Of a stretch of DNA of 34,544 nucleotides, positions 1 to 34,544 are shown piece after piece. Source of the DNA: a virus. The stretch covers positions 1 to 34,544 of the IMG/VR virus record IMGVR_UViG_3300021952_000020; one strand, given 5' to 3'. A program made the translations under genes and the position numbers. The notes under the pieces were generated by a model that did no database searches, was not told where the DNA came from, and saw nothing but the letters and a program-made list of their open reading frames with translations. How positions within the stretch are numbered: the first letter of the stretch is position 1; every line of letters begins with the position of its first letter.

Positions 1-13
1 ATCCTTAAAACTT

Positions 14-96
14 TGGTGAGCTGCCCGGGATTCGAACCCGGAAAAACCTGCGGTCTAAACGCAGTAACTGTGCCAATTTGTATATGTCAGCAGCTC
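14..96 (-). tRNA. tRNA-Leu (anticodon UAG)
   Basis: Acceptor GAGCTGC/GCAGCTC, T arm CCGGG-TTCGAAT-CCCGG and an encoded CCA are clear. The anticodon stem CTGCG/CGCAG closes loop TTTAGAC, so the anticodon is UAG at 55-57 and reads CUA. The variable region is only about 6 nt, although leucine tRNAs are normally class II with a long variable arm, and the D stem is weak. This is the last tRNA of the array inside the window. Beyond its CCA, bases 1-13 match the start of the array's recurrent spacer hairpin. Confidence 0.85.
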
Positions 97-201
97 AATA
101 AATCTTTAAACCCTACATCTGAGTTTACCCATAGCAGCAAACTTCGCAGCAGATTCTGCGCTATATGCTGACGCAGCAGCTTTTTTTAATTTAAAATAAA
201 C
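97..201. other. Spacer without a recognised gene
   Basis: About 100 bases between tRNA-Leu and the permuted tRNA unit. On the minus strand they hold several GC-rich inverted pieces built from GCTGC and GCAGA words. An open reading frame crosses them but has no ribosome binding site and continues through tRNA sequence, so I do not call it. Confidence 0.4.
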
Positions 202-315
202 AGGATGTATTCTTTGGGCTGACACTCTACCAACTGAGCTACAAGGTGCATTCACACCTTGGGTGGACTCGAACCACCGACGTTCTGCGTTTAAGAAGAT
301 TGCTGCAAACATCCT
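202..315 (-). tRNA. Circularly permuted tRNA in a spacer hairpin (anticodon probably UAA)
   Basis: Read on the minus strand, the 3' part of a tRNA comes first: loop CTTAAAC (295-289), GCAGA (288-284), variable ACGTC, T arm GGTGG-TTCGAGT-CCACC (278-262) and acceptor strand CAAGGTG (261-255). A 6-nt linker follows (254-249), then the 5' part: acceptor CACCTTG (248-242), D arm with GCTC/GAGT and a GG-containing loop, and TCAGC (222-218). The acceptor strands pair in all 7 positions. The anticodon stem TCAGC/GCAGA pairs 4 of 5. The split lies in the anticodon loop, which would read UAA (Leu). The unit is closed by an inner stem TTCTT/AAGAA and an outer stem AGGATGT/ACATCCT. No CCA is encoded. A dead tandem-duplication remnant is possible. 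Confidence 0.65.
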
Positions 316-320
316 AAAAC

Positions 321-420
321 TGGTTGAAGAGGACGGAACGGCGTATTTTCCATCGACGGAGCCTGTCTTACTCAACGCCGTATAGCTTCCGCAGGCGACA
401 GGCATAAGTTGCGCTCTTCA
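321..420 (-). ncRNA. tRNA-like, pseudoknotted RNA with encoded CCA
   Basis: The ends are those of a tRNA: a 7-bp acceptor TGAAGAG/CTCTTCA, discriminator A and CCA, directly followed by the spacer motif seen after other tRNAs of the array. The inside has no ordinary D, anticodon or TTCRA T arm. Instead CGGAA/TTCCG (334-338 with 387-391) and CGGCGT/ACGCCG (339-344 with 375-380) form a long interrupted stem. A 7-bp helix, GCCTGTC (361-367) with GACAGGC (397-403), crosses it as a pseudoknot. The GC content is higher than in the surroundings. I know no family with this layout. A reading frame also crosses it, but without a binding site. Confidence 0.5.
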
Positions 421-426
421 AAACTT

Positions 427-510
427 TGGTGGATAGTCACGGTAACGATCCGTGCGGGCTGAAGCAAGATCTTTACAGGCTCTCTCACCTCCTTAGTGGT
501 CTAACTATCC
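427..510 (-). tRNA. tRNA-Tyr (anticodon GUA), copy 1
   Basis: Acceptor GGATAGT/ACTATCC with encoded CCA. Anticodon loop CTGTAAA gives GUA at 474-476. The long variable region with a small GCT/AGC stem fits a class II tyrosine tRNA. Two points are unusual: the anticodon stem AGAGC/GATCT has a G-A mismatch, and the T-loop is ATCGTTA instead of the usual TTCRANY. A second, more regular tRNA-Tyr with the same anticodon lies at 2348-2434, so this copy may be diverging. Confidence 0.75.
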
Positions 511-523
511 ATTTGAAACTTAG

Positions 524-580
524 TACTCCCACGGGGATTCGAACCCACGTCGTTCCAGCCCATCTGACCGGTCTTACTAA
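524..580 (-). pseudogene. 3' part of a tRNA (possibly split or degenerate)
   Basis: A T arm with loop TTCGAAT and a GGG/CCC core, plus a 3' acceptor strand TGGGAGT with discriminator A, are visible. An anticodon-like arm CCGGT-CAGATGG-GCTGG lies upstream on the minus strand, with A instead of T before the putative anticodon. No matching 5' acceptor strand is adjacent. A complement, GCTCCCA, occurs at 1375-1381 on the far side of the homing endonuclease gene. This is either a decayed tRNA or the 3' half of one broken up by insertion. CCA is not encoded (CTA instead). Confidence 0.4.
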
Positions 581-581
581 T

Positions 582-674
582 TGGTAGTCCAGCTGGGTAA
601 CGCTCCCAGGACTTGCCCTCATCTAGAGCCTTGGCAGTTTATAAATCTGCGTGTTTTCTTTAAACTACTGGACC
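582..674 (-). tRNA. Degenerate class II tRNA (anticodon reads UAU)
   Basis: Acceptor GGTCCAG/CTGGACT pairs over 7 bp (one G-U) with discriminator A and encoded CCA. T arm CTGGG-AGCGTTA-CCCAG has a non-canonical loop. The D arm GTTT-AAAGA-AAAC lacks the GG pair. The anticodon stem is 4 bp with an A-A mismatch next to loop TTTATAA, giving UAU (641-643), formally isoleucine for AUA. The variable arm is long with its own stem. The first 10 bases overlap the 3' end of the homing endonuclease gene, whose stop codon lies inside the tRNA. Confidence 0.55.
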
Positions 675-1321
675 AATGTTTTTATAAACTCTAAATTTAT
701 TTGTCTATCTGATAAAATCACTACTACAATATCGTTAATTTCCATAGCAGATTCAATCTTGCGTCGATCCATTTTTATTAAATAATCGTTCTTTGGATCT
801 AAAAATATGTTATGTTTTGGAAGATAAAAATCTGGAATATACCTACGAATTTTTCCATTGTCGTTCCACTTATAACCTTGCCTAACTTTAACCCATTCTA
901 TATCTAACTTATCAAGTATTTCTGCAACTCTAACCTCATAAGACGATTCTAAAATGACACTAGGTTTATATTCAACATTTTTACTGTATTTCGAATGTTT
1001 AGCTAATCGTTCACATGCTTTGATTGACAACAAATCTTTGGTGGTTTCTGAGTGGCGGAACGTTCCAGCCTCAAACCCGCCCATCGAGGCACCAAGTTTG
1101 CCATAATATGATTGTTTGTCTCTATTGACATGACTTCGGCTAACATGCCCGCAAAGCCCAGCCCTACTATTAAACACCTTTCCACACACATCGCAGAAAC
1201 ACTCGACCATTTTCGATAAATACGAAGCGTTTCTATTAGGATTTAATTTACATAATCGTTCATGATTATGAAGTGAATTTAAATTTTTACATTCTTTGTT
1301 ACAAAATTTACATACTAGCAT
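665..1321 (-). CDS. Zinc-finger PD-(D/E)XK homing endonuclease
   Basis: A 218-residue protein with two N-terminal zinc-finger motifs: C4/C7 with H19/C23, and a C2H2 finger around residues 42-65 (CDVCG with HVSRSH). The C-terminal half has a PD-(D/E)XK nuclease signature: a Glu in SSYEVR, PDF in YIPDFYLP and DPK in IFLDPK. Free-standing endonucleases of this build occur in T4-like phages as homing enzymes that cut intron-less or gene-less alleles. It starts at ATG 1321 behind GAGG with good spacing and ends inside a downstream tRNA gene on the same strand. Its place within a tRNA array suggests recent insertion, perhaps breaking a tRNA (see 524-580 and 1340-1381). The specific cleavage site is unknown. 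Confidence 0.75.
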   Translation of the reverse strand: MLVCKFCNKECKNLNSLHNHERLCKLNPNRNASYLSKMVECFCDVCGKVFNSRAGLCGHVSRSHVNRDKQSYYGKLGASMGGFEAGTFRHSETTKDLLSIKACERLAKHSKYSKNVEYKPSVILESSYEVRVAEILDKLDIEWVKVRQGYKWNDNGKIRRYIPDFYLPKHNIFLDPKNDYLIKMDRRKIESAMEINDIVVVILSDRQINLEFIKTLVQ

Positions 1322-1339
1322 AAGTTATTCCTCTTATGC

Positions 1340-1381
1340 TATTTATGATTAAATCTTCGCCGCATGCCAATGCTTGGGAGC
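1340..1381 (-). pseudogene. Possible 5' part of a tRNA upstream of the homing endonuclease
   Basis: On the minus strand GCTCCCA (1381-1375) would pair over 7 bp with TGGGAGT at 525-531. It is followed by AG and a GCAT/ATGC pairing that could be a shortened D stem. The intact 3' part lies some 800 bases downstream, beyond the endonuclease gene and another tRNA. The complementarity is the only strong support, and a 7-nt match can arise by chance. Confidence 0.25.
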
Positions 1382-1393
1382 AATTTTGAAACT

Positions 1394-1479
1394 TGGTGCT
1401 GAGTGTAGGATTCGAACCTGCGGGGGATTACTCCGGTTGCTTACAAGGCAACTGCCGTCAACCACTTGGCTAACTCAGC
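1394..1479 (-). tRNA. tRNA-Thr (anticodon UGU) with long variable arm
   Basis: Acceptor GCTGAGT/ACTCAGC, discriminator A, encoded CCA. Anticodon stem GTTGC/GCAAC closes CTTGTAA, giving UGU (1443-1445). The variable region is 14 nt with GGA/TCC pairing, and the D arm resembles serine and leucine tRNAs. That is a class II body on a threonine anticodon, since normal threonine tRNAs have a 5-nt variable loop. The tRNA-Thr of phage T4 has the same anticodon loop and a similar acceptor end, so Thr identity is plausible. Confidence 0.8.
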
Positions 1480-1489
1480 AATAATAAAT

Positions 1490-1565
1490 TGGTACACCCA
1501 TACGGAATCGAACCGTCTCCTCATCCTCTTCAGGGACACGCGCAGACCACTTACGCCATAGGTGC
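1490..1565 (-). tRNA. tRNA-Phe (anticodon GAA)
   Basis: Acceptor GCACCTA/TGGGTGT, discriminator A, encoded CCA. D stem GCGT/GCGC with GG in the loop, anticodon loop CTGAAGA giving GAA at 1529-1531, T-loop TTCGATT. The anticodon stem relies on two G-U pairs. It follows tRNA-Trp by a few bases in the direction of transcription. Confidence 0.85.
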
Positions 1566-1571
1566 ATCGTT

Positions 1572-1645
1572 CGGCAGGAGTAGATAGAATCGAACTATCA
1601 TAGAGTGCTTTGGAGACACCCACACTACCATTGTGTTATACTCCT
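1572..1645 (-). tRNA. tRNA-Trp (anticodon CCA)
   Basis: Acceptor AGGAGTA/TACTCCT with discriminator G, D stem ACAC/GTGT, anticodon loop CTCCAAA giving CCA at 1611-1613, T arm GATAG-TTCGATT-CTATC. The three bases after the discriminator are CCG, so the terminal A must come from repair by nucleotidyltransferase. The anticodon CCA decodes UGG only, so there is no UGA-reading tRNA here. Confidence 0.85.
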
Positions 1646-1656
1646 AAAAATTAAAC

Positions 1657-1718
1657 AGGATTCCATTTTTGTCAATGTATCAGATTGATTTTATAAAAAT
1701 GTTTGCTGAAAGAATCCT
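1657..1718 (-). repeat. Inter-tRNA spacer hairpin, copy B
   Basis: Stem AGGATTC/GAATCCT (1657-1663 with 1712-1718) lies after the CCA of tRNA-Pro. It encloses the conserved TTTCAGCAAAC on the 5' side of the RNA and an inner stem CATTTTT/AAAAATG. GTTTA follows the stem and could pair with AAAC of the conserved motif as a pseudoknot. One of six copies in this array. Confidence 0.7.
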
Positions 1719-1724
1719 AAAACT

Positions 1725-1802
1725 TGGTCTCTCGCACACGATTCGAACGTGCATCCTCTACGCCCCAAACGTAGTGACTTAACCAGATTAGCCCAACGAG
1801 AG
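1725..1802 (-). tRNA. tRNA-Pro (anticodon UGG)
   Basis: Acceptor CTCTCGT/GCGAGAG, discriminator A, encoded CCA. Anticodon stem CTACG/CGTAG closes TTTGGGG, giving UGG at 1765-1767. T arm GCACG-TTCGAAT-CGTGT. The D stem has only three pairs. Its CCA is followed by spacer hairpin copy B. Confidence 0.9.
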
Positions 1803-1810
1803 ATAAAACT

Positions 1811-1886
1811 TGGCACTGCTGACGGGAGTCGAACCCGCGTATCTCGCTAGACAGGCGAGTATAATGAGCCGTTATATGACAGCAGT
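1811..1886 (-). tRNA. tRNA-Asp (anticodon GUC)
   Basis: Acceptor ACTGCTG/CAGCAGT, discriminator G, encoded CCA. Anticodon stem CTCGC/GCGAG closes CTGTCTA, giving GUC at 1850-1852. T arm GCGGG-TTCGACT-CCCGT. Discriminator G is the normal identity element for aspartate tRNAs. The acceptor stem is identical in sequence to that of the tRNA-Glu at 2681-2755. Confidence 0.9.
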
Positions 1887-1898
1887 ATAAAACTTGAC

Positions 1899-1952
1899 AG
1901 GATGAAACTTTTTCGATTAACGGTCGATTGTTTAGAGTGCTGAACTCATCCT
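1899..1952 (-). repeat. Inter-tRNA spacer hairpin, copy C
   Basis: Stem AGGATGA/TCATCCT after the CCA of tRNA-Ala. It encloses TTCAGCA, a shortened version of the conserved motif, and a CGA/TCG inner pairing. The two stem strands differ from the other copies by matching changes. Confidence 0.65.
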
Positions 1953-1960
1953 TGAAACCT

Positions 1961-2036
1961 TGGTGGAGTTGGCGAGCCTCGAACTCGCAAATGTCTGCTT
2001 GCAAAGCAGGTGCTGTACCAATTGAGCCACAACCCC
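1961..2036 (-). tRNA. tRNA-Ala (anticodon UGC)
   Basis: Acceptor GGGGTTG/CAACTCC (one G-U), discriminator A, encoded CCA. D arm GCTC/CAGC with GG, anticodon stem CCTGC/GCAGA closing TTTGCAA, giving UGC at 2001-2003. T arm GCGAG-TTCGAGG-CTCGC. A regular, functional-looking tRNA. The G3-U70 alanine identity pair is present as the third acceptor pair. Confidence 0.92.
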
Positions 2037-2347
2037 ATGAAATTCTAATATGCAAATAGTAAATTATGAATTAACCACTTGCATATTACCTTTCAGTAAT
2101 ACGGTTCTACTTTGGCTTTTCAACTATGATCTCGTCCACCAATGCTGGGCATGACTTCCAACACGGCGAACCTAAGAACTTGTACTATACAGTTGATTTA
2201 TACCCTCGGAAGTATCCGATATTAGTATCACGGGGTTTACATCATAAGACAATACGTTCTTTGAGACTCGGTATCCAAATTTTGCTAACAGATAGAACTA
2301 CCTGCGATGCCCGACGACATCTATTTGAGGTGTACACCCCAAAATTC
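2037..2347 (-). other. Gene-free, hairpin-rich stretch between tRNA-Ala and tRNA-Tyr
   Basis: No tRNA or credible reading frame is visible. A perfect 10-bp hairpin, TAATATGCAA/TTGCATATTA (2046-2055 with 2079-2088), lies just upstream of tRNA-Ala. Further pairings are CAGGTA-GTTC-TATCTG, GGGCAT/ATGCCC about 150 nt apart, TCGG-ATACTT-CCGA, and GGGGTnTAC with GTAnACCCC. Together they suggest a folded RNA of about 250 nt. I see none of the conserved core sequences of group I introns, RNase P or tmRNA. Confidence 0.4.
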
Positions 2348-2434
2348 TGGTGGTTGCCCTAGGAATCGAACCTAGCCAGCCCTATGAGCTTCGGATTTAC
2401 AGTCCGAGCCGCGTCCATAGCGGTATATGCAACC
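2348..2434 (-). tRNA. tRNA-Tyr (anticodon GUA), copy 2
   Basis: Acceptor GGTTGC/GCAACC, discriminator A, encoded CCA. D arm CCGC-TATGGAC-GCGG, anticodon stem TCGGA/TCCGA closing CTGTAAA, giving GUA at 2398-2400. The class II variable arm and T arm CTAGG-TTCGATT-CCTAG are regular. It is the better preserved of the two tyrosine tRNAs. Confidence 0.9.
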
Positions 2435-2440
2435 AATTAA

Positions 2441-2545
2441 AGCATTGAGCTGTCTAGGTTGGACTCGAACCAACAAAGGGATTAACCCATACTCGATTAA
2501 CAGTCGAGGCCGATGCCTATTCCGGTCACTAGACAGCTCAATGCT
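2441..2545 (-). tRNA. tRNA-Asn (anticodon GUU), extended acceptor stem, long variable arm
   Basis: The tRNA body spans 2450-2536: acceptor CTGTCTA/TAGACAG, anticodon stem CTCGA/TCGAG closing CTGTTAA (GUU at 2499-2501), T arm GTTGG-TTCGAGT-CCAAC. No CCA is encoded. The flanks 2441-2449 and 2537-2545 are complementary (AGCATTGAG/CTCAATGCT) and lengthen the acceptor helix to about 16 bp in the precursor. The variable region is about 17 nt with a GGG/CCC stem, unlike ordinary asparagine tRNAs. Maturation must open this helix and add CCA. Confidence 0.8.
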
Positions 2546-2558
2546 CTTATTACTAAAC

Positions 2559-2674
2559 AGGATCTCTCTTTTAAGTGCTATCCGCTACACCACACAAAGT
2601 TTTACCTTTGCGCTGGGATTCGAACCCAGCCCGTTTTCGCTCAATGAAATTAGAAAGGTTGCTGAAAAGATCCT
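2559..2674 (-). tRNA. Circularly permuted tRNA in a spacer hairpin (anticodon probably UGA)
   Basis: Minus-strand order is: anticodon arm TTTC-ATTGAGC-GAAA (2649-2635, anticodon UGA at 2641-2643, U33 present), variable ACGGG, T arm CTGGG-TTCGAAT-CCCAG (2629-2613), acceptor strand CGCAAAG (2612-2606), 6-nt linker GTAAAA, acceptor strand CTTTGTG (2599-2593), TG, D arm GTGT-AGCGGATA-GCAC (to 2575). Acceptor strands pair in 7 of 7. The new ends lie between D arm and anticodon arm. They are joined by inner stem CTTTCTAA/TTAAAAG (one bulge) and outer stem AGGATC/GATCCT of the spacer hairpin. Anticodon UGA would be serine, yet the variable loop is short. No CCA is encoded. It could be a remnant. Confidence 0.7.
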
Positions 2675-2680
2675 AAAACT

Positions 2681-2755
2681 TGGTACTGCTGACGGGTTTC
2701 GATCCCGCTTCCTTACCGTGAAAGGGTAATGTCCTAGCCACTAGACGACAGCAGT
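2681..2755 (-). tRNA. tRNA-Glu (anticodon UUC)
   Basis: Acceptor ACTGCTG/CAGCAGT, discriminator A, encoded CCA. Anticodon stem TTACC/GGTAA closes CTTTCAC, giving UUC at 2720-2722. T arm GCGGG-ATCGAAA-CCCGT, with A instead of T at the first loop position. Its CCA is followed by the spacer hairpin that holds the permuted tRNA at 2559-2674. Confidence 0.9.
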
Positions 2756-2782
2756 ATAACTACGTTCACTTACAAGTGAATT

Positions 2783-2857
2783 TGGCTGAGGAGGAAAGAC
2801 TCGAACTTTCTAACCTGAGGTCAAAGCTCAGTATCCATACCCTTGGATATCTCCCCA
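2783..2857 (-). tRNA. tRNA-Gln (anticodon UUG)
   Basis: Acceptor TGGGGAG/CTCCTCA, discriminator G, encoded CCA. D stem ATCC/GGAT, anticodon stem CTGAG/CTCAG closing CTTTGAC, giving UUG at 2822-2824. T arm GAAAG-TTCGAGT-CTTTC. The U1-A72 first pair is typical of bacterial glutamine tRNAs. Confidence 0.9.
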
Positions 2858-2870
2858 TTAAACTTCTAAC

Positions 2871-2927
2871 AGAATACCGTTTGCTTTCACAGCCTATAGT
2901 GAATTTAGTGTTTGCTGAAAGTATTCT
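2871..2927 (-). repeat. Inter-tRNA spacer hairpin, copy E
   Basis: Stem AGAATAC/GTATTCT after the CCA of tRNA-Gly. It encloses TTTCAGCAAACA and an inner TTCAC/GTGAA hairpin, and is followed by GTTAG. The stem differs from copies A-D on both strands, keeping pairing. Confidence 0.7.
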
Positions 2928-2934
2928 AAAATTT

Positions 2935-3010
2935 TGGAGCGGATGACGTGATTCGAACACGCGACGAACGGCTTGGAAGGCCGACACTCTACCAACTGAG
3001 TTACATCCGC
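2935..3010 (-). tRNA. tRNA-Gly (anticodon UCC)
   Basis: Acceptor GCGGATG/CATCCGC, discriminator U, encoded CCA. D arm ACTC/GAGT with GG, anticodon loop CTTCCAA giving UCC at 2975-2977, T arm GCGTG-TTCGAAT-CACGT. Discriminator U is usual for glycine tRNAs. The D arm and position 26 are nearly the same as in the permuted tRNA at 202-315. Confidence 0.9.
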
Positions 3011-3024
3011 ATCGTTAAATAAAC

Positions 3025-3081
3025 AGAATGGAATTTGTCGCGAGACATTGAAAGATCGCTGTTGTTTGCAGTATCCATTCT
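3025..3081 (-). repeat. Inter-tRNA spacer hairpin, copy F
   Basis: Stem AGAATGGA/TCCATTCT after the CCA of tRNA-Ile. It encloses CTGCAAACA and is followed by TGTTTA, which can pair with AAACA. It is the most upstream copy in the direction of transcription. Confidence 0.65.
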
Positions 3082-3087
3082 AAATTT

Positions 3088-3162
3088 TGGTGCATCACCT
3101 TGGGATCGAACCAAGGACTTATCACTTATCAAGCGATTACTCTACCACTGAGTTAGTGATGC
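3088..3162 (-). tRNA. tRNA-Ile (anticodon GAU)
   Basis: Acceptor GCATCAC/GTGATGC, discriminator A, encoded CCA. D arm ACTC/GAGT, anticodon loop TTGATAA giving GAU at 3128-3130, T arm CTTGG-TTCGATC-CCAAG. The anticodon stem ATCGC/GTGAT contains one C-T mismatch. Confidence 0.88.
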
Positions 3163-3321
3163 GATAAAAAATGTACTTCTGAACTAATTGGTGGTTGATA
3201 GTTCTACTAATAAACTATCAACCTTAAATTTGATGTGAGCTCTTTCGATGCAATTGCATGAACCTAACTATCGCTTGATATTATCTCAATTAGGGCCTCT
3301 TCATGCAACCTACTCACAACA
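3163..3321. other. Spacer with two long hairpins
   Basis: No gene is visible. A perfect 11-bp hairpin GGTTGATAGTT/AACTATCAACC (3193-3203 with 3213-3223, 9-nt loop) has no U-run on either side. A second, larger hairpin pairs TTGCATGAA (3254-3262) with TTCATGCAA (3300-3308) and CCTAA with TTAGG inside it. Both lie between tRNA-Ile and a degenerate tRNA. They may be processing signals of the polycistronic tRNA precursor. Confidence 0.4.
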
Positions 3322-3399
3322 TTAACAACGTCGGAATCGAACCGTGGAACTTTTAACCACTGTGTGATCTCACAGTATGCCACCAAGCATTCATTGTTA
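3322..3399 (-). tRNA. Degenerate class II tRNA (identity unclear)
   Basis: Acceptor TAACA(A/T) pairs with GTTGTTA over 7 bp, D arm ATGC-TTGGTG-GCAT with GG, T-loop TTCGATT. The anticodon stem CTGTG/CACAG closes only 6 nt, AGATCA, without the invariant U33, so no anticodon can be assigned. The variable arm is long (GTGG/CCAC). CCA is not encoded. It may be inactive or serve another purpose. Confidence 0.5.
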
Positions 3400-3438
3400 A
3401 TCGTTTGAAGTTCTGAAAATTTCCAAAACTTCGAATGT

Positions 3439-3507
3439 AGCGGACGTGGGATTCGAACCCCGCATCAGGGTTATGAGCCCTGCGTTCTACCGTTAAACTA
3501 CCTCCGC
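3439..3507 (-). tRNA. tRNA-Met (anticodon CAU)
   Basis: Acceptor GCGGAGG/CGTCCGC with one G-G mismatch, D arm GTTT-AACGGTA-GAAC, anticodon stem CAGGG/CCCTG closing CTCATAA, giving CAU at 3473-3475. T arm reduced to GGG/CCC around TTCGAAT, very short variable region, no CCA. If C34 is modified to lysidine it would read AUA as isoleucine instead; the sequence cannot decide this. Confidence 0.75.
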
Positions 3508-3540
3508 AACTTGTAACACACTCTTATCGAATGTGTATAA

Positions 3541-3619
3541 CTAACGATTCAGTGTTAGCAGATTTGAACTGCTATCTCGCCATAAGCGATGTTACTTACA
3601 CCAAACACTAACTCGTTAG
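3541..3619 (-). tRNA. Short tRNA-like gene (anticodon reads UAU) with extended acceptor stem
   Basis: The core at 3550-3610 has acceptor TAGTGTT/AACACTG, T arm AGCAG-TTCAAAT-CTGCT, a minimal D region without GG, and an anticodon arm whose loop CTTATGG reads UAU (3582-3584). It is only about 60 nt long. Flanks CTAACGA/TCGTTAG (3541-3547 with 3613-3619) extend the acceptor helix as in the tRNA-Asn precursor. No CCA is encoded. It is the first tRNA-like gene of the array in the direction of transcription. Confidence 0.5.
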
Positions 3620-4044
3620 TTATATTTGAATTTTACAATAGCGCGTTCCTGTCCGCTACTTCACTCCTCAAATACGCCCATTATTCGTTTTTATACAGGT
3701 TGGATTGGCTCGCGTTGCTCATTCCCTGTTGCTACTGTTTAAGCATTTTACTACAGTTTGTTTCTGTTGTAAAGCACTTTGTTTGCACTGCATCAACTTC
3801 GTTTCCGTTGTTGCTACAGTTTCGCTATATTAAACTAATGTGTGTAATTTGTAAAGCACTTTCTACACATCATTTGCAGCTTGGTGAACTAAGTTGCATC
3901 GTTTGCTACAGTTCAAACATTGTACAACAACTCACTTTCTTTGTAAAGCACTTTGTTGTATGTTGGAACTTGCTGTTTACTGCACACTTCCAACATGTCG
4001 CTATAGTACACACATCCAATAAGTTTGTAAAGCACTATTTGCTT
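3620..4044 (-). repeat. Array of alternating hairpins with a TGTAAAGCACTTT repeat
   Basis: TGTAAAGCACTTT or a near copy occurs at 3768, 3850, 3942 and 4026, so 82-92 nt apart. At least two copies lie in the loop of a hairpin with a different stem each time, for example TACAACAA/TTGTTGTA at 3923-3930 with 3953-3960. Between them lie hairpins of a second type near a GCTACAG-like motif, such as ATGTTGGAA/TTCCAACAT (3960-3968 with 3988-3996). No reading frame on either strand looks real. The array sits just upstream of the tRNA genes in their direction of transcription and could be a leader RNA, protein-binding array or origin. Confidence 0.6.
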
Positions 4045-4059
4045 TAATATGCTATTTAG
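4045..4059 (-). promoter_or_regulatory. Candidate late-promoter motif
   Basis: On the minus strand this reads CTAAATAGCATATTA. Similar motifs, CTAAAT followed by an ATATATTA-like string, stand upstream of the minus-strand operons starting at 5520, 26651 and 32118. CTAAATA resembles part of the T4 late promoter TATAAATA. If real, it would start transcription through the hairpin array into the tRNAs. Confidence 0.3.
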
Positions 4060-4121
4060 TGAGAAAAATTTTAAATTTGTACCATTTTGATATAATTGAG
4101 CAAAAATATCTTCGACGAAAG

Positions 4122-4565
4122 TTAGAACTTCTTAACCTTTGCATAATAACTTTTGTATTTGGCGGGTGTAAATACCTCTTCAGATTTATATTTCTTGGCG
4201 GCACTAGACGATTTAAGAATTACTTTGGGTTTTATGTGCCCGCTTTTCATGTGTGCATCGGAAATGTTATCGCCGTTATCTATGATGAACGATTTAGTTT
4301 CTACCCAAAAATGTCCACTGTCATTGAAATCGCCGCCATGAATGGTGTGTGGGACATAGTATTTGTCTAATTCAGTTGAAATATACCTAGATGCGTGAGT
4401 GCAAGTCGCAAGTCCATCATTGAACTTCTTATCTATGATAGCACTCGTCTTCTTAAAGACACTATCAGATATCTTCCTAAGCAACCTCTCTTCACTGTCA
4501 ATAGTTTTAACATCGCGCCAATCACGAGCTGCCGCACCACTTTCAAACAATTTGCTGGGTTTCAT
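4122..4565 (-). CDS. Putative cysteine-peptidase-like phage protein
   Basis: A 147-residue protein I cannot place in a named family. Its middle has an order of residues seen in papain-like and transglutaminase-like enzymes: Cys55 in ATCTHAS, then His85 in SGHFWVE, then Asp96 in IIDNGDN. There is no signal peptide or membrane segment. The N- and C-terminal parts are rich in lysine and serine. Its start ATG overlaps the stop of the gene at 4562-5011 as ATGA, so the two are translationally coupled. The three genes 5520 to 4122 form one operon ahead of the tRNA array. The enzymatic reading rests on the motif alone. A structural role is equally possible. Confidence 0.5.
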   Translation of the reverse strand: MKPSKLFESGAAARDWRDVKTIDSEERLLRKISDSVFKKTSAIIDKKFNDGLATCTHASRYISTELDKYYVPHTIHGGDFNDSGHFWVETKSFIIDNGDNISDAHMKSGHIKPKVILKSSSAAKKYKSEEVFTPAKYKSYYAKVKKF

Positions 4566-5011
4566 ATCGCCACTCTCATTTTATCAAACCAAAAAATATC
4601 TTCGCCATGTGTAAGTTGGATGTTTTTAAACCGCTTTCTTTGTATGCCAGCATCAACTTGCATTTTAACAAGTTCAGCCACACTCCGCCCACTACCCGCG
4701 CCTATATTCCACTTCCCAGTCGAACTATACCGTAAAGAATTGTGACTTCCATAGGGTCGAGACGCATTCTTTGATTGGATGACGTGTATTACATTATCCC
4801 CACCGTCCGAATATCTAGCCACACTATATTGTAACGTCGAAGCCGCTGCACCATTTGCGCTATAACATTCAGAATAAAGGCTAAGAATTTGAATGTCTCC
4901 AACCACGTTAAAAATTACATCGACGGTAGTCATTACCTTTATAGGCGGGGTTACTACTTTTGATTGCGAGTCGGAAACGCCTGCTATTCTTGAATCAACA
5001 AATGCTACCAT
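4562..5011 (-). CDS. Hypothetical, probable virion protein
   Basis: A 149-residue soluble protein without recognisable catalytic motifs. It is rich in beta-forming residues (for example VVTPPIKVMTTVDVIF), which fits a tail, fibre or decoration protein. It is the middle gene of a three-gene minus-strand operon. The upstream gene ends only two bases before its ATG, and its own stop overlaps the next start. Both neighbours also look structural or virion-linked. Function not recognised. Confidence 0.6.
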   Translation of the reverse strand: MVAFVDSRIAGVSDSQSKVVTPPIKVMTTVDVIFNVVGDIQILSLYSECYSANGAAASTLQYSVARYSDGGDNVIHVIQSKNASRPYGSHNSLRYSSTGKWNIGAGSGRSVAELVKMQVDAGIQRKRFKNIQLTHGEDIFWFDKMRVAI

Positions 5012-5013
5012 GA

Positions 5014-5520
5014 TTAACCGCCTACAAAAATGGACACTACTGCATTAGTTCCACTTACAGAATCTACTGACGCATTAACGAATGGCCATAGAGCATTGAA
5101 CGTTAATGCGTCCGTTGCTGCCGTCGTGCCGTTCAAAATAATCGAACCTAATGGGACATAATTTGTGCCATTCAAAGATGCGGTAAGCGTGATTGTTGCT
5201 TGCACGGAACCTGAACCAGAAACAACTGCCTGAACGATTGCGGGCGATCCAACACAATTAGGGATGGTCAATGGAATTTGGGGTGTTAATGATCTGAACG
5301 CGTAAGCTGTACCAGTTCCGACAGACAGCCATTTCTTCTCGACAGAAACCGTGAATGTGTTTACATCGACAACTGTTACAGTTAAGTTTGGCGCATCTGG
5401 TAGATCCACGACATCGCCTGTGGCTAACCCGTGCGCGTATGATGTGCATGTAAGAATGCCGTTAGACCAGATAGCTGTAAACGATAATGGACGACTTGCT
5501 TTAGAAACCCTGCTGGACAT
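5014..5520 (-). CDS. Hypothetical, beta-rich probable virion protein
   Basis: 168 residues, low in charged residues and rich in Thr, Val, Ser and Gly, like phage decoration, fibre or neck proteins. The segment around residues 22-60 (HGLATGDVVDLPDA) resembles the small beta domain common in phage tail-fibre proteins, where a GL.TGD.V pattern recurs. It starts at ATG 5520 behind a strong AAGGAG site and is the first gene of its operon. A candidate late-promoter motif lies 15-35 bases upstream. No enzyme signature is seen. Confidence 0.6.
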   Translation of the reverse strand: MSSRVSKASRPLSFTAIWSNGILTCTSYAHGLATGDVVDLPDAPNLTVTVVDVNTFTVSVEKKWLSVGTGTAYAFRSLTPQIPLTIPNCVGSPAIVQAVVSGSGSVQATITLTASLNGTNYVPLGSIILNGTTAATDALTFNALWPFVNASVDSVSGTNAVVSIFVGG

Positions 5521-5533
5521 TAGTTCTTCTCCT

Positions 5534-5555
5534 TAATATATATACCATAATTTAG
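5534..5555 (-). promoter_or_regulatory. Candidate late-promoter motif
   Basis: Minus-strand CTAAATTATGG followed by TATATATATTA, ending 14 bases before the ATG at 5520. It matches the arrangement upstream of 26651 and 32118. Spacing to the start codon is short, so the transcript leader would be only a few bases, or the -10 element is the upstream CTAAAT part. Confidence 0.3.
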
Positions 5556-6026
5556 CACTTTAGTTTAGCCAATAAGGCGGCGTAAGGTGAACTACATCAA
5601 GCAAAAATAATGCAGCTTGTTAGCCGCAGTTATGATTCTTACAAGTTCTTACCTTACGTCAAAGCCAATTTGATTAGGAGTGCTTTGGTACAACGACAAA
5701 TAGTGTCTTCCTGCCATATTGGCAATTGTGCTCAATCAGAGCTACTAACTAATTTGTGTTAAGAGTGGAAATTATCAGGTGGAGTTACGATCTCCCAAAC
5801 GCTAAGTCACCTCTGCAAGAACCTGTTTTTACTGTACGCCCCTTAGCAATACAATCGCGTCGCCGCCTATGTTGAACGCGTGGTGGAAAGTTACCACCAT
5901 ACCCCTCTACTATCCACGGTACACGGAAGGGATGCACTATCGCTTCTGAAGCTAGACTTCAACGCTGTTGGGAGCGCGTTCAAACGAGTTGACATGTTTA
6001 TTTAGTGCGAATTGTTCCGAAATTAC

Positions 6027-6046
6027 ATTTATTTTTCGAAATAAAT
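6027..6046. terminator. UUCG-capped hairpin
   Basis: ATTTATTT-TTCG-AAATAAAT forms an 8-bp stem with a stable UUCG tetraloop. AT-rich flanks without a long U-run make it a weak terminator at best. It stands just upstream of the promoter-like TATAAT at 6074-6079 for the methyltransferase gene. Confidence 0.4.
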
Positions 6047-6110
6047 ATCACAACTTAAAATCAAAGTTTTTGTTATAATTTGTATTTGGTGTAAACATAT
6101 TGGAGAGCAC

Positions 6111-7370
6111 ATGGTTATTACGGTAGGTAGCATTTGTAGTGGAATTGAAGCTGCATCAGTGGCGTGGGAAGGTACAGAGTTAAAAGTGCAATGGGTTTCT
6201 GAAATTGCTAAATTTCCCACGGAATTTTTAAAGCACACATATCCATCAATCCCTAATCACGGGGATTTATCGAGTATTCCTGAAAAGATTAAAGCAGGCG
6301 AAATTGTCCCACCTGACATGATTTGTGGTGGAACGCCATGTCAAGCATTTTCTATGAACGGTTCGCGGAAAGGGCTTGAAGATGAAAGAGGTAATCTTAC
6401 TCTCAAGTTTGTAGATATCATTGAGCAAAATGATGAAACACGATTGCAAATGGGTTTAGGGGGCACTACGATTTTTTGGGAAAATGTAGTTGGTGTTTTG
6501 TCTGACAAAACAAACGCATTTGGCTGCCTTTTAGCAGCACTTGCTGGATATGATACGCCACTAACTACAAACAAAAGTTGGCCACTTGCAGGTATAGTTC
6601 GAGGGCCAAAGAGAAACATTGCATGGCGAGTTTTAGATGCAAAATACTTCGGAGTGTGTCAACGTCGACGGCGAGTATATTTAATGGCTGGGGGTAAGGA
6701 CTTTTTCCCCGAAAAGGTATTATTTGATGAATATAACCCAACCGCAATTGATACTAAACCGAATTTTGATTTAACGTTCAACAAAGACGGGTATAACTTT
6801 GAACTGTTCCGCGATCATACTGCATGTATTCTTGCTGGTTATGGCCCAAGCTACTCGGATGAATTTGTAGCGGGTAATTCATCTGTATTTGTAGTGCAAG
6901 ACGGTGCAATCAGAAATTTTTCACCGCTAGAGTGTGAGCGGTTAATGGGATTTGCCGATAACTATACTAATGTGTTAGGTGCAACAAATACTAAACGCTA
7001 TCATGCACTTGGAAACTCTTGGGCAGTGCCGGTAATCAAATGGCTAGGGAGTAGATTGGTCAAGCATTTATCACGGCCGGATAAATTACCAGATTATGCC
7101 GGTAGTATATCGTTGATTTTACCAAATGCAAAAAAACTGGCCCTTAGTGATGGCACTATTGTCAATTGTTCTGATAAACCTACACACCCGAATTATGGAA
7201 ATATCTATGATGTTGTCGATGGTAAATCTGCTACTATTCCGTACCTATCACTAAGAACATTAAATGCCATGATTCAAAGGGGTATCAGAAAGAACCTAAA
7301 ACTACACCCTAGATTAGTCGAAGTTTTAAAATCGCAGTTTGGTGATCAAGTAGTGTTTACTAGAAACTGA
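6111..7370 (+). CDS. DNA (cytosine-5-)-methyltransferase
   Basis: A 419-residue C5 methyltransferase, moving a methyl group from S-adenosylmethionine to cytosine in DNA. Visible motifs in order: SAM-binding SICSGIEA near residues 7-14, catalytic GGTPCQAFS with Cys77, ENV at 124-126, QRRRRVY at 184-190, and a late GNSW motif closing the SAM fold. The region between motifs VIII and IX, the target recognition domain, is short. About 90 residues follow the catalytic domain (from ~330) and I do not recognise them. No restriction enzyme lies nearby, so it is probably an orphan used to protect phage DNA. Start ATG 6111 follows GGAGAG, with TATAAT at 6074-6079 upstream. Confidence 0.9.
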   Translation: MVITVGSICSGIEAASVAWEGTELKVQWVSEIAKFPTEFLKHTYPSIPNHGDLSSIPEKIKAGEIVPPDMICGGTPCQAFSMNGSRKGLEDERGNLTLKFVDIIEQNDETRLQMGLGGTTIFWENVVGVLSDKTNAFGCLLAALAGYDTPLTTNKSWPLAGIVRGPKRNIAWRVLDAKYFGVCQRRRRVYLMAGGKDFFPEKVLFDEYNPTAIDTKPNFDLTFNKDGYNFELFRDHTACILAGYGPSYSDEFVAGNSSVFVVQDGAIRNFSPLECERLMGFADNYTNVLGATNTKRYHALGNSWAVPVIKWLGSRLVKHLSRPDKLPDYAGSISLILPNAKKLALSDGTIVNCSDKPTHPNYGNIYDVVDGKSATIPYLSLRTLNAMIQRGIRKNLKLHPRLVEVLKSQFGDQVVFTRN

Positions 7371-7390
7371 TCAATTGTTCTAGAGCTGCC

Positions 7391-7618
7391 ATGACTAAAA
7401 CCCTAGTTCTAACCATCAATGGTTGTAGAAATTGTCCTTATTATCAAGTTTGGCAGCATAATGAACCCCCGACTTGCAAACTTTCGAACAAGCCTTTGCC
7501 GTTTGAAGTAAGAACTGACAGTCACGATGGATCTAAATATGCACATTTCATAGGCGGAGTTGCTGAATGGTGTGAAATTCCGACGGACCCAAATATAAAG
7601 CACATCTTTACAAAATGA
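7391..7618 (+). CDS. Small protein with four cysteines
   Basis: 75 residues. Two cysteine pairs, C12/C15 (CRNC) and C29/C61, may hold a zinc ion. Otherwise it carries no motif that I recognise. It follows the cytosine methyltransferase by 20 bases and its end overlaps the next start (ATGA), so it belongs to the same transcript. No strong ribosome binding site precedes its ATG. Function unknown. Confidence 0.65.
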   Translation: MTKTLVLTINGCRNCPYYQVWQHNEPPTCKLSNKPLPFEVRTDSHDGSKYAHFIGGVAEWCEIPTDPNIKHIFTK

Positions 7619-7884
7619 CTACAGAACCAAGATATGTGATTTATCAAGCCATAGATGATCGTGTTACTAAAGTATTCTTTGAAGGTGAAACTTTTACTAA
7701 GGAAGAAGTGATCAGGATAACCGGCTGGTTTAATCCAAAAACTCAAGCTGGATTATTTGAGTTGTTAGATACAGAGGCACCACCTTGGGTTGTTAATCCT
7801 GACCTCTACGAAATTTACATAGAATATACAGACAAAAGAATATGTCCAATATACAAACGTCTGATGAATTTTTGGCCAGCTTAG
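7615..7884 (+). CDS. Hypothetical protein
   Basis: 89 residues, acidic and aromatic-rich, soluble, without known motif. Its ATG overlaps the stop codon of the gene before it, suggesting translational coupling. It is followed by a 48-codon reading frame without a start (7902-8048), so the region downstream may be a decayed gene. Function unknown. Confidence 0.6.
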   Translation: MTTEPRYVIYQAIDDRVTKVFFEGETFTKEEVIRITGWFNPKTQAGLFELLDTEAPPWVVNPDLYEIYIEYTDKRICPIYKRLMNFWPA

Positions 7885-7901
7885 ATGATGTAAGGTCTTA
7901 G

Positions 7902-8048
7902 TTTAAAACTTGGAATTTTAGGTGGCTACAGATTTGCGATTTTGGCTTTGGTCTAGCAGTTCCGCAAGCTGAATACGGGGTCATTCGTCACCCTCAAAAT
8001 GTCGAATATATTTGGTTAGATATACCTAGAGATACGTTTGCTAAATAA
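7902..8048 (+). pseudogene. Start-less reading frame, possible gene remnant
   Basis: An open frame of 48 codons ending at TAA 8048 has a natural-looking amino-acid composition (for example QAEYGVIRHPQNVEYIWLDI) but contains no ATG, GTG or TTG near its 5' end and no ribosome binding site. It may be the 3' end of a gene that lost its beginning, or chance. The stretch 7885-8071 otherwise holds nothing I recognise. Confidence 0.35.
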
Positions 8049-8071
8049 AGATTGTGATATTTGAGGTTGAT

Positions 8072-8371
8072 ATGAAAAAGAAATCTGAGGAATTGCTTTA
8101 CGTTCAAAAGAAAATGGAAAGGAGAGATGTACTTATTGTCCTATTATCTGCTCATTTGTTTCTAACCATAATTTCTATTGTTTATATAACGGATGCGACC
8201 GCGCGATCTGAATTGGCATGTGCTATCGTTTTTGGTAATGCCATATGGCTAATGCTTGAGATGTTATTCTTTGGTATTTTTACTCACGTCCTTTCTACCA
8301 AGGCAGATGCGCATTGGGCGTATCTTGTGGAGTTTCGACAAAAGAATTTAAGCAATGAAATCCGAAACTAA
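8072..8371 (+). CDS. Small membrane protein with two transmembrane segments
   Basis: 99 residues when started at ATG 8072, which sits 5 bases after GAGG. An upstream in-frame GTG at 8054 has no such site. After a charged, helical N-terminus (KKKSEELLYVQKKMERRD) come two hydrophobic spans, about 22-43 and 50-72, followed by a basic tail. Its end overlaps the start of the adenine methyltransferase by 17 bases. Location is the inner membrane; role unknown. Confidence 0.65.
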   Translation: MKKKSEELLYVQKKMERRDVLIVLLSAHLFLTIISIVYITDATARSELACAIVFGNAIWLMLEMLFFGIFTHVLSTKADAHWAYLVEFRQKNLSNEIRN

Positions 8372-9368
8372 ACGGTTAAAAGTGGTCACCGGCAGTTTTT
8401 ATACTGTGGGTGGATCTTGGTTAGTTGAGCCTGTGCGTGAATTTATCAAGAATTCGTTGACACACTTTCCAAGCGTGCTAGACCCATTTGCAGGCGACGG
8501 GCATTTGTTGGAAGTTTGTCAGAACGAATTCGGGTGTGATATCGGCGGGTTTGATATTAAACAAGGAAAGTGGGAAATAAACGATAGTCTTGTAGGCATC
8601 CCAATTCGTTCTAGCCAGATGATAGTTACCAACCCTCCGTACTTAGCGAAGAATAGCGCGACTAGGAAAGGAGTTGGGAACGACGTATCTAAGTATTTTC
8701 TAGACACGCAAGATTCCGATCTGTACCAAGTTGCATTAAGGAAATGTTTAAATTCTACTCGATTTGTGGTTGCTATCGTACCAGAAACTTTCATTCTGTC
8801 AACGTTTCCGAAGCACTCGCTAGTATCCGTATCGGTTATCGAGGATAACCCATTCGGGGACACAGATGTTCCTATTTGTGTAGCGTGTTTTGATACCACA
8901 TATAAGTGGGGTGAAACAGATGCGAAGATTTACAAAGGTAATGATTATTGCGCGACCTTGGGCGAAATTAAACAGTGCAGAACAATGTTTGTGAAATGTG
9001 AAGGAATCCGATTTAATAATCCCAATGGTCAGATTGGCCTTCGTGCTATTGACGGTTCTGTGAACAGAATTGAATTTATGGCAAGTTCTGAGTTAAATTA
9101 TCCAAACGAAAAGATAGGTGTGTCGAGTAGGGTAATAACTAAAATCTTTTTAGACGGTGTTGGTAATTCGGAATTACCAATCGTGATCAAAACTGCAAAT
9201 TCGATATTAGAGGAACTTAGGTCGAAATCCTTCGACCTGATATTGTCTCCGTTCAAAGGAAATACCAAGTCTGGGGTTAGACGACGTAGATTGGATTATG
9301 CCTTGGCTAAAGGCATTATATCTACGTCGATGATGCGTGTGCGTGTGGGATGTGGTATTACTTGGTGA
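8355..9368 (+). CDS. DNA N6-adenine methyltransferase
   Basis: 337 residues. Motif I VLDPFAGDGHLL (41-52) binds S-adenosylmethionine and motif IV NPPY (93-96) holds the flipped adenine, as in N6-adenine methyltransferases. The order motif I before motif IV fits the gamma or related classes. The C-terminal part, 200-337, probably recognises DNA. No cognate nuclease is visible, so it is likely an orphan modifying phage or host DNA together with the cytosine methyltransferase at 6111. It overlaps the preceding membrane-protein gene, and its last 11 bases overlap a convergent gene. Confidence 0.85.
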   Translation: MKSETKRLKVVTGSFYTVGGSWLVEPVREFIKNSLTHFPSVLDPFAGDGHLLEVCQNEFGCDIGGFDIKQGKWEINDSLVGIPIRSSQMIVTNPPYLAKNSATRKGVGNDVSKYFLDTQDSDLYQVALRKCLNSTRFVVAIVPETFILSTFPKHSLVSVSVIEDNPFGDTDVPICVACFDTTYKWGETDAKIYKGNDYCATLGEIKQCRTMFVKCEGIRFNNPNGQIGLRAIDGSVNRIEFMASSELNYPNEKIGVSSRVITKIFLDGVGNSELPIVIKTANSILEELRSKSFDLILSPFKGNTKSGVRRRRLDYALAKGIISTSMMRVRVGCGITW

Positions 9369-9786
9369 ATGTTATAGTAACCACCATATTCTCAGAACAT
9401 TTGCCAGCCAGCGCAAATTTATTTCTGCCAAATTCCTTCAGCGAAAAATAATACGAACGAAATCTGCCTACGTTTTCGATGTAGGCATCGTCAATCTGTA
9501 AGTTGGTTAATAGACTAACGCATAGCGATTCCGATATCGGGTTAGAAAACGTGCCAGCCGTAACTTCTAATTCCGTTTCCCTAGCTTTATAGGATATGTG
9601 TGGCAATGTCTTGATGCCGACCGGTACGCCTTCTTTCCAGTCTAAGACAGTGTCTTCAATCGCGTATAGTGTCTGTTTGTTGTCGTTACTGCCAATTTTA
9701 TAGTTGACAGCATATAACACTAACCATGAAGCACATAAGAAAATACCAATCGAACCTAAAACGATTAAAAATCTACGTTTTCGCAT
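9358..9786 (-). CDS. Membrane-anchored protein with pilin-like C-terminus
   Basis: 142 residues: a basic start (MRKRR), one hydrophobic segment at about 6-27, then a soluble domain that should face the periplasm. The pattern ESLCVSLL near residue 86 and AGKCSENMVVTITF near the end resembles the two-cysteine C-terminal domain of type IVb pilins, but the N-terminus lacks a pilin prepilin cleavage motif. It is convergent with the adenine methyltransferase and overlaps the 3' end of the gene upstream of it (9765-10094) by 22 bases, so the two are coupled. A role in excluding pilus-binding phages would be speculation. Confidence 0.55.
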   Translation of the reverse strand: MRKRRFLIVLGSIGIFLCASWLVLYAVNYKIGSNDNKQTLYAIEDTVLDWKEGVPVGIKTLPHISYKARETELEVTAGTFSNPISESLCVSLLTNLQIDDAYIENVGRFRSYYFSLKEFGRNKFALAGKCSENMVVTITFTK

Positions 9787-10094
9787 ACGACTTCACCCTT
9801 CATTGTATAGCCTGTCAGTTTATTTCCGCTGGCAAGTCCCTCAGTTGACAACCAAACGTGGGTATTTTTATCCATTGTATAAGTGCCACCTTTGTATCCT
9901 TCGAACTGCTGCCCAATGCAGGAAATTACATAATTCATCACTTCGTTGGCAGGCTGTTTACGGCCGTTACTTTCAAATGCAATATCGTCATAATACCCAC
10001 GGTAGGAATGTGCGCATTCAAGCGCATCGATTTGTTTATCGGATGGGAACGACGACAATTGTTCTACAAGTTCTGCGATAGTAAGTTGTTTCAT
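9765..10094 (-). CDS. Small phage protein related to the 10269 product at its N-terminus
   Basis: 109 residues, soluble. The start MKQLTIAELVEQLSSFPSDKQID resembles in layout the protein on the other side of the divergent promoter (MKVQQLIELLGDFDPEMEV). Small proteins of this kind, with a short helix and then a beta domain, are common early products of T4-like phages and mostly uncharacterised. It starts at ATG 10094 behind AGAGGG and is driven by the minus promoter at 10145-10172. It overlaps the membrane protein gene that follows. Confidence 0.6.
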   Translation of the reverse strand: MKQLTIAELVEQLSSFPSDKQIDALECAHSYRGYYDDIAFESNGRKQPANEVMNYVISCIGQQFEGYKGGTYTMDKNTHVWLSTEGLASGNKLTGYTMKGEVVCENVDF

Positions 10095-10144
10095 TTTGTA
10101 TTCCCTCTAAAAGTTAAACTACGTTATTGTTGCTTGATGTGCGT

Positions 10145-10172
10145 ATTATACACAAACGTTACATATTTACAA
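10145..10172 (-). promoter_or_regulatory. Sigma70-type promoter for the 10094 gene
   Basis: On the minus strand TTGTAA (10172-10167), 16 bases, TATAAT (10150-10145). It is followed by ACGCACATCAAGCAAC, the same downstream string found after the phage's other promoters. It faces away from the plus promoter at 10197-10224. Confidence 0.75.
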
Positions 10173-10198
10173 TAGCAAAATTGATTAAATTTGCTATT
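10171..10198. promoter_or_regulatory. Inverted repeat between divergent promoters, possible operator
   Basis: AATAGCAAA (10171-10179) and TTTGCTATT (10190-10198) are perfect inverted repeats with a 10-base AT-rich centre. They overlap the outer edge of both -35 elements. A dimeric regulator bound here would control both directions. Confidence 0.45.
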
Positions 10199-10224
10199 TA
10201 CATTTCCTAAAGACTGTGTATAAT
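10197..10224 (+). promoter_or_regulatory. Sigma70-type promoter for the 10269 operon
   Basis: TTTACA, 16 bases, TATAAT, with the preceding TGTG and the following GCACACATCAAGCAACG shared with promoters at 11328 and 23177. The transcript leader would be about 35 nt. Confidence 0.8.
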
Positions 10225-10268
10225 GCACACATCAAGCAACGTATTATTAACTGTTTAGGAGACACAAA

Positions 10269-10490
10269 ATGAAAGTGCAACAACTTATTGAACTATTGGG
10301 AGACTTTGATCCAGAAATGGAAGTGCGTTTCGCTTATGATTATGGCGATCGCCAACACACAAAGGTTGCATCTCGAATCAACGATGTAGAGGTAGAAGCT
10401 GTCCGCTATAGCGATTACCACAGCATGTACAAGGTGGTAGATGGCGATGATGACGAAGAAAACGTGAAACAAGTTGTGGTGCTGTCATGA
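10269..10490 (+). CDS. Small acidic phage protein
   Basis: 73 residues, very acidic near the end (DGDDDEENV). The N-terminus (VQQLIELLGDFDPEMEVRFAY) is the pattern of a widespread small phage protein family of unknown function, in which a short helix precedes a beta hairpin. It has a strong site, AGGAG, 7 bases before ATG, and its own promoter at 10197-10224. It is the first gene of a run of short overlapping genes to 11324. Acidic small early proteins sometimes mimic DNA, but nothing here proves that. Confidence 0.7.
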   Translation: MKVQQLIELLGDFDPEMEVRFAYDYGDRQHTKVASRINDVEVEAVRYSDYHSMYKVVDGDDDEENVKQVVVLS

Positions 10491-10639
10491 AACTTTCTGC
10501 GATTGTATTAGGGTTTGGTTTAGGCGTTGTATTAGTTGGGGCTCATTTGCCAGTTCCCGCGTTTATTTTGTGTTTGGTGGCGGGCGGAACAATGGCTCAA
10601 GCGGCAGTGAACAACTTGAAAGGGTTAGATCATGAGTAA
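10487..10639 (+). CDS. 50-residue hydrophobic protein
   Basis: A short gene starting at ATG 10487, which overlaps the preceding TGA. The product is hydrophobic almost throughout (AIVLGFGLGVVLVGA, then AFILCLVAGG), giving one or two membrane spans. The next gene starts 8 bases before its end. Overlap at both sides supports real translation. Role unknown. Confidence 0.55.
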   Translation: MKLSAIVLGFGLGVVLVGAHLPVPAFILCLVAGGTMAQAAVNNLKGLDHE

Positions 10640-10784
10640 GAAACATTTTATCGCAATTGCGAAAACGCTGAAAGAACAACACGCAGATCGAAATATGTGT
10701 GTTGCAATCGCGCAAACGATGCGACAGTTCAATCCAAATTTCAATTTTTCAACCTTCCTGGAGGCATGTGGACATGCGGAATAA
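10632..10784 (+). CDS. Small basic phage protein
   Basis: 50 residues, MSKKHFIAIAKTLKEQH at the start and FNFSTFLEACG near the end. This layout, a helical basic N-terminus with a closing F..F..ACG, recurs in small proteins of many phages and plasmids whose function is unknown. It overlaps both neighbouring genes by a few bases and reads through the site of the next start. Confidence 0.6.
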   Translation: MSKKHFIAIAKTLKEQHADRNMCVAIAQTMRQFNPNFNFSTFLEACGHAE

Positions 10785-11100
10785 CACACAGAAATCCGGC
10801 GCACATTCTCAGTTCAAATGGTGTGTCGAGCGTTTGGAAGAGGCCGATGTTTCGTGCCACATCAAATCTATCAAACAAGATGGCAACAAACAACGGTATT
10901 ATTTGGCGTTGGTTAGCAATAACCCAGCTGAGTTGAACGACCATATTCTGAACTCTTTTGGTACTCAGGAGTGGCTGTATTCGCTAACCTATAAGTTAGG
11001 GAAGCGTACTGACTCTCCAACTGGCATGAAAGATAATAATGTTTCGCGGCGTAAAAATGTGAAAGACCTAGCCGTGCAGCGGATGGTAGTCGTATGTTAA
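10774..11100 (+). CDS. Hypothetical protein
   Basis: 108 residues with the start at ATG 10774 after GGAGG. Longer in-frame versions would begin inside the preceding gene without a binding site. The product is soluble and basic (KRRKNVKDLAVQR-like C-terminus). No motif recognised. It overlaps the preceding and following genes, as part of the same early transcript. Confidence 0.55.
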   Translation: MRNNTQKSGAHSQFKWCVERLEEADVSCHIKSIKQDGNKQRYYLALVSNNPAELNDHILNSFGTQEWLYSLTYKLGKRTDSPTGMKDNNVSRRKNVKDLAVQRMVVVC

Positions 11101-11324
11101 ATTCCGAACAACAACGAATCGCATTCGTGGTGCAGCGAGGCGGGATTGTATCTGCATTAGAATGGGCTAACCGTACATATCGAGTATATCGTAAGTGCAT
11201 TCTACATTCTCGCAAACGCGGGCATACAAAACCTCACCATGCGTCGCTGCCAGAATATAGGGCGCAATTCATCGAAAGTTGCGTGGCATTGCGCAAATTT
11301 ATTTACACGGCTTCAGTTACATAG
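11094..11324 (+). CDS. Small basic protein
   Basis: 76 residues, rich in Arg, Lys and His (RTYRVYRKCILHSRKRGH), so probably nucleic-acid or acidic-partner binding. Its ATG overlaps the stop of the gene before it. It is the last gene before the promoter at 11328. Function unknown. Confidence 0.55.
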   Translation: MLNSEQQRIAFVVQRGGIVSALEWANRTYRVYRKCILHSRKRGHTKPHHASLPEYRAQFIESCVALRKFIYTASVT

Positions 11325-11327
11325 GAC

Positions 11328-11355
11328 TTTACATTTTCTAAAAAGTGTGTATAAT
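11328..11355 (+). promoter_or_regulatory. Sigma70-type promoter for 11404 and the RNA ligase
   Basis: TTTACA, 16 bases, TATAAT, followed by ACACACATCAAGCAAC. The element begins right after the stop codon at 11324 and drives a new transcript containing the RNA ligase. Confidence 0.8.
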
Positions 11356-11403
11356 ACACACATCAAGCAACAATAACGTAGTTTAACTTCAAAGGAGCCA
11401 TAA

Positions 11404-11622
11404 ATGTGCCATACAAAATTTTCATTAGAAGGGCTGAAACGGTTACAACGTGCTGGTGGTATAATGTACGTTCAACTTCCAAAAGGCGTATCTACAGTTT
11501 CACAATTGCGCGAATGTTGTAACGAAACCGTACCTGACGAACTGGTAACCGCATGGTTTAACTGCGTTACTGCAAAGCTGGAATTAGAAGCAGCTATGTC
11601 TAAATTTGGATTGGGCGAATAA
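11404..11622 (+). CDS. Hypothetical protein upstream of RNA ligase
   Basis: 72 residues, soluble, with AAAGGAGCC 5 bases before the ATG. No known motif; three cysteines (C2, C37, C38) and a C-terminal helix (LELEAAMSKFG). It is the first gene after the promoter at 11328 and is followed by the RNA ligase start within two bases of its stop. Confidence 0.6.
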   Translation: MCHTKFSLEGLKRLQRAGGIMYVQLPKGVSTVSQLRECCNETVPDELVTAWFNCVTAKLELEAAMSKFGLGE

Positions 11623-11623
11623 A

Positions 11624-12700
11624 ATGAGCTTCTACAACATACCAAAGAATTTGACAGACTTAAATCACTTCCGCAACAATCCTATGGTGCAGTTTAAGGA
11701 AGAAACTGTAGGTGGCGTTGAAGTTGTTATCCCGTGTTACATGATCGCCGATGCTGATCTGTGGAAGCAGCCGTTCGCAACTGAATTGCGAGGACACGTT
11801 TTCCGAAAAGACACGGGTGAGTTAATTTCCGCCGCATTGCCAAAATTCTTCAACGTAGGTGAAAAGGTGGATACTCAGCGACACATTCTTCCTTGGGACG
11901 AAGTGGCTAGTATTGCTGATAAACGCGACGGTTCAATGATCACGTTTGCCGTTATCAATGGAAAGGTGTATGCAAAAACCAAAAAATCGTTCTACTCGGA
12001 TGTTGCAAAACTTGCACAGGCGCATTTAGATCGCGCTGAATCTGAAGGGGTGGGGTCGCATATCGCTTACGAGTTGGCGTCGGGTCGGTCTCCTGTATAT
12101 GAATTTTGGCACCCAGAGTGGCAAATCGTGTTGAACTACGGATCTGTCCCATCTGCAACATTTCTCGGTATTCGAGACATGAATAACGGAGAATGGCAAC
12201 CGGAACACATCGATACAACTGCCCGAATTCAAGACTTAGAAACCTGGCAATATACCGCAGAAGGTGTCGAGGGTGTTGTTGTACAGTTTAAATCCGGGTT
12301 GGTGGTAAAAGCGAAAACTGCCTGGTATTTGCGCCAGCACCGCGTTCAAACTGAACTTCGTGAACGCGACGTTGCTGAAATGGCAGCAGACGAAAAATTG
12401 GACGATGTTAAATCTGCCATTTCAGAAGCCGGATTGGAGTTAGCGTTGGTTGAAGATATCGAACGTCGTGTTGCGGCTGATATCAATACGGTCAGAAACG
12501 AAGTGTTAAAAGTCGTTGCAAATGCAAAACTCGCAAACATTCAAACACCAAAAGAAATGGCAATCCGATATAAAGGGCACATCTGGTTCGGGCTTATTAT
12601 GAACGAATTTCGTGGTTTGGAAACAGACTACGTTTCCCATTTCAAGAAGAATATGTTAGCGACATATTCCTTGCGATGCGTTTACAACACGAAATTTTAA
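11624..12700 (+). CDS. T4 Rnl1-type RNA ligase
   Basis: 358 residues from ATG 11624; an in-frame upstream TTG would overlap the gene before. It joins 5'-phosphate and 3'-hydroxyl RNA ends with ATP. Motif I KRDGS has the adenylated lysine at about 100, close to Lys99 of T4 Rnl1. Upstream LRGHVFR and LPKFFNVGE match the family's N-terminal signature. Motif III is around YELASG, motif IV EGVVVQF, motif V VVKAKTAWYL. The C-terminal helical domain, which gives tRNA specificity in T4 Rnl1, is present (about 260-358). In T4 this enzyme reseals tRNA cut in the anticodon loop, and the kinase/phosphatase partner is not in this window. The phage's permuted tRNAs would be natural substrates. Confidence 0.9.
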   Translation: MSFYNIPKNLTDLNHFRNNPMVQFKEETVGGVEVVIPCYMIADADLWKQPFATELRGHVFRKDTGELISAALPKFFNVGEKVDTQRHILPWDEVASIADKRDGSMITFAVINGKVYAKTKKSFYSDVAKLAQAHLDRAESEGVGSHIAYELASGRSPVYEFWHPEWQIVLNYGSVPSATFLGIRDMNNGEWQPEHIDTTARIQDLETWQYTAEGVEGVVVQFKSGLVVKAKTAWYLRQHRVQTELRERDVAEMAADEKLDDVKSAISEAGLELALVEDIERRVAADINTVRNEVLKVVANAKLANIQTPKEMAIRYKGHIWFGLIMNEFRGLETDYVSHFKKNMLATYSLRCVYNTKF

Positions 12701-12741
12701 GTTTCGTGTAAAATAGGACTAACTTAACTTAGGGAGAAAGT

Positions 12742-13095
12742 ATGAAAAGCTGCTTCGTAGTTTTATCAATTTTAGTTTTTTTGTCCGCGTGTGATAACTC
12801 GCAGAACGAGATGCACGCACTAACCAACAAAGAGTGGGATCGTGCCAATGAAAACGCTATTTCATATTTTGAAAAGCCTTATATGGTTATGACTAATGGA
12901 GTTATTCATTCCGAATATGGTAAGTTCATTTCGTGTCTTAAAGTAGATTCTTCTCCCATCGTTTTTGGTCAGCGTCGAACTGGCTTGGTAGAGTGCAAAG
13001 GCACGATTCCACAATACAGTGGCGGGCAGTCGGAAATCGCAGTTTTCTGCGGTTATAGTCAAACACTAACTGGGTGTAGCAATTCGATAAAATGA
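12742..13095 (+). CDS. Putative lipoprotein
   Basis: 117 residues. The N-terminus is a signal peptide with lipobox LSAC, Cys17 being the lipidated residue. Asp at the +2 position (CDNS) is the E. coli-type signal for keeping a lipoprotein at the inner membrane. The mature part has four cysteines (C54, C74, C93, C101 by rough count) that could form two disulfides in the periplasm. It follows AGGGAGAAAGT-ATG. Phage lipoproteins of this size often block superinfecting phages, but no sequence match supports that here. The 3' end overlaps the next gene. Confidence 0.7.
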   Translation: MKSCFVVLSILVFLSACDNSQNEMHALTNKEWDRANENAISYFEKPYMVMTNGVIHSEYGKFISCLKVDSSPIVFGQRRTGLVECKGTIPQYSGGQSEIAVFCGYSQTLTGCSNSIK

Positions 13096-13505
13096 CAATC
13101 TATACATATCACAAAGATGGTACATTACCAGAACCTGCGATCGCTGATAAATTTTCGACCGTGTTCGTTTTCGGTTCAAATTTGCAAGGTATGCACGGCG
13201 GAGGAGCTGCGAGAGCCGCTTATGAAATGTTTGGTGCGAAATGGTTTTACGGTGACGGATGGGTTGGAAACTCATACGCGATCCCAACCAAGTATGACTA
13301 CAGAAAGGTGGTACCATTAGATATTGTGCGCCCGTACATTATCAAGTTTTTGGAAACAGCTCAACAGTTCAACAATCATAGCTTCTTCGTAACACGAGTG
13401 GGTTGCGGACTTGCTGGCTATCAAGATAGCGATATTGCTCCTATGTTTAAGGGTGCGCCAGTTAATTGCGATTTTCCTGAAGAATGGAAACCATATCTTG
13501 AATGA
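13092..13505 (+). CDS. Macrodomain-like phage protein
   Basis: 137 residues. The segment FVFGSNLQGMHGGGAARAA (about 26-44) and the later NSYAIPTKYD match a family of phage and plasmid proteins distantly related to macrodomains, which bind ADP-ribose and similar nucleotides. A second conserved block, FFVTRVGCGLAGY (about 103-115), corresponds to the substrate loop of macrodomains. Hydrolysis or binding of an ADP-ribose compound is therefore possible. Such activity could counter NAD-based host defences, which is inference. Start ATG overlaps the lipoprotein stop. Confidence 0.7.
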   Translation: MTIYTYHKDGTLPEPAIADKFSTVFVFGSNLQGMHGGGAARAAYEMFGAKWFYGDGWVGNSYAIPTKYDYRKVVPLDIVRPYIIKFLETAQQFNNHSFFVTRVGCGLAGYQDSDIAPMFKGAPVNCDFPEEWKPYLE

Positions 13506-13554
13506 ATTAGTAGATACCGTTGAAATTTTCACTGGCGACTTATAGGAGAGTGAC

Positions 13555-13809
13555 ATGAATGCAGAAGAAGATTCTACCGACGTAACAGTTACTAAGAGTG
13601 ATTACGACAAATCGTTTAAAATACTCAAGGATAGAGGTTGTTGGACGTTTGATCAAATTCGACAATTGCTTAATCCGCCGAAAGGATTATATGACGAATA
13701 TGTTCAATCCGCCATTACTGGGTTATGTGGAAACCATATGACGTTGGAACAAGTTGTTGAAACCGCACAGAAAATCGCAAACATTGCGATGCAAGCTAGA
13801 CACAAATAA
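13555..13809 (+). CDS. Hypothetical protein
   Basis: 84 residues, mostly helical, soluble, start ATG after AGGAGAGTGAC. No known motif. It is followed by another small gene 9 bases downstream and then DHFR, so it belongs to the same transcript. Confidence 0.6.
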   Translation: MNAEEDSTDVTVTKSDYDKSFKILKDRGCWTFDQIRQLLNPPKGLYDEYVQSAITGLCGNHMTLEQVVETAQKIANIAMQARHK

Positions 13810-13818
13810 GGAGTTATC

Positions 13819-14007
13819 ATGCAAATCACATCGTTAGACGAATTAACAGATCGCCAATATGTTGACGTCGTTGCTTTAGCTGTCCTGCCCAATTTAGCTT
13901 CTAAGCATTATGATTACCCAAACACCTATGTTGAGATTGCAGCCAAAGCGTATAAAATCGCAGAGGCAATGGTCGCAGAACGAAATAAACGAAAGGGAAA
14001 GTTTTGA
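13819..14007 (+). CDS. Hypothetical protein upstream of DHFR
   Basis: 62 residues, helical, with a basic end (RNKRKGKF). AAGGAG precedes its ATG. The stop codon overlaps the TTG start of DHFR, implying coupled translation. Function not recognised. Confidence 0.6.
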   Translation: MQITSLDELTDRQYVDVVALAVLPNLASKHYDYPNTYVEIAAKAYKIAEAMVAERNKRKGKF

Positions 14008-14498
14008 CGTTATCTATCATCGTCGCAATCGCGGACAACGGAGTAATTGGGCATAATAACCAACTACCTTGGGATTGCCCGAAAGACTTAAAACATTTCC
14101 GGCGAGTTACATTGCACCACGCGGTGATCATGGGGAGAAAGACTTACGAATCGCTGAACGGTCATAATTTAGATCATAGAAAAATGATCGTAGTTTCGTC
14201 TAACCCAAATTATGTGGTTCCCGAATATGTTGACGTAGTACCTACGTTAGACGCAGCTATAAAGCGAGCAAATGACTGTGGGTATGCAGATCCCATTGTC
14301 ATTGGTGGTAAGCAACTATACGAAGCAGCTTTCCAATATGCGAGCACTTGTTTTATAACTAGAATTCATTTAACTCCTGTGGGTGACGTGTGCTATCAAC
14401 CAGATTTAACAGGTTGGGAATGCGTTTCTAAAGAGACACACCAAACTGAAGATTTTGCATATCAGTTCACACACGAGAAATGGGTTTACAAAATCTAG
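14004..14498 (+). CDS. frd: Dihydrofolate reductase
   Basis: 164 residues. Reduces dihydrofolate to tetrahydrofolate with NADPH, needed when a phage makes thymidylate. Family landmarks: SIIVAIADNGVIG (3-15), LPWDCPKDLKHFRRVT with the active-site acidic position shifted as in other DHFRs (about 21-36), the NADPH-binding GRKTYES (46-52), and IVIGGKQLYEAA (97-108). Length is that of bacterial and T4 enzymes. The likely start is TTG 14004, overlapping the preceding stop (TTTTGA), with GGGAAAG just upstream. No thymidylate synthase is in the window. Confidence 0.9.
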   Translation: MTLSIIVAIADNGVIGHNNQLPWDCPKDLKHFRRVTLHHAVIMGRKTYESLNGHNLDHRKMIVVSSNPNYVVPEYVDVVPTLDAAIKRANDCGYADPIVIGGKQLYEAAFQYASTCFITRIHLTPVGDVCYQPDLTGWECVSKETHQTEDFAYQFTHEKWVYKI

Positions 14499-14583
14499 CG
14501 CACCGTCAAACCTGTCTTGGCAGGTGTTTCAACCAATCCAAGAATTTAAACAACCACTACAAACATTTCATGAAAGGTAAGAC

Positions 14584-14805
14584 ATGAGTAAATATCGAAA
14601 CAACGATTATTCCGGAGCAATCACAATGATGTTTTTATTGTTGACAACATTGTCTATCATTGTTGCTGCTGGATACGGGTACGTCCAAAACTTCAAATAT
14701 GTGTTGCAACATATCAACGACCCAAGTGTAACTGCGGCATTTGTCATGCACGCCATTGGGATTGTCGTTGTTCCTCTTGGAATCATTATGGGGTGGTTCT
14801 TTTAA
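14584..14805 (+). CDS. Small membrane protein
   Basis: 73 residues with two hydrophobic spans, about 12-32 and 49-71, and a short loop between. GAAAGGTAAGAC precedes the ATG. The 85 bases before it contain a small CCTG/CAGG hairpin (14511-14524) and no gene. Its stop overlaps the next start (TAATG). Inner-membrane location; function unknown. Confidence 0.6.
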   Translation: MSKYRNNDYSGAITMMFLLLTTLSIIVAAGYGYVQNFKYVLQHINDPSVTAAFVMHAIGIVVVPLGIIMGWFF

Positions 14806-14987
14806 TGATTAGACGCAATCACCACCCCGCTGGGCGAGCCAGTAATGCAGTGTTTGGGTTATGTGAAATTCTAGACGGTTCAGTGCGGCTTCTGAGCTTC
14901 GGATTTTTGCACACTACCCTAGTATTCGACTGGTCTCGAAAACAGTCTTCACGCTCTTTTCGGCGACAATTAAGTTCTAAATGTTAA
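14805..14987 (+). CDS. Small conserved phage protein
   Basis: 60 residues from ATG 14805, overlapping the previous stop. The pattern ASNAVFGLCEILDG...RLLSFGFLHT and a basic C-terminus (WSRKQSSRSFRR) is one I have seen in small proteins of T4-like phages, where a short amphipathic helix precedes a positively charged tail. Possibly membrane-peripheral. Function unknown. The exonuclease gene follows without a gap. Confidence 0.6.
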   Translation: MIRRNHHPAGRASNAVFGLCEILDGSVRLLSFGFLHTTLVFDWSRKQSSRSFRRQLSSKC

Positions 14988-15680
14988 GTGCAAATAAGTT
15001 CTAAATCATTTCAGATCGTCAAGGGGCTTTACTTAGAAGAGTTAATATCTGAGACTGTTGAAGGAAAGAGACACTATGTTACGCCAGCGGGTAGTTTTCC
15101 TTCAATTACCACGGTGTTGTCAGCAACATCTGACAACACTTGGTTGGACGCGTGGAAAGCTAGGGTAGGTGCGGAAGAAGCGGCTAAAATATCACTGGCA
15201 GCAACCACGATTGGAACAGGCATGCACTCGCTGTGTGAAGCATATATCAAAGGGGAACCCTCACCCTCTATACCCGGCCCGGCATCTATAATGTTCAAAT
15301 ACCTCAAACCCGCGTTAGATAAATCAATATCGCTGGTTTGTGGTGTTGAGGTTCCCTTGTATTCCTCAAAGTTAAAAATAGCCGGGCGTACTGACTTGAT
15401 TGCGTTTTGGGATGGAAAACTGTCTGTCATAGACTATAAATCTAATCATTCAGATAGGATGAAGAGTGATGAAGATGTGGAAGATTACAAACAGCAGATC
15501 TGTGCATACGCTCTTATGTGGAATGAACGTATGGGTGAGATAGGAGGGCCTACGATCAAGCAAGGAGTTATTCTAATGGCTTCAAAATACGGGCGGCAGA
15601 TCTGGTTATTCAACCCATACGAATACGAAGCCACAATCAAGAAAAGAATAGAAGCATACCATCTTAAATATATTTGTTAG
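14988..15680 (+). CDS. MGME1-like PD-(D/E)XK exonuclease
   Basis: 230 residues starting at GTG 14988 directly after the preceding stop. Conserved signature: SFPSITTVLSAT near 36-47, GTGMHSLCE with His80, a Glu near 121, RTDLIAFWDGK with Asp136, and VIDYKSN with Asp149 and Lys151. This is the RecB/Cas4/MGME1 nuclease fold, acting on single-stranded DNA ends. Phage versions usually sit next to recombination genes, as here just before UvsX. It may trim ends for recombination or degrade host DNA. Metal-binding residues all appear intact. Confidence 0.8.
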   Translation: MQISSKSFQIVKGLYLEELISETVEGKRHYVTPAGSFPSITTVLSATSDNTWLDAWKARVGAEEAAKISLAATTIGTGMHSLCEAYIKGEPSPSIPGPASIMFKYLKPALDKSISLVCGVEVPLYSSKLKIAGRTDLIAFWDGKLSVIDYKSNHSDRMKSDEDVEDYKQQICAYALMWNERMGEIGGPTIKQGVILMASKYGRQIWLFNPYEYEATIKKRIEAYHLKYIC

Positions 15681-15730
15681 AAGGTTCAGTTGCCTATAAA
15701 ATGTATCTAACTTACACAAAGGAGTAAAAA

Positions 15731-15895
15731 ATGAAACTTGCAAAAGCACCAAATCAAAAACCTACACAGAAGCAATCTATGTCTTGGAGTTCTACAGTAA
15801 CACCAAACCAAATGAAGCGTGGAATTGAAAAGCAGCTTGATAAACGAGCGCACATGACTAAAGACCCACTTGTCAAAACTGCTAAGAAAGGTTAA
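15731..15895 (+). CDS. Small basic protein upstream of uvsX
   Basis: 54 residues, about a quarter lysine, with Gln and Pro-rich start. AAAGGAG precedes ATG 15731. It ends two bases before the uvsX start and must share its transcript. Composition suggests binding to DNA or to UvsX; no motif shows it. Confidence 0.6.
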   Translation: MKLAKAPNQKPTQKQSMSWSSTVTPNQMKRGIEKQLDKRAHMTKDPLVKTAKKG

Positions 15896-15897
15896 GG

Positions 15898-17388
15898 ATG
15901 GCGTCAGCATTAGAAAAACTACGCAAGGCCTCTACAATCAAAGACACTGCGATTTTATCACAGTCTGTATTTTTTGAAGATAAGGACAGAATTTCTGTCC
16001 CAGTGCCCATTCTTAATGTGGCGTTAGGCGGGTCTTTATTTGGCGGTCTTACTCCTGGCTTGACCATGTGGGCTGGACCGTCAAAGCACTTCAAGACTTC
16101 GTTTAGCCTGTTGATGGCAAAGGCGTACCTTGATAAGTACCCCGAAGCGGTTTTACTATTCTACGATTCTGAGTTTGGAACCCCGCAGTCATATTTCAAA
16201 TCGTTCGGTATCGACGCAGATCGGGTAGTACATACGCCGATCACAGATATCGAAGTTCTGAAGCATGATTTAGTGACACAGATGCAAGGGTTATCACGTG
16301 GGGACAAAGTCATTATTTTAATTGACTCCATCGGAAACTTAGCATCCAAAAAAGAAATGGACGATGCGCTCGAAGGCAAAACTGTCGCTGACATGACTAG
16401 AGCTAAACAACTGAAGTCGCTGTTCCGTATGGTTACCCCGTACTTAACGATGAAAAACATCCCGTTGATTGCAGTGAACCACACTTATAAGACGCTCGAG
16501 CTTTACGCAAAGGACGTCGTTGGTGGAGGTTGTGTTGTTGAAGGGACGAAGATTCGTCTTGCTGATGGTTCTCTGAAATCAGTTGAAGACTTTGTCGTTG
16601 GTGATTTGGTAGAAACTAAGTTAGGTCCTAAACGTGTTTCTGCAACCTGGAATCCTACTACGCTAGACGATGGGGAGCCCGAGTGCTTCCAAGTTGTATT
16701 TGACAATCCATTTGTTGATAACGACTTTGTCGTATGTTCTGATAAGCATAAGTTTTTGGTGAACGGTCAATGGGTAGAAGCAAAAAATCTGTCAGAGTGT
16801 GAGGTTGTTGATTCAGTGAGTGGGGGTAGAGTTAAACTAGCTTCAGTTACACCTATCGGACGCCAAAAAGTGTACGACTTGTCCGTAGAAGATGCCGAAC
16901 ACTATGTCCTTGAACATGGTGTTGTAACACATAACACCGGAAGTTACTACAGTTCCGACAATATCTTTATTGTTGGTCGGCGTCAGGAAAAGGACGGGGA
17001 CGAAGTATCCGGCTATTCCTTTATCATTAACGTAGAGAAGTCCCGTTATGTGAAAGAGAAGTCTAAGATTCCGGTGACCGTTCTGTACGACGGCGGTATT
17101 AGCCGTTATAGTGGCATTTTTGATCTTGCGTTAGAATCCGGTCACATTGTCAAAGCTGCATCGCAAGGGTTCTATCAATTGTGTGACGTAGATACTGGCG
17201 AAGTTAGCGAAAAGAAATTGCGCCGAGCGGCTATTGAGACGGATAGCTCTATCATGGAAAGTATTTTAAACCACCCGAAATTTGACGAATTCGTCATTAA
17301 GACGTATCGACTGGCAGAAGGTGCTATGATCCAAGACGTTCCTGTGTTTAGTACACTGGGGCCAGATTCAGAGGTTCCAAATGAGTGA
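15898..17388 (+). CDS. uvsX: UvsX/RecA-type recombinase containing an intein
   Basis: 496 residues before splicing, 361 after. Forms filaments on single-stranded DNA and promotes strand exchange. Walker A is GPSKHFKTS (60-68), as in T4 UvsX GPSKSFKS. Walker B is VIILIDS (138-144). After the intein the protein resumes with TGSYYSSDNIFIVGRR, the L2 to C-terminal core. The intein runs from Cys212 to Asn346 and separates VVGGG from TGSYY, the DNA-binding loop region. Start ATG 15898 follows AAAGGTTAAG and the stop of the preceding small gene. The 3' end overlaps the next gene by 8 bases. Confidence 0.9.
   Translation: MASALEKLRKASTIKDTAILSQSVFFEDKDRISVPVPILNVALGGSLFGGLTPGLTMWAGPSKHFKTSFSLLMAKAYLDKYPEAVLLFYDSEFGTPQSYFKSFGIDADRVVHTPITDIEVLKHDLVTQMQGLSRGDKVIILIDSIGNLASKKEMDDALEGKTVADMTRAKQLKSLFRMVTPYLTMKNIPLIAVNHTYKTLELYAKDVVGGGCVVEGTKIRLADGSLKSVEDFVVGDLVETKLGPKRVSATWNPTTLDDGEPECFQVVFDNPFVDNDFVVCSDKHKFLVNGQWVEAKNLSECEVVDSVSGGRVKLASVTPIGRQKVYDLSVEDAEHYVLEHGVVTHNTGSYYSSDNIFIVGRRQEKDGDEVSGYSFIINVEKSRYVKEKSKIPVTVLYDGGISRYSGIFDLALESGHIVKAASQGFYQLCDVDTGEVSEKKLRRAAIETDSSIMESILNHPKFDEFVIKTYRLAEGAMIQDVPVFSTLGPDSEVPNE
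16531..16935 (+). mobile_element. Mini-intein in UvsX
   Basis: 135 residues, in frame. Block A begins with Cys (CVVEGTKIRLADGS). Block B-like SDKHKFLVNGQWVEAKNL has the conserved His in SDKH, where most inteins have T..H. Block F YDLSVEDAEHYVLEHGV leads to the terminal HN. The first extein residue is Thr. No homing endonuclease domain is inserted, so it can splice but not move by itself. It lies at GGG/TG, a conserved loop in the recombinase. Confidence 0.9.
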
Positions 17389-17698
17389 TGCCCCTTACGA
17401 AATTCGCACGTTTTTTGAAAAGAATACAGGACTGCTGTTTTTTGACGACGGGAGAAATATGGTTCACGTCGTCAATGATACTGCCGAAGATGCGTTTTCT
17501 TTATTGATTATGGTGGATGGGGCAGCTCTGCCCGTTAAGATCGTACTAGGAGAAGCAACAGACGAAGGCGATGGTGTGGCAGGTATAGGAATTGCGGTGG
17601 TGGATAATCCTTCATTAGTTCCTGTGGAAACAATTTTAAACTGCGCGCAGATGTTAGTAACAATTGGCTCAAACTCAATTCGAACAGGGGATGAGTAA
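17381..17698 (+). CDS. Hypothetical protein between uvsX and helicase
   Basis: 105 residues, acidic, beta-rich, with no membrane span. It overlaps the uvsX stop at its start and the helicase start at its stop (TAATG), so it lies tightly inside the recombination and replication transcript. The position suggests an accessory to either protein. No motif recognised. Confidence 0.65.
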   Translation: MSDAPYEIRTFFEKNTGLLFFDDGRNMVHVVNDTAEDAFSLLIMVDGAALPVKIVLGEATDEGDGVAGIGIAVVDNPSLVPVETILNCAQMLVTIGSNSIRTGDE

Positions 17699-19077
17699 TG
17701 GAAGAAGCTCATGTAATTCTCAGGCACTTAACACAGAATGTAGATTATCTGAAAAAGGTAATTCCACATATTCGGCAGGAGTTTTTTAGAAATGCTGCTG
17801 AAGTAGCCATCTTTAAAATTGTTAATGATTACTATACCCAATACGGTTCAACGGTTACTCCCGAGATTTTAAAAGTTGGAATTGAACGCTCTACATTGTC
17901 TCAGGCGGATTACACACACGCGGTTGAGTTGTTGGGGCAGATGGAAGCGCATTACAAATCCCCAGACCTTGCCTGGCTATTAGAAGTTACGGAAGAGTTT
18001 TGTATTCAGCAATCTGTCGTGAATGCAATTACTACGGCAGTTGAAATTATCGATGGTAAAGGGGAACAGGCCAGGTCTGCGTTACCTGATCTAATGAAAG
18101 CTGCGCTCGATATTAGATTTGATACAGAAGTCGGGCACGACTATATCGGCAACGTCGTTGAACGATACGTGAAACTCAGGGAACAGACGGAACGACTGCC
18201 GTTTGACATTACAAATCTGAACAAGATTTATGGTGGTGGATTACCTCGCAAAACGCTTTCGCTATTTGTCGGTGGGACAGGATCTGGTAAATCGTTGGTT
18301 AAATCCCATTGTGCAGCCCAATTCTATATGAAGGGGTTAAACGTGCTATACGTTACCCTAGAACTGGCAGAAGAGCGCATTGGCGAACGGTTTGACGCTA
18401 ATTTGTTTGATATGAACATTGGGGACATTTATGGGTTGCCTTTAGACGAATATAAACGAAAGCTAGTTGAAGTCGGAAATGCTGCGGGTAAAGGTAGAAT
18501 TTTTATCAAGGAGTTTCCACCTGCATCTACAACCGTCGCACACGTTCGAGCGTTGCTTGATGAGTTAAAGACAAAGAAAGACTTTACACCAGATGTTCTA
18601 GTGGTTGACTATATCAATTTGATGAGCAGTACAAGATATAAATCTGGTGCGAATGTTAATAGTTATACTGTACTCAAAGCAGTTGCTGAAGAGTTGAGGG
18701 CGATTGCTGTAGAGCGGGATATTGCAGTTATTTCGTCGACACAGACAACTCGAGACGGCAATGGTGCGAGTGACTTGTCACTAACTAACATCTCAGAATC
18801 TATGGGACTAGGACACACCGCGGACGTTATTATTGGTATCGTTAGAAATGAAGAGTTAGATGCTGAAGGTAAAATCATCTTGAAATGCCTGAAAACTCGT
18901 TTTAGCGACAAAACTAACTTCCGGTTTATGGTGAATGTGGTGTTCGGGAAGATGAAGCTCTTCAACATCGAAGACGCGAATATGCCATACGTTCATCAAA
19001 CTGCATATTCTAACCCAACGGGTAGTCCTACTGTTAAACCGACAACACGGCGTGATGTTTCTAAAATAAGCGGGTGA
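17698..19077 (+). CDS. Replicative DNA helicase, DnaB/gp41 type
   Basis: 459 residues. Unwinds duplex DNA ahead of the fork as a hexamer. An N-terminal helical domain (1-140), a linker, then the RecA-like core: Walker A GGTGSGKS (192-199), Walker B VLVVDYINLM (about 301), a sensor segment VISSTQTTR (about 345) and an arginine finger region near KTRFSDKTNFRF (about 402). Length and layout match T4 gp41 and DnaB. Primase and helicase loader are not in the window. Start ATG overlaps the previous stop. Confidence 0.9.
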   Translation: MEEAHVILRHLTQNVDYLKKVIPHIRQEFFRNAAEVAIFKIVNDYYTQYGSTVTPEILKVGIERSTLSQADYTHAVELLGQMEAHYKSPDLAWLLEVTEEFCIQQSVVNAITTAVEIIDGKGEQARSALPDLMKAALDIRFDTEVGHDYIGNVVERYVKLREQTERLPFDITNLNKIYGGGLPRKTLSLFVGGTGSGKSLVKSHCAAQFYMKGLNVLYVTLELAEERIGERFDANLFDMNIGDIYGLPLDEYKRKLVEVGNAAGKGRIFIKEFPPASTTVAHVRALLDELKTKKDFTPDVLVVDYINLMSSTRYKSGANVNSYTVLKAVAEELRAIAVERDIAVISSTQTTRDGNGASDLSLTNISESMGLGHTADVIIGIVRNEELDAEGKIILKCLKTRFSDKTNFRFMVNVVFGKMKLFNIEDANMPYVHQTAYSNPTGSPTVKPTTRRDVSKISG

Positions 19078-19078
19078 T

Positions 19079-19615
19079 ATGAACTTAGAATCGTTTATAC
19101 AGGTGTACGACGATTTCCTGACAAAGGACGAGTGCGAACGGCTTATCGGGCTGTGGCGTGATAATGCTGGGAGTGTGGAGCAACACGACACTCCAAGCTA
19201 TAAATTCTCACAGCTTAATCTGCACACTGCTAGATTAACACACATTTCACAAGCCTTTGCAAAGCGGGTAGATCCTGTAGCGCGGAAGTATTTTGAAGAA
19301 CGAAACCTACTAACGTTCATTCCTGAATATGGGTATGAAGAAGTCAGAATGAAGCGATACCTGGCTGGCGGTAAAGAGCAATTCAAAACGCATGTCGATA
19401 CATTTGATGCGGCTAGTGCTAAACGGTTTTTAATTGCGTTGGTGTACCTGAATGATAACGATGGCAATACAGAGTTTCCTCGATTAGGAATTTCCGTTAC
19501 TCCGAATGTGGGTAGATTAGTTCTGTTTCCTCCGACGTGGATGTTCCCTCACTCCGGTAATGTGCCAACTGACATCGATAAGTATGTCATTATGACGAGT
19601 TTAAATTACGTATGA
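19079..19615 (+). CDS. 2-oxoglutarate/Fe(II)-dependent oxygenase (prolyl 4-hydroxylase-like)
   Basis: 178 residues. Iron ligands fit the H-x-D...H pattern: His105 and Asp107 in THVDTF and His158 in FPHSG. The N-terminal YDDFLTKDECERLI and the core VRMKRYLAGG, then FLIALVYLN, are typical of the P4Hc family. Lys168 in DKYVIMTSLNY takes the usual 2-oxoglutarate position (Arg or Lys). Such phage enzymes may hydroxylate a protein residue or a nucleotide. The substrate cannot be told. It begins within two bases of the helicase stop and overlaps the next start. Confidence 0.85.
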   Translation: MNLESFIQVYDDFLTKDECERLIGLWRDNAGSVEQHDTPSYKFSQLNLHTARLTHISQAFAKRVDPVARKYFEERNLLTFIPEYGYEEVRMKRYLAGGKEQFKTHVDTFDAASAKRFLIALVYLNDNDGNTEFPRLGISVTPNVGRLVLFPPTWMFPHSGNVPTDIDKYVIMTSLNYV

Positions 19616-19845
19616 AAACGCTCAGAATTGTAAAATTAGAACATCCTAGCGGGCGAGTTGAGTACGCAATTCAGCAAAGGCATAAACTATTTTTATTTGA
19701 ATGGTGGACGTTTGCTGGTTGGGAAGACCCGTATTCTGATAGTAGGTTTAACACGCTCGAAGAAGCAAAAGATAACATGTGGATGTTTGACGGTTCTAAA
19801 ACTATCGAAACCGTTGTCGAAGTGTTTAATGAAACTGTTGATTGA
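19612..19845 (+). CDS. Small phage protein
   Basis: 77 residues, aromatic-rich (FLFEWWTFAGWEDPY). Short proteins with a beta hairpin then EEAKD helix like this are frequent in phages and unnamed. Its ATG overlaps the oxygenase stop. Function unknown. Confidence 0.6.
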   Translation: MKTLRIVKLEHPSGRVEYAIQQRHKLFLFEWWTFAGWEDPYSDSRFNTLEEAKDNMWMFDGSKTIETVVEVFNETVD

Positions 19846-19905
19846 AATGTGTTGTATGAAACGGGGAAATACCATATAATGCAATTTTTAAATATGAAGG
19901 GTTAT

Positions 19906-20193
19906 ATGTTTCAACTCATTAGTGTGATCTTGGGTAGTTCGGTGCTGCTGTTTGGACTTGCGGTTTTTAATACATTCGTCCTATATTTATTGTGGGGATG
20001 GTTCTTAACACCCGTGTTCCATGTTGCTACTCCGTCTTTTGCGTTGTTGTATGGTCTTATGCTGTTGGTGTCATATACACATCCGATCAGAAAGGAAGAT
20101 AGTGAAAGTGGGGTAGCCGATAAGATAGCCGCTAGTCTTGCGAAAAGTTGTGTTTTTCTTCTAGTTGGGTATATCGTTCACTTGTTCGTATAA
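19906..20193 (+). CDS. Membrane protein with three hydrophobic segments
   Basis: 95 residues from ATG 19906, chosen because AAGGG stands 4 bases upstream. Alternative in-frame starts are ATG 19879 and, upstream, a TTG at 19849 without a clear site. Spans are about 3-28, 35-57 and 75-94. The stretch WGWFLTPVFHVATPSFALLYG resembles small membrane proteins of other myoviruses, function unknown. A strong terminator follows at 20210-20239. Confidence 0.55.
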   Translation: MFQLISVILGSSVLLFGLAVFNTFVLYLLWGWFLTPVFHVATPSFALLYGLMLLVSYTHPIRKEDSESGVADKIAASLAKSCVFLLVGYIVHLFV

Positions 20194-20209
20194 GTCCCAC
20201 ACATTTTTA

Positions 20210-20239
20210 AAACGCCCGAGTAAATATGCTCGGGCGTTT
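20210..20239 (+). terminator. Rho-independent terminator
   Basis: AAACGCCCGAG and CTCGGGCGTTT form a perfect 11-bp stem with an 8-nt loop, followed by TTTGCATTTT. It ends the transcript running through uvsX and the helicase. A new promoter begins 12 bases later. Confidence 0.9.
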
Positions 20240-20250
20240 GCATTTTAGGC

Positions 20251-20278
20251 TTTACATTTCTTAAAGACTGTGTATAAT
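20251..20278 (+). promoter_or_regulatory. Sigma70-type promoter
   Basis: TTTACA, 16 bases, TATAAT. The stretch from TTTACATTTCTTAAAGACTG to TATAATG matches the promoter at 23177 almost exactly, but the downstream CACATCAAGCAAC string is replaced by CCACGAATTAG. It drives the frameshifted gene at 20314. Confidence 0.8.
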
Positions 20279-20313
20279 GTCCACGAATTAGTTAAAACTT
20301 TAGAAGGTAATTT

Positions 20314-20479
20314 ATGAACCAAATCAAAGTCGCATGGGATGCTTGGTTAGCCGCAAACTTACATGACGAAGAAGGGAAACTTCGACCCGCCGTTAGGCTC
20401 TGCTTGGCCTAAATGGGAAGCACTTCGAAAGGTAGCAGATGAGAAGTGGTATGAGTATCTGAAAGTTTGTGGTAAATAG
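20314..20479 (+). pseudogene. Small gene with a +1 frame change
   Basis: ATG 20314, after AAGGTAATTT, opens a frame that stops at 20412. After the codons for NLHDEEG the +1 frame continues to 20479 with a more natural sequence (PKWEALRKVADEKWYEYLKVCGK). The switch lies at GAAGAAGGGAAAC. One G fewer there would give a continuous protein of 54 residues. It may be a mutation, a base-calling error in the G-run, or programmed frameshifting. Own promoter at 20251. Confidence 0.5.
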
Positions 20480-20489
20480 CATATTGGTA

Positions 20490-20517
20490 TTGTACAACAG
20501 AAATAATCGTGTATAAT
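20490..20517 (+). promoter_or_regulatory. Sigma70-type promoter for the 20555 gene
   Basis: TTGTAC, 16 bases, TATAAT, preceded by CGTG and followed by GCACACATCGAAAC, a variant of the shared promoter-downstream string. Confidence 0.7.
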
Positions 20518-20554
20518 GCACACATCGAAACATAAACAACATAGGAGGTATAGC

Positions 20555-21283
20555 ATGGACAAGCAAAGAGCAACTCGAATTCTTAAAGGTGTTCACAAAC
20601 TGTTAGAGAACGCGTTGCACACCGAGAACAAGCTACTTCGAACTTATGCAGACGAAGTTGTTGCCGATTTGAAAGTTAATACCAAGACAGGTTTTAGATA
20701 CGAAACTGTGGCACATTCGATCTATCAGTGGGGATTAAAGGTCAATCACAATTTGATACAAGATTTGCTATCCCACAAAGATTTAGCAAACACCACTTCC
20801 AATGTGAACATGAACGCGTTGCGACTTTGTTTAGTCGATGCGATGATTTGGGTGTTATCTAAACCCGGTACATTTCAACCAGACTTGGCGGTTGCGGAAA
20901 CTAAAAACAAATTTTTTGAGTTGGGGCTGTTATACCTGAATTCGGTATATTTGATTGAAGAAGCGTCGAAACTGATTGCGAACGACGAAACAAATTATGT
21001 TTGCGTTGCAATGAAAAGATGTGAGGAAGAAACACCAAAACTTAAACCTGCACGTCTTGTGATGTATCGATGGGTTTCTTACCAATTAAAAGGTGCATTT
21101 AGTTTGTACGTTGCGTTGTCAGCCAAAATTCCTGAGGTTGTAGATCCTATCACATTTTATATGAAGACAGCTCGCCTTCAGTGGTTAGATTTGATGCTTG
21201 CGCATCTTCATAAGTATGGTGTGCAATTTGATTCTAGCTCCCCTATTGACGTATTAGTGCAGGAACTTAAAAGAAATGACTAG
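20555..21283 (+). CDS. Duplicated-domain helical protein, paralogue of 23246
   Basis: 242 residues from ATG 20555 after AGGAGG; an upstream ATG at 20516 lies inside the -10 region. All-helical and soluble. The C-terminal half (from YLIEEASKLIANDETNYVC) matches the N-terminal half of the protein at 23246 (LLNEAKQLIKGDETTYVC) and shares with it YKM/YMK..R..WLDLM and a closing short helix. The N-terminal half may be a second, more diverged copy of the same ~110-residue unit. No known function. It has its own promoter and ends overlapping denV. Confidence 0.65.
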   Translation: MDKQRATRILKGVHKLLENALHTENKLLRTYADEVVADLKVNTKTGFRYETVAHSIYQWGLKVNHNLIQDLLSHKDLANTTSNVNMNALRLCLVDAMIWVLSKPGTFQPDLAVAETKNKFFELGLLYLNSVYLIEEASKLIANDETNYVCVAMKRCEEETPKLKPARLVMYRWVSYQLKGAFSLYVALSAKIPEVVDPITFYMKTARLQWLDLMLAHLHKYGVQFDSSSPIDVLVQELKRND

Positions 21284-21689
21284 AGTTAATTTGGTAGATG
21301 TGAAGACGTTGATGGATCAGCACCTGGTGGCGGAGTATTGCGAAATTCCTATGGTGTTATCTTCATTAGAACGAAGCATCAAAGCTCGGGGTGTGGAAAA
21401 CATTTATAAAATCGTGCCAAAACGCTACACCCTTAATCGTGGGCACGTCAGCTTCTTCTACGACAAGTTGAAATGGCTGGAAGGCAGATATCGAGCTGTA
21501 TTCAATGAAATGTTGCAAAGAGGGTTTAAACCTGACAAACAAAAATATAGAACGGATTTTAATAAACACCCGAAGTTCTATAACGATTGGAATCCCGTTT
21601 CGGAGGACATTATGGTGTCTAAGCAACGAATTGACGAGCGGGTTGCAATGAAACCTACTTGGTATAGACTTACAGAAAGGGTTGGTTGA
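21276..21689 (+). CDS. denV: Pyrimidine dimer DNA glycosylase (endonuclease V)
   Basis: 137 residues, as in T4 DenV (138). The enzyme starts repair of UV-induced thymine dimers by cutting the N-glycosyl bond and the abasic site. The catalytic N-terminal Thr2 (MTRVNL), Arg3 and catalytic Glu23 in LVAEYCEIP align with T4, as do HVSFFYDKLKWL and the C-terminal KPTWYRL that contacts DNA. It begins 8 bases before the end of the preceding gene. Confidence 0.92.
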   Translation: MTRVNLVDVKTLMDQHLVAEYCEIPMVLSSLERSIKARGVENIYKIVPKRYTLNRGHVSFFYDKLKWLEGRYRAVFNEMLQRGFKPDKQKYRTDFNKHPKFYNDWNPVSEDIMVSKQRIDERVAMKPTWYRLTERVG

Positions 21690-22181
21690 ATGGAACAGAT
21701 GTATATAACATTTCAAGAACAAAAAGATAATGTCCCTTTGGGGTTTGCCGCGGCTTACAACCCCACGAAGGTTAAGGTCGACGAACGAAATCACATTCAA
21801 CGCGAATGGGCGTACGATCGATATGAATTGGTCGATGGTGTCGTGATCGACCGCAGAACTTGCTACTTTGACAGTGAAAATGGTCAGTACAGAAATGACC
21901 AAAACAATTTGACTAAAGACGTTCCTAGAAAATTGCAACCTGCGATATTGGAAAACCTCCCGCAAGAAGGGTTTAAAATCACAGATTTTGTGGCCAGAGA
22001 GCGCGGAAACAAATTGTTCAAAATTTTAGACCCGAGAGGGTTTGAGCTAGAGATCAGTGTAGCAAATTTGTTAGGGCTGATGTCAGCGTGTACAATTTCA
22101 AACTGTGAGTTCGTTGGTAAATACAAGTGGGATTTTGGTAAGACGGGTGTAGGCAAGGCGAAGTTAGTGAAGGTAGAATAA
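21690..22181 (+). CDS. Hypothetical protein
   Basis: 163 residues, soluble and charged. It starts at the base after the denV stop, with AGAAAGGGTTGG upstream of its ATG. The middle part includes FKITDFVARERGNKLFKILDPRGFELEIS, a small beta domain resembling single-strand or nucleic-acid binding folds only in general shape. I do not recognise it. Confidence 0.6.
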   Translation: MEQMYITFQEQKDNVPLGFAAAYNPTKVKVDERNHIQREWAYDRYELVDGVVIDRRTCYFDSENGQYRNDQNNLTKDVPRKLQPAILENLPQEGFKITDFVARERGNKLFKILDPRGFELEISVANLLGLMSACTISNCEFVGKYKWDFGKTGVGKAKLVKVE

Positions 22182-22183
22182 CT

Positions 22184-22342
22184 ATGAAATATAGGGAGTT
22201 GGTAAACTTAAAAGTCCCTGCGTACTACGCATATTGAGAAATTGTGCGCAGTAAAGACTGTGGAAAACTTTTATTTCATTCGCTAAAATTTGCAGACAAT
22301 GATTGTGCAGCGATGACAACTATGGGCGGCGAAATGTATTAA
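22184..22342 (+). pseudogene. Small reading frame interrupted by an in-frame UGA
   Basis: ATG 22184 opens 17 codons (MKYRELVNLKVPAYYAY), then TGA at 22235-22237, then the same frame continues for 34 codons to TAA 22342 with good composition (EIVRSKDCGKLLFHSLKFAD). No frameshift is needed. Either a nonsense mutation or read-through gives the full 52-residue product. The phage's tRNA-Trp has anticodon CCA and would not read UGA. Confidence 0.5.
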
Positions 22343-22351
22343 GGAACAATT

Positions 22352-22555
22352 ATGAAACAAACCGCATTAGAATATATTAACTCAATCGGACACGTATGGT
22401 ACGAATCGACACAAACTGAGGACGCTGCACTGGCAAGGTTGATATCATCTCACGAACGACTACGTGAAGAAAATCGCGCACGTCATGAAAAGATTCGAAC
22501 GCGAAGCAGGTTTAAACGTTGGGTTCTTGCTGTGATAGGCGAGGGAAATTTATGA
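22352..22555 (+). CDS. Small basic helical protein
   Basis: 67 residues, with an Arg-rich middle (SSHERLREENRARHEKIRTRSRFKRW cut short here) and a hydrophobic end. AAGGAAC precedes ATG. It overlaps a tiny downstream frame. May bind nucleic acid or membrane. Function unknown. Confidence 0.55.
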   Translation: MKQTALEYINSIGHVWYESTQTEDAALARLISSHERLREENRARHEKIRTRSRFKRWVLAVIGEGNL

Positions 22556-22623
22556 GTTTAGTTTATGCGCTAACGCATAAACGACAAGTATTAGGGAGAT
22601 GGAAAGATGACGTTATCGTTTAA
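22552..22623 (+). CDS. Possible 23-residue peptide
   Basis: ATG 22552, behind GAGGGAAATTT and overlapping the previous stop, opens a frame for MSLVYALTHKRQVLGRWKDD-type peptide that ends inside the next gene. A perfect hairpin TTTATGCG-CTAA-CGCATAAA lies within it and could affect translation of the downstream membrane protein. It may be a leader rather than a product. Confidence 0.3.
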   Translation: MSLVYALTHKRQVLGRWKDDVIV

Positions 22624-22801
22624 ATACAGATTGGCGGGGTTGTTTGGGGTGTTATTGAGTTATTGGATAACTGCCTACTTCATGCACATATTTCCATCTT
22701 GGGCGGAATTTCCGATGTTGCTGACGGGCGTTACCCTAGGAATTTTTAATTTTGTGATTGTGATTGCAGGCGATGCCATTCTACGCATACAGGTCGATTA
22801 A
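22607..22801 (+). CDS. Small membrane protein
   Basis: 64 residues with two hydrophobic spans, about 7-28 and 36-57, and GGGAGATGGAAAG before the ATG. Inner membrane, function unknown. The gene after it starts one base beyond its stop. Confidence 0.6.
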   Translation: MTLSFKYRLAGLFGVLLSYWITAYFMHIFPSWAEFPMLLTGVTLGIFNFVIVIAGDAILRIQVD

Positions 22802-22802
22802 A

Positions 22803-23174
22803 ATGAAAGATGAAAAGTTTGATGTGGTTGTAGATGGTAAGGCGGTTCTTACACTAAATTCCCGTTTGGCGAAAATTCAATGCGTATCAGAAGAGCAAAT
22901 ACGCAACCTTAAATATCTACATTACGAAAAATACAAGCTGTTCGAGCAATGCAAAGTTCAAACAGATGTGAATTTACTTCGGATGCTCGCGGCTATGCTT
23001 GAGCTGATCGAATATGAGCTCCAGCGAAATTGGAATTTTCCTTTGAATAAAAACTTCCACAAATTTTGGAACATTCCTGGCTGTAGTTGCCCAAAAATGG
23101 ATAACGAAGACGCGTTCCCAACGGGGTATTATGTACATTCGGATAGCTGTCTGATTCATAGTAGTGTAAATTAG
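22803..23174 (+). CDS. Conserved small phage protein with cysteine and histidine motif
   Basis: 123 residues from ATG 22803. The C-terminal pattern FHKFWNIPGCSCPKMDNEDAF and GYYVHSDSCLIH contains three Cys and several His residues fit to bind zinc, and recurs in phages of this group as a protein of unknown function. Two bases after its stop the promoter at 23177 begins. Confidence 0.65.
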   Translation: MKDEKFDVVVDGKAVLTLNSRLAKIQCVSEEQIRNLKYLHYEKYKLFEQCKVQTDVNLLRMLAAMLELIEYELQRNWNFPLNKNFHKFWNIPGCSCPKMDNEDAFPTGYYVHSDSCLIHSSVN

Positions 23175-23176
23175 GC

Positions 23177-23204
23177 TTTACATTTCTTAAAGACTGCGTA
23201 TAAT
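23177..23204 (+). promoter_or_regulatory. Sigma70-type promoter for the 23246 gene
   Basis: TTTACA, 16 bases, TATAAT, followed by GCGCACATCAAGCAACG, nearly the same as the promoter at 10197 over the whole stretch. Confidence 0.8.
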
Positions 23205-23245
23205 GCGCACATCAAGCAACGAAATTTAACTTTTAGGAGGCAGGT

Positions 23246-23995
23246 ATGGATAAGCGACGTGCAATCACTTTGTTGAACGAAGCAAAGCAATTGATCAAGG
23301 GCGACGAAACGACTTACGTATGTATCGCATTGAATCGTGCGCGGCTTAACAGACACGGTATCGGTTTCTTAACACCGACTAATACGCGTTTTGACAAACC
23401 TTGTTATGATTTACGGAATTGGATTGATCAGCAACTCACGTCGGAAGATATATCTGTTTCGACATTCTTTAACTATCTGCAACTTCCAAAGCGCAATTTG
23501 CCGTTGCTTTCCGAAGACGCTTTGGTGAATTATAAAATGATGTGGATTGATTTAATGATTACGTATTTGAAAACGCAAGAGTTTGATATCCACTACAACC
23601 CTGCTCAAATCATCAGAACCCAAATCATTGCTGATTTAACGAAAGCAAATCATATTTTGGATGTGTTGGAAAGCGCGTCTAAAATGGTGGAGGCGTCACA
23701 ATACGATTACTCATGTAATGCAGTGTCTGCGTGTAAGGATCAACAGGGTGCAACCTTAGACACTGTGGTTGCGGCAAATGCAATTTTGTCTTGGATCGTA
23801 TCGCAATTGAAATATCTTACATTTCCTAGTTGGCTACTTGAGGGGGAGGAGTATCGCATCTCAAAAATGCGTCGAGCCCGAATCTTATGGATTAACAAGA
23901 TGGCGCAAACAGTGCGCGAGCACCCTACAACGTTTTCAGCAATGAAAGTTGCTACCATGTATCGCGAAGAATTGCTCGCAGAATATAACAAATAG
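23246..23995 (+). CDS. Duplicated-domain helical protein, paralogue of 20555
   Basis: 249 residues, all-helical, soluble, with AGGAGGCAGGT before ATG. It consists of two similar units: residues 5-125 (EAKQLIKGDETTYVC ... MWIDLMITYLK) and 134-249 (ESASKMVEASQYDYSC ... LWINKMAQTVR). Each starts with a helix ending in a YxC motif and ends with W(I)(D/N)xM. The protein at 20555 contains related units. No enzyme motif is seen. Its own strong promoter suggests early need. Confidence 0.65.
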   Translation: MDKRRAITLLNEAKQLIKGDETTYVCIALNRARLNRHGIGFLTPTNTRFDKPCYDLRNWIDQQLTSEDISVSTFFNYLQLPKRNLPLLSEDALVNYKMMWIDLMITYLKTQEFDIHYNPAQIIRTQIIADLTKANHILDVLESASKMVEASQYDYSCNAVSACKDQQGATLDTVVAANAILSWIVSQLKYLTFPSWLLEGEEYRISKMRRARILWINKMAQTVREHPTTFSAMKVATMYREELLAEYNK

Positions 23996-24003
23996 GAGTT
24001 AAT

Positions 24004-24588
24004 ATGAACATTACTACACCTAACACCTGGTTTACTTCAGATCTACACTTTCGACACAAAAACGTGATCGGATACTCAAATCGCCCTTTTGATAATGTCG
24101 AAGAAATGAACGCGGGTATTGTCGATGCTTGGAATTCTCAAGTTGGAAAAGACGACACCGTAGTTCATTTAGGCGATTTTTGTTTTGGCGGATTGGAAGT
24201 AACCAAAGATTTTATTCAGCAGCTCAATGGACAGAAAATTTTTGTTCTTGGCAACCACGACAGCAGAAAGCACTGGAGCAAAATTGCCTCTGAAGGCACG
24301 CACTTAGGCATTGTCAAGGTGTATTTCGGCGACGGTGCGTCTATCAACATTGGGGAACAGCGCATCGTAATGTCTCACTTCCCATACTACATCTGGGACG
24401 GAATGCAACATGGGGCGTGGAACGTTCACGGTCATTGCCACGGAAACGCACCCGAAACACCAAAAAAACAGTTTGATGTTGGTATCGATAACAAGTTCAA
24501 ACTTACCGGTAAGTTCGACCTGTGGTCTTATGAAGAACTTGCGGAAATTATGGCGAACCGTGTTATTCAACAGTTAGACCACCACTAA
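24004..24588 (+). CDS. Calcineurin-like metallophosphoesterase
   Basis: 194 residues. All metal-binding motifs of the family are visible: SDLHFRHKN (DxH, about 11), LGDFCFGG (GD, about 57), LGNHD (about 79), MSHFP (about 122) and HGHCHG (about 141). It cleaves phosphate mono- or diesters; phage members act on nucleotides or RNA ends in some cases, but the substrate is unknown here. It has AGGAGTTAAT-ATG after the gene at 23246, so probably shares its promoter. Confidence 0.88.
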   Translation: MNITTPNTWFTSDLHFRHKNVIGYSNRPFDNVEEMNAGIVDAWNSQVGKDDTVVHLGDFCFGGLEVTKDFIQQLNGQKIFVLGNHDSRKHWSKIASEGTHLGIVKVYFGDGASINIGEQRIVMSHFPYYIWDGMQHGAWNVHGHCHGNAPETPKKQFDVGIDNKFKLTGKFDLWSYEELAEIMANRVIQQLDHH

Positions 24589-24625
24589 ATAACTGTACCT
24601 GATAACTATACGGAAGACAAATACT

Positions 24626-26131
24626 GTGGTAACTTACTTAGATTTTTTGAATGAAGCGTTCAACTCGACACAGATTGATAAAGTGTCCCAACTTGTGCAG
24701 AAATACCTGCACAAGAAAACCAAATTCACATATTCGCAAATTTTAGGGCCGGAAGAGTTTAAAAACTCTGAAGGTAAAGGCTTCGGAATTCGCTTCTTCT
24801 TCAACGGCACGCAATGTATTCGTTTCAATTGGCTGACTAACAATATGTCAGCCAATTGCAGTTCGATTGATATTTGGCCAAAGAACCCAACAAGTCGAGA
24901 TCCGAAATGGCGCATTATTACCAAAACTGACCGAGGTGTCGACTTACCACTGGTGCAGATCTTGCCCGTGGTTGCTGACATCATTTTAGATCCGTCCACT
25001 CGTGCATATGAAGTATTAACAACGTCTGACACATTAGAAAGTGAGGAACTCACGGAAGCTATGCGCGAATCTACTTATCTGAAGTTTATCGACCAATTTG
25101 TCACTAAGATGAATAGTGGGAATGTGGTCAACGCGAGAAATGCCGCTATCAGTGATACATCAAATGACCAGATAGAGTTGGCTCGTGAGCTGTTTGCAGC
25201 TCTAGTTAAAGATAACAAAGCCGTTTCTACACCAAAAGGCACTTCGTTGTTGCCAGGCGTACAAATCACAGCAAACGAATTATACGGGTTGACAGATCAC
25301 CTAAAATCTTTCGCTAAAGTCACAGTAACCAAAGGACCTACCGGTGATGTAGTTCGACCTAGTCCAGAGATTGCAGAATTTGAAAAGAAGGTCGATAAAA
25401 TTGCGTTTGATAAACAGCTAGAACACTTGTCTCAGCTAACATCGATGGTGATCGCAAAGCTATCGTATGCGTTATTCGTTGCCGGGCGCGGCGGTGTGGG
25501 TAAAACTCACACTGTAGAAAAAACACTACACGACCACGGATTGTCCGACGGCGACGGTTATCATTTGTTGGCAACCACTGCAACCCCGTCTATCATTTAT
25601 CAAACCCTATACAAAAATCGTGAGGGTATCATCTTGTTTGATGACTGTGATGATGCGTTGGGTGATCAGGAAGGGCGTAATTTGATCAAGGGTGCAACAG
25701 ATACCAAGAAGGTTCGTAAGGTGGGTTGGGGTAAGAGAGTCAGTTGGACTTACGACCCAGTTACCGAGCCAGAGAAAGAAGAAATGGAAGGAATGTACCC
25801 TTCCAGTTTCGAGTTCAAAGGTCGTGTTATCTTCATCAGTAATTTGAAGCTAGACAAACTAGACCCTGACGGCGCATTACGCACTCGCGGGTTTATCATT
25901 AACGTAGATCCAACGGACTTAGAAGTTATCGAACTGATGGAAACTGTGTTAGATGAAATTGCCCTTGAAAATCCCGACTACACTATTACACATGACGAGC
26001 GTTTAGAGGCACTAGACACTCTACGAGCTCAGGGTGGTAAGTCGTTGAACTTCCGTAAACTTCAAAGAGCATTGAACATGCGAGCAAGCGGCAATCCTAA
26101 TTGGAAAGAACTTGCTGAGTTGTACGCATAG
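24626..26131 (+). CDS. AAA+ ATPase
   Basis: 501 residues. An N-terminal half without known domain (1-245), then an ATPase core: Walker A GRGGVGKT (287-294), Walker B GIILFDDCDD (334-343), sensor 1 VIFISN (about 400) and an arginine-bearing ALRTRG (about 415). This is the fold of clamp-loader-like or DnaC-like ATPases. Start is probably GTG 24626 after GGAAGAC. Its role could be in DNA metabolism or virion-linked; I cannot tell. It ends a long plus-strand run and is followed by a bidirectional terminator. Confidence 0.75.
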   Translation: MVTYLDFLNEAFNSTQIDKVSQLVQKYLHKKTKFTYSQILGPEEFKNSEGKGFGIRFFFNGTQCIRFNWLTNNMSANCSSIDIWPKNPTSRDPKWRIITKTDRGVDLPLVQILPVVADIILDPSTRAYEVLTTSDTLESEELTEAMRESTYLKFIDQFVTKMNSGNVVNARNAAISDTSNDQIELARELFAALVKDNKAVSTPKGTSLLPGVQITANELYGLTDHLKSFAKVTVTKGPTGDVVRPSPEIAEFEKKVDKIAFDKQLEHLSQLTSMVIAKLSYALFVAGRGGVGKTHTVEKTLHDHGLSDGDGYHLLATTATPSIIYQTLYKNREGIILFDDCDDALGDQEGRNLIKGATDTKKVRKVGWGKRVSWTYDPVTEPEKEEMEGMYPSSFEFKGRVIFISNLKLDKLDPDGALRTRGFIINVDPTDLEVIELMETVLDEIALENPDYTITHDERLEALDTLRAQGGKSLNFRKLQRALNMRASGNPNWKELAELYA

Positions 26132-26154
26132 TTTTACTTAGTTCTACAAAACAA

Positions 26155-26174
26155 AATCCCGCAATTGCGGGATT
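26155..26174. terminator. Bidirectional rho-independent terminator
   Basis: AATCCCGCAATTGCGGGATT is a perfect palindrome followed by TTTTTATT on the plus strand and preceded by AAAACAAA, which is TTTGTTTT on the minus strand. It can end both the plus transcript of the ATPase and the convergent minus transcript of the baseplate genes. Confidence 0.85.
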
Positions 26175-26198
26175 TTTATTGAGTGCTTATCCGGTTAA

Positions 26199-26651
26199 TT
26201 ACATAGAACGGAACCAGCTAGTGGTTGGGTGGTGGTATGTCAGTTGAATTGGTGTATTTGCAGCAAGGGCCGTAGGAGCACCATCAAAAGTTGCCCCTGT
26301 TGAAATCCACGTGGCAGTTGCAAGTGCCACCGCAGACGAGATGGTAACTTGTAACCCGTCCAATGCAGCAGTGGCGACTGGCAGCGTAAATGCAACGGCC
26401 GCCGCTTGAGTGCCTGTGAACCTAACAGTCGGAGTAAGTTCATTAACCGTGTAAGTGGCGGCGGCGTTGTTTGGAACAACAACTTTGCCCAAATTGTAAA
26501 ATTCGCCAGTTTTAATGGCTGATACGATAGGGTTTAGGGTCATCCCATCCCAACCTAAATGATTTTTGAGAATTTTTGCCACGTCTTGCACAAACGCTTG
26601 GTCAGCAACGGCTGCGGCTGCTGTTAAATCTGTGGATACTAATGCTGCCAT
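26199..26651 (-). CDS. Probable virion protein
   Basis: 150 residues, rich in Ala and Thr, beta-like in its C-terminal half (TYTVNELTPTVRFTG then ATWISTGATF), with a short helical start. Composition is like tail-fibre, neck or decoration proteins. It is the last gene on the minus-strand baseplate stretch, has a separate ribosome binding site (AGGAG) and a candidate late-promoter motif at 26668-26692. Function not recognised. Confidence 0.6.
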   Translation of the reverse strand: MAALVSTDLTAAAAVADQAFVQDVAKILKNHLGWDGMTLNPIVSAIKTGEFYNLGKVVVPNNAAATYTVNELTPTVRFTGTQAAAVAFTLPVATAALDGLQVTISSAVALATATWISTGATFDGAPTALAANTPIQLTYHHPTTSWFRSM

Positions 26652-26667
26652 GTGAATCTCCTATTGT

Positions 26668-26692
26668 TAATATATGAACACTAACTATTTAG
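26668..26692 (-). promoter_or_regulatory. Candidate late-promoter motif
   Basis: Minus-strand CTAAATAGTTAG then CATATATTA, 17 bases before the start at 26651 and downstream of the baseplate spike gene. It belongs to the same motif group as 4045, 5534 and 32135. Confidence 0.3.
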
Positions 26693-29122
26693 TTAAACTT
26701 TATAGATTAACTCTTGGTTCTTTGAATAGAACCCGTTTCCGTCAACTCGCCAAGGAGCAAAATCTGGTGTAAATGTAGTGAAACACACTTTGATATCTCC
26801 GTTGGCTTTTGATAATGGCGTTGCGCTATCGCCCGCAGAATATGCGACATGAATAACTGGCGAAATTGCATGGTATTCCAATATGAGCTGACTCCACGCG
26901 GGCAACAATTGTCGGATTTTTTCCGCAATATGCGGATATTCCGATACCTTAACTCCTGGAAATTGAATGTCCGCAGCAGCACCTTGAACGTGGTGAGAGT
27001 GACTTCCGTTAGCGACTCGCAATGCGTTGGTGATTATAAATGTAGATTTACCAAACCTATCTGCAATGGGGTCTAATACATTACGAGCTAAGAATTGTAA
27101 ATTGTTATAAATGGCGTCTGCCGTCAACCCTGCTTGATCTTGTAATGCGCAAGGGAATGTAACAGACGTAGTTACTTCTTCGATGGTGTAGTTCTTAGAG
27201 AATTTGGAACCTAACTTAGAAGGGTCTATTGTTGCCTTAGTTTCCTTGATGTCTCTCGGTGTTGTGGAAGCAGACGGATCTTTTGGAATAGCATACGGAA
27301 CTTGCGAAGCGTTAGTAATCCCTTTAGATCCTGTGGCAGACTCGTCCATGACATCGACAGGAGCGGCCCCCGGCGCAGTAGCGGAACTCACCACAGTAGA
27401 AAAATCTAACTGTAGGTCACCGCTTGCATTTTCAGAAACTAGCGGTGCTGCTAAGTTAATCTGCGCGCTAGAAACTAATGTGGCTTCCCCAACAGACCCA
27501 GCTTTAAACGCACCTTCGCATAATAGCTCCATGTTTCCCTTGGAAATCATACTTAAATTCCCGCTCGTTTGGATCTTCGCGTTTCCTGCAATCACGTAGT
27601 TGACGTTACCGTCAACCACCACGTTGACGTTTCCTTTCACATACACACCCAAGTTCCCCATAACGATTTCATATTCGTCCTTGACGGATTTAAACACTAC
27701 AGTCCCGTCTGGGTGATGTTCGACAAACGAGCCAGATCTATGATATGTGTGTAGTCGCTCTGCTCCTGGAGTGTCATCTATTTCGATGACGTGCCCAGAC
27801 TCAGATTCATATACGTGATTAAACGGATATTTAGGTGCGAATGGCGATGGAGGTTCTGTAACCCCGTCCGCGGTGATTGTAGATTTTTTACGCTGCACTA
27901 CAGAAGAGCTACCGCCCTTTGCCAACGCGTTAGTATCCACCTTTCCCTTATATGCGCTTCGAGGTTGTCTGCCTGTCGGGTCTGTAAACGCTTTTCCGCT
28001 AGGAGTAGCAGCTCGTTGAGAATTTGGTGGAGTGGCATATACTGGATTTCCATACGCATCCTTTCCAGTTGGCGTGGCGGGCGTTGCGGATGCTGCCGTA
28101 ACTTTATCAGGGCACAGTGCGAGCAAGTCTGACAGCTCTCGAGTGTACCTACTTCGTTGTGACGGAACACGCTGCATCCGGTCGTTCATCACCAATGTAA
28201 CTACGTCAGCATCTGTTAGCTCTGCCAAATTTTTGCCGGACAGTGCTTCCGCCACCCATCTACGAGTATTAGCTCTATGCTGAACTGCCATCGACCAAAT
28301 ACAGTCTTGCACCCCTTCGCTTCTTGTGTCTAACCCTAAAGATGACAAGCTAGACATTTCTGGGTTGTAATGCGTTCGCAAAATAAATTCGTATTGGTCT
28401 TGCTTAAACGCTTGTCCGTCTGAATTACAAACGGCTTTCCAGGCATAATCAAACCCGTCTGACGCGAGAGGGTATGCAGACAGCTTAGAGTAGAATTTAG
28501 ACTTCTTAACGTATGATTCTAATGTTGTTCCGGTAGTCTTTTCCACACCTTCACGAGTGGTATAGATAGATGCAAGTTGCCAAGGGCCGTACGATTTACC
28601 TCCGGGATCCTTCACTCCGGCAGCACGATTTAACCAGCCGCTGCTAATGGTTGCGACACCATTGCCCCCGGTTTCATATTTTTCGCTGGTTTGACCTAAC
28701 ACCCAACCGGATGAGTTTGAATTGGTATTATTTCCTGTTAGTGTAGAATTTGTAGCGGCATTCGCAGTCTGGCTAGATGCAGGTGCCATCGTGTCGGAAG
28801 TATATGCCCCAACTATATCATTCATGCCAGGTGCGATACCTGTAACGACAGGCACTTGAAATTCTTCCCCATCTGCAAAATAGCAAAATACCATTGTGCC
28901 AGGCACAATGCCTGTTGGCGCCCAGCCTAACCCGAAATTCCCACCCCCTTCTGTAGATTGAGCTACAGTTGCCCAAGGTAGGCTGGAAGTCGGGACGTCT
29001 GCTAGGTTAGGAGAGTGTATTCCGTACACTCTAACCCTGACACGCCCGACTTCCAATGGGTCATTTCTGTCTTCGACGATCCCTTGATATAGTGTAGGCA
29101 GTGCGCCTATAGGATAGCTCAT
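26693..29122 (-). CDS. Baseplate central spike (gp5-like) with two wall-degrading domains
   Basis: 809 residues. An OB-fold start as in T4 gp5 (YQGIVEDRNDPLEVGRVRVR to about 110), a low-complexity linker, then a lysozyme- or transglycosylase-like domain at about 160-335 (KSYGPWQLAS). A further linker leads to a repetitive beta-helix spike at about 435-570 (VYVKGNVNVVVDGNVNYVIAG). Last comes a peptidase M15-like domain at about 640-790 with HVQGAAAD (His711 to Asp718) and His758 in VIHVAYS as zinc ligands. It would pierce the outer membrane and cut peptidoglycan, both glycan and peptide. Follows the hub gene by 7 bases. Confidence 0.85.
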   Translation of the reverse strand: MSYPIGALPTLYQGIVEDRNDPLEVGRVRVRVYGIHSPNLADVPTSSLPWATVAQSTEGGGNFGLGWAPTGIVPGTMVFCYFADGEEFQVPVVTGIAPGMNDIVGAYTSDTMAPASSQTANAATNSTLTGNNTNSNSSGWVLGQTSEKYETGGNGVATISSGWLNRAAGVKDPGGKSYGPWQLASIYTTREGVEKTTGTTLESYVKKSKFYSKLSAYPLASDGFDYAWKAVCNSDGQAFKQDQYEFILRTHYNPEMSSLSSLGLDTRSEGVQDCIWSMAVQHRANTRRWVAEALSGKNLAELTDADVVTLVMNDRMQRVPSQRSRYTRELSDLLALCPDKVTAASATPATPTGKDAYGNPVYATPPNSQRAATPSGKAFTDPTGRQPRSAYKGKVDTNALAKGGSSSVVQRKKSTITADGVTEPPSPFAPKYPFNHVYESESGHVIEIDDTPGAERLHTYHRSGSFVEHHPDGTVVFKSVKDEYEIVMGNLGVYVKGNVNVVVDGNVNYVIAGNAKIQTSGNLSMISKGNMELLCEGAFKAGSVGEATLVSSAQINLAAPLVSENASGDLQLDFSTVVSSATAPGAAPVDVMDESATGSKGITNASQVPYAIPKDPSASTTPRDIKETKATIDPSKLGSKFSKNYTIEEVTTSVTFPCALQDQAGLTADAIYNNLQFLARNVLDPIADRFGKSTFIITNALRVANGSHSHHVQGAAADIQFPGVKVSEYPHIAEKIRQLLPAWSQLILEYHAISPVIHVAYSAGDSATPLSKANGDIKVCFTTFTPDFAPWRVDGNGFYSKNQELIYKV

Positions 29123-29129
29123 ATTTTTC

Positions 29130-30356
29130 TCACTTCAACGAATCTCTAATTAACTCTACGTCCATCATATATGTGCCAGTTTTAATTCTGTGGTGGATTG
29201 CAGAAATTGTCCACTTACCCGATAGGCTTACTTTGTCACCAGCATCCGCCGAAATTGCGTCGTTGATTAACACATTAACCGTAGATCCTAACCCAACGAT
29301 CGAATTTCCTGGAACGGTTAGATGTAGTTTTACCACGTCAATTTGCTCTATAAAACTTAAACGCTGTAAGGCCCACGCCTTATAGTTCTTTCCGTCCCCG
29401 TTTGCTGACAGTCGCGTCGAGCTATATTTAATCACTCTTCTGGGTAACGATTTAGTAAGATCCACACCCTTAACTCCTTTAGATATTACCGGAGTAGAAT
29501 TTGGCTTGTTGAACGCCGCAAGGTAATTGTAATTGCTCACCACACACCCTTTAGAAAGCACATCTTTATCTACAAGTTGTCCGCCTAACAATCCATCCAT
29601 AACACCTTCGACAATATCGTATGCGGACTCTATCTTATAACTTTCGATAGTTGATAATCTGTACATTGAACTATCGCTAGATGTTGTCGTTGCCATGTTT
29701 GGATCCCTTGCGATCCACGCCATTACAGGCTGATTAGAAAATAACGTTTCCAACGACTTGAAGTGAAATTGCTGGTCGAACGATTCGTACAAAAGGTAAG
29801 ACGGCTGACCGCCCTTACTCGCTATCGCCCGTGATGCCAGTAAGTTTATCGTGTAGAACGGATTCCAATATGCTGAAATGATATTTGCAAGCGAAGATGT
29901 AGGCTGAACATTAACAACCTTTTTAGAATTCAAGTCGTTCTTTAAAATTGAACTGATAACGCTTTCTGTTGGGCCGCTATACGCCTTAGATGTTAATGTC
30001 AACACATTGTCGATATACTCTTGCGATACACATTCTAACGTGTAAATTTTTGCAACTGGGCTGATAGGCTGAATGTTTGCAATTTTATAGATCACAAATT
30101 CTAATTGAAATAACGTTTCCAATTCAGCTTTTCTAAGTTTTATAGACACGCTCTCATTACCAACTAACGGAATTCGTTCTAACATACCAGCAACGTCGCT
30201 AATGACGAGCTGGCACGAAAGCGTGTTGCAAAACACATCTTCGTAAATATGGATTTCAGGTGCTAAACTCGAAATTCCGACTACTTTCCCATTTTGACTG
30301 GTTATCGTTACTGATTCAACTTCGATGCCACTGGGGATTGTTCCTAATGCCATCAT
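29130..30356 (-). CDS. Baseplate hub, gp27-like
   Basis: 408 residues. Position directly before the gp5-like spike and the pattern VISDVAGMLERIPLVGNESVSIKL, then YTLECVSQEYIDN, are those of the T4 gp27 family, which forms the trimeric hub on which the spike sits and which continues the tail tube. Its start overlaps the stop of the gp53-like gene (ATGA). A C-terminal beta domain ending TYMMDVELIRDSL closes the protein. No enzyme motif. Confidence 0.8.
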   Translation of the reverse strand: MMALGTIPSGIEVESVTITSQNGKVVGISSLAPEIHIYEDVFCNTLSCQLVISDVAGMLERIPLVGNESVSIKLRKAELETLFQLEFVIYKIANIQPISPVAKIYTLECVSQEYIDNVLTLTSKAYSGPTESVISSILKNDLNSKKVVNVQPTSSLANIISAYWNPFYTINLLASRAIASKGGQPSYLLYESFDQQFHFKSLETLFSNQPVMAWIARDPNMATTTSSDSSMYRLSTIESYKIESAYDIVEGVMDGLLGGQLVDKDVLSKGCVVSNYNYLAAFNKPNSTPVISKGVKGVDLTKSLPRRVIKYSSTRLSANGDGKNYKAWALQRLSFIEQIDVVKLHLTVPGNSIVGLGSTVNVLINDAISADAGDKVSLSGKWTISAIHHRIKTGTYMMDVELIRDSLK

Positions 30357-31051
30357 GCACCTTTCAGTATAGTAGCAGCTTCAGCAACAATCTTTTCCGC
30401 ATGTACTTTGAGAGGAAGTTTAATCATGCGGTGCTTATCATTTAAAGAGGTTTCATAGTCAATGTTTCGAACATATACTAAGTCTGTTCCTGTGTACACA
30501 TTTAGATCGACTACGATGCCTTTACTATTCACCACATGATGAACCGCATTTATGGTATCGAACTTAGTAGTTTTTGTGCCTGAAATTAACGACGGGGTGT
30601 TTAGCGTTACGTTGTTCCCGTTTATCGAAGTAACATACAGATTAGTTGGAATACCGACGCCGGCAAGGGATGCACCCACTAAAATGTTAGTTGGATCAGA
30701 CACCACTATCACGTCCGAATTAAGTGTGAAGGTTGCTTGTGTAGATACGTTATAATTCTCGCTTGCGTATTTTATGACCTGCTTATGCGGTTTGGGCCAT
30801 TGAGCCATGGTATTAACGATATCGTTATACATCAAGATGACCCAGTGCCATTCGGGATTCCCATACACTTTATTGGCAATCACGTCAGGGCTTTCGCCGT
30901 CAGAGATGATATACGTCTGGTATGTCAGCACATTTTTCTTAACAATTTCCTCAACCTTAAATCTTCTAATAATGTGGCGAAGTGTGTATGTGTTTGGATC
31001 AGTTTCACTGAAATAGTATTGAATTGTTGGAAAATTTTCAAAAAATGCCAT
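30353..31051 (-). CDS. Baseplate wedge, gp53-like
   Basis: 232 residues. The N-terminal 100 residues (FFENFPTIQYYF ... NPEWHWVILMYNDI) match the gp53 family that joins the T4 baseplate wedges to the hub. The segment GESPDVIANKVYGNPEWHWVI also looks like a LysM-type fold, as in T4 gp53. The rest, 105-200, is a beta insertion not present in T4. The start overlaps the stop of the gp48/54-like gene by one base (TAATG). Confidence 0.85.
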   Translation of the reverse strand: MAFFENFPTIQYYFSETDPNTYTLRHIIRRFKVEEIVKKNVLTYQTYIISDGESPDVIANKVYGNPEWHWVILMYNDIVNTMAQWPKPHKQVIKYASENYNVSTQATFTLNSDVIVVSDPTNILVGASLAGVGIPTNLYVTSINGNNVTLNTPSLISGTKTTKFDTINAVHHVVNSKGIVVDLNVYTGTDLVYVRNIDYETSLNDKHRMIKLPLKVHAEKIVAEAATILKGA

Positions 31052-32118
31052 TAGTAAAACCCTCTGTCGCCAGCAGAAGCTGAACCAGTTTCTGATGAAG
31101 TAGTGTTGAATGTCAAGTCTAAATCCGGGTCGATTTTATTCTTAGTCAACAGGTCTAATTCAGCAAAGTCAAGAGCAAGTGTAATGCCTACTGGCGGCGC
31201 GCCTTCTAAACCTTGTAAGATAGAATGCTGTACGCTATCTTGCCCGTGCCCGCTTACTTGAAACGGGTCGAATGCCGCCCAGTGCCCCATAGGGGTGTAA
31301 GTAACGCTCATGTTGACAAGTGCGCATGTTGATGACATAGGTAAGAAATCGTTTTTCTTACCACGATGTCTAAATTCGATATCGAACGTGTTCGGAACGT
31401 GTAAAAATCTACCCCCGCTAATAAGTTCGCCCATCGAACACCACTTAAACATTTGTATGATAGACCAAAGTCGTTTTGACTCTGATGGGGACGTTGGGTA
31501 AAAATCCCACTGGAATTGAAATGTTCTTGCTACAGGGCCTTGATATACCATTGCGCTTTGTCCATATACAGACTTACCCGTAGCGGCTTTCATGGTAGCA
31601 GTCATTAAACCGGATTTAGACATCTGGTTTCTAGCCATATATTCTGGCTGTCCTTCAATCATGCGGATCGCATCTACCATATTATTCGGGTCGTTGTTTT
31701 CCATGTTCCAACCGTTGATATAGGTGGTTGCGATGTTTTGTGGCATAGGCAAGCTGATCACAGTCTTTGTTCGGACCACTTTCGCAGCAGCGACGGATGT
31801 TAATGCGTCTGTCGTTGACTGTACTGTCGTGGTCGCAGTTCCAACCGCTCCACCCGCTGTAGATACGTTATAAGACTGGTTTCCCCTCGGAACTATCTTG
31901 TCTGTACTTTCATTCCCAAGCAACGACGATTTCATGTTTGTTGTCGTTTTTGTTTCGTTGATAAAGAAGTGTACTAGGTGTTCGTAATCAACAGCAGTGT
32001 GGGACTTACTTCCGCCGGCACTAGATACGACTAAATTGTCTGGGAAATACAGATTATCTAAGTCGATTAAACTTTTGCCGCCTTTGCTGCGAATTACGTC
32101 AGGTTCTTGAGTTGCCAT
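31051..32118 (-). CDS. Baseplate tail-tube protein, gp48/gp54-like
   Basis: 355 residues. The second half (QGPVARTFQFQWDFYPTSP ... FKWCSMGELIS ... PNTFDIEFRHRG ... STCALVNMSVTYTP ... ITLALDFAELDLL) follows the layout of T4 gp48 and gp54, which cap the baseplate hub and start tail-tube polymerisation. The first 120 residues are variable. First gene of the minus-strand baseplate operon, with a candidate late-promoter motif 20-35 bases upstream. Confidence 0.75.
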   Translation of the reverse strand: MATQEPDVIRSKGGKSLIDLDNLYFPDNLVVSSAGGSKSHTAVDYEHLVHFFINETKTTTNMKSSLLGNESTDKIVPRGNQSYNVSTAGGAVGTATTTVQSTTDALTSVAAAKVVRTKTVISLPMPQNIATTYINGWNMENNDPNNMVDAIRMIEGQPEYMARNQMSKSGLMTATMKAATGKSVYGQSAMVYQGPVARTFQFQWDFYPTSPSESKRLWSIIQMFKWCSMGELISGGRFLHVPNTFDIEFRHRGKKNDFLPMSSTCALVNMSVTYTPMGHWAAFDPFQVSGHGQDSVQHSILQGLEGAPPVGITLALDFAELDLLTKNKIDPDLDLTFNTTSSETGSASAGDRGFY

Positions 32119-32134
32119 AAGATTTGTTGCTCAA

Positions 32135-32153
32135 CAATATATGCTAAATTTAG
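32135..32153 (-). promoter_or_regulatory. Candidate late-promoter motif for the baseplate operon
   Basis: Minus-strand CTAAATTTAGCATATATTG. The CTAAATTTAG core is self-complementary, so the plus strand also presents it, and the single site might serve both the baseplate operon and the gp4 operon. Confidence 0.3.
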
Positions 32154-32617
32154 TAATGAGAAATGCTACGAAACTAAAACAAGGCCGGTACGTCCCTGAG
32201 AACCCAACGAAATATGAGGGTAACCCTTCTAACATTATTTTTCGCAGTTCTTGGGAATACGCTGTTATGCGGTGGTGTGATAGAAATCCGTCAGTGCTTA
32301 AATGGCAAAGTGAGGAATTTTCAGTCCCTTATTACTTCGATGTGGATCAGAAGTGGCATCGGTATTTTGTTGACTTTCTAGTAACTATTCAAACAAAAAC
32401 TGGAGTATCTAAGGTGATGATCGAGGTTAAGCCATTTGACCAGACCGCACCCCCTAAACCCCCCAAGCGCAGAACTCAGAAGTCTCATATCAGGTATCAA
32501 TCCGAATGCGAAGAGTTTGTCAAGAACCAGTGCAAATGGGCGGCGGCTACTAATTATGCAAAGGAACGTGGCTGGGCGTTTAAAATACTCACGGAGAAAG
32601 AGCTATTCAATAAATGA
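32141..32617 (+). CDS. Head completion nuclease, gp4/gp50-like
   Basis: 158 residues from the first ATG; ATG 32156 (MRNATKLKQG) is also plausible, since neither has a clear binding site. The sequence IIFRSSWEYAVMRWCDRNPSVLKWQSEE, then HRYFVDFLV and MIEVKPF, is the T4 gp4 pattern with PD-(D/E)XK nuclease residues (Glu in SSWE, Asp in VDF, Glu-x-Lys in IEVK). In T4 this protein finishes the DNA-filled head for joining to the tail. The gene overlaps the next by 4 bases. Confidence 0.85.
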   Translation: MLNLVMRNATKLKQGRYVPENPTKYEGNPSNIIFRSSWEYAVMRWCDRNPSVLKWQSEEFSVPYYFDVDQKWHRYFVDFLVTIQTKTGVSKVMIEVKPFDQTAPPKPPKRRTQKSHIRYQSECEEFVKNQCKWAAATNYAKERGWAFKILTEKELFNK

Positions 32618-33162
32618 AAAAAAGTTTACAATACATTTTAGCGGTCGGCCCGCAAAATCTTAACAATACGACTGCATCTTTCAAATGGTATAGGGATCAA
32701 GTTAGGAACTTGACAGTGTCGCTTAAAGAAGCGCAGTCTGTAGGTAAATCCGCACAAATTCTTCCTGGCGGGATGTATTTGTTTGGATACGACCCAAAAA
32801 CAAAAGAAACGCTGCCTTATTACGACACCCAACCACTTATATTGTGCTTCAATATCGCAGCCGATAGATTTTGGGGGTTAAACCTGCACTACCTCCATCC
32901 GGCGGAACGCGCACTGATACTGAAAGAATTGTTAGAAGTGTCTAAGTCAGCATTTCATACAACGCACAAGATGAAACTGAGCTGGGCTTTACTAGCACGT
33001 TATGCCAGGGGTAGTTCTATGCGAAGATCTGTGAAGCAGTATTTGTTTGAACACGTGGTTGTTCGACCGGTTAGAATTAACGCAGACGCGTGGAAGATGT
33101 CTATTTATCTTCCAACAGAAGCATTTGTGGGTGAGCACAGAACAAAGATTTGGAGATCGTAG
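32614..33162 (+). CDS. Conserved T4-like structural-region protein
   Basis: 182 residues. The sequence GGMYLFGYDPKTKETLPYYDTQPLILCFNIAADRFWGLNLHYLHP is a pattern I know from T4-like myoviruses near tail and baseplate genes, where it is annotated variously. I cannot state its role. Soluble, basic C-terminal part. Its ATG overlaps the gp4-like stop and the tail-tube gene follows. Confidence 0.65.
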   Translation: MKKSLQYILAVGPQNLNNTTASFKWYRDQVRNLTVSLKEAQSVGKSAQILPGGMYLFGYDPKTKETLPYYDTQPLILCFNIAADRFWGLNLHYLHPAERALILKELLEVSKSAFHTTHKMKLSWALLARYARGSSMRRSVKQYLFEHVVVRPVRINADAWKMSIYLPTEAFVGEHRTKIWRS

Positions 33163-33163
33163 A

Positions 33164-33724
33164 ATGGCAATGGGACACAAAAGCTCTGGGATTGCACAAT
33201 TCCTGACAGACGTAAAAGACCGAGGGTTAGCAAAAAAGAACAAGTTTGTCATGCTAATACCAACACCCCATGGAATGACACCCCCAAACGGAACATCCGA
33301 TTCCGCACATTGGTCTAAGTTCTCTATCGAGTCGACGGAGATTCCCGGGTTTTCAATTCAAACGCAAGACAACTATATCTATCATTTCTCGCAGAAAATG
33401 CCGTATATGGCGAGCTATGACGACATCTCTATAGTTGTCAGGTGCGACGCTCAGTATTCAGAGAGAAAATTCTTTGATGCGTGGAAGGGGTTGATTAAAA
33501 AACACTCCACTGGTAACGTGAGGTATAAGACAGATTACGCGGTAGATATTCAGATTGAGCAGTTGGCGGATGACGGAAGTGTCATCCACGGTGTGGTGCT
33601 GTTTAACGCGTTTCCGATCATGGTTGCTAGTTTAGATCTACAAAGCTCGGAAGCAGACATACACCACATGTCAGTGTCTTTTGCGTATGATCGGTATGTG
33701 TCATACGCAGACTTAGAAGGTTAA
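33164..33724 (+). CDS. Tail tube protein, gp19-like
   Basis: 186 residues from ATG 33164 after GGAG; longer in-frame extensions run inside the previous gene. The segment KNKFVMLIPTP, then STEIPGFSIQTQDN and the beta pattern ending in FAYDRYVSYA match the T4 gp19-type tail-tube family, whose hexameric rings form the tube that DNA passes through. The gene meets the convergent membrane-protein gene at its stop (4-base overlap). Confidence 0.8.
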   Translation: MAMGHKSSGIAQFLTDVKDRGLAKKNKFVMLIPTPHGMTPPNGTSDSAHWSKFSIESTEIPGFSIQTQDNYIYHFSQKMPYMASYDDISIVVRCDAQYSERKFFDAWKGLIKKHSTGNVRYKTDYAVDIQIEQLADDGSVIHGVVLFNAFPIMVASLDLQSSEADIHHMSVSFAYDRYVSYADLEG

Positions 33725-34047
33725 TTATTGGGGGTAGAGTCTTTGAGGTACTTTGCGCCCACCCATTTGCTCCATGCTTCACTTACACCTAAAGCTCCTA
33801 GGTAAACAGTAAACATTTCAACAGTCAAGTTATTATTCACTGCTAATCTAATCACAATCCACGTCGAGCTCAACCCTGCTAAAATTTGAAGAGTTTTAGT
33901 GATTGACGCTTTTCCGGTCGCAGGGTCAATCAGATAATCATACGCATTGAAATTATGTTTGCTTGTGGTGTGCGCTATCACGATCGTGATAAAAAGTAAC
34001 AAAACCAAAAGTATATTTGGTAGGTAGTCTAACAATAATGAGATCAC
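33721..34047 (-). CDS. Membrane protein, possible holin
   Basis: 108 residues: hydrophobic span at about 4-25, a short polar segment with FNAYDYLIDPATGKASITK, and two further hydrophobic stretches at about 53-75 and 80-95. This pattern (a TM helix, a D-rich loop, then one or two TM helices) occurs in small phage membrane proteins annotated as holin-like. It lies directly downstream of a coiled-coil membrane protein, a common order in lysis cassettes. No endolysin is seen nearby. Confidence 0.5.
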   Translation of the reverse strand: MISLLLDYLPNILLVLLLFITIVIAHTTSKHNFNAYDYLIDPATGKASITKTLQILAGLSSTWIVIRLAVNNNLTVEMFTVYLGALGVSEAWSKWVGAKYLKDSTPNN

Positions 34048-34048
34048 A

Positions 34049-34519
34049 CTATTCCTTTTCTTTAGTATTTTCGTAGGCGGATAGCTTGCGCTCTAACTCC
34101 GCAACTCGGGTTCTCAGATTTTTAATTTCGTTATCTCTAGTTTGCAATTTTGTTGTCATTTCGGACATAACCCTTGCGTGTTCATCGATCAAAGATGTTA
34201 TCATACTTTCCCTCGCAGACAATTGTTCGCCCATTTTTTGGATAAGCTCCCTGGCATCTAGTGCTTCCTTTTCCCGGTATTCTAATTGACCCGTTCTTCT
34301 CTCTAACTCCGCTTCCCGTTTTCTCAATGCAGCATTTTCTGAGAGGACAGCGTTCATTTGATTTTGAAGGCTTTCCAAAATGTTTATTTCTACACGGTCT
34401 TTAGCGACTTCCGCACCATCACGAGCGATTCGTCTCCACATAGTTCTGACCACCCACACAGCTCCGAATGTGCCCCCGGATCCCAATGCGATAGAATTAA
34501 GAGTTTCATTATCTACCAT
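34049..34519 (-). CDS. Coiled-coil membrane protein, possible inner-membrane spanin
   Basis: 156 residues. A weakly hydrophobic N-terminal segment (about 8-27, ending WVVRTMWRR) followed by a long coiled coil (about 38-152) of Glu, Arg, Leu and Lys heptads. Single N-terminal anchor plus periplasmic coiled coil is the architecture of Rz-type i-spanins and of some tail accessory proteins. No lipoprotein partner gene is visible. It is followed two bases later by the holin-like gene. Confidence 0.5.
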   Translation of the reverse strand: MVDNETLNSIALGSGGTFGAVWVVRTMWRRIARDGAEVAKDRVEINILESLQNQMNAVLSENAALRKREAELERRTGQLEYREKEALDARELIQKMGEQLSARESMITSLIDEHARVMSEMTTKLQTRDNEIKNLRTRVAELERKLSAYENTKEKE

Positions 34520-34544
34520 ATCATTTAATCTATTGCTCGTCTGT
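34520..34544. other. Window edge
   Basis: 25 bases upstream of the coiled-coil gene on the minus strand; too short to show a promoter. Confidence 0.3.

What the first reader, a model, noticed from the sequence alone, without database searches (positions are those of the whole stretch)
202..315. Circularly permuted tRNA gene in a phage tRNA array (copy A)
Seen directly: the 3' part (loop CTTAAAC, GCAGA, T arm, 3' acceptor strand) precedes the 5' part (5' acceptor strand, D arm, TCAGC) with a 6-nt linker. The acceptor strands pair 7 of 7. The split lies in the anticodon loop, and the ends are held together by an inner and an outer stem. Permuted tRNAs are established in some red algae and archaea, where the splicing endonuclease joins the ends. 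I know no phage example. If expressed, it would be a Leu(UAA) tRNA.
Basis: partly seen in the sequence, partly recalled or inferred. Interest (0 to 1): 0.92.

Follow-up and report, generated by a model that had tools for sequence, protein, structure and literature searches.

The report
Phage Y-RNA-like RNAs mimicking tRNAs
The 'inside-out' tRNA is real, but it is best read as one member of a large family of small phage RNAs, each built on a short stem with a CAGCAA signature and carrying a tRNA or anticodon mimic, that accompany a phage Ro60-like RNA-binding protein; so it is a phage cousin of Y RNA rather than a spliced tRNA gene.

Summary
Confirmed: window 202-315 (minus strand) holds a tRNA in permuted order (T arm, 3' acceptor, 6-nt linker, 5' acceptor, D arm) with 7/7 Watson-Crick acceptor pairs. 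A second copy lies at 2559-2674; four relatives without a tRNA body share the scaffold: a 7-bp terminal stem, CAGCAA three nt inside it, G(TT) after it. The scaffold occurs in over 100 viral contigs, mostly in phage tRNA arrays, carrying permuted tRNAs, bare anticodon stem-loops or larger folds. Rfam's YrlA (Y RNA-like) model matches copy A end to end (33 bits, E 1.4e-4, below the curated cut-off). Most large element-bearing phage records encode a DUF2828 or TROVE protein; a predicted DUF2828 structure matches Ro60 best. In mycobacteriophage Whirlwind both element types directly follow the 'Ro-like RNA binding protein' gene. In phages S13 and Ci1 the scaffold sits as a hairpin inside non-permuted tRNAs. 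No record searched carries a tRNA splicing endonuclease, and some acceptors are sealed by 11-15 extra base pairs. Best reading: phage Y-RNA-like tRNA mimics (new variant of a known kind), not a spliced Leu tRNA. The anticodon-bait function is inferred. Unexpected: small elements match Dictyostelium Class I RNA over its full length.

The parts
202..315 (-). Element A: Y-RNA-like scaffold carrying a permuted tRNA module (the finding). Stem AGGATGT/ACATCCT, motif TTGCAGCAA, followed by GTT (199-201)
   Evidence: Rfam YrlA RF02553 matches 199-315 minus, model 1-114/114, 33.0 bits, E 1.4e-4
242..261 (-). Element A: acceptor hairpin: 3' acceptor CAAGGTG, linker TGAATG, 5' acceptor CACCTTG
   Evidence: 7/7 Watson-Crick pairs
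2559..2674 (-). Element B: same scaffold, permuted tRNA; acceptor CGCAAAG / CTTTGTG (7/7), linker GTAAAA; anticodon arm TTTC-ATTGAGC-GAAA; followed by GTT
   Evidence: alignable relatives in L025, L028, L030, L065 with changed but still paired acceptors
1657..1718 (-). Element C: same scaffold, small type: anticodon-like hairpin TCAAT-CTGATAC-ATTGA (anticodon GAU)
   Evidence: full-length Rfam RF01414 match at 1656-1717, 26.5 bits
2871..2927 (-). Element D: same scaffold; hairpin TTCAC...GTGAA of the GGCTGTG class, also in Synechococcus phage BUCT-ZZ01
   Evidence: RF01414 full-length match, 23.9 bits
3025..3081 (-). Element E: scaffold with CTGCAA; interior of the GTCT(A)GCGAC class seen in many contigs
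1899..1952 (-). Element F: divergent scaffold (CAGCAC, followed by GTC); hairpin with loop CCGTTAA (anticodon GUU), the same loop as in L068
427..3508 (-). Phage tRNA array in whose spacers the elements lie (15 ARAGORN tRNAs on this strand, plus an unlisted Leu(UAG) at 19-91)

Best explanation
Element A is a phage Y-RNA-like noncoding RNA. Its 7-bp terminal stem with CAGCAA three nt inside it is the scaffold, inferred to bind a phage Ro60-type protein (DUF2828 or TROVE) encoded elsewhere in the genome. The rest is an effector module: in A and B a tRNA body with closed acceptor end and anticodon arm, so the gene reads as a permuted tRNA; in C, D and F an anticodon-type hairpin or related small fold. 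The RNA is not spliced into a tRNA. Shown: anatomy, covarying stem, permuted tRNA content, co-occurrence and in some phages adjacency with Ro60-type genes, match to YrlA. Inferred: protein binding; that the module acts as a tRNA mimic. Proposed function: it places a tRNA or anticodon-loop bait on a Ro60-like ring, to occupy or recruit enzymes that act on tRNA (host anticodon nucleases, or decay and repair enzymes) during infection. Estimated likelihood: Y-RNA-like identity about 0.8; anticodon-nuclease bait about 0.35; RNA decay or quality-control tether about 0.3.
For: Scaffold: of 115 exact hits to the 5' side only, 104 have the complementary 7-mer downstream versus 2 expected with swapped stem bases, 92 of them followed by GTT. 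Rfam YrlA full-length match to A, to permuted elements of L076, L033 and CcrColossus, and a partial match to Whirlwind; ordinary tandem tRNAs score about 20-22 bits. Ro60-type protein: DUF2828 in 14 of 16 IMG/VR element-bearing records over 80 kb; DUF2828 or TROVE in 19 of 25 records of an independent permuted-element set; the AlphaFold model's ten best PDB matches are all Ro60/TROVE. Named phages: elements next to the Ro-like gene in Whirlwind, after the DUF2828 gene in S13 and Ci1, three similar RNAs near TROVE in CcrColossus. Elements in 6 of 10 DUF2828-positive versus 0 of 9 DUF2828-negative tRNA phages, judged by eye from regex hits. Small elements: 64% hold a 5-bp/7-nt hairpin versus 12% shuffled; 47 of 82 loops equal a real tRNA anticodon loop versus 2.2 expected. 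Literature: YrlA = end stem plus tRNA-like domain (PMC8394870); YrlA's tRNA-like domain proposed as competitive inhibitor of an anticodon nuclease (PMC7790460); abundant candidate Y RNAs near an Rsr-like gene in Listeria phage CKA15 (PMC12282133).
Against: The window itself (a 34.5-kb fragment) contains no DUF2828 or TROVE gene. The YrlA score is below the gathering cut-off (33 versus 69) and element B has no YrlA match. The motif was not found in four DUF2828 phages (VpaE1, List-36, CP30A, OC), so their partner RNAs, if any, differ. Binding and expression were not tested. YrlA lacks the anticodon arm that these elements keep. Two of 16 first-set IMG/VR records (those of L059 and L026) and six of 25 in the second set show no Ro60-type gene, though records may be incomplete.
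Confidence: 0.77

Rival explanations
1. A true permuted tRNA gene: the flanks are cut, the ends at nt 31/32 are ligated (for example by the phage's Rnl1-type RNA ligase), the linker is removed and a functional Leu(UAA) tRNA results.
For: All tRNA arms, 7/7 acceptor and U33 in the preferred junction; RNA ligase 1 homologue at 11606-12700; some linkers of relatives keep N73-CCA-like letters.
Against: Same scaffold carries non-tRNA inserts; no splicing endonuclease in 24 records; Rnl1-type ligase in only 2 of 18 records, Rnl2-type in 8, RtcB in 2; sealed acceptors in four relatives; scaffold also sits inside normally oriented tRNAs.
Confidence: 0.07
2. Stand-alone anticodon decoys: the RNAs soak up host anticodon nucleases by themselves and the Ro60-type protein is not involved.
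For: Loops copy real anticodon loops while the stems are AU-rich (20% versus 60% G+C) and never copy a whole arm of a tRNA in the same locus; Lys(UUU), Arg(UCU), Tyr(GUA) and Asn(GUU) loops are present.
Against: Strong conservation of stem plus CAGCAA and the co-occurrence with Ro60-type genes need a separate explanation; non-tRNA inserts occur on the same scaffold.
Confidence: 0.1
3. Degenerate tRNA duplicates: leftovers of tandem tRNA duplication and deletion in a fast-changing array.
For: L068 linker keeps GCCA plus spacer-like sequence; arrays rearrange often.
Against: Acceptor pairing maintained with many different pair types at nearly every position; covarying stems; conservation of loops and scaffold across many contigs.
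Confidence: 0.03
4. A mobile cassette or recombination site family that happens to capture tRNA parts.
For: Different inserts between similar ends.
Against: End sequences vary and covary, which a recombination site would not need; elements occur mainly in tRNA arrays or near Ro60-type genes; no associated recombinase was sought or found.
Confidence: 0.03

Closest known systems
Bacterial YrlA Y RNA (Rfam RF02553)
   Same: Terminal stem joining 5' and 3' ends; tRNA-like module in the order T arm, closed acceptor, D arm; Ro60-type protein encoded by most carriers; full-length covariance-model match to element A
   Different: Scores below the curated cut-off; keeps an anticodon arm with a recognisable anticodon; many copies scattered in tRNA arrays; partner mostly DUF2828 rather than TROVE; mini versions holding only an anticodon hairpin
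Permuted tRNA genes of red algae and archaea
   Same: 3' half before 5' half, acceptors paired, short linker
   Different: No splicing endonuclease found, conserved non-tRNA scaffold, sealed acceptors in some relatives, non-tRNA members of the same family
Dictyostelium Class I RNA (Rfam RF01414)
   Same: Short end stem, CUUACAGCAA-type motif next to the 5' strand, variable AU-rich interior, about 55 nt; full-length matches to small elements (PMC7919456)
   Different: Eukaryotic; the only direct binding protein reported is the RRM protein Rnp1A/Cibp; no Ro60 link known to me; scores below the gathering cut-off (34.7 versus 41.5)
T4 rnaC and rnaD
   Same: Small stable RNAs of unknown function inside a phage tRNA array
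   Different: No CAGCAA scaffold found; T4 has no DUF2828 match

Membership tests
Bacterial/phage Y RNA (YrlA type) | Sequence-structure match to the YrlA model | tested here: inconclusive
   A: 33 bits over 1-114/114, E 1.4e-4, gathering 69; similar for L076, L033, CcrColossus, partial for Whirlwind; B not matched
Bacterial/phage Y RNA (YrlA type) | Terminal stem pairing the 5' and 3' ends | tested here: met
   104/115 complementary, 2 expected
Bacterial/phage Y RNA (YrlA type) | tRNA-like domain with D, T and acceptor arms | tested here: met
   Elements A, B and over 90 relatives
Bacterial/phage Y RNA (YrlA type) | Encoded with a Ro60-type protein | tested here: inconclusive
   Met for most relatives; no such gene in the 34.5-kb window fragment
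Bacterial/phage Y RNA (YrlA type) | Binding to the Ro60-type protein | not testable with these tools
   Needs pull-down or gel shift
Permuted tRNA gene (spliced) | 3' half precedes 5' half with paired acceptors | tested here: met
Permuted tRNA gene (spliced) | tRNA splicing endonuclease in the genome | tested here: not met
   PF01974: 0 of 24 records; host enzymes not tested
Permuted tRNA gene (spliced) | Processed RNA with joined ends | not testable with these tools
   Needs RNA sequencing
Dictyostelium Class I RNA | Match to RF01414 | tested here: inconclusive
   Full-length but below gathering: 34.7, 33.4, 26.5, 23.9 bits versus 41.5
Ro60/TROVE protein family (partner, DUF2828) | Helical ring plus vWA fold of Ro60 | tested here: met
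   AlphaFold model pLDDT 75.6; top ten VIA-align rows Ro60/TROVE, Z 12.7-17.1, next 10.9

The most novel reading that the evidence does not exclude
The stem-plus-CAGCAA scaffold defines one RNA superfamily that spans phage Y-RNA-like RNAs and the orphan Class I RNAs of Dictyostelium, with Ro60/DUF2828 proteins as the shared partner; in phages it was elaborated into arrays of anticodon-loop baits that counter host anticodon nucleases.
Probability: 0.25. Interest if true: 0.88.

Novelty: new variant of a known kind. Interest (0 to 1): 0.72.

Why it matters
It explains permuted tRNAs in phage genomes without splicing, offers an identity for many unexplained spacers of phage tRNA arrays, and gives DUF2828 (680 phage records in the collection) a candidate RNA partner. 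If the anticodon hairpins are baits, phages carry a second RNA-based answer to tRNA-cutting defences besides spare tRNAs and ligases. Whirlwind, S13, nt-1 and BUCT-ZZ01 are isolates in which this can be tested.

Tried and rejected
Rfam at gathering threshold: only tRNA matches. BLASTN of single elements against named phages: nothing for a small element, tRNA noise for a permuted one, except CcrColossus, which led to Ro60. Scaffold pattern in bacterial genomes: 0 hits. TROVE in the first-set IMG/VR records: none of 27; DUF2828 turned out to be the relevant family. RNA ligase as the constant partner: not constant. T4 rnaC/rnaD as homologues: no scaffold. Sequence-only search of DUF2828 against PDB: no hit; structure search succeeded. 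The regex scan of named phages also returns coding-sequence hits that look like chance (long inserts, not tRNA-like); I sorted these by eye, so 6/10 versus 0/9 is a judged count, and the negative set was not drawn at random. An automatic junction finder is ambiguous for several elements, including A.

Full report
OBSERVATION. The window is a complete IMG/VR virus record of 34,544 bases, probably a fragment of a T4-like phage (tail tube cap, baseplate hub, DnaB, UvsX with an intein, RNA ligase 1). Its minus strand carries a tRNA array at about 3510-1. At 315-202 the order is T arm, 3' acceptor CAAGGTG, linker TGAATG, 5' acceptor CACCTTG, D arm, with seven Watson-Crick acceptor pairs. Unconstrained folding finds outer stem, T arm, acceptor and D arm. 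A second case lies at 2674-2559 (acceptor CGCAAAG / CTTTGTG, linker GTAAAA).

THE SCAFFOLD. Both copies, and four further spacers (C, D, E, F), begin with AGRATNN, then NNN-CAGCAA (CTGCAA in E, CAGCAC in F), and end with the complement of the first seven bases and G(TT). Of 115 distinct exact hits, 104 have the matching 7-mer downstream; with the stem letters of another hit the mean is 2.0 (maximum 6); 92 are followed by GTT. Where checked, most loci are tRNA arrays. A looser scan of the held loci gives 227 candidate elements with the expected ends.

INSERTS. (1) Small elements (up to 80 nt; 129): 64% hold a hairpin with 5-bp stem and 7-nt loop, against 12% in shuffles; loops of 5, 6, 8 or 9 nt are near background. 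Of 82 such loops, 47 equal an anticodon loop of an array tRNA, against 2.2 when each loop is shuffled; none copies a whole arm of a tRNA in its own locus, and the stems are AU-rich (20% against 60% G+C). (2) Permuted tRNAs: selected without the acceptors, 25 of 28 pair at 6 or 7 of 7; swapped strands do so in about 10%. A second collection scan using only CAGCAA, T arm and D arm gave 112 distinct matches, 94 with 6-7 acceptor pairs; 43 have an exact 7-bp stem plus GTT, against 1.6 with swapped stems; the stem sequences vary much more than AGGAT. The split lies mostly within the 5' strand of the anticodon stem (nt 26-29) and in some, including A, near the 5' side of the loop (nt 30-33; several cases ambiguous). 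(3) D, anticodon and T arms with the outer stem in place of the acceptor (for example L039, L052, L019). (4) 150-260-nt folds without a recognisable tRNA. Four permuted elements extend the acceptor helix into the linker by 11-15 pairs of different sequence, so their acceptor ends are sealed.

THE PROTEIN. Near a differently spelled but similarly built set of RNAs in Caulobacter phage CcrColossus the neighbour is a TROVE-like (Ro60) gene. TROVE is absent from 27 first-set IMG/VR records. L068, however, has a vWA protein beside its array, and DUF2828 was then found in 14 of 18 records searched, that is 14 of the 16 IMG/VR records over 80 kb; in G008 gene and element lie about 70 bases apart. The AlphaFold model of this protein has only Ro60/TROVE structures as its ten best matches (Z 17.1 to 12.7, then 10.9 for vWA-only entries). 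Other annotators reached the same reading ('Ro-like RNA binding protein', 'Ro sixty-related'). In the second, independent set 17 of 25 records over 90 kb have DUF2828 (16 over the cut-off) and two others have TROVE.

NAMED PHAGES. Whirlwind carries a permuted-tRNA element and a small element with loop CTGCTAA directly downstream of its Ro-like gene. BUCT-ZZ01 carries four elements. Cronobacter S13 and Citrobacter Ci1 carry open elements and, right after the DUF2828 gene, tRNAs with normal ends in which the scaffold is a closed hairpin inserted at about nt 28/29: Gly(UCC) in S13, Glu(UUC) in Ci1, annotated as odd or pseudo tRNAs. Aeh1 and nt-1 have similar ones. The permuted form is thus the same RNA opened at the other side. 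Scanning ten DUF2828-positive and nine DUF2828-negative named phages (one only in part), I judge real elements in six and none respectively; the remaining hits look like chance matches in coding sequence.

MEMBERSHIP. At relaxed threshold Rfam YrlA covers element A exactly (199-315, model 1-114, 33.0 bits, E 1.4e-4 for 3.6 kb against 4,227 families), and permuted elements of L076, L033, CcrColossus (full model) and Whirlwind (partial, 38.3 bits). Ordinary neighbouring tRNAs reach about 20-22 bits. All are below the gathering score of 69, so I call these Y-RNA-like, not certified YrlA. YrlA is described as an end stem that binds Rsr/Ro60 plus a domain like the D, T and acceptor arms (PMC8394870). 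That Y RNAs occur near Ro60 in bacteria and phages was reported by Chen et al. 2014; I could not read that paper and rely on citing papers (PMC12282133) and memory.

MECHANISM. Shown: anatomy, covariation, association. Inferred: the scaffold binds the Ro60-type ring; the insert is an effector module. The retained anticodon loops, absent from the described YrlA domain, point to anticodon-reading enzymes as targets. Hughes et al. [quoted passage not shown] Decay or quality control with a nuclease partner is the main alternative within the same identity. A splicing route would need an endonuclease (none found) and would leave the non-tRNA members unexplained.

AN UNEXPECTED LINK. Small elements match Dictyostelium Class I RNA (RF01414) over the whole model: L041 34.7 bits (E 1.3e-5 on 91 bases), L076 33.4, window C 26.5, D 23.9 (gathering 41.5). 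That family is defined by an end stem and an 11-nt motif beside its 5' strand (PMC7919456); in the Rfam consensus this reads CCUUACAGCAA. Convergence cannot be excluded; I treat it as a lead.

Noticed in passing
L041:4463-4518, L076:2702-2757, window 1656-1717 and 2870-2926: Full-length matches of small phage elements to Rfam Dicty_Class_I_RNA, an orphan amoeba RNA family with the same end stem and CAGCAA motif.
   Followed up: partly
82 small-element hairpins in held loci: Of 68 loops with U33, 62 have U or A at position 36 (t6A/i6A-type loops), against 53% of array tRNAs; composition bias not excluded.
   Followed up: no
L055:9638, L102:9383, L070:2211, L069:5906, L148:10859: Larger 150-270-nt folds on the same scaffold, several with conserved blocks such as GATAGGGTCTG...CCAGACCAGAAAATAAA; no tRNA parts recognised.
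   Followed up: no
L145:20704-20946, L146:17206-17319, L149:4385-4506: Public annotations call these tRNA-Ser, tRNA-OTHER, pseudo-tRNA or a 122-nt tRNA-Val; they look like tRNAs with the scaffold hairpin in the anticodon arm.
   Followed up: partly
window 11606-12700 (+): RNA ligase 1 homologue (phrog_562, PF09511).
   Followed up: partly
window 15898-17388 (+): UvsX-like recombinase interrupted by a probable intein.
   Followed up: no
window 665-1321 (-): Zinc-finger endonuclease-like (probable homing endonuclease) gene inside the tRNA array.
   Followed up: no
window 19-91 (-): Leu(UAG) tRNA missed by ARAGORN (Rfam tRNA 23.4 bits); the array strand runs off the window in AAGTTTTAAGGAT, possibly the start of a further element.
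   Followed up: no
window 3300-3400 and 3540-3600 (-): Further tRNA-like sequences with odd anticodon loops not called by ARAGORN.
   Followed up: no

What the first reader, a model, noticed from the sequence alone, without database searches (positions are those of the whole stretch)
1657..3081. Family of inter-tRNA spacer hairpins with compensatory changes
Copies at 202, 1657, 1899, 2559, 2871 and 3025, plus a seventh cut by the window start (1-13), follow a tRNA CCA. In each, stem AGRATNN pairs with its complement, and the differences between copies are matched on both strands. TTTCAGCAAAC is conserved after the 5' strand, and GTTTA after the 3' strand could pair with AAAC. This is the signature of a selected RNA structure. 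It may be a processing or excision element, and the loop can carry inserts up to ~100 nt, namely permuted tRNAs.
Basis: seen in the sequence. Interest (0 to 1): 0.75.

Follow-up and report, generated by a model that had tools for sequence, protein, structure and literature searches.

The report
Phage Y-RNA-like hairpins among tRNAs
The hairpins between this phage's tRNA genes look like small RNAs that partner a phage relative of the human Ro60 protein and carry imitation tRNA pieces, and they closely resemble an RNA class reported so far only from social amoebae.

Summary
All six full copies lie at the stated coordinates, on the minus (tRNA) strand. The stem covaries: of 155 sites fetched on the 5' side only, 120 carry the exact 7-nt partner downstream, against 1.06% for stems with other variable bases. 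The proposed AAAC:GTTT pairing is weak at best.

The hairpins are not mere spacers. They belong to a large RNA family: 7-bp stem, NTNCAGCAA, variable cargo, A-rich stretch, stem', G. Cargo is often a tRNA mimic: a permuted tRNA with a capped acceptor, as in the YrlA Y RNA, or an anticodon stem-loop. The family tracks DUF2828 proteins, which fold like Ro60 (Z 20.6). Searching protein first, 71 of 80 viral DUF2828 loci had a hairpin within 1 kb on the gene strand; control motifs gave 0-1.

Best reading: Y-RNA-like partners of a phage Ro60-like protein. Phage Ro60 and tRNA-like Y RNAs are already published in general. What seems new is their dispersal through tRNA arrays, the short anticodon-carrying forms, and the match to Dictyostelium Class I RNAs, described as unique to social amoebae.

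Binding is untested. The 34.5-kb window shows no DUF2828 gene.

The parts
202..315 (-). Long hairpin RNA: stem AGGATGT/ACATCCT, loop TTGCAGCAATC, cargo = permuted tRNA (T arm, acceptor closed by a short loop, D arm)
   Evidence: exact scan; fold; RF02553 YrlA 199-315, 33.0 bits, E 3.2e-7 (not specific, tRNA-array controls reach 34.8 bits)
1657..1718 (-). Short hairpin RNA: stem AGGATTC/GAATCCT, TTTCAGCAAAC, cargo with TCAAT-CTGATAC-ATTGA (shape of an anticodon arm)
   Evidence: model R1 E 1.9e-8; RF01414 Dicty class I RNA 26.5 bits, E 1.4e-4
1899..1952 (-). Short hairpin RNA: stem AGGATGA/TCATCCT, GTTCAGCACTC
   Evidence: R1 E 2.6e-7
2559..2674 (-). Long hairpin RNA: stem AGGATCT/AGATCCT, TTTCAGCAACC, cargo = permuted tRNA with acceptor halves joined by a 6-nt loop
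   Evidence: exact scan; fold; R1 only E 2.6 because of cargo length
2871..2927 (-). Short hairpin RNA: stem AGAATAC/GTATTCT, TTTCAGCAAAC
   Evidence: R1 E 1.1e-8; RF01414 23.9 bits, E 6.4e-4
3025..3081 (-). Short hairpin RNA: stem AGAATGG/CCATTCT, ATACTGCAAAC
   Evidence: R1 E 6.8e-8
1..13 (-). Possible 5' start of a seventh copy, cut by the window end
   Evidence: five stem bases only; not testable
427..3508 (-). tRNA array (15 genes called) in which the hairpins lie, same strand
11606..12700 (+). T4 RNA ligase 1 family gene (RNA repair in the same phage; context only)
   Evidence: PF09511 E 6.9e-13

Best explanation
The hairpins are small non-coding RNAs of a Y-RNA-like family whose protein partner is a DUF2828 protein, a phage-borne Ro60-fold protein (helical-repeat ring plus vWA domain). 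SHOWN computationally: the conserved and covarying module (7-bp stem, NTNCAGCAA, A-rich 3' side, G after the stem); tRNA-mimicking cargo; tight linkage to DUF2828 genes in both directions of search; Ro60 fold of DUF2828. INFERRED: the stem and CAGCAA core are the docking site on the ring; tRNA processing on both sides (RNase P on the next tRNA, 3' processing of the previous one) frees the RNA from the array transcript; the protruding tRNA or anticodon-arm mimic recruits or blocks tRNA-acting enzymes, for instance host anticodon nucleases or repair enzymes during infection; copies directly upstream of the DUF2828 start codon may let the protein regulate itself.
For: Family: outside the fetch patterns, 401 of 10,105 CxGCA sites in 170 tRNA-array loci form the hairpin followed by G, against 12-35 of 4,213-9,914 sites for six control cores. 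Strand as the nearest tRNA 556, opposite 10, no tRNA within 1 kb 90. RNA first: DUF2828 in 22 of 26 and 35 of 50 hairpin-rich records. tRNA arrays fetched without the motif: DUF2828 in 7 of 9 with two or more hairpins, 0 of 5 with one, 1 of 39 with none by the strict scan (Fisher 1.8e-6 for 7/9 against 1/44); that one, L379, holds hairpins with one base less before CAGCAA. Protein first, assemblies of cellular genomes: 14 hairpins within 1 kb on the gene strand in 8 of 18 loci, 0 opposite, controls 0-1; model hits at E <= 0.05 in 12 of 18, all on the gene strand. Protein first, viral: 71 of 80 loci, many hairpins ending 12-29 nt before the start codon; all 152 model hits on the gene strand. 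Fold: AlphaFold pLDDT 88.4, pTM 0.87; the eleven best Foldseek hits are Ro60/TROVE; Z 20.6 over 416 residues. Cargo: 111 of 328 short cargos hold an anticodon-arm mimic, shuffles 1.25, mirror loop 7.
Against: No binding, expression or RNA-end data. The window's 34.5 kb shows no DUF2828 or TROVE, and 20 other hairpin-positive records, up to 180 kb, show none with the A1 profile either; all may be incomplete, but some may use another protein. Two of 13 isolate regions around DUF2828 (Vibrio nt-1, Pectobacterium CBB) show no hairpin beside the gene. YrlA model hits also occur in hairpin-free tRNA arrays (best 34.8 against 48.9 bits).
Confidence: 0.82

Rival explanations
1. The hairpins are cis-acting punctuation of the tRNA array: cleavage or pausing signals that help separate tRNAs, with no protein partner of their own.
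For: Fixed spacing to tRNAs (mostly 5-6 nt after a tRNA, 9-10 nt before the next) and same strand as tRNAs.
Against: Occur beside DUF2828 genes in loci with no tRNA called (L493, L495, L497, L500); 65 of 79 tRNA-array loci fetched without the motif show none by the strict scan; tRNA-mimic cargo is unexplained.
Confidence: 0.08
2. The flanking stem is a permuted intron or self-processing element that circularises its content, so that permuted tRNAs mature into working tRNAs.
For: Some permuted cargos keep CCA after the acceptor (12 of 56).
Against: Most cargos are only an arm or two (335 of 656 are 50 nt or less); acceptor halves are usually joined by 3-6 nt (36 of 56); no ribozyme family in Rfam hits.
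Confidence: 0.04
3. A DNA-level mobile hairpin (attC-like or transposon end) that moves tRNA cassettes.
For: Many copies per genome, varied cargo, tandem arrays at 9-nt spacing.
Against: Orientation locked to tRNA or DUF2828 strand; stems in one locus are as diverse as between loci (29 of 872 identical, 3.3% against 3.6% expected); no sign of attC arms.
Confidence: 0.03
4. Mainly a translational control element of DUF2828; the copies in tRNA arrays are spillover.
For: Many hairpins end 12-29 nt before the DUF2828 start.
Against: Most copies in arrays lie away from the gene; in some phages the hairpins lie downstream of it (Rumpelstiltskin, SEP9, KP13-16).
Confidence: 0.03

Closest known systems
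Bacterial Y RNAs, YrlA type (Rfam RF02553), partners of Ro60/Rsr
   Same: Stem joining both ends; A-rich 3' side of the internal loop; cargo is T arm, acceptor closed by a short loop, D arm, in that order; gene beside a Ro60-fold protein gene
   Different: Docking strand is NTNCAGCAA, not the YrlA sequence; scores stay under Rfam's gathering score (48.9 at best, cut-off 69); partner is DUF2828, not the TROVE family; many copies per genome inside tRNA arrays; half are short, with one arm only
Dictyostelium Class I RNAs (Rfam RF01414; PMC7919456)
   Same: Short covarying stem joining the ends, conserved 5' G and CUGU 3' end, conserved motif ending CAGCAA after the 5' strand, variable middle, about 60 nt
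   Different: Below gathering score (best 36.5, cut-off 41.5); usually one base fewer between stem and CAGCAA; known binder in amoeba is Rnp1A (RRM), no Ro60 link reported in the sections read; Class I genes have their own promoter
Phage Ro60 proteins (Thermus phage phiLo 9l5y; 'Ro-like RNA binding protein' of mycobacteriophages)
   Same: Fold and annotation
   Different: Known as proteins; the hairpin family described here has no Rfam entry that reaches threshold
HDV-like theta ribozymes next to phage tRNAs (PMC10879173, listing only)
   Same: Structured RNA beside phage tRNA genes
   Different: Recalled double-pseudoknot core; not tested beyond Rfam, which reported none in the window

Membership tests
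Y RNA (Ro60 partner RNAs) | 5' and 3' ends pair in a conserved stem | tested here: met
Y RNA (Ro60 partner RNAs) | Encoded beside a Ro60-family protein gene | tested here: met
   beside DUF2828, whose model matches Ro60 at Z 20.6; not shown for the window itself, which has no such gene
Y RNA (Ro60 partner RNAs) | tRNA-like domain in at least one RNA per genome (recalled) | tested here: met
   permuted tRNA cargo in 60 of 656 unique hairpins by a strict pattern, and in both long copies of the window; not checked genome by genome
Y RNA (Ro60 partner RNAs) | Physical binding by the protein | not testable with these tools
   no binding data
YrlA (RF02553) as an Rfam family | Score at or above 69 bits | tested here: not met
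   best 48.9 bits; window 33.0; hairpin-free tRNA arrays reach 34.8
Dictyostelium Class I RNA (RF01414) | Score at or above 41.5 bits | tested here: not met
   best 36.5; window 26.5 and 23.9
Dictyostelium Class I RNA (RF01414) | End-joining stem, conserved 5' G and CUGU end, motif ending CAGCAA | tested here: met
   E <= 0.001 in 13 of 25 hairpin or DUF2828 records against 0 of 24 hairpin-free tRNA-array records
Dictyostelium Class I RNA (RF01414) | Found in Dictyostelia | tested here: not met
   all sources here are viral, bacterial or archaeal assemblies
Ro60 / TROVE protein family (for DUF2828) | Helical ring plus vWA fold | tested here: met
Ro60 / TROVE protein family (for DUF2828) | Pfam PF05731 match | tested here: not met
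   1 of 45 records matched, a hairpin-free one; the five DUF2828-bearing hairpin records in that call had none

The most novel reading that the evidence does not exclude
The phage hairpins and the Class I RNAs of social amoebae are one ancient RNA family, bound everywhere by DUF2828-type Ro60 proteins, so that Class I RNAs are neither unique to Dictyostelia nor an invention of their multicellularity but Y-RNA-like adaptors, while large phages run a battery of tRNA-mimic adaptors from inside their tRNA arrays.
Probability: 0.4. Interest if true: 0.9.

Novelty: new variant of a known kind. Interest (0 to 1): 0.72.

Why it matters
It would extend the Ro60/Y RNA principle to the DUF2828 clade and to phage tRNA arrays. 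It also offers a first relative outside Dictyostelia for Class I RNAs, whose function has been open and which were described as unique to them (PMC7919456), and makes a direct prediction: they bind a Ro60-fold protein.

Tried and rejected
Rejected: (1) AAAC:GTTT pseudoknot: all four pairs 30 of 413, shuffled mean 19, maximum 33; one of the four pairs exceeds all shuffles. (2) Anticodon loop re-formed by circularisation (stem plus CT and AG edges): an idea dropped, no test supports it. (3) attC/integron and transposon-end readings: rival 3. (4) YrlA model as proof: hairpin-free tRNA arrays also hit it, so I rest on architecture and gene linkage. (5) Canonical TROVE as the partner: PF05731 in 1 of 45 records, a hairpin-free one. 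(6) Relatives of the window's own phage, to see whether they carry DUF2828: none found in one viral scan; megablast of window 1-12000 against phages also empty. (7) Divergent DUF2828 in 20 hairpin-positive records and the window with profile A1: none. (8) No second AlphaFold job was run; giant-virus DUF2828 loci were not examined for hairpins. (9) Papers on bacterial Y RNAs (PMC4201824, PMC6047535, PMC10870794) and on the Class I RNA binder (10.4161/rna.8.6.17214) are not held, so what they say of phages is recalled only.

Rows dropped before counts: identical hairpins were counted once (877 unique, 656 followed by G); L120 and L121 (copies of the window) were left out, 39 of the 65 hairpin-free array loci with four or more tRNAs were searched; one search took 25 hairpin or DUF2828 records and 24 of the hairpin-free ones. 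The protein-first viral loci (best 80 of at least 591) overlap some records that were also fetched by motif, and R1 was trained on hairpins from motif-fetched loci, so searches are not fully independent; (cellular assemblies) are. The 656 include 69 with cargo over 135 nt, some surely chance.
Full report
WHAT IS THERE. The window is a 34,544-base IMG/VR virus record with a tRNA array on the minus strand (15 genes called at 427-3508). Its DnaB-like helicase is about 42% identical to those of T4-like cyanophages. Four are short (54-62 nt); two (202-315 and 2559-2674) hold a permuted tRNA: T arm, acceptor halves closed by a short loop, D arm. In the window the hairpins start 6-8 nt after a called tRNA wherever one precedes them.

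IS IT REAL. The motif was scanned in IMG/VR with three patterns. For 155 unique sites matching a pattern that fixes only the 5' side, 120 have the exact 7-nt complement within 130 nt and 119 of these are followed by G. A stem with other variable bases finds a partner in 220 of 20,846 trials, and swapped stems give a mean of 16.5 and at most 31 in 2000 permutations. Over 334 loci there are 877 unique hairpins with a perfect stem, 656 of them followed by G. In the 170 loci with four or more tRNAs, hairpins outside the fetch patterns number 401 in 10,105 core sites, against 12-35 for six control cores with 4,213-9,914 sites. The consensus is U-rich lead, A-G-R-W-U-N-N, N-U-N-C-A-G-C-A-A, cargo, A-rich stretch, stem', G-U-U. 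Stem bases vary widely. In the unselected copies the conservation of C, G, C, A in the core is partly by construction, since the scan required CxGCA, while the A after C (81%) and the fifth A (83%) were free. The nearest tRNA within 1 kb is on the same strand for 556, on the opposite strand for 10, and absent for 90. Spacing is narrow: mostly 5-6 nt after a tRNA, 9-10 nt before a tRNA, 9 nt between hairpins. Counting G-UUA as the place of N73-CCA makes these distances agree; that equivalence is my inference.

CARGO. Of the 656, 335 have cargo of 50 nt or less; at least 60 are permuted tRNAs and about 10 tRNA-like bodies in normal order (one, L029 at 913, is really permuted), by simple patterns; 69 exceed 135 nt and are partly chance. 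In 56 of 60 permuted cargos the two acceptor halves pair; the loop between them is 3-6 nt in 36, and only 12 keep CCA. So most cannot be ordinary tRNAs without further change. Among 328 cargos of 20-50 nt, 111 hold a five-pair stem with a seven-base anticodon-type loop, against 1.25 in shuffles and 7 with the mirrored loop; the mimicked anticodons are mainly UGU (30) and UUU (26).

THE PARTNER. One hit, L035, is the isolate Aeromonas phage LAh_8, where the hairpins surround a DUF2828 gene. In 26 hairpin-rich records 22 encode DUF2828, including records of 5-12 kb; in 50 more, 35 do (the window is one of the 15 that do not). For a fair control I fetched tRNA arrays with a T-arm/D-arm pattern that ignores the hairpin. 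Of 120 loci, 79 have four or more tRNAs; 9 of the 79 have two or more hairpins, 0 of 79 in reversed sequence. DUF2828 is present in 7 of the 9, in 0 of 5 with one hairpin, and over the cut-off in 1 of 39 with none; that one, L379, carries hairpins with one base less before CAGCAA, which the strict scan misses. Fisher's test for 7/9 against 1/44 gives 1.8e-6. The reverse direction starts from the protein. In assemblies of bacterial and archaeal genomes, 18 loci encode it (several may be phage contigs binned with their host). Fourteen hairpins lie within 1 kb on the gene strand in 8 of the 18, none on the other strand, one in 154 kb farther away; eight control cores give 0-1 near the gene on its strand. 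With model R1, 12 of 18 have a hit at E 0.05 or better, all on the gene strand, many just upstream of the gene; L503 is assigned to a Woesearchaeota archaeon. In IMG/VR (80 kept of at least 591), 71 of 80 have a hairpin within 1 kb, 163 on the gene strand against 2 on the other, with many ending 12-29 nt before the start codon; all 152 R1 hits at E 0.01 are on the gene strand. Sixty-nine hairpin-poor array loci gave one R1 hit, at E 0.48. Among 13 isolate regions, R1 finds the family at E 0.01 or better in 8 and the looser scan adds three that look right (Cronobacter S13, Staphylococcus SEP9, one weak in Stenotrophomonas DLP_6); Vibrio nt-1 and Pectobacterium CBB show none beside the gene.

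The DUF2828 model (475 aa, pLDDT 88.4, pTM 0.87) matches Ro60 over its length: the eleven best Foldseek hits are Ro60/TROVE (E from 1.6e-8), and VIA-align gives Z 20.6 over 416 residues to Ro60 bound to RNA, with unrelated vWA proteins near 10. A sequence profile search of the PDB also puts TROVE proteins first, weakly (E 0.0099). Mycobacteriophage records call the protein 'Ro-like RNA binding protein'. Neighbours include RNA ligases: Rnl2 in LAh_8, RNA ligase in CBB, a tRNA-splicing ligase in Listeria A511; the window has a T4 Rnl1-type ligase.

WHAT IT WORKS LIKE. In known Ro RNPs (recalled; passages on the Salmonella operon read in PMC7790460) a Y RNA docks its end-joining stem on the Ro ring, and its other end, tRNA-like in YrlA, recruits or excludes other factors. 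The passages also float the idea that YrlA's tRNA-like domain competes for an anticodon nuclease. The hairpins have this anatomy. I therefore think the stem plus CAGCAA core docks on DUF2828, and the tRNA or anticodon arm mimic is the working end, most likely against tRNA damage by host defences or in RNA repair. Docking and function are inferred.

MEMBERSHIP AND NOVELTY. In Rfam no hairpin reaches threshold. Below threshold, long ones align end to end with YrlA, though that model also hits ordinary tRNA neighbours. Short ones align end to end with Dictyostelium Class I RNA. For the latter, E 0.001 or better occurs in 13 of 25 hairpin or DUF2828 records and 0 of 24 hairpin-free array records; at E 0.1 it is 20 of 25 and 2 of 24, and 4 of 14 named control genomes also ring at 0.1. 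The window itself scores 26.5 bits at 1656-1717. Kjellin et al. 2021 (PMC7919456; abstract, sections 8, 14 and 15 and passages read) give the defining features (6-bp covarying stem, conserved G, CUGU end, 11-nt motif with fixed T3, C6, C9, A10, A11) and state that the class is unique to dictyostelids. The phage hairpins share these, mostly with one base less between stem and CAGCAA and a free base at T3. That DUF2828 also occurs in viruses of protists (Pithovirus, Cafeteria virus, marseillevirus) makes a shared origin conceivable. Whether dictyostelids have DUF2828 I could not test.

Published already: phages with a TROVE protein and a tRNA-like partner (PMC7824862, passage) and a remark that several phages have YrlA (PMC7765460, passage); from memory, Chen et al. 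2014 listed Y RNAs near Ro60 in more than 250 bacterial and phage species, which may include some of these. My ten paper searches showed none linking DUF2828 with an RNA, nor Class I RNA with Ro60, in the listings seen; DUF2828 occurs in four papers, all on plants. I therefore call it a new variant of a known kind.

Noticed in passing
window:15898-17388 (+): UvsX/RecA-like gene that seems to carry an intein (weak RecA and intein-splicing matches).
   Followed up: no
window:665-1321 (-): Gene inside the tRNA array with weak C2H2 zinc-finger matches; looks like a homing-type endonuclease, not tested.
   Followed up: partly
window:427-510 and 2348-2434 (-): Two tRNA-Tyr genes with the same anticodon GTA in one array.
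   Followed up: no
L336:12363-13859: The annotated start of the DUF2828 gene of Aeromonas phage LAh_8 overlaps two hairpins; the true start is probably about 35 codons further in, so hairpins may have been translated in the annotation.
   Followed up: partly
L596:5042-5129 and 6355-6425 (Escherichia phage wV8): Features annotated 'tRNA-OTHER', pseudogene, lie among the hairpins; one hairpin at 5365-5490 carries a permuted tRNA that is not annotated as a tRNA.
   Followed up: no
L336:16660-16776: tRNA in LAh_8 with an insert of about 50 nt in the anticodon region, possibly an intron.
   Followed up: no
L388 record (G042): The only canonical TROVE (PF05731) match among 45 records, in a tRNA-array phage without hairpins; its own Y RNAs were not sought.
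   Followed up: no
short hairpin cargos, many loci: Mimicked anticodons are skewed to UGU and UUU (56 of 111); the reason is unknown.
   Followed up: partly

Follow-up and report, generated by a model that had tools for sequence, protein, structure and literature searches.

Y RNAs combine a constant, protein-binding stem with variable domains. Immunity by tRNA cleavage and the tRNA arrays of phages form an active field, in which phage tRNAs are thought to counter the attack. A bacterial Y RNA (PDB 6CU1) superposes on tRNA once circular permutation is allowed for (PMC11472068), and for YrlA, competitive inhibition of an anticodon nuclease has been put forward as a possibility (PMC7790460). In algae and one archaeon, permuted tRNA genes pass through a circular intermediate carrying a bulge-helix-bulge signal as they mature (PMC3978253).

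In this study, we established the structure, covariation, modularity and genomic setting of a phage hairpin, here called copy D, that encloses the arms of a tRNA in circularly permuted order. The window, i.e., the whole stretch of DNA analysed (34,544 nucleotides), corresponds to a 34.5-kb virus record of IMG/VR; it is a genome fragment and encodes tail and replication genes of the T4-like type. We propose that copy D is a phage non-coding, tRNA-mimic RNA of a modular hairpin family whose displayed shape would serve, by analogy, as a decoy, and we put the probability of this whole explanation at roughly 0.6. Its component claims differ in strength. That copy D mimics a tRNA rather than maturing into one is highly probable, while the decoy role against tRNA-cleaving or tRNA-modifying enzymes, which is drawn by analogy, is tentative and falls slightly short of even odds. 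The elements of copy D, in minus-strand order, are as follows.

1–3630, minus strand: tRNA array in which copy D lies
2559–2674, minus strand: copy D, constant-stem hairpin around a circularly permuted tRNA-like domain
2674–2679, minus strand: 5′ flank GTTTTA, exact complement of TAAAAC in the acceptor cap loop (predicted pseudoknot)
2668–2674, minus strand: constant stem, 5′ arm AGGATCT
2659–2664, minus strand: conserved CAGCAA of the internal loop
2635–2649, minus strand: anticodon-like hairpin TTTC-ATTGAGC-GAAA, loop at 2645–2639
2613–2629, minus strand: T arm CTGGG-TTCGAAT-CCCAG
2606–2612, minus strand: 3′ acceptor strand CGCAAAG
2600–2605, minus strand: acceptor cap loop GTAAAA, 6 nt, earlier taken for a linker
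2593–2599, minus strand: 5′ acceptor strand CTTTGTG, pairing 7/7 with 2612–2606, one pair being G-U
2575–2590, minus strand: D arm GTGT-AGCGGATA-GCAC
2559–2565, minus strand: constant stem, 3′ arm AGATCCT, then TGTTT

A previous sequence-only reading had described an anticodon arm followed by the T arm, the 3′ acceptor strand, six nucleotides, the 5′ acceptor strand and the D arm, with acceptor strands pairing at seven of seven positions. This order is present on the minus strand and the pairing was seen (with the one G-U pair); the span which that reading gave, 2559–2674, is exactly that of the enclosing hairpin. Its placement of the anticodon arm is backed by the relatives, but the arm has only four pairs, and ARAGORN reads TCT. 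The tRNA-Arg(TCT), split at 31/32, that ARAGORN calls on self-joined copy D was rejected, as the relatives do not support it. RNAfold on copy D and unguided RNAalifold on 11 relatives returned the same arms. A strict signature (T arm, 7/7 acceptor and D arm) is found in the window in copies D and A only; it was matched in none of 500 mononucleotide shuffles of the array and in 10 of 42,000 trials in which shuffling was applied to the 60 nt that follow each T loop. Searching IMG/VR for the literal copy D junction gave no match, and relatives sought with two window proteins as anchors gave almost none.

The six spacer hairpins of the window have common ends. Besides copy D, the array contains the following copies.

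202–315, minus strand: copy A, constant-stem hairpin around another permuted tRNA-like domain, with a full-length match to Rfam YrlA
1657–1718, minus strand: copy B, constant-stem hairpin with anticodon stem-loop TCAAT-CTGATAC-ATTGA
1899–1952, minus strand: copy F, constant-stem hairpin with a 4-bp anticodon-like loop, TCGA-CCGTTAA-TCGA
2871–2927, minus strand: copy C, constant-stem hairpin with hairpin TTCAC-TATAGGCT-GTGAA, 8-nt loop
3025–3081, minus strand: copy E, constant-stem hairpin, variant CTGCAA
1–13, minus strand: possible extra copy cut off at the window edge, CAAAGTTTTAAGGAT after a tRNA CCA (sequence only)

Different permutation points had been suggested for copies D and A, which could not be established, for D-like and A-like inserts alike have the hairpin first, then the T arm, the acceptor and the D arm. 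The further suggestion that the two permuted cloverleafs, which sit in spacer hairpins of one kind, have a common basis is supported across all loci, where 23 of 31 signatures lie inside a constant-stem hairpin. Of the eight outside it, four or five are enclosed by a hairpin of this type whose stem letters differ.

Several other parts of the array and its surroundings were recorded. Adjoining copy A on its upstream side, a sequence of about 100 nt at 316–425 (minus strand; 3′ end CTCTTCAACCA) has an 8-bp acceptor-like stem, TTGAAGAG/CTCTTCAA, and no tRNA call; it is possibly a degenerate tRNA or another tRNA-like RNA. Two more tRNA-like folds on the minus strand lack an ARAGORN call: the one at 3310–3415 has a 6-nt anticodon loop (CTGTG-AGATCA-CACAG), and the one at 3530–3630 is within a long inverted repeat and apparently has no normal D arm. 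An ORF of 218 aa within the array (665–1321, minus strand), whose C2H2 zinc-finger matches are weak and under the curated cut-off, may encode a homing-type endonuclease. Between the array and the first genes (3729–4040) there are imperfect repeats with TTTGTAAAGCACTTT at the end. On the plus strand, a UvsX/RecA-like protein is encoded at 15898–17388, with weak intein and HINT matches in mid-protein, and the tRNA-Val(aac) that ARAGORN calls at 30785–30866, antisense inside an ORF at 30353–31051, is probably spurious.

The pattern of the 5′ arm drawn from this window occurs at 111 places in IMG/VR, mostly in tRNA arrays, and distant versions such as that of Enterococcus phage VRE9_3 are undercounted because the pattern derives from this window. 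A systematic collection from IMG/VR comprised 196 hairpins at 113 loci, many of which come from related environmental phages, so that these counts do not represent independent events. Their loop (insert) lengths are bimodal, at 37–56 and 71–111 nt. A fully pairing 3′ arm is present at 77 of 99 unique motif sites, compared with 2 when the insert was shuffled, and 73 of these 77 sites are near a T loop. The consensus of 173 copies is GTTTTAGG[AT]TNN-NTN-CAGCAA ... AAA..NNA[TA]CCTGTT. In these copies CAGCA always starts 3 nt past the 6-bp arm, a spacing that the search pattern favours, and stem positions 5 and 6 are free in their letters with pairing kept, 6/6 pairing being a selection rule and not independent proof. 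A CCA lies at most 14 nt upstream of the hairpin in 129 of 185 copies. Among named phages, the hairpins are carried by Synechococcus phage BUCT-ZZ01 and Stenotrophomonas phage vB_SmaS-DLP_6; in VRE9_3, a permuted copy occurs within a hairpin that shares the ACAGCAA motif and differs in its stem letters. The constant-stem pattern was not found in bacterial and archaeal genomes, and searches of the open-access literature returned no prior description of phage tRNA-mimic hairpins. The hairpins form a large and apparently undescribed family that is dispersed among the tRNA arrays of large phages, its members each displaying a different tRNA piece.

Three kinds of insert were distinguished: anticodon stem-loops, acceptor-less cloverleafs, and permuted cloverleafs as in copies D and A. 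The unique short inserts number 111. A perfect hairpin with 5 bp and a 7-nt loop is present in 82 of them (shuffles: mean 9.6, maximum 19), one with U33 in 71 (shuffles: 2.2, maximum 6), and one with Y32-U33-R37 in 56 (shuffles: 0.55, maximum 4). By sequence, these hairpins look like anticodon stem-loops. The most frequent displayed loops are CUUGUAA, CUUUUAA, CUGUUAA, and CUUCUAA. U36 is present in 45 of 72 displayed loops vs 35% of the 1,484 intact tRNAs of the same loci, and C36 or G36 in 8 of 72 (U or A in 64) vs 43% of those tRNAs, a bias at base 36 that may be inflated by A+T-rich inserts and phage kinship. Of the long inserts, 37 have a T arm followed by an acceptor hairpin, i.e., the permuted arrangement of D and A, and in 18 the T arm lies close to the 3′ end; several of these 18 are acceptor-less cloverleafs in normal order.

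Covariation was analysed in two groups of permuted copies. In the D group (A2, 11 sequences), 93.8% of cells are paired and 33 cells show double changes, compared with a shuffled mean of 9.6 and with none of 500 shuffles reaching this value. Compensatory changes occur at six of the seven acceptor pairs, and shifting the partners by one column abolishes the pairing. The A-like group (A3, 15 sequences) has 98.4% paired cells and 49 double changes (shuffled mean 12.1; 0 of 500). A complement of at least 5 nt between flank and loop was present in 11 of 36 cases (shuffles: mean 0.78, maximum 4), a count in which the GACC-type relatives are akin to each other and not independent. In the D subgroup, the flank and cap are complementary in five co-varying versions: TGACCA/TGGTCA in relatives, GTTTTA/TAAAAC in copy D, TACCTA/TAGGTA in BUCT-ZZ01, AGTTTA/TAAACT in L109, and TTACCA/TGGTAA in L110. 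The cap loop of copy D thus probably pairs with the 5′ flank in a predicted pseudoknot.

The alternative that survives best, though it is unlikely, is that the hairpins are true Y RNAs, whose constant stem would be bound by Ro60/Rsr (a host or a divergent phage protein) and whose tRNA-like end would link a nuclease. Their architecture is YrlA-like, and YrlA (RF02553) is the sole relevant Rfam match: copy A matches it over positions 1–114, the full length, with 33 bits (E 1.6e-4; gathering score 69), copies in L036 and L093 also match over the full length, and the tRNA-like domain shows the permuted arrangement, with its T arm, its D arm, and an acceptor stem closed by a cap. The score does not exceed 41 bits in any record, always under the gathering score of 69, and low matches to the model also occur in 11 of 14 control genomes. 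Given these sub-threshold scores and the weak matches in ordinary genomes, the relation of the phage hairpins to YrlA is one of likeness and not of membership. Microbacterium phage A3Wally does have this kind of domain in the neighbourhood of a Ro-like gene: a query built from the relatives of D matches a tRNA-like RNA about 2.7 kb from that gene, and the YrlA score of this RNA is also just 40.8. Against true Y RNAs, the search for Ro60 (TROVE) in 83 records, which covered the window (a fragment) and about 80 parent contigs of up to 369 kb, gave no match except A3Wally; the records without a match include the complete genomes of BUCT-ZZ01, DLP_6, and VRE9_3. In a by-eye comparison with the RF02553 consensus, the stem letters of YrlA (AUGC / AAACUUG) are not present in the 173-copy consensus. 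We rate copy D as a new kind of tRNA mimic that resembles Y RNAs. That the hairpins form a new, Ro60-independent phage RNA family, with a protein-binding constant stem and swappable tRNA pieces acting as decoys against tRNA-cutting or tRNA-modifying enzymes, is a tentative proposal with a chance somewhat below one half.

It is improbable that the copies are non-functional relics, i.e., spacer hairpins acting as signals for transcript processing or stability that took up broken or duplicated pieces of tRNA through recombination. Arrays of tRNA genes recombine readily and the inserts hold every kind of tRNA piece, as this explanation would have it. It has to contend with compensatory changes in the acceptor, T and constant stems, with the preserved flank-loop complementarity and with anticodon stem-loops that recur far above chance, all of which indicate selection for structure.

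The sequence-only reading had taken copy D for a permuted tRNA gene, which would yield a working tRNA through ligation of its ends and RNase P cleavage within the 6-nt linker. We consider this very unlikely. Copy D does have the full set of cloverleaf arms, a 7/7 acceptor and halves in inverted order, and ACCA is encoded past the 3′ acceptor in some relatives (L080, L111, and L117). A T4 Rnl1-type RNA ligase gene (PF09511) is located in the window at 11606–12700 on the plus strand; ligases of this type are a known tool against host tRNA-cleaving defences. The gene is compatible with either a mimic or a permuted tRNA, and a search of 24 records detected the Rnl1 family in just 3. The supposed linker is a capping loop of 3–7 nt in most permuted relatives, and in many of them, including many A-like ones, the 3–5 nt leave no room for a leader, a discriminator, and CCA. 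Moreover, the cap loop complements the 5′ flank in the D subgroup, which is hard to square with obligatory RNase P cleavage of a linker. The anticodon loop is variable: it reads CTGAAAA, CTGTAAA, or CTGCAAA among the closest, otherwise near-identical relatives of D, and is often 4–6 nt long in A-like relatives. The ACCA-bearing copies have no anticodon arm, and those of L080, L111, L041, and DLP_6 could be taken for remnants of tRNAs. A splicing signal of the bulge-helix-bulge type is not visible; both such splicing and a group I permuted intron were rejected, the flanks measuring only about 20 nt each before the next tRNA. Most hairpins of the family, including the short ones, contain a partial tRNA only and cannot yield a tRNA. 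An integron attC-like or MITE-like DNA element seems unlikely because the loops are tRNA-like and G-U pairs are present.

We propose the following scheme for the phage tRNA mimics. The constant stem, whose internal loop has the motif CAGCAA facing an A-run, carries an interchangeable insert taken from tRNA architecture, which in copy D is a cloverleaf open at the anticodon side with a short loop closing the acceptor end. Because the hairpin directly follows tRNA CCA ends, the RNA is probably excised from the tRNA transcript by ordinary tRNA end-processing. The conservation of the constant stem suggests that it is probably bound by a putative protein partner. By analogy, the displayed tRNA shape would most likely act as a decoy or competitor, in the first place for host tRNA-cleaving defences and in the second for tRNA-modifying enzymes.

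If this proposal is true, RNAs that mimic individual parts of tRNA would constitute a second, RNA-only and widespread counter-strategy of phages. They would account for the “spacer” hairpins and the odd tRNA-like pieces of phage tRNA arrays and would offer a route to the protein that reads the constant stem. The proposal also advises caution, as predictions of permuted tRNAs in phages may be tRNA mimics. It is testable in carriers that are in culture, Stenotrophomonas phage DLP_6 and Synechococcus phage BUCT-ZZ01.

Compared with known systems, copy D is like the permuted tRNA genes of algae and one archaeon (PMC3978253) in that the 3′ half precedes the 5′ half and a short spacer joins them. 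In contrast to those genes, the spacer of the phage RNAs is a conserved cap loop, and the hairpin set has no consistent anticodon. With YrlA (RF02553; PDB 6CU1), the phage hairpins share a terminal permuted cloverleaf that is open at the anticodon side and has its acceptor stem capped by a short loop. They differ from YrlA in their sub-threshold scores, in having no Ro60 gene, in their stem letters and in often occurring in many copies per array; most of them hold just an anticodon stem-loop or a partial cloverleaf. The RNAs C and D of phage T4 (species 1 and 2; L123, 1909–2172) resemble the family as stable non-tRNA transcripts within a phage tRNA cluster. Inspection of the T4 cluster region showed no constant stem or CAGCAA hairpin, and without the constant stem these RNAs were rejected as homologues of the hairpin family. 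RNA C has a T-arm-like hairpin near its 3′ end, and T4 RNAs C and D might also be tRNA mimics.
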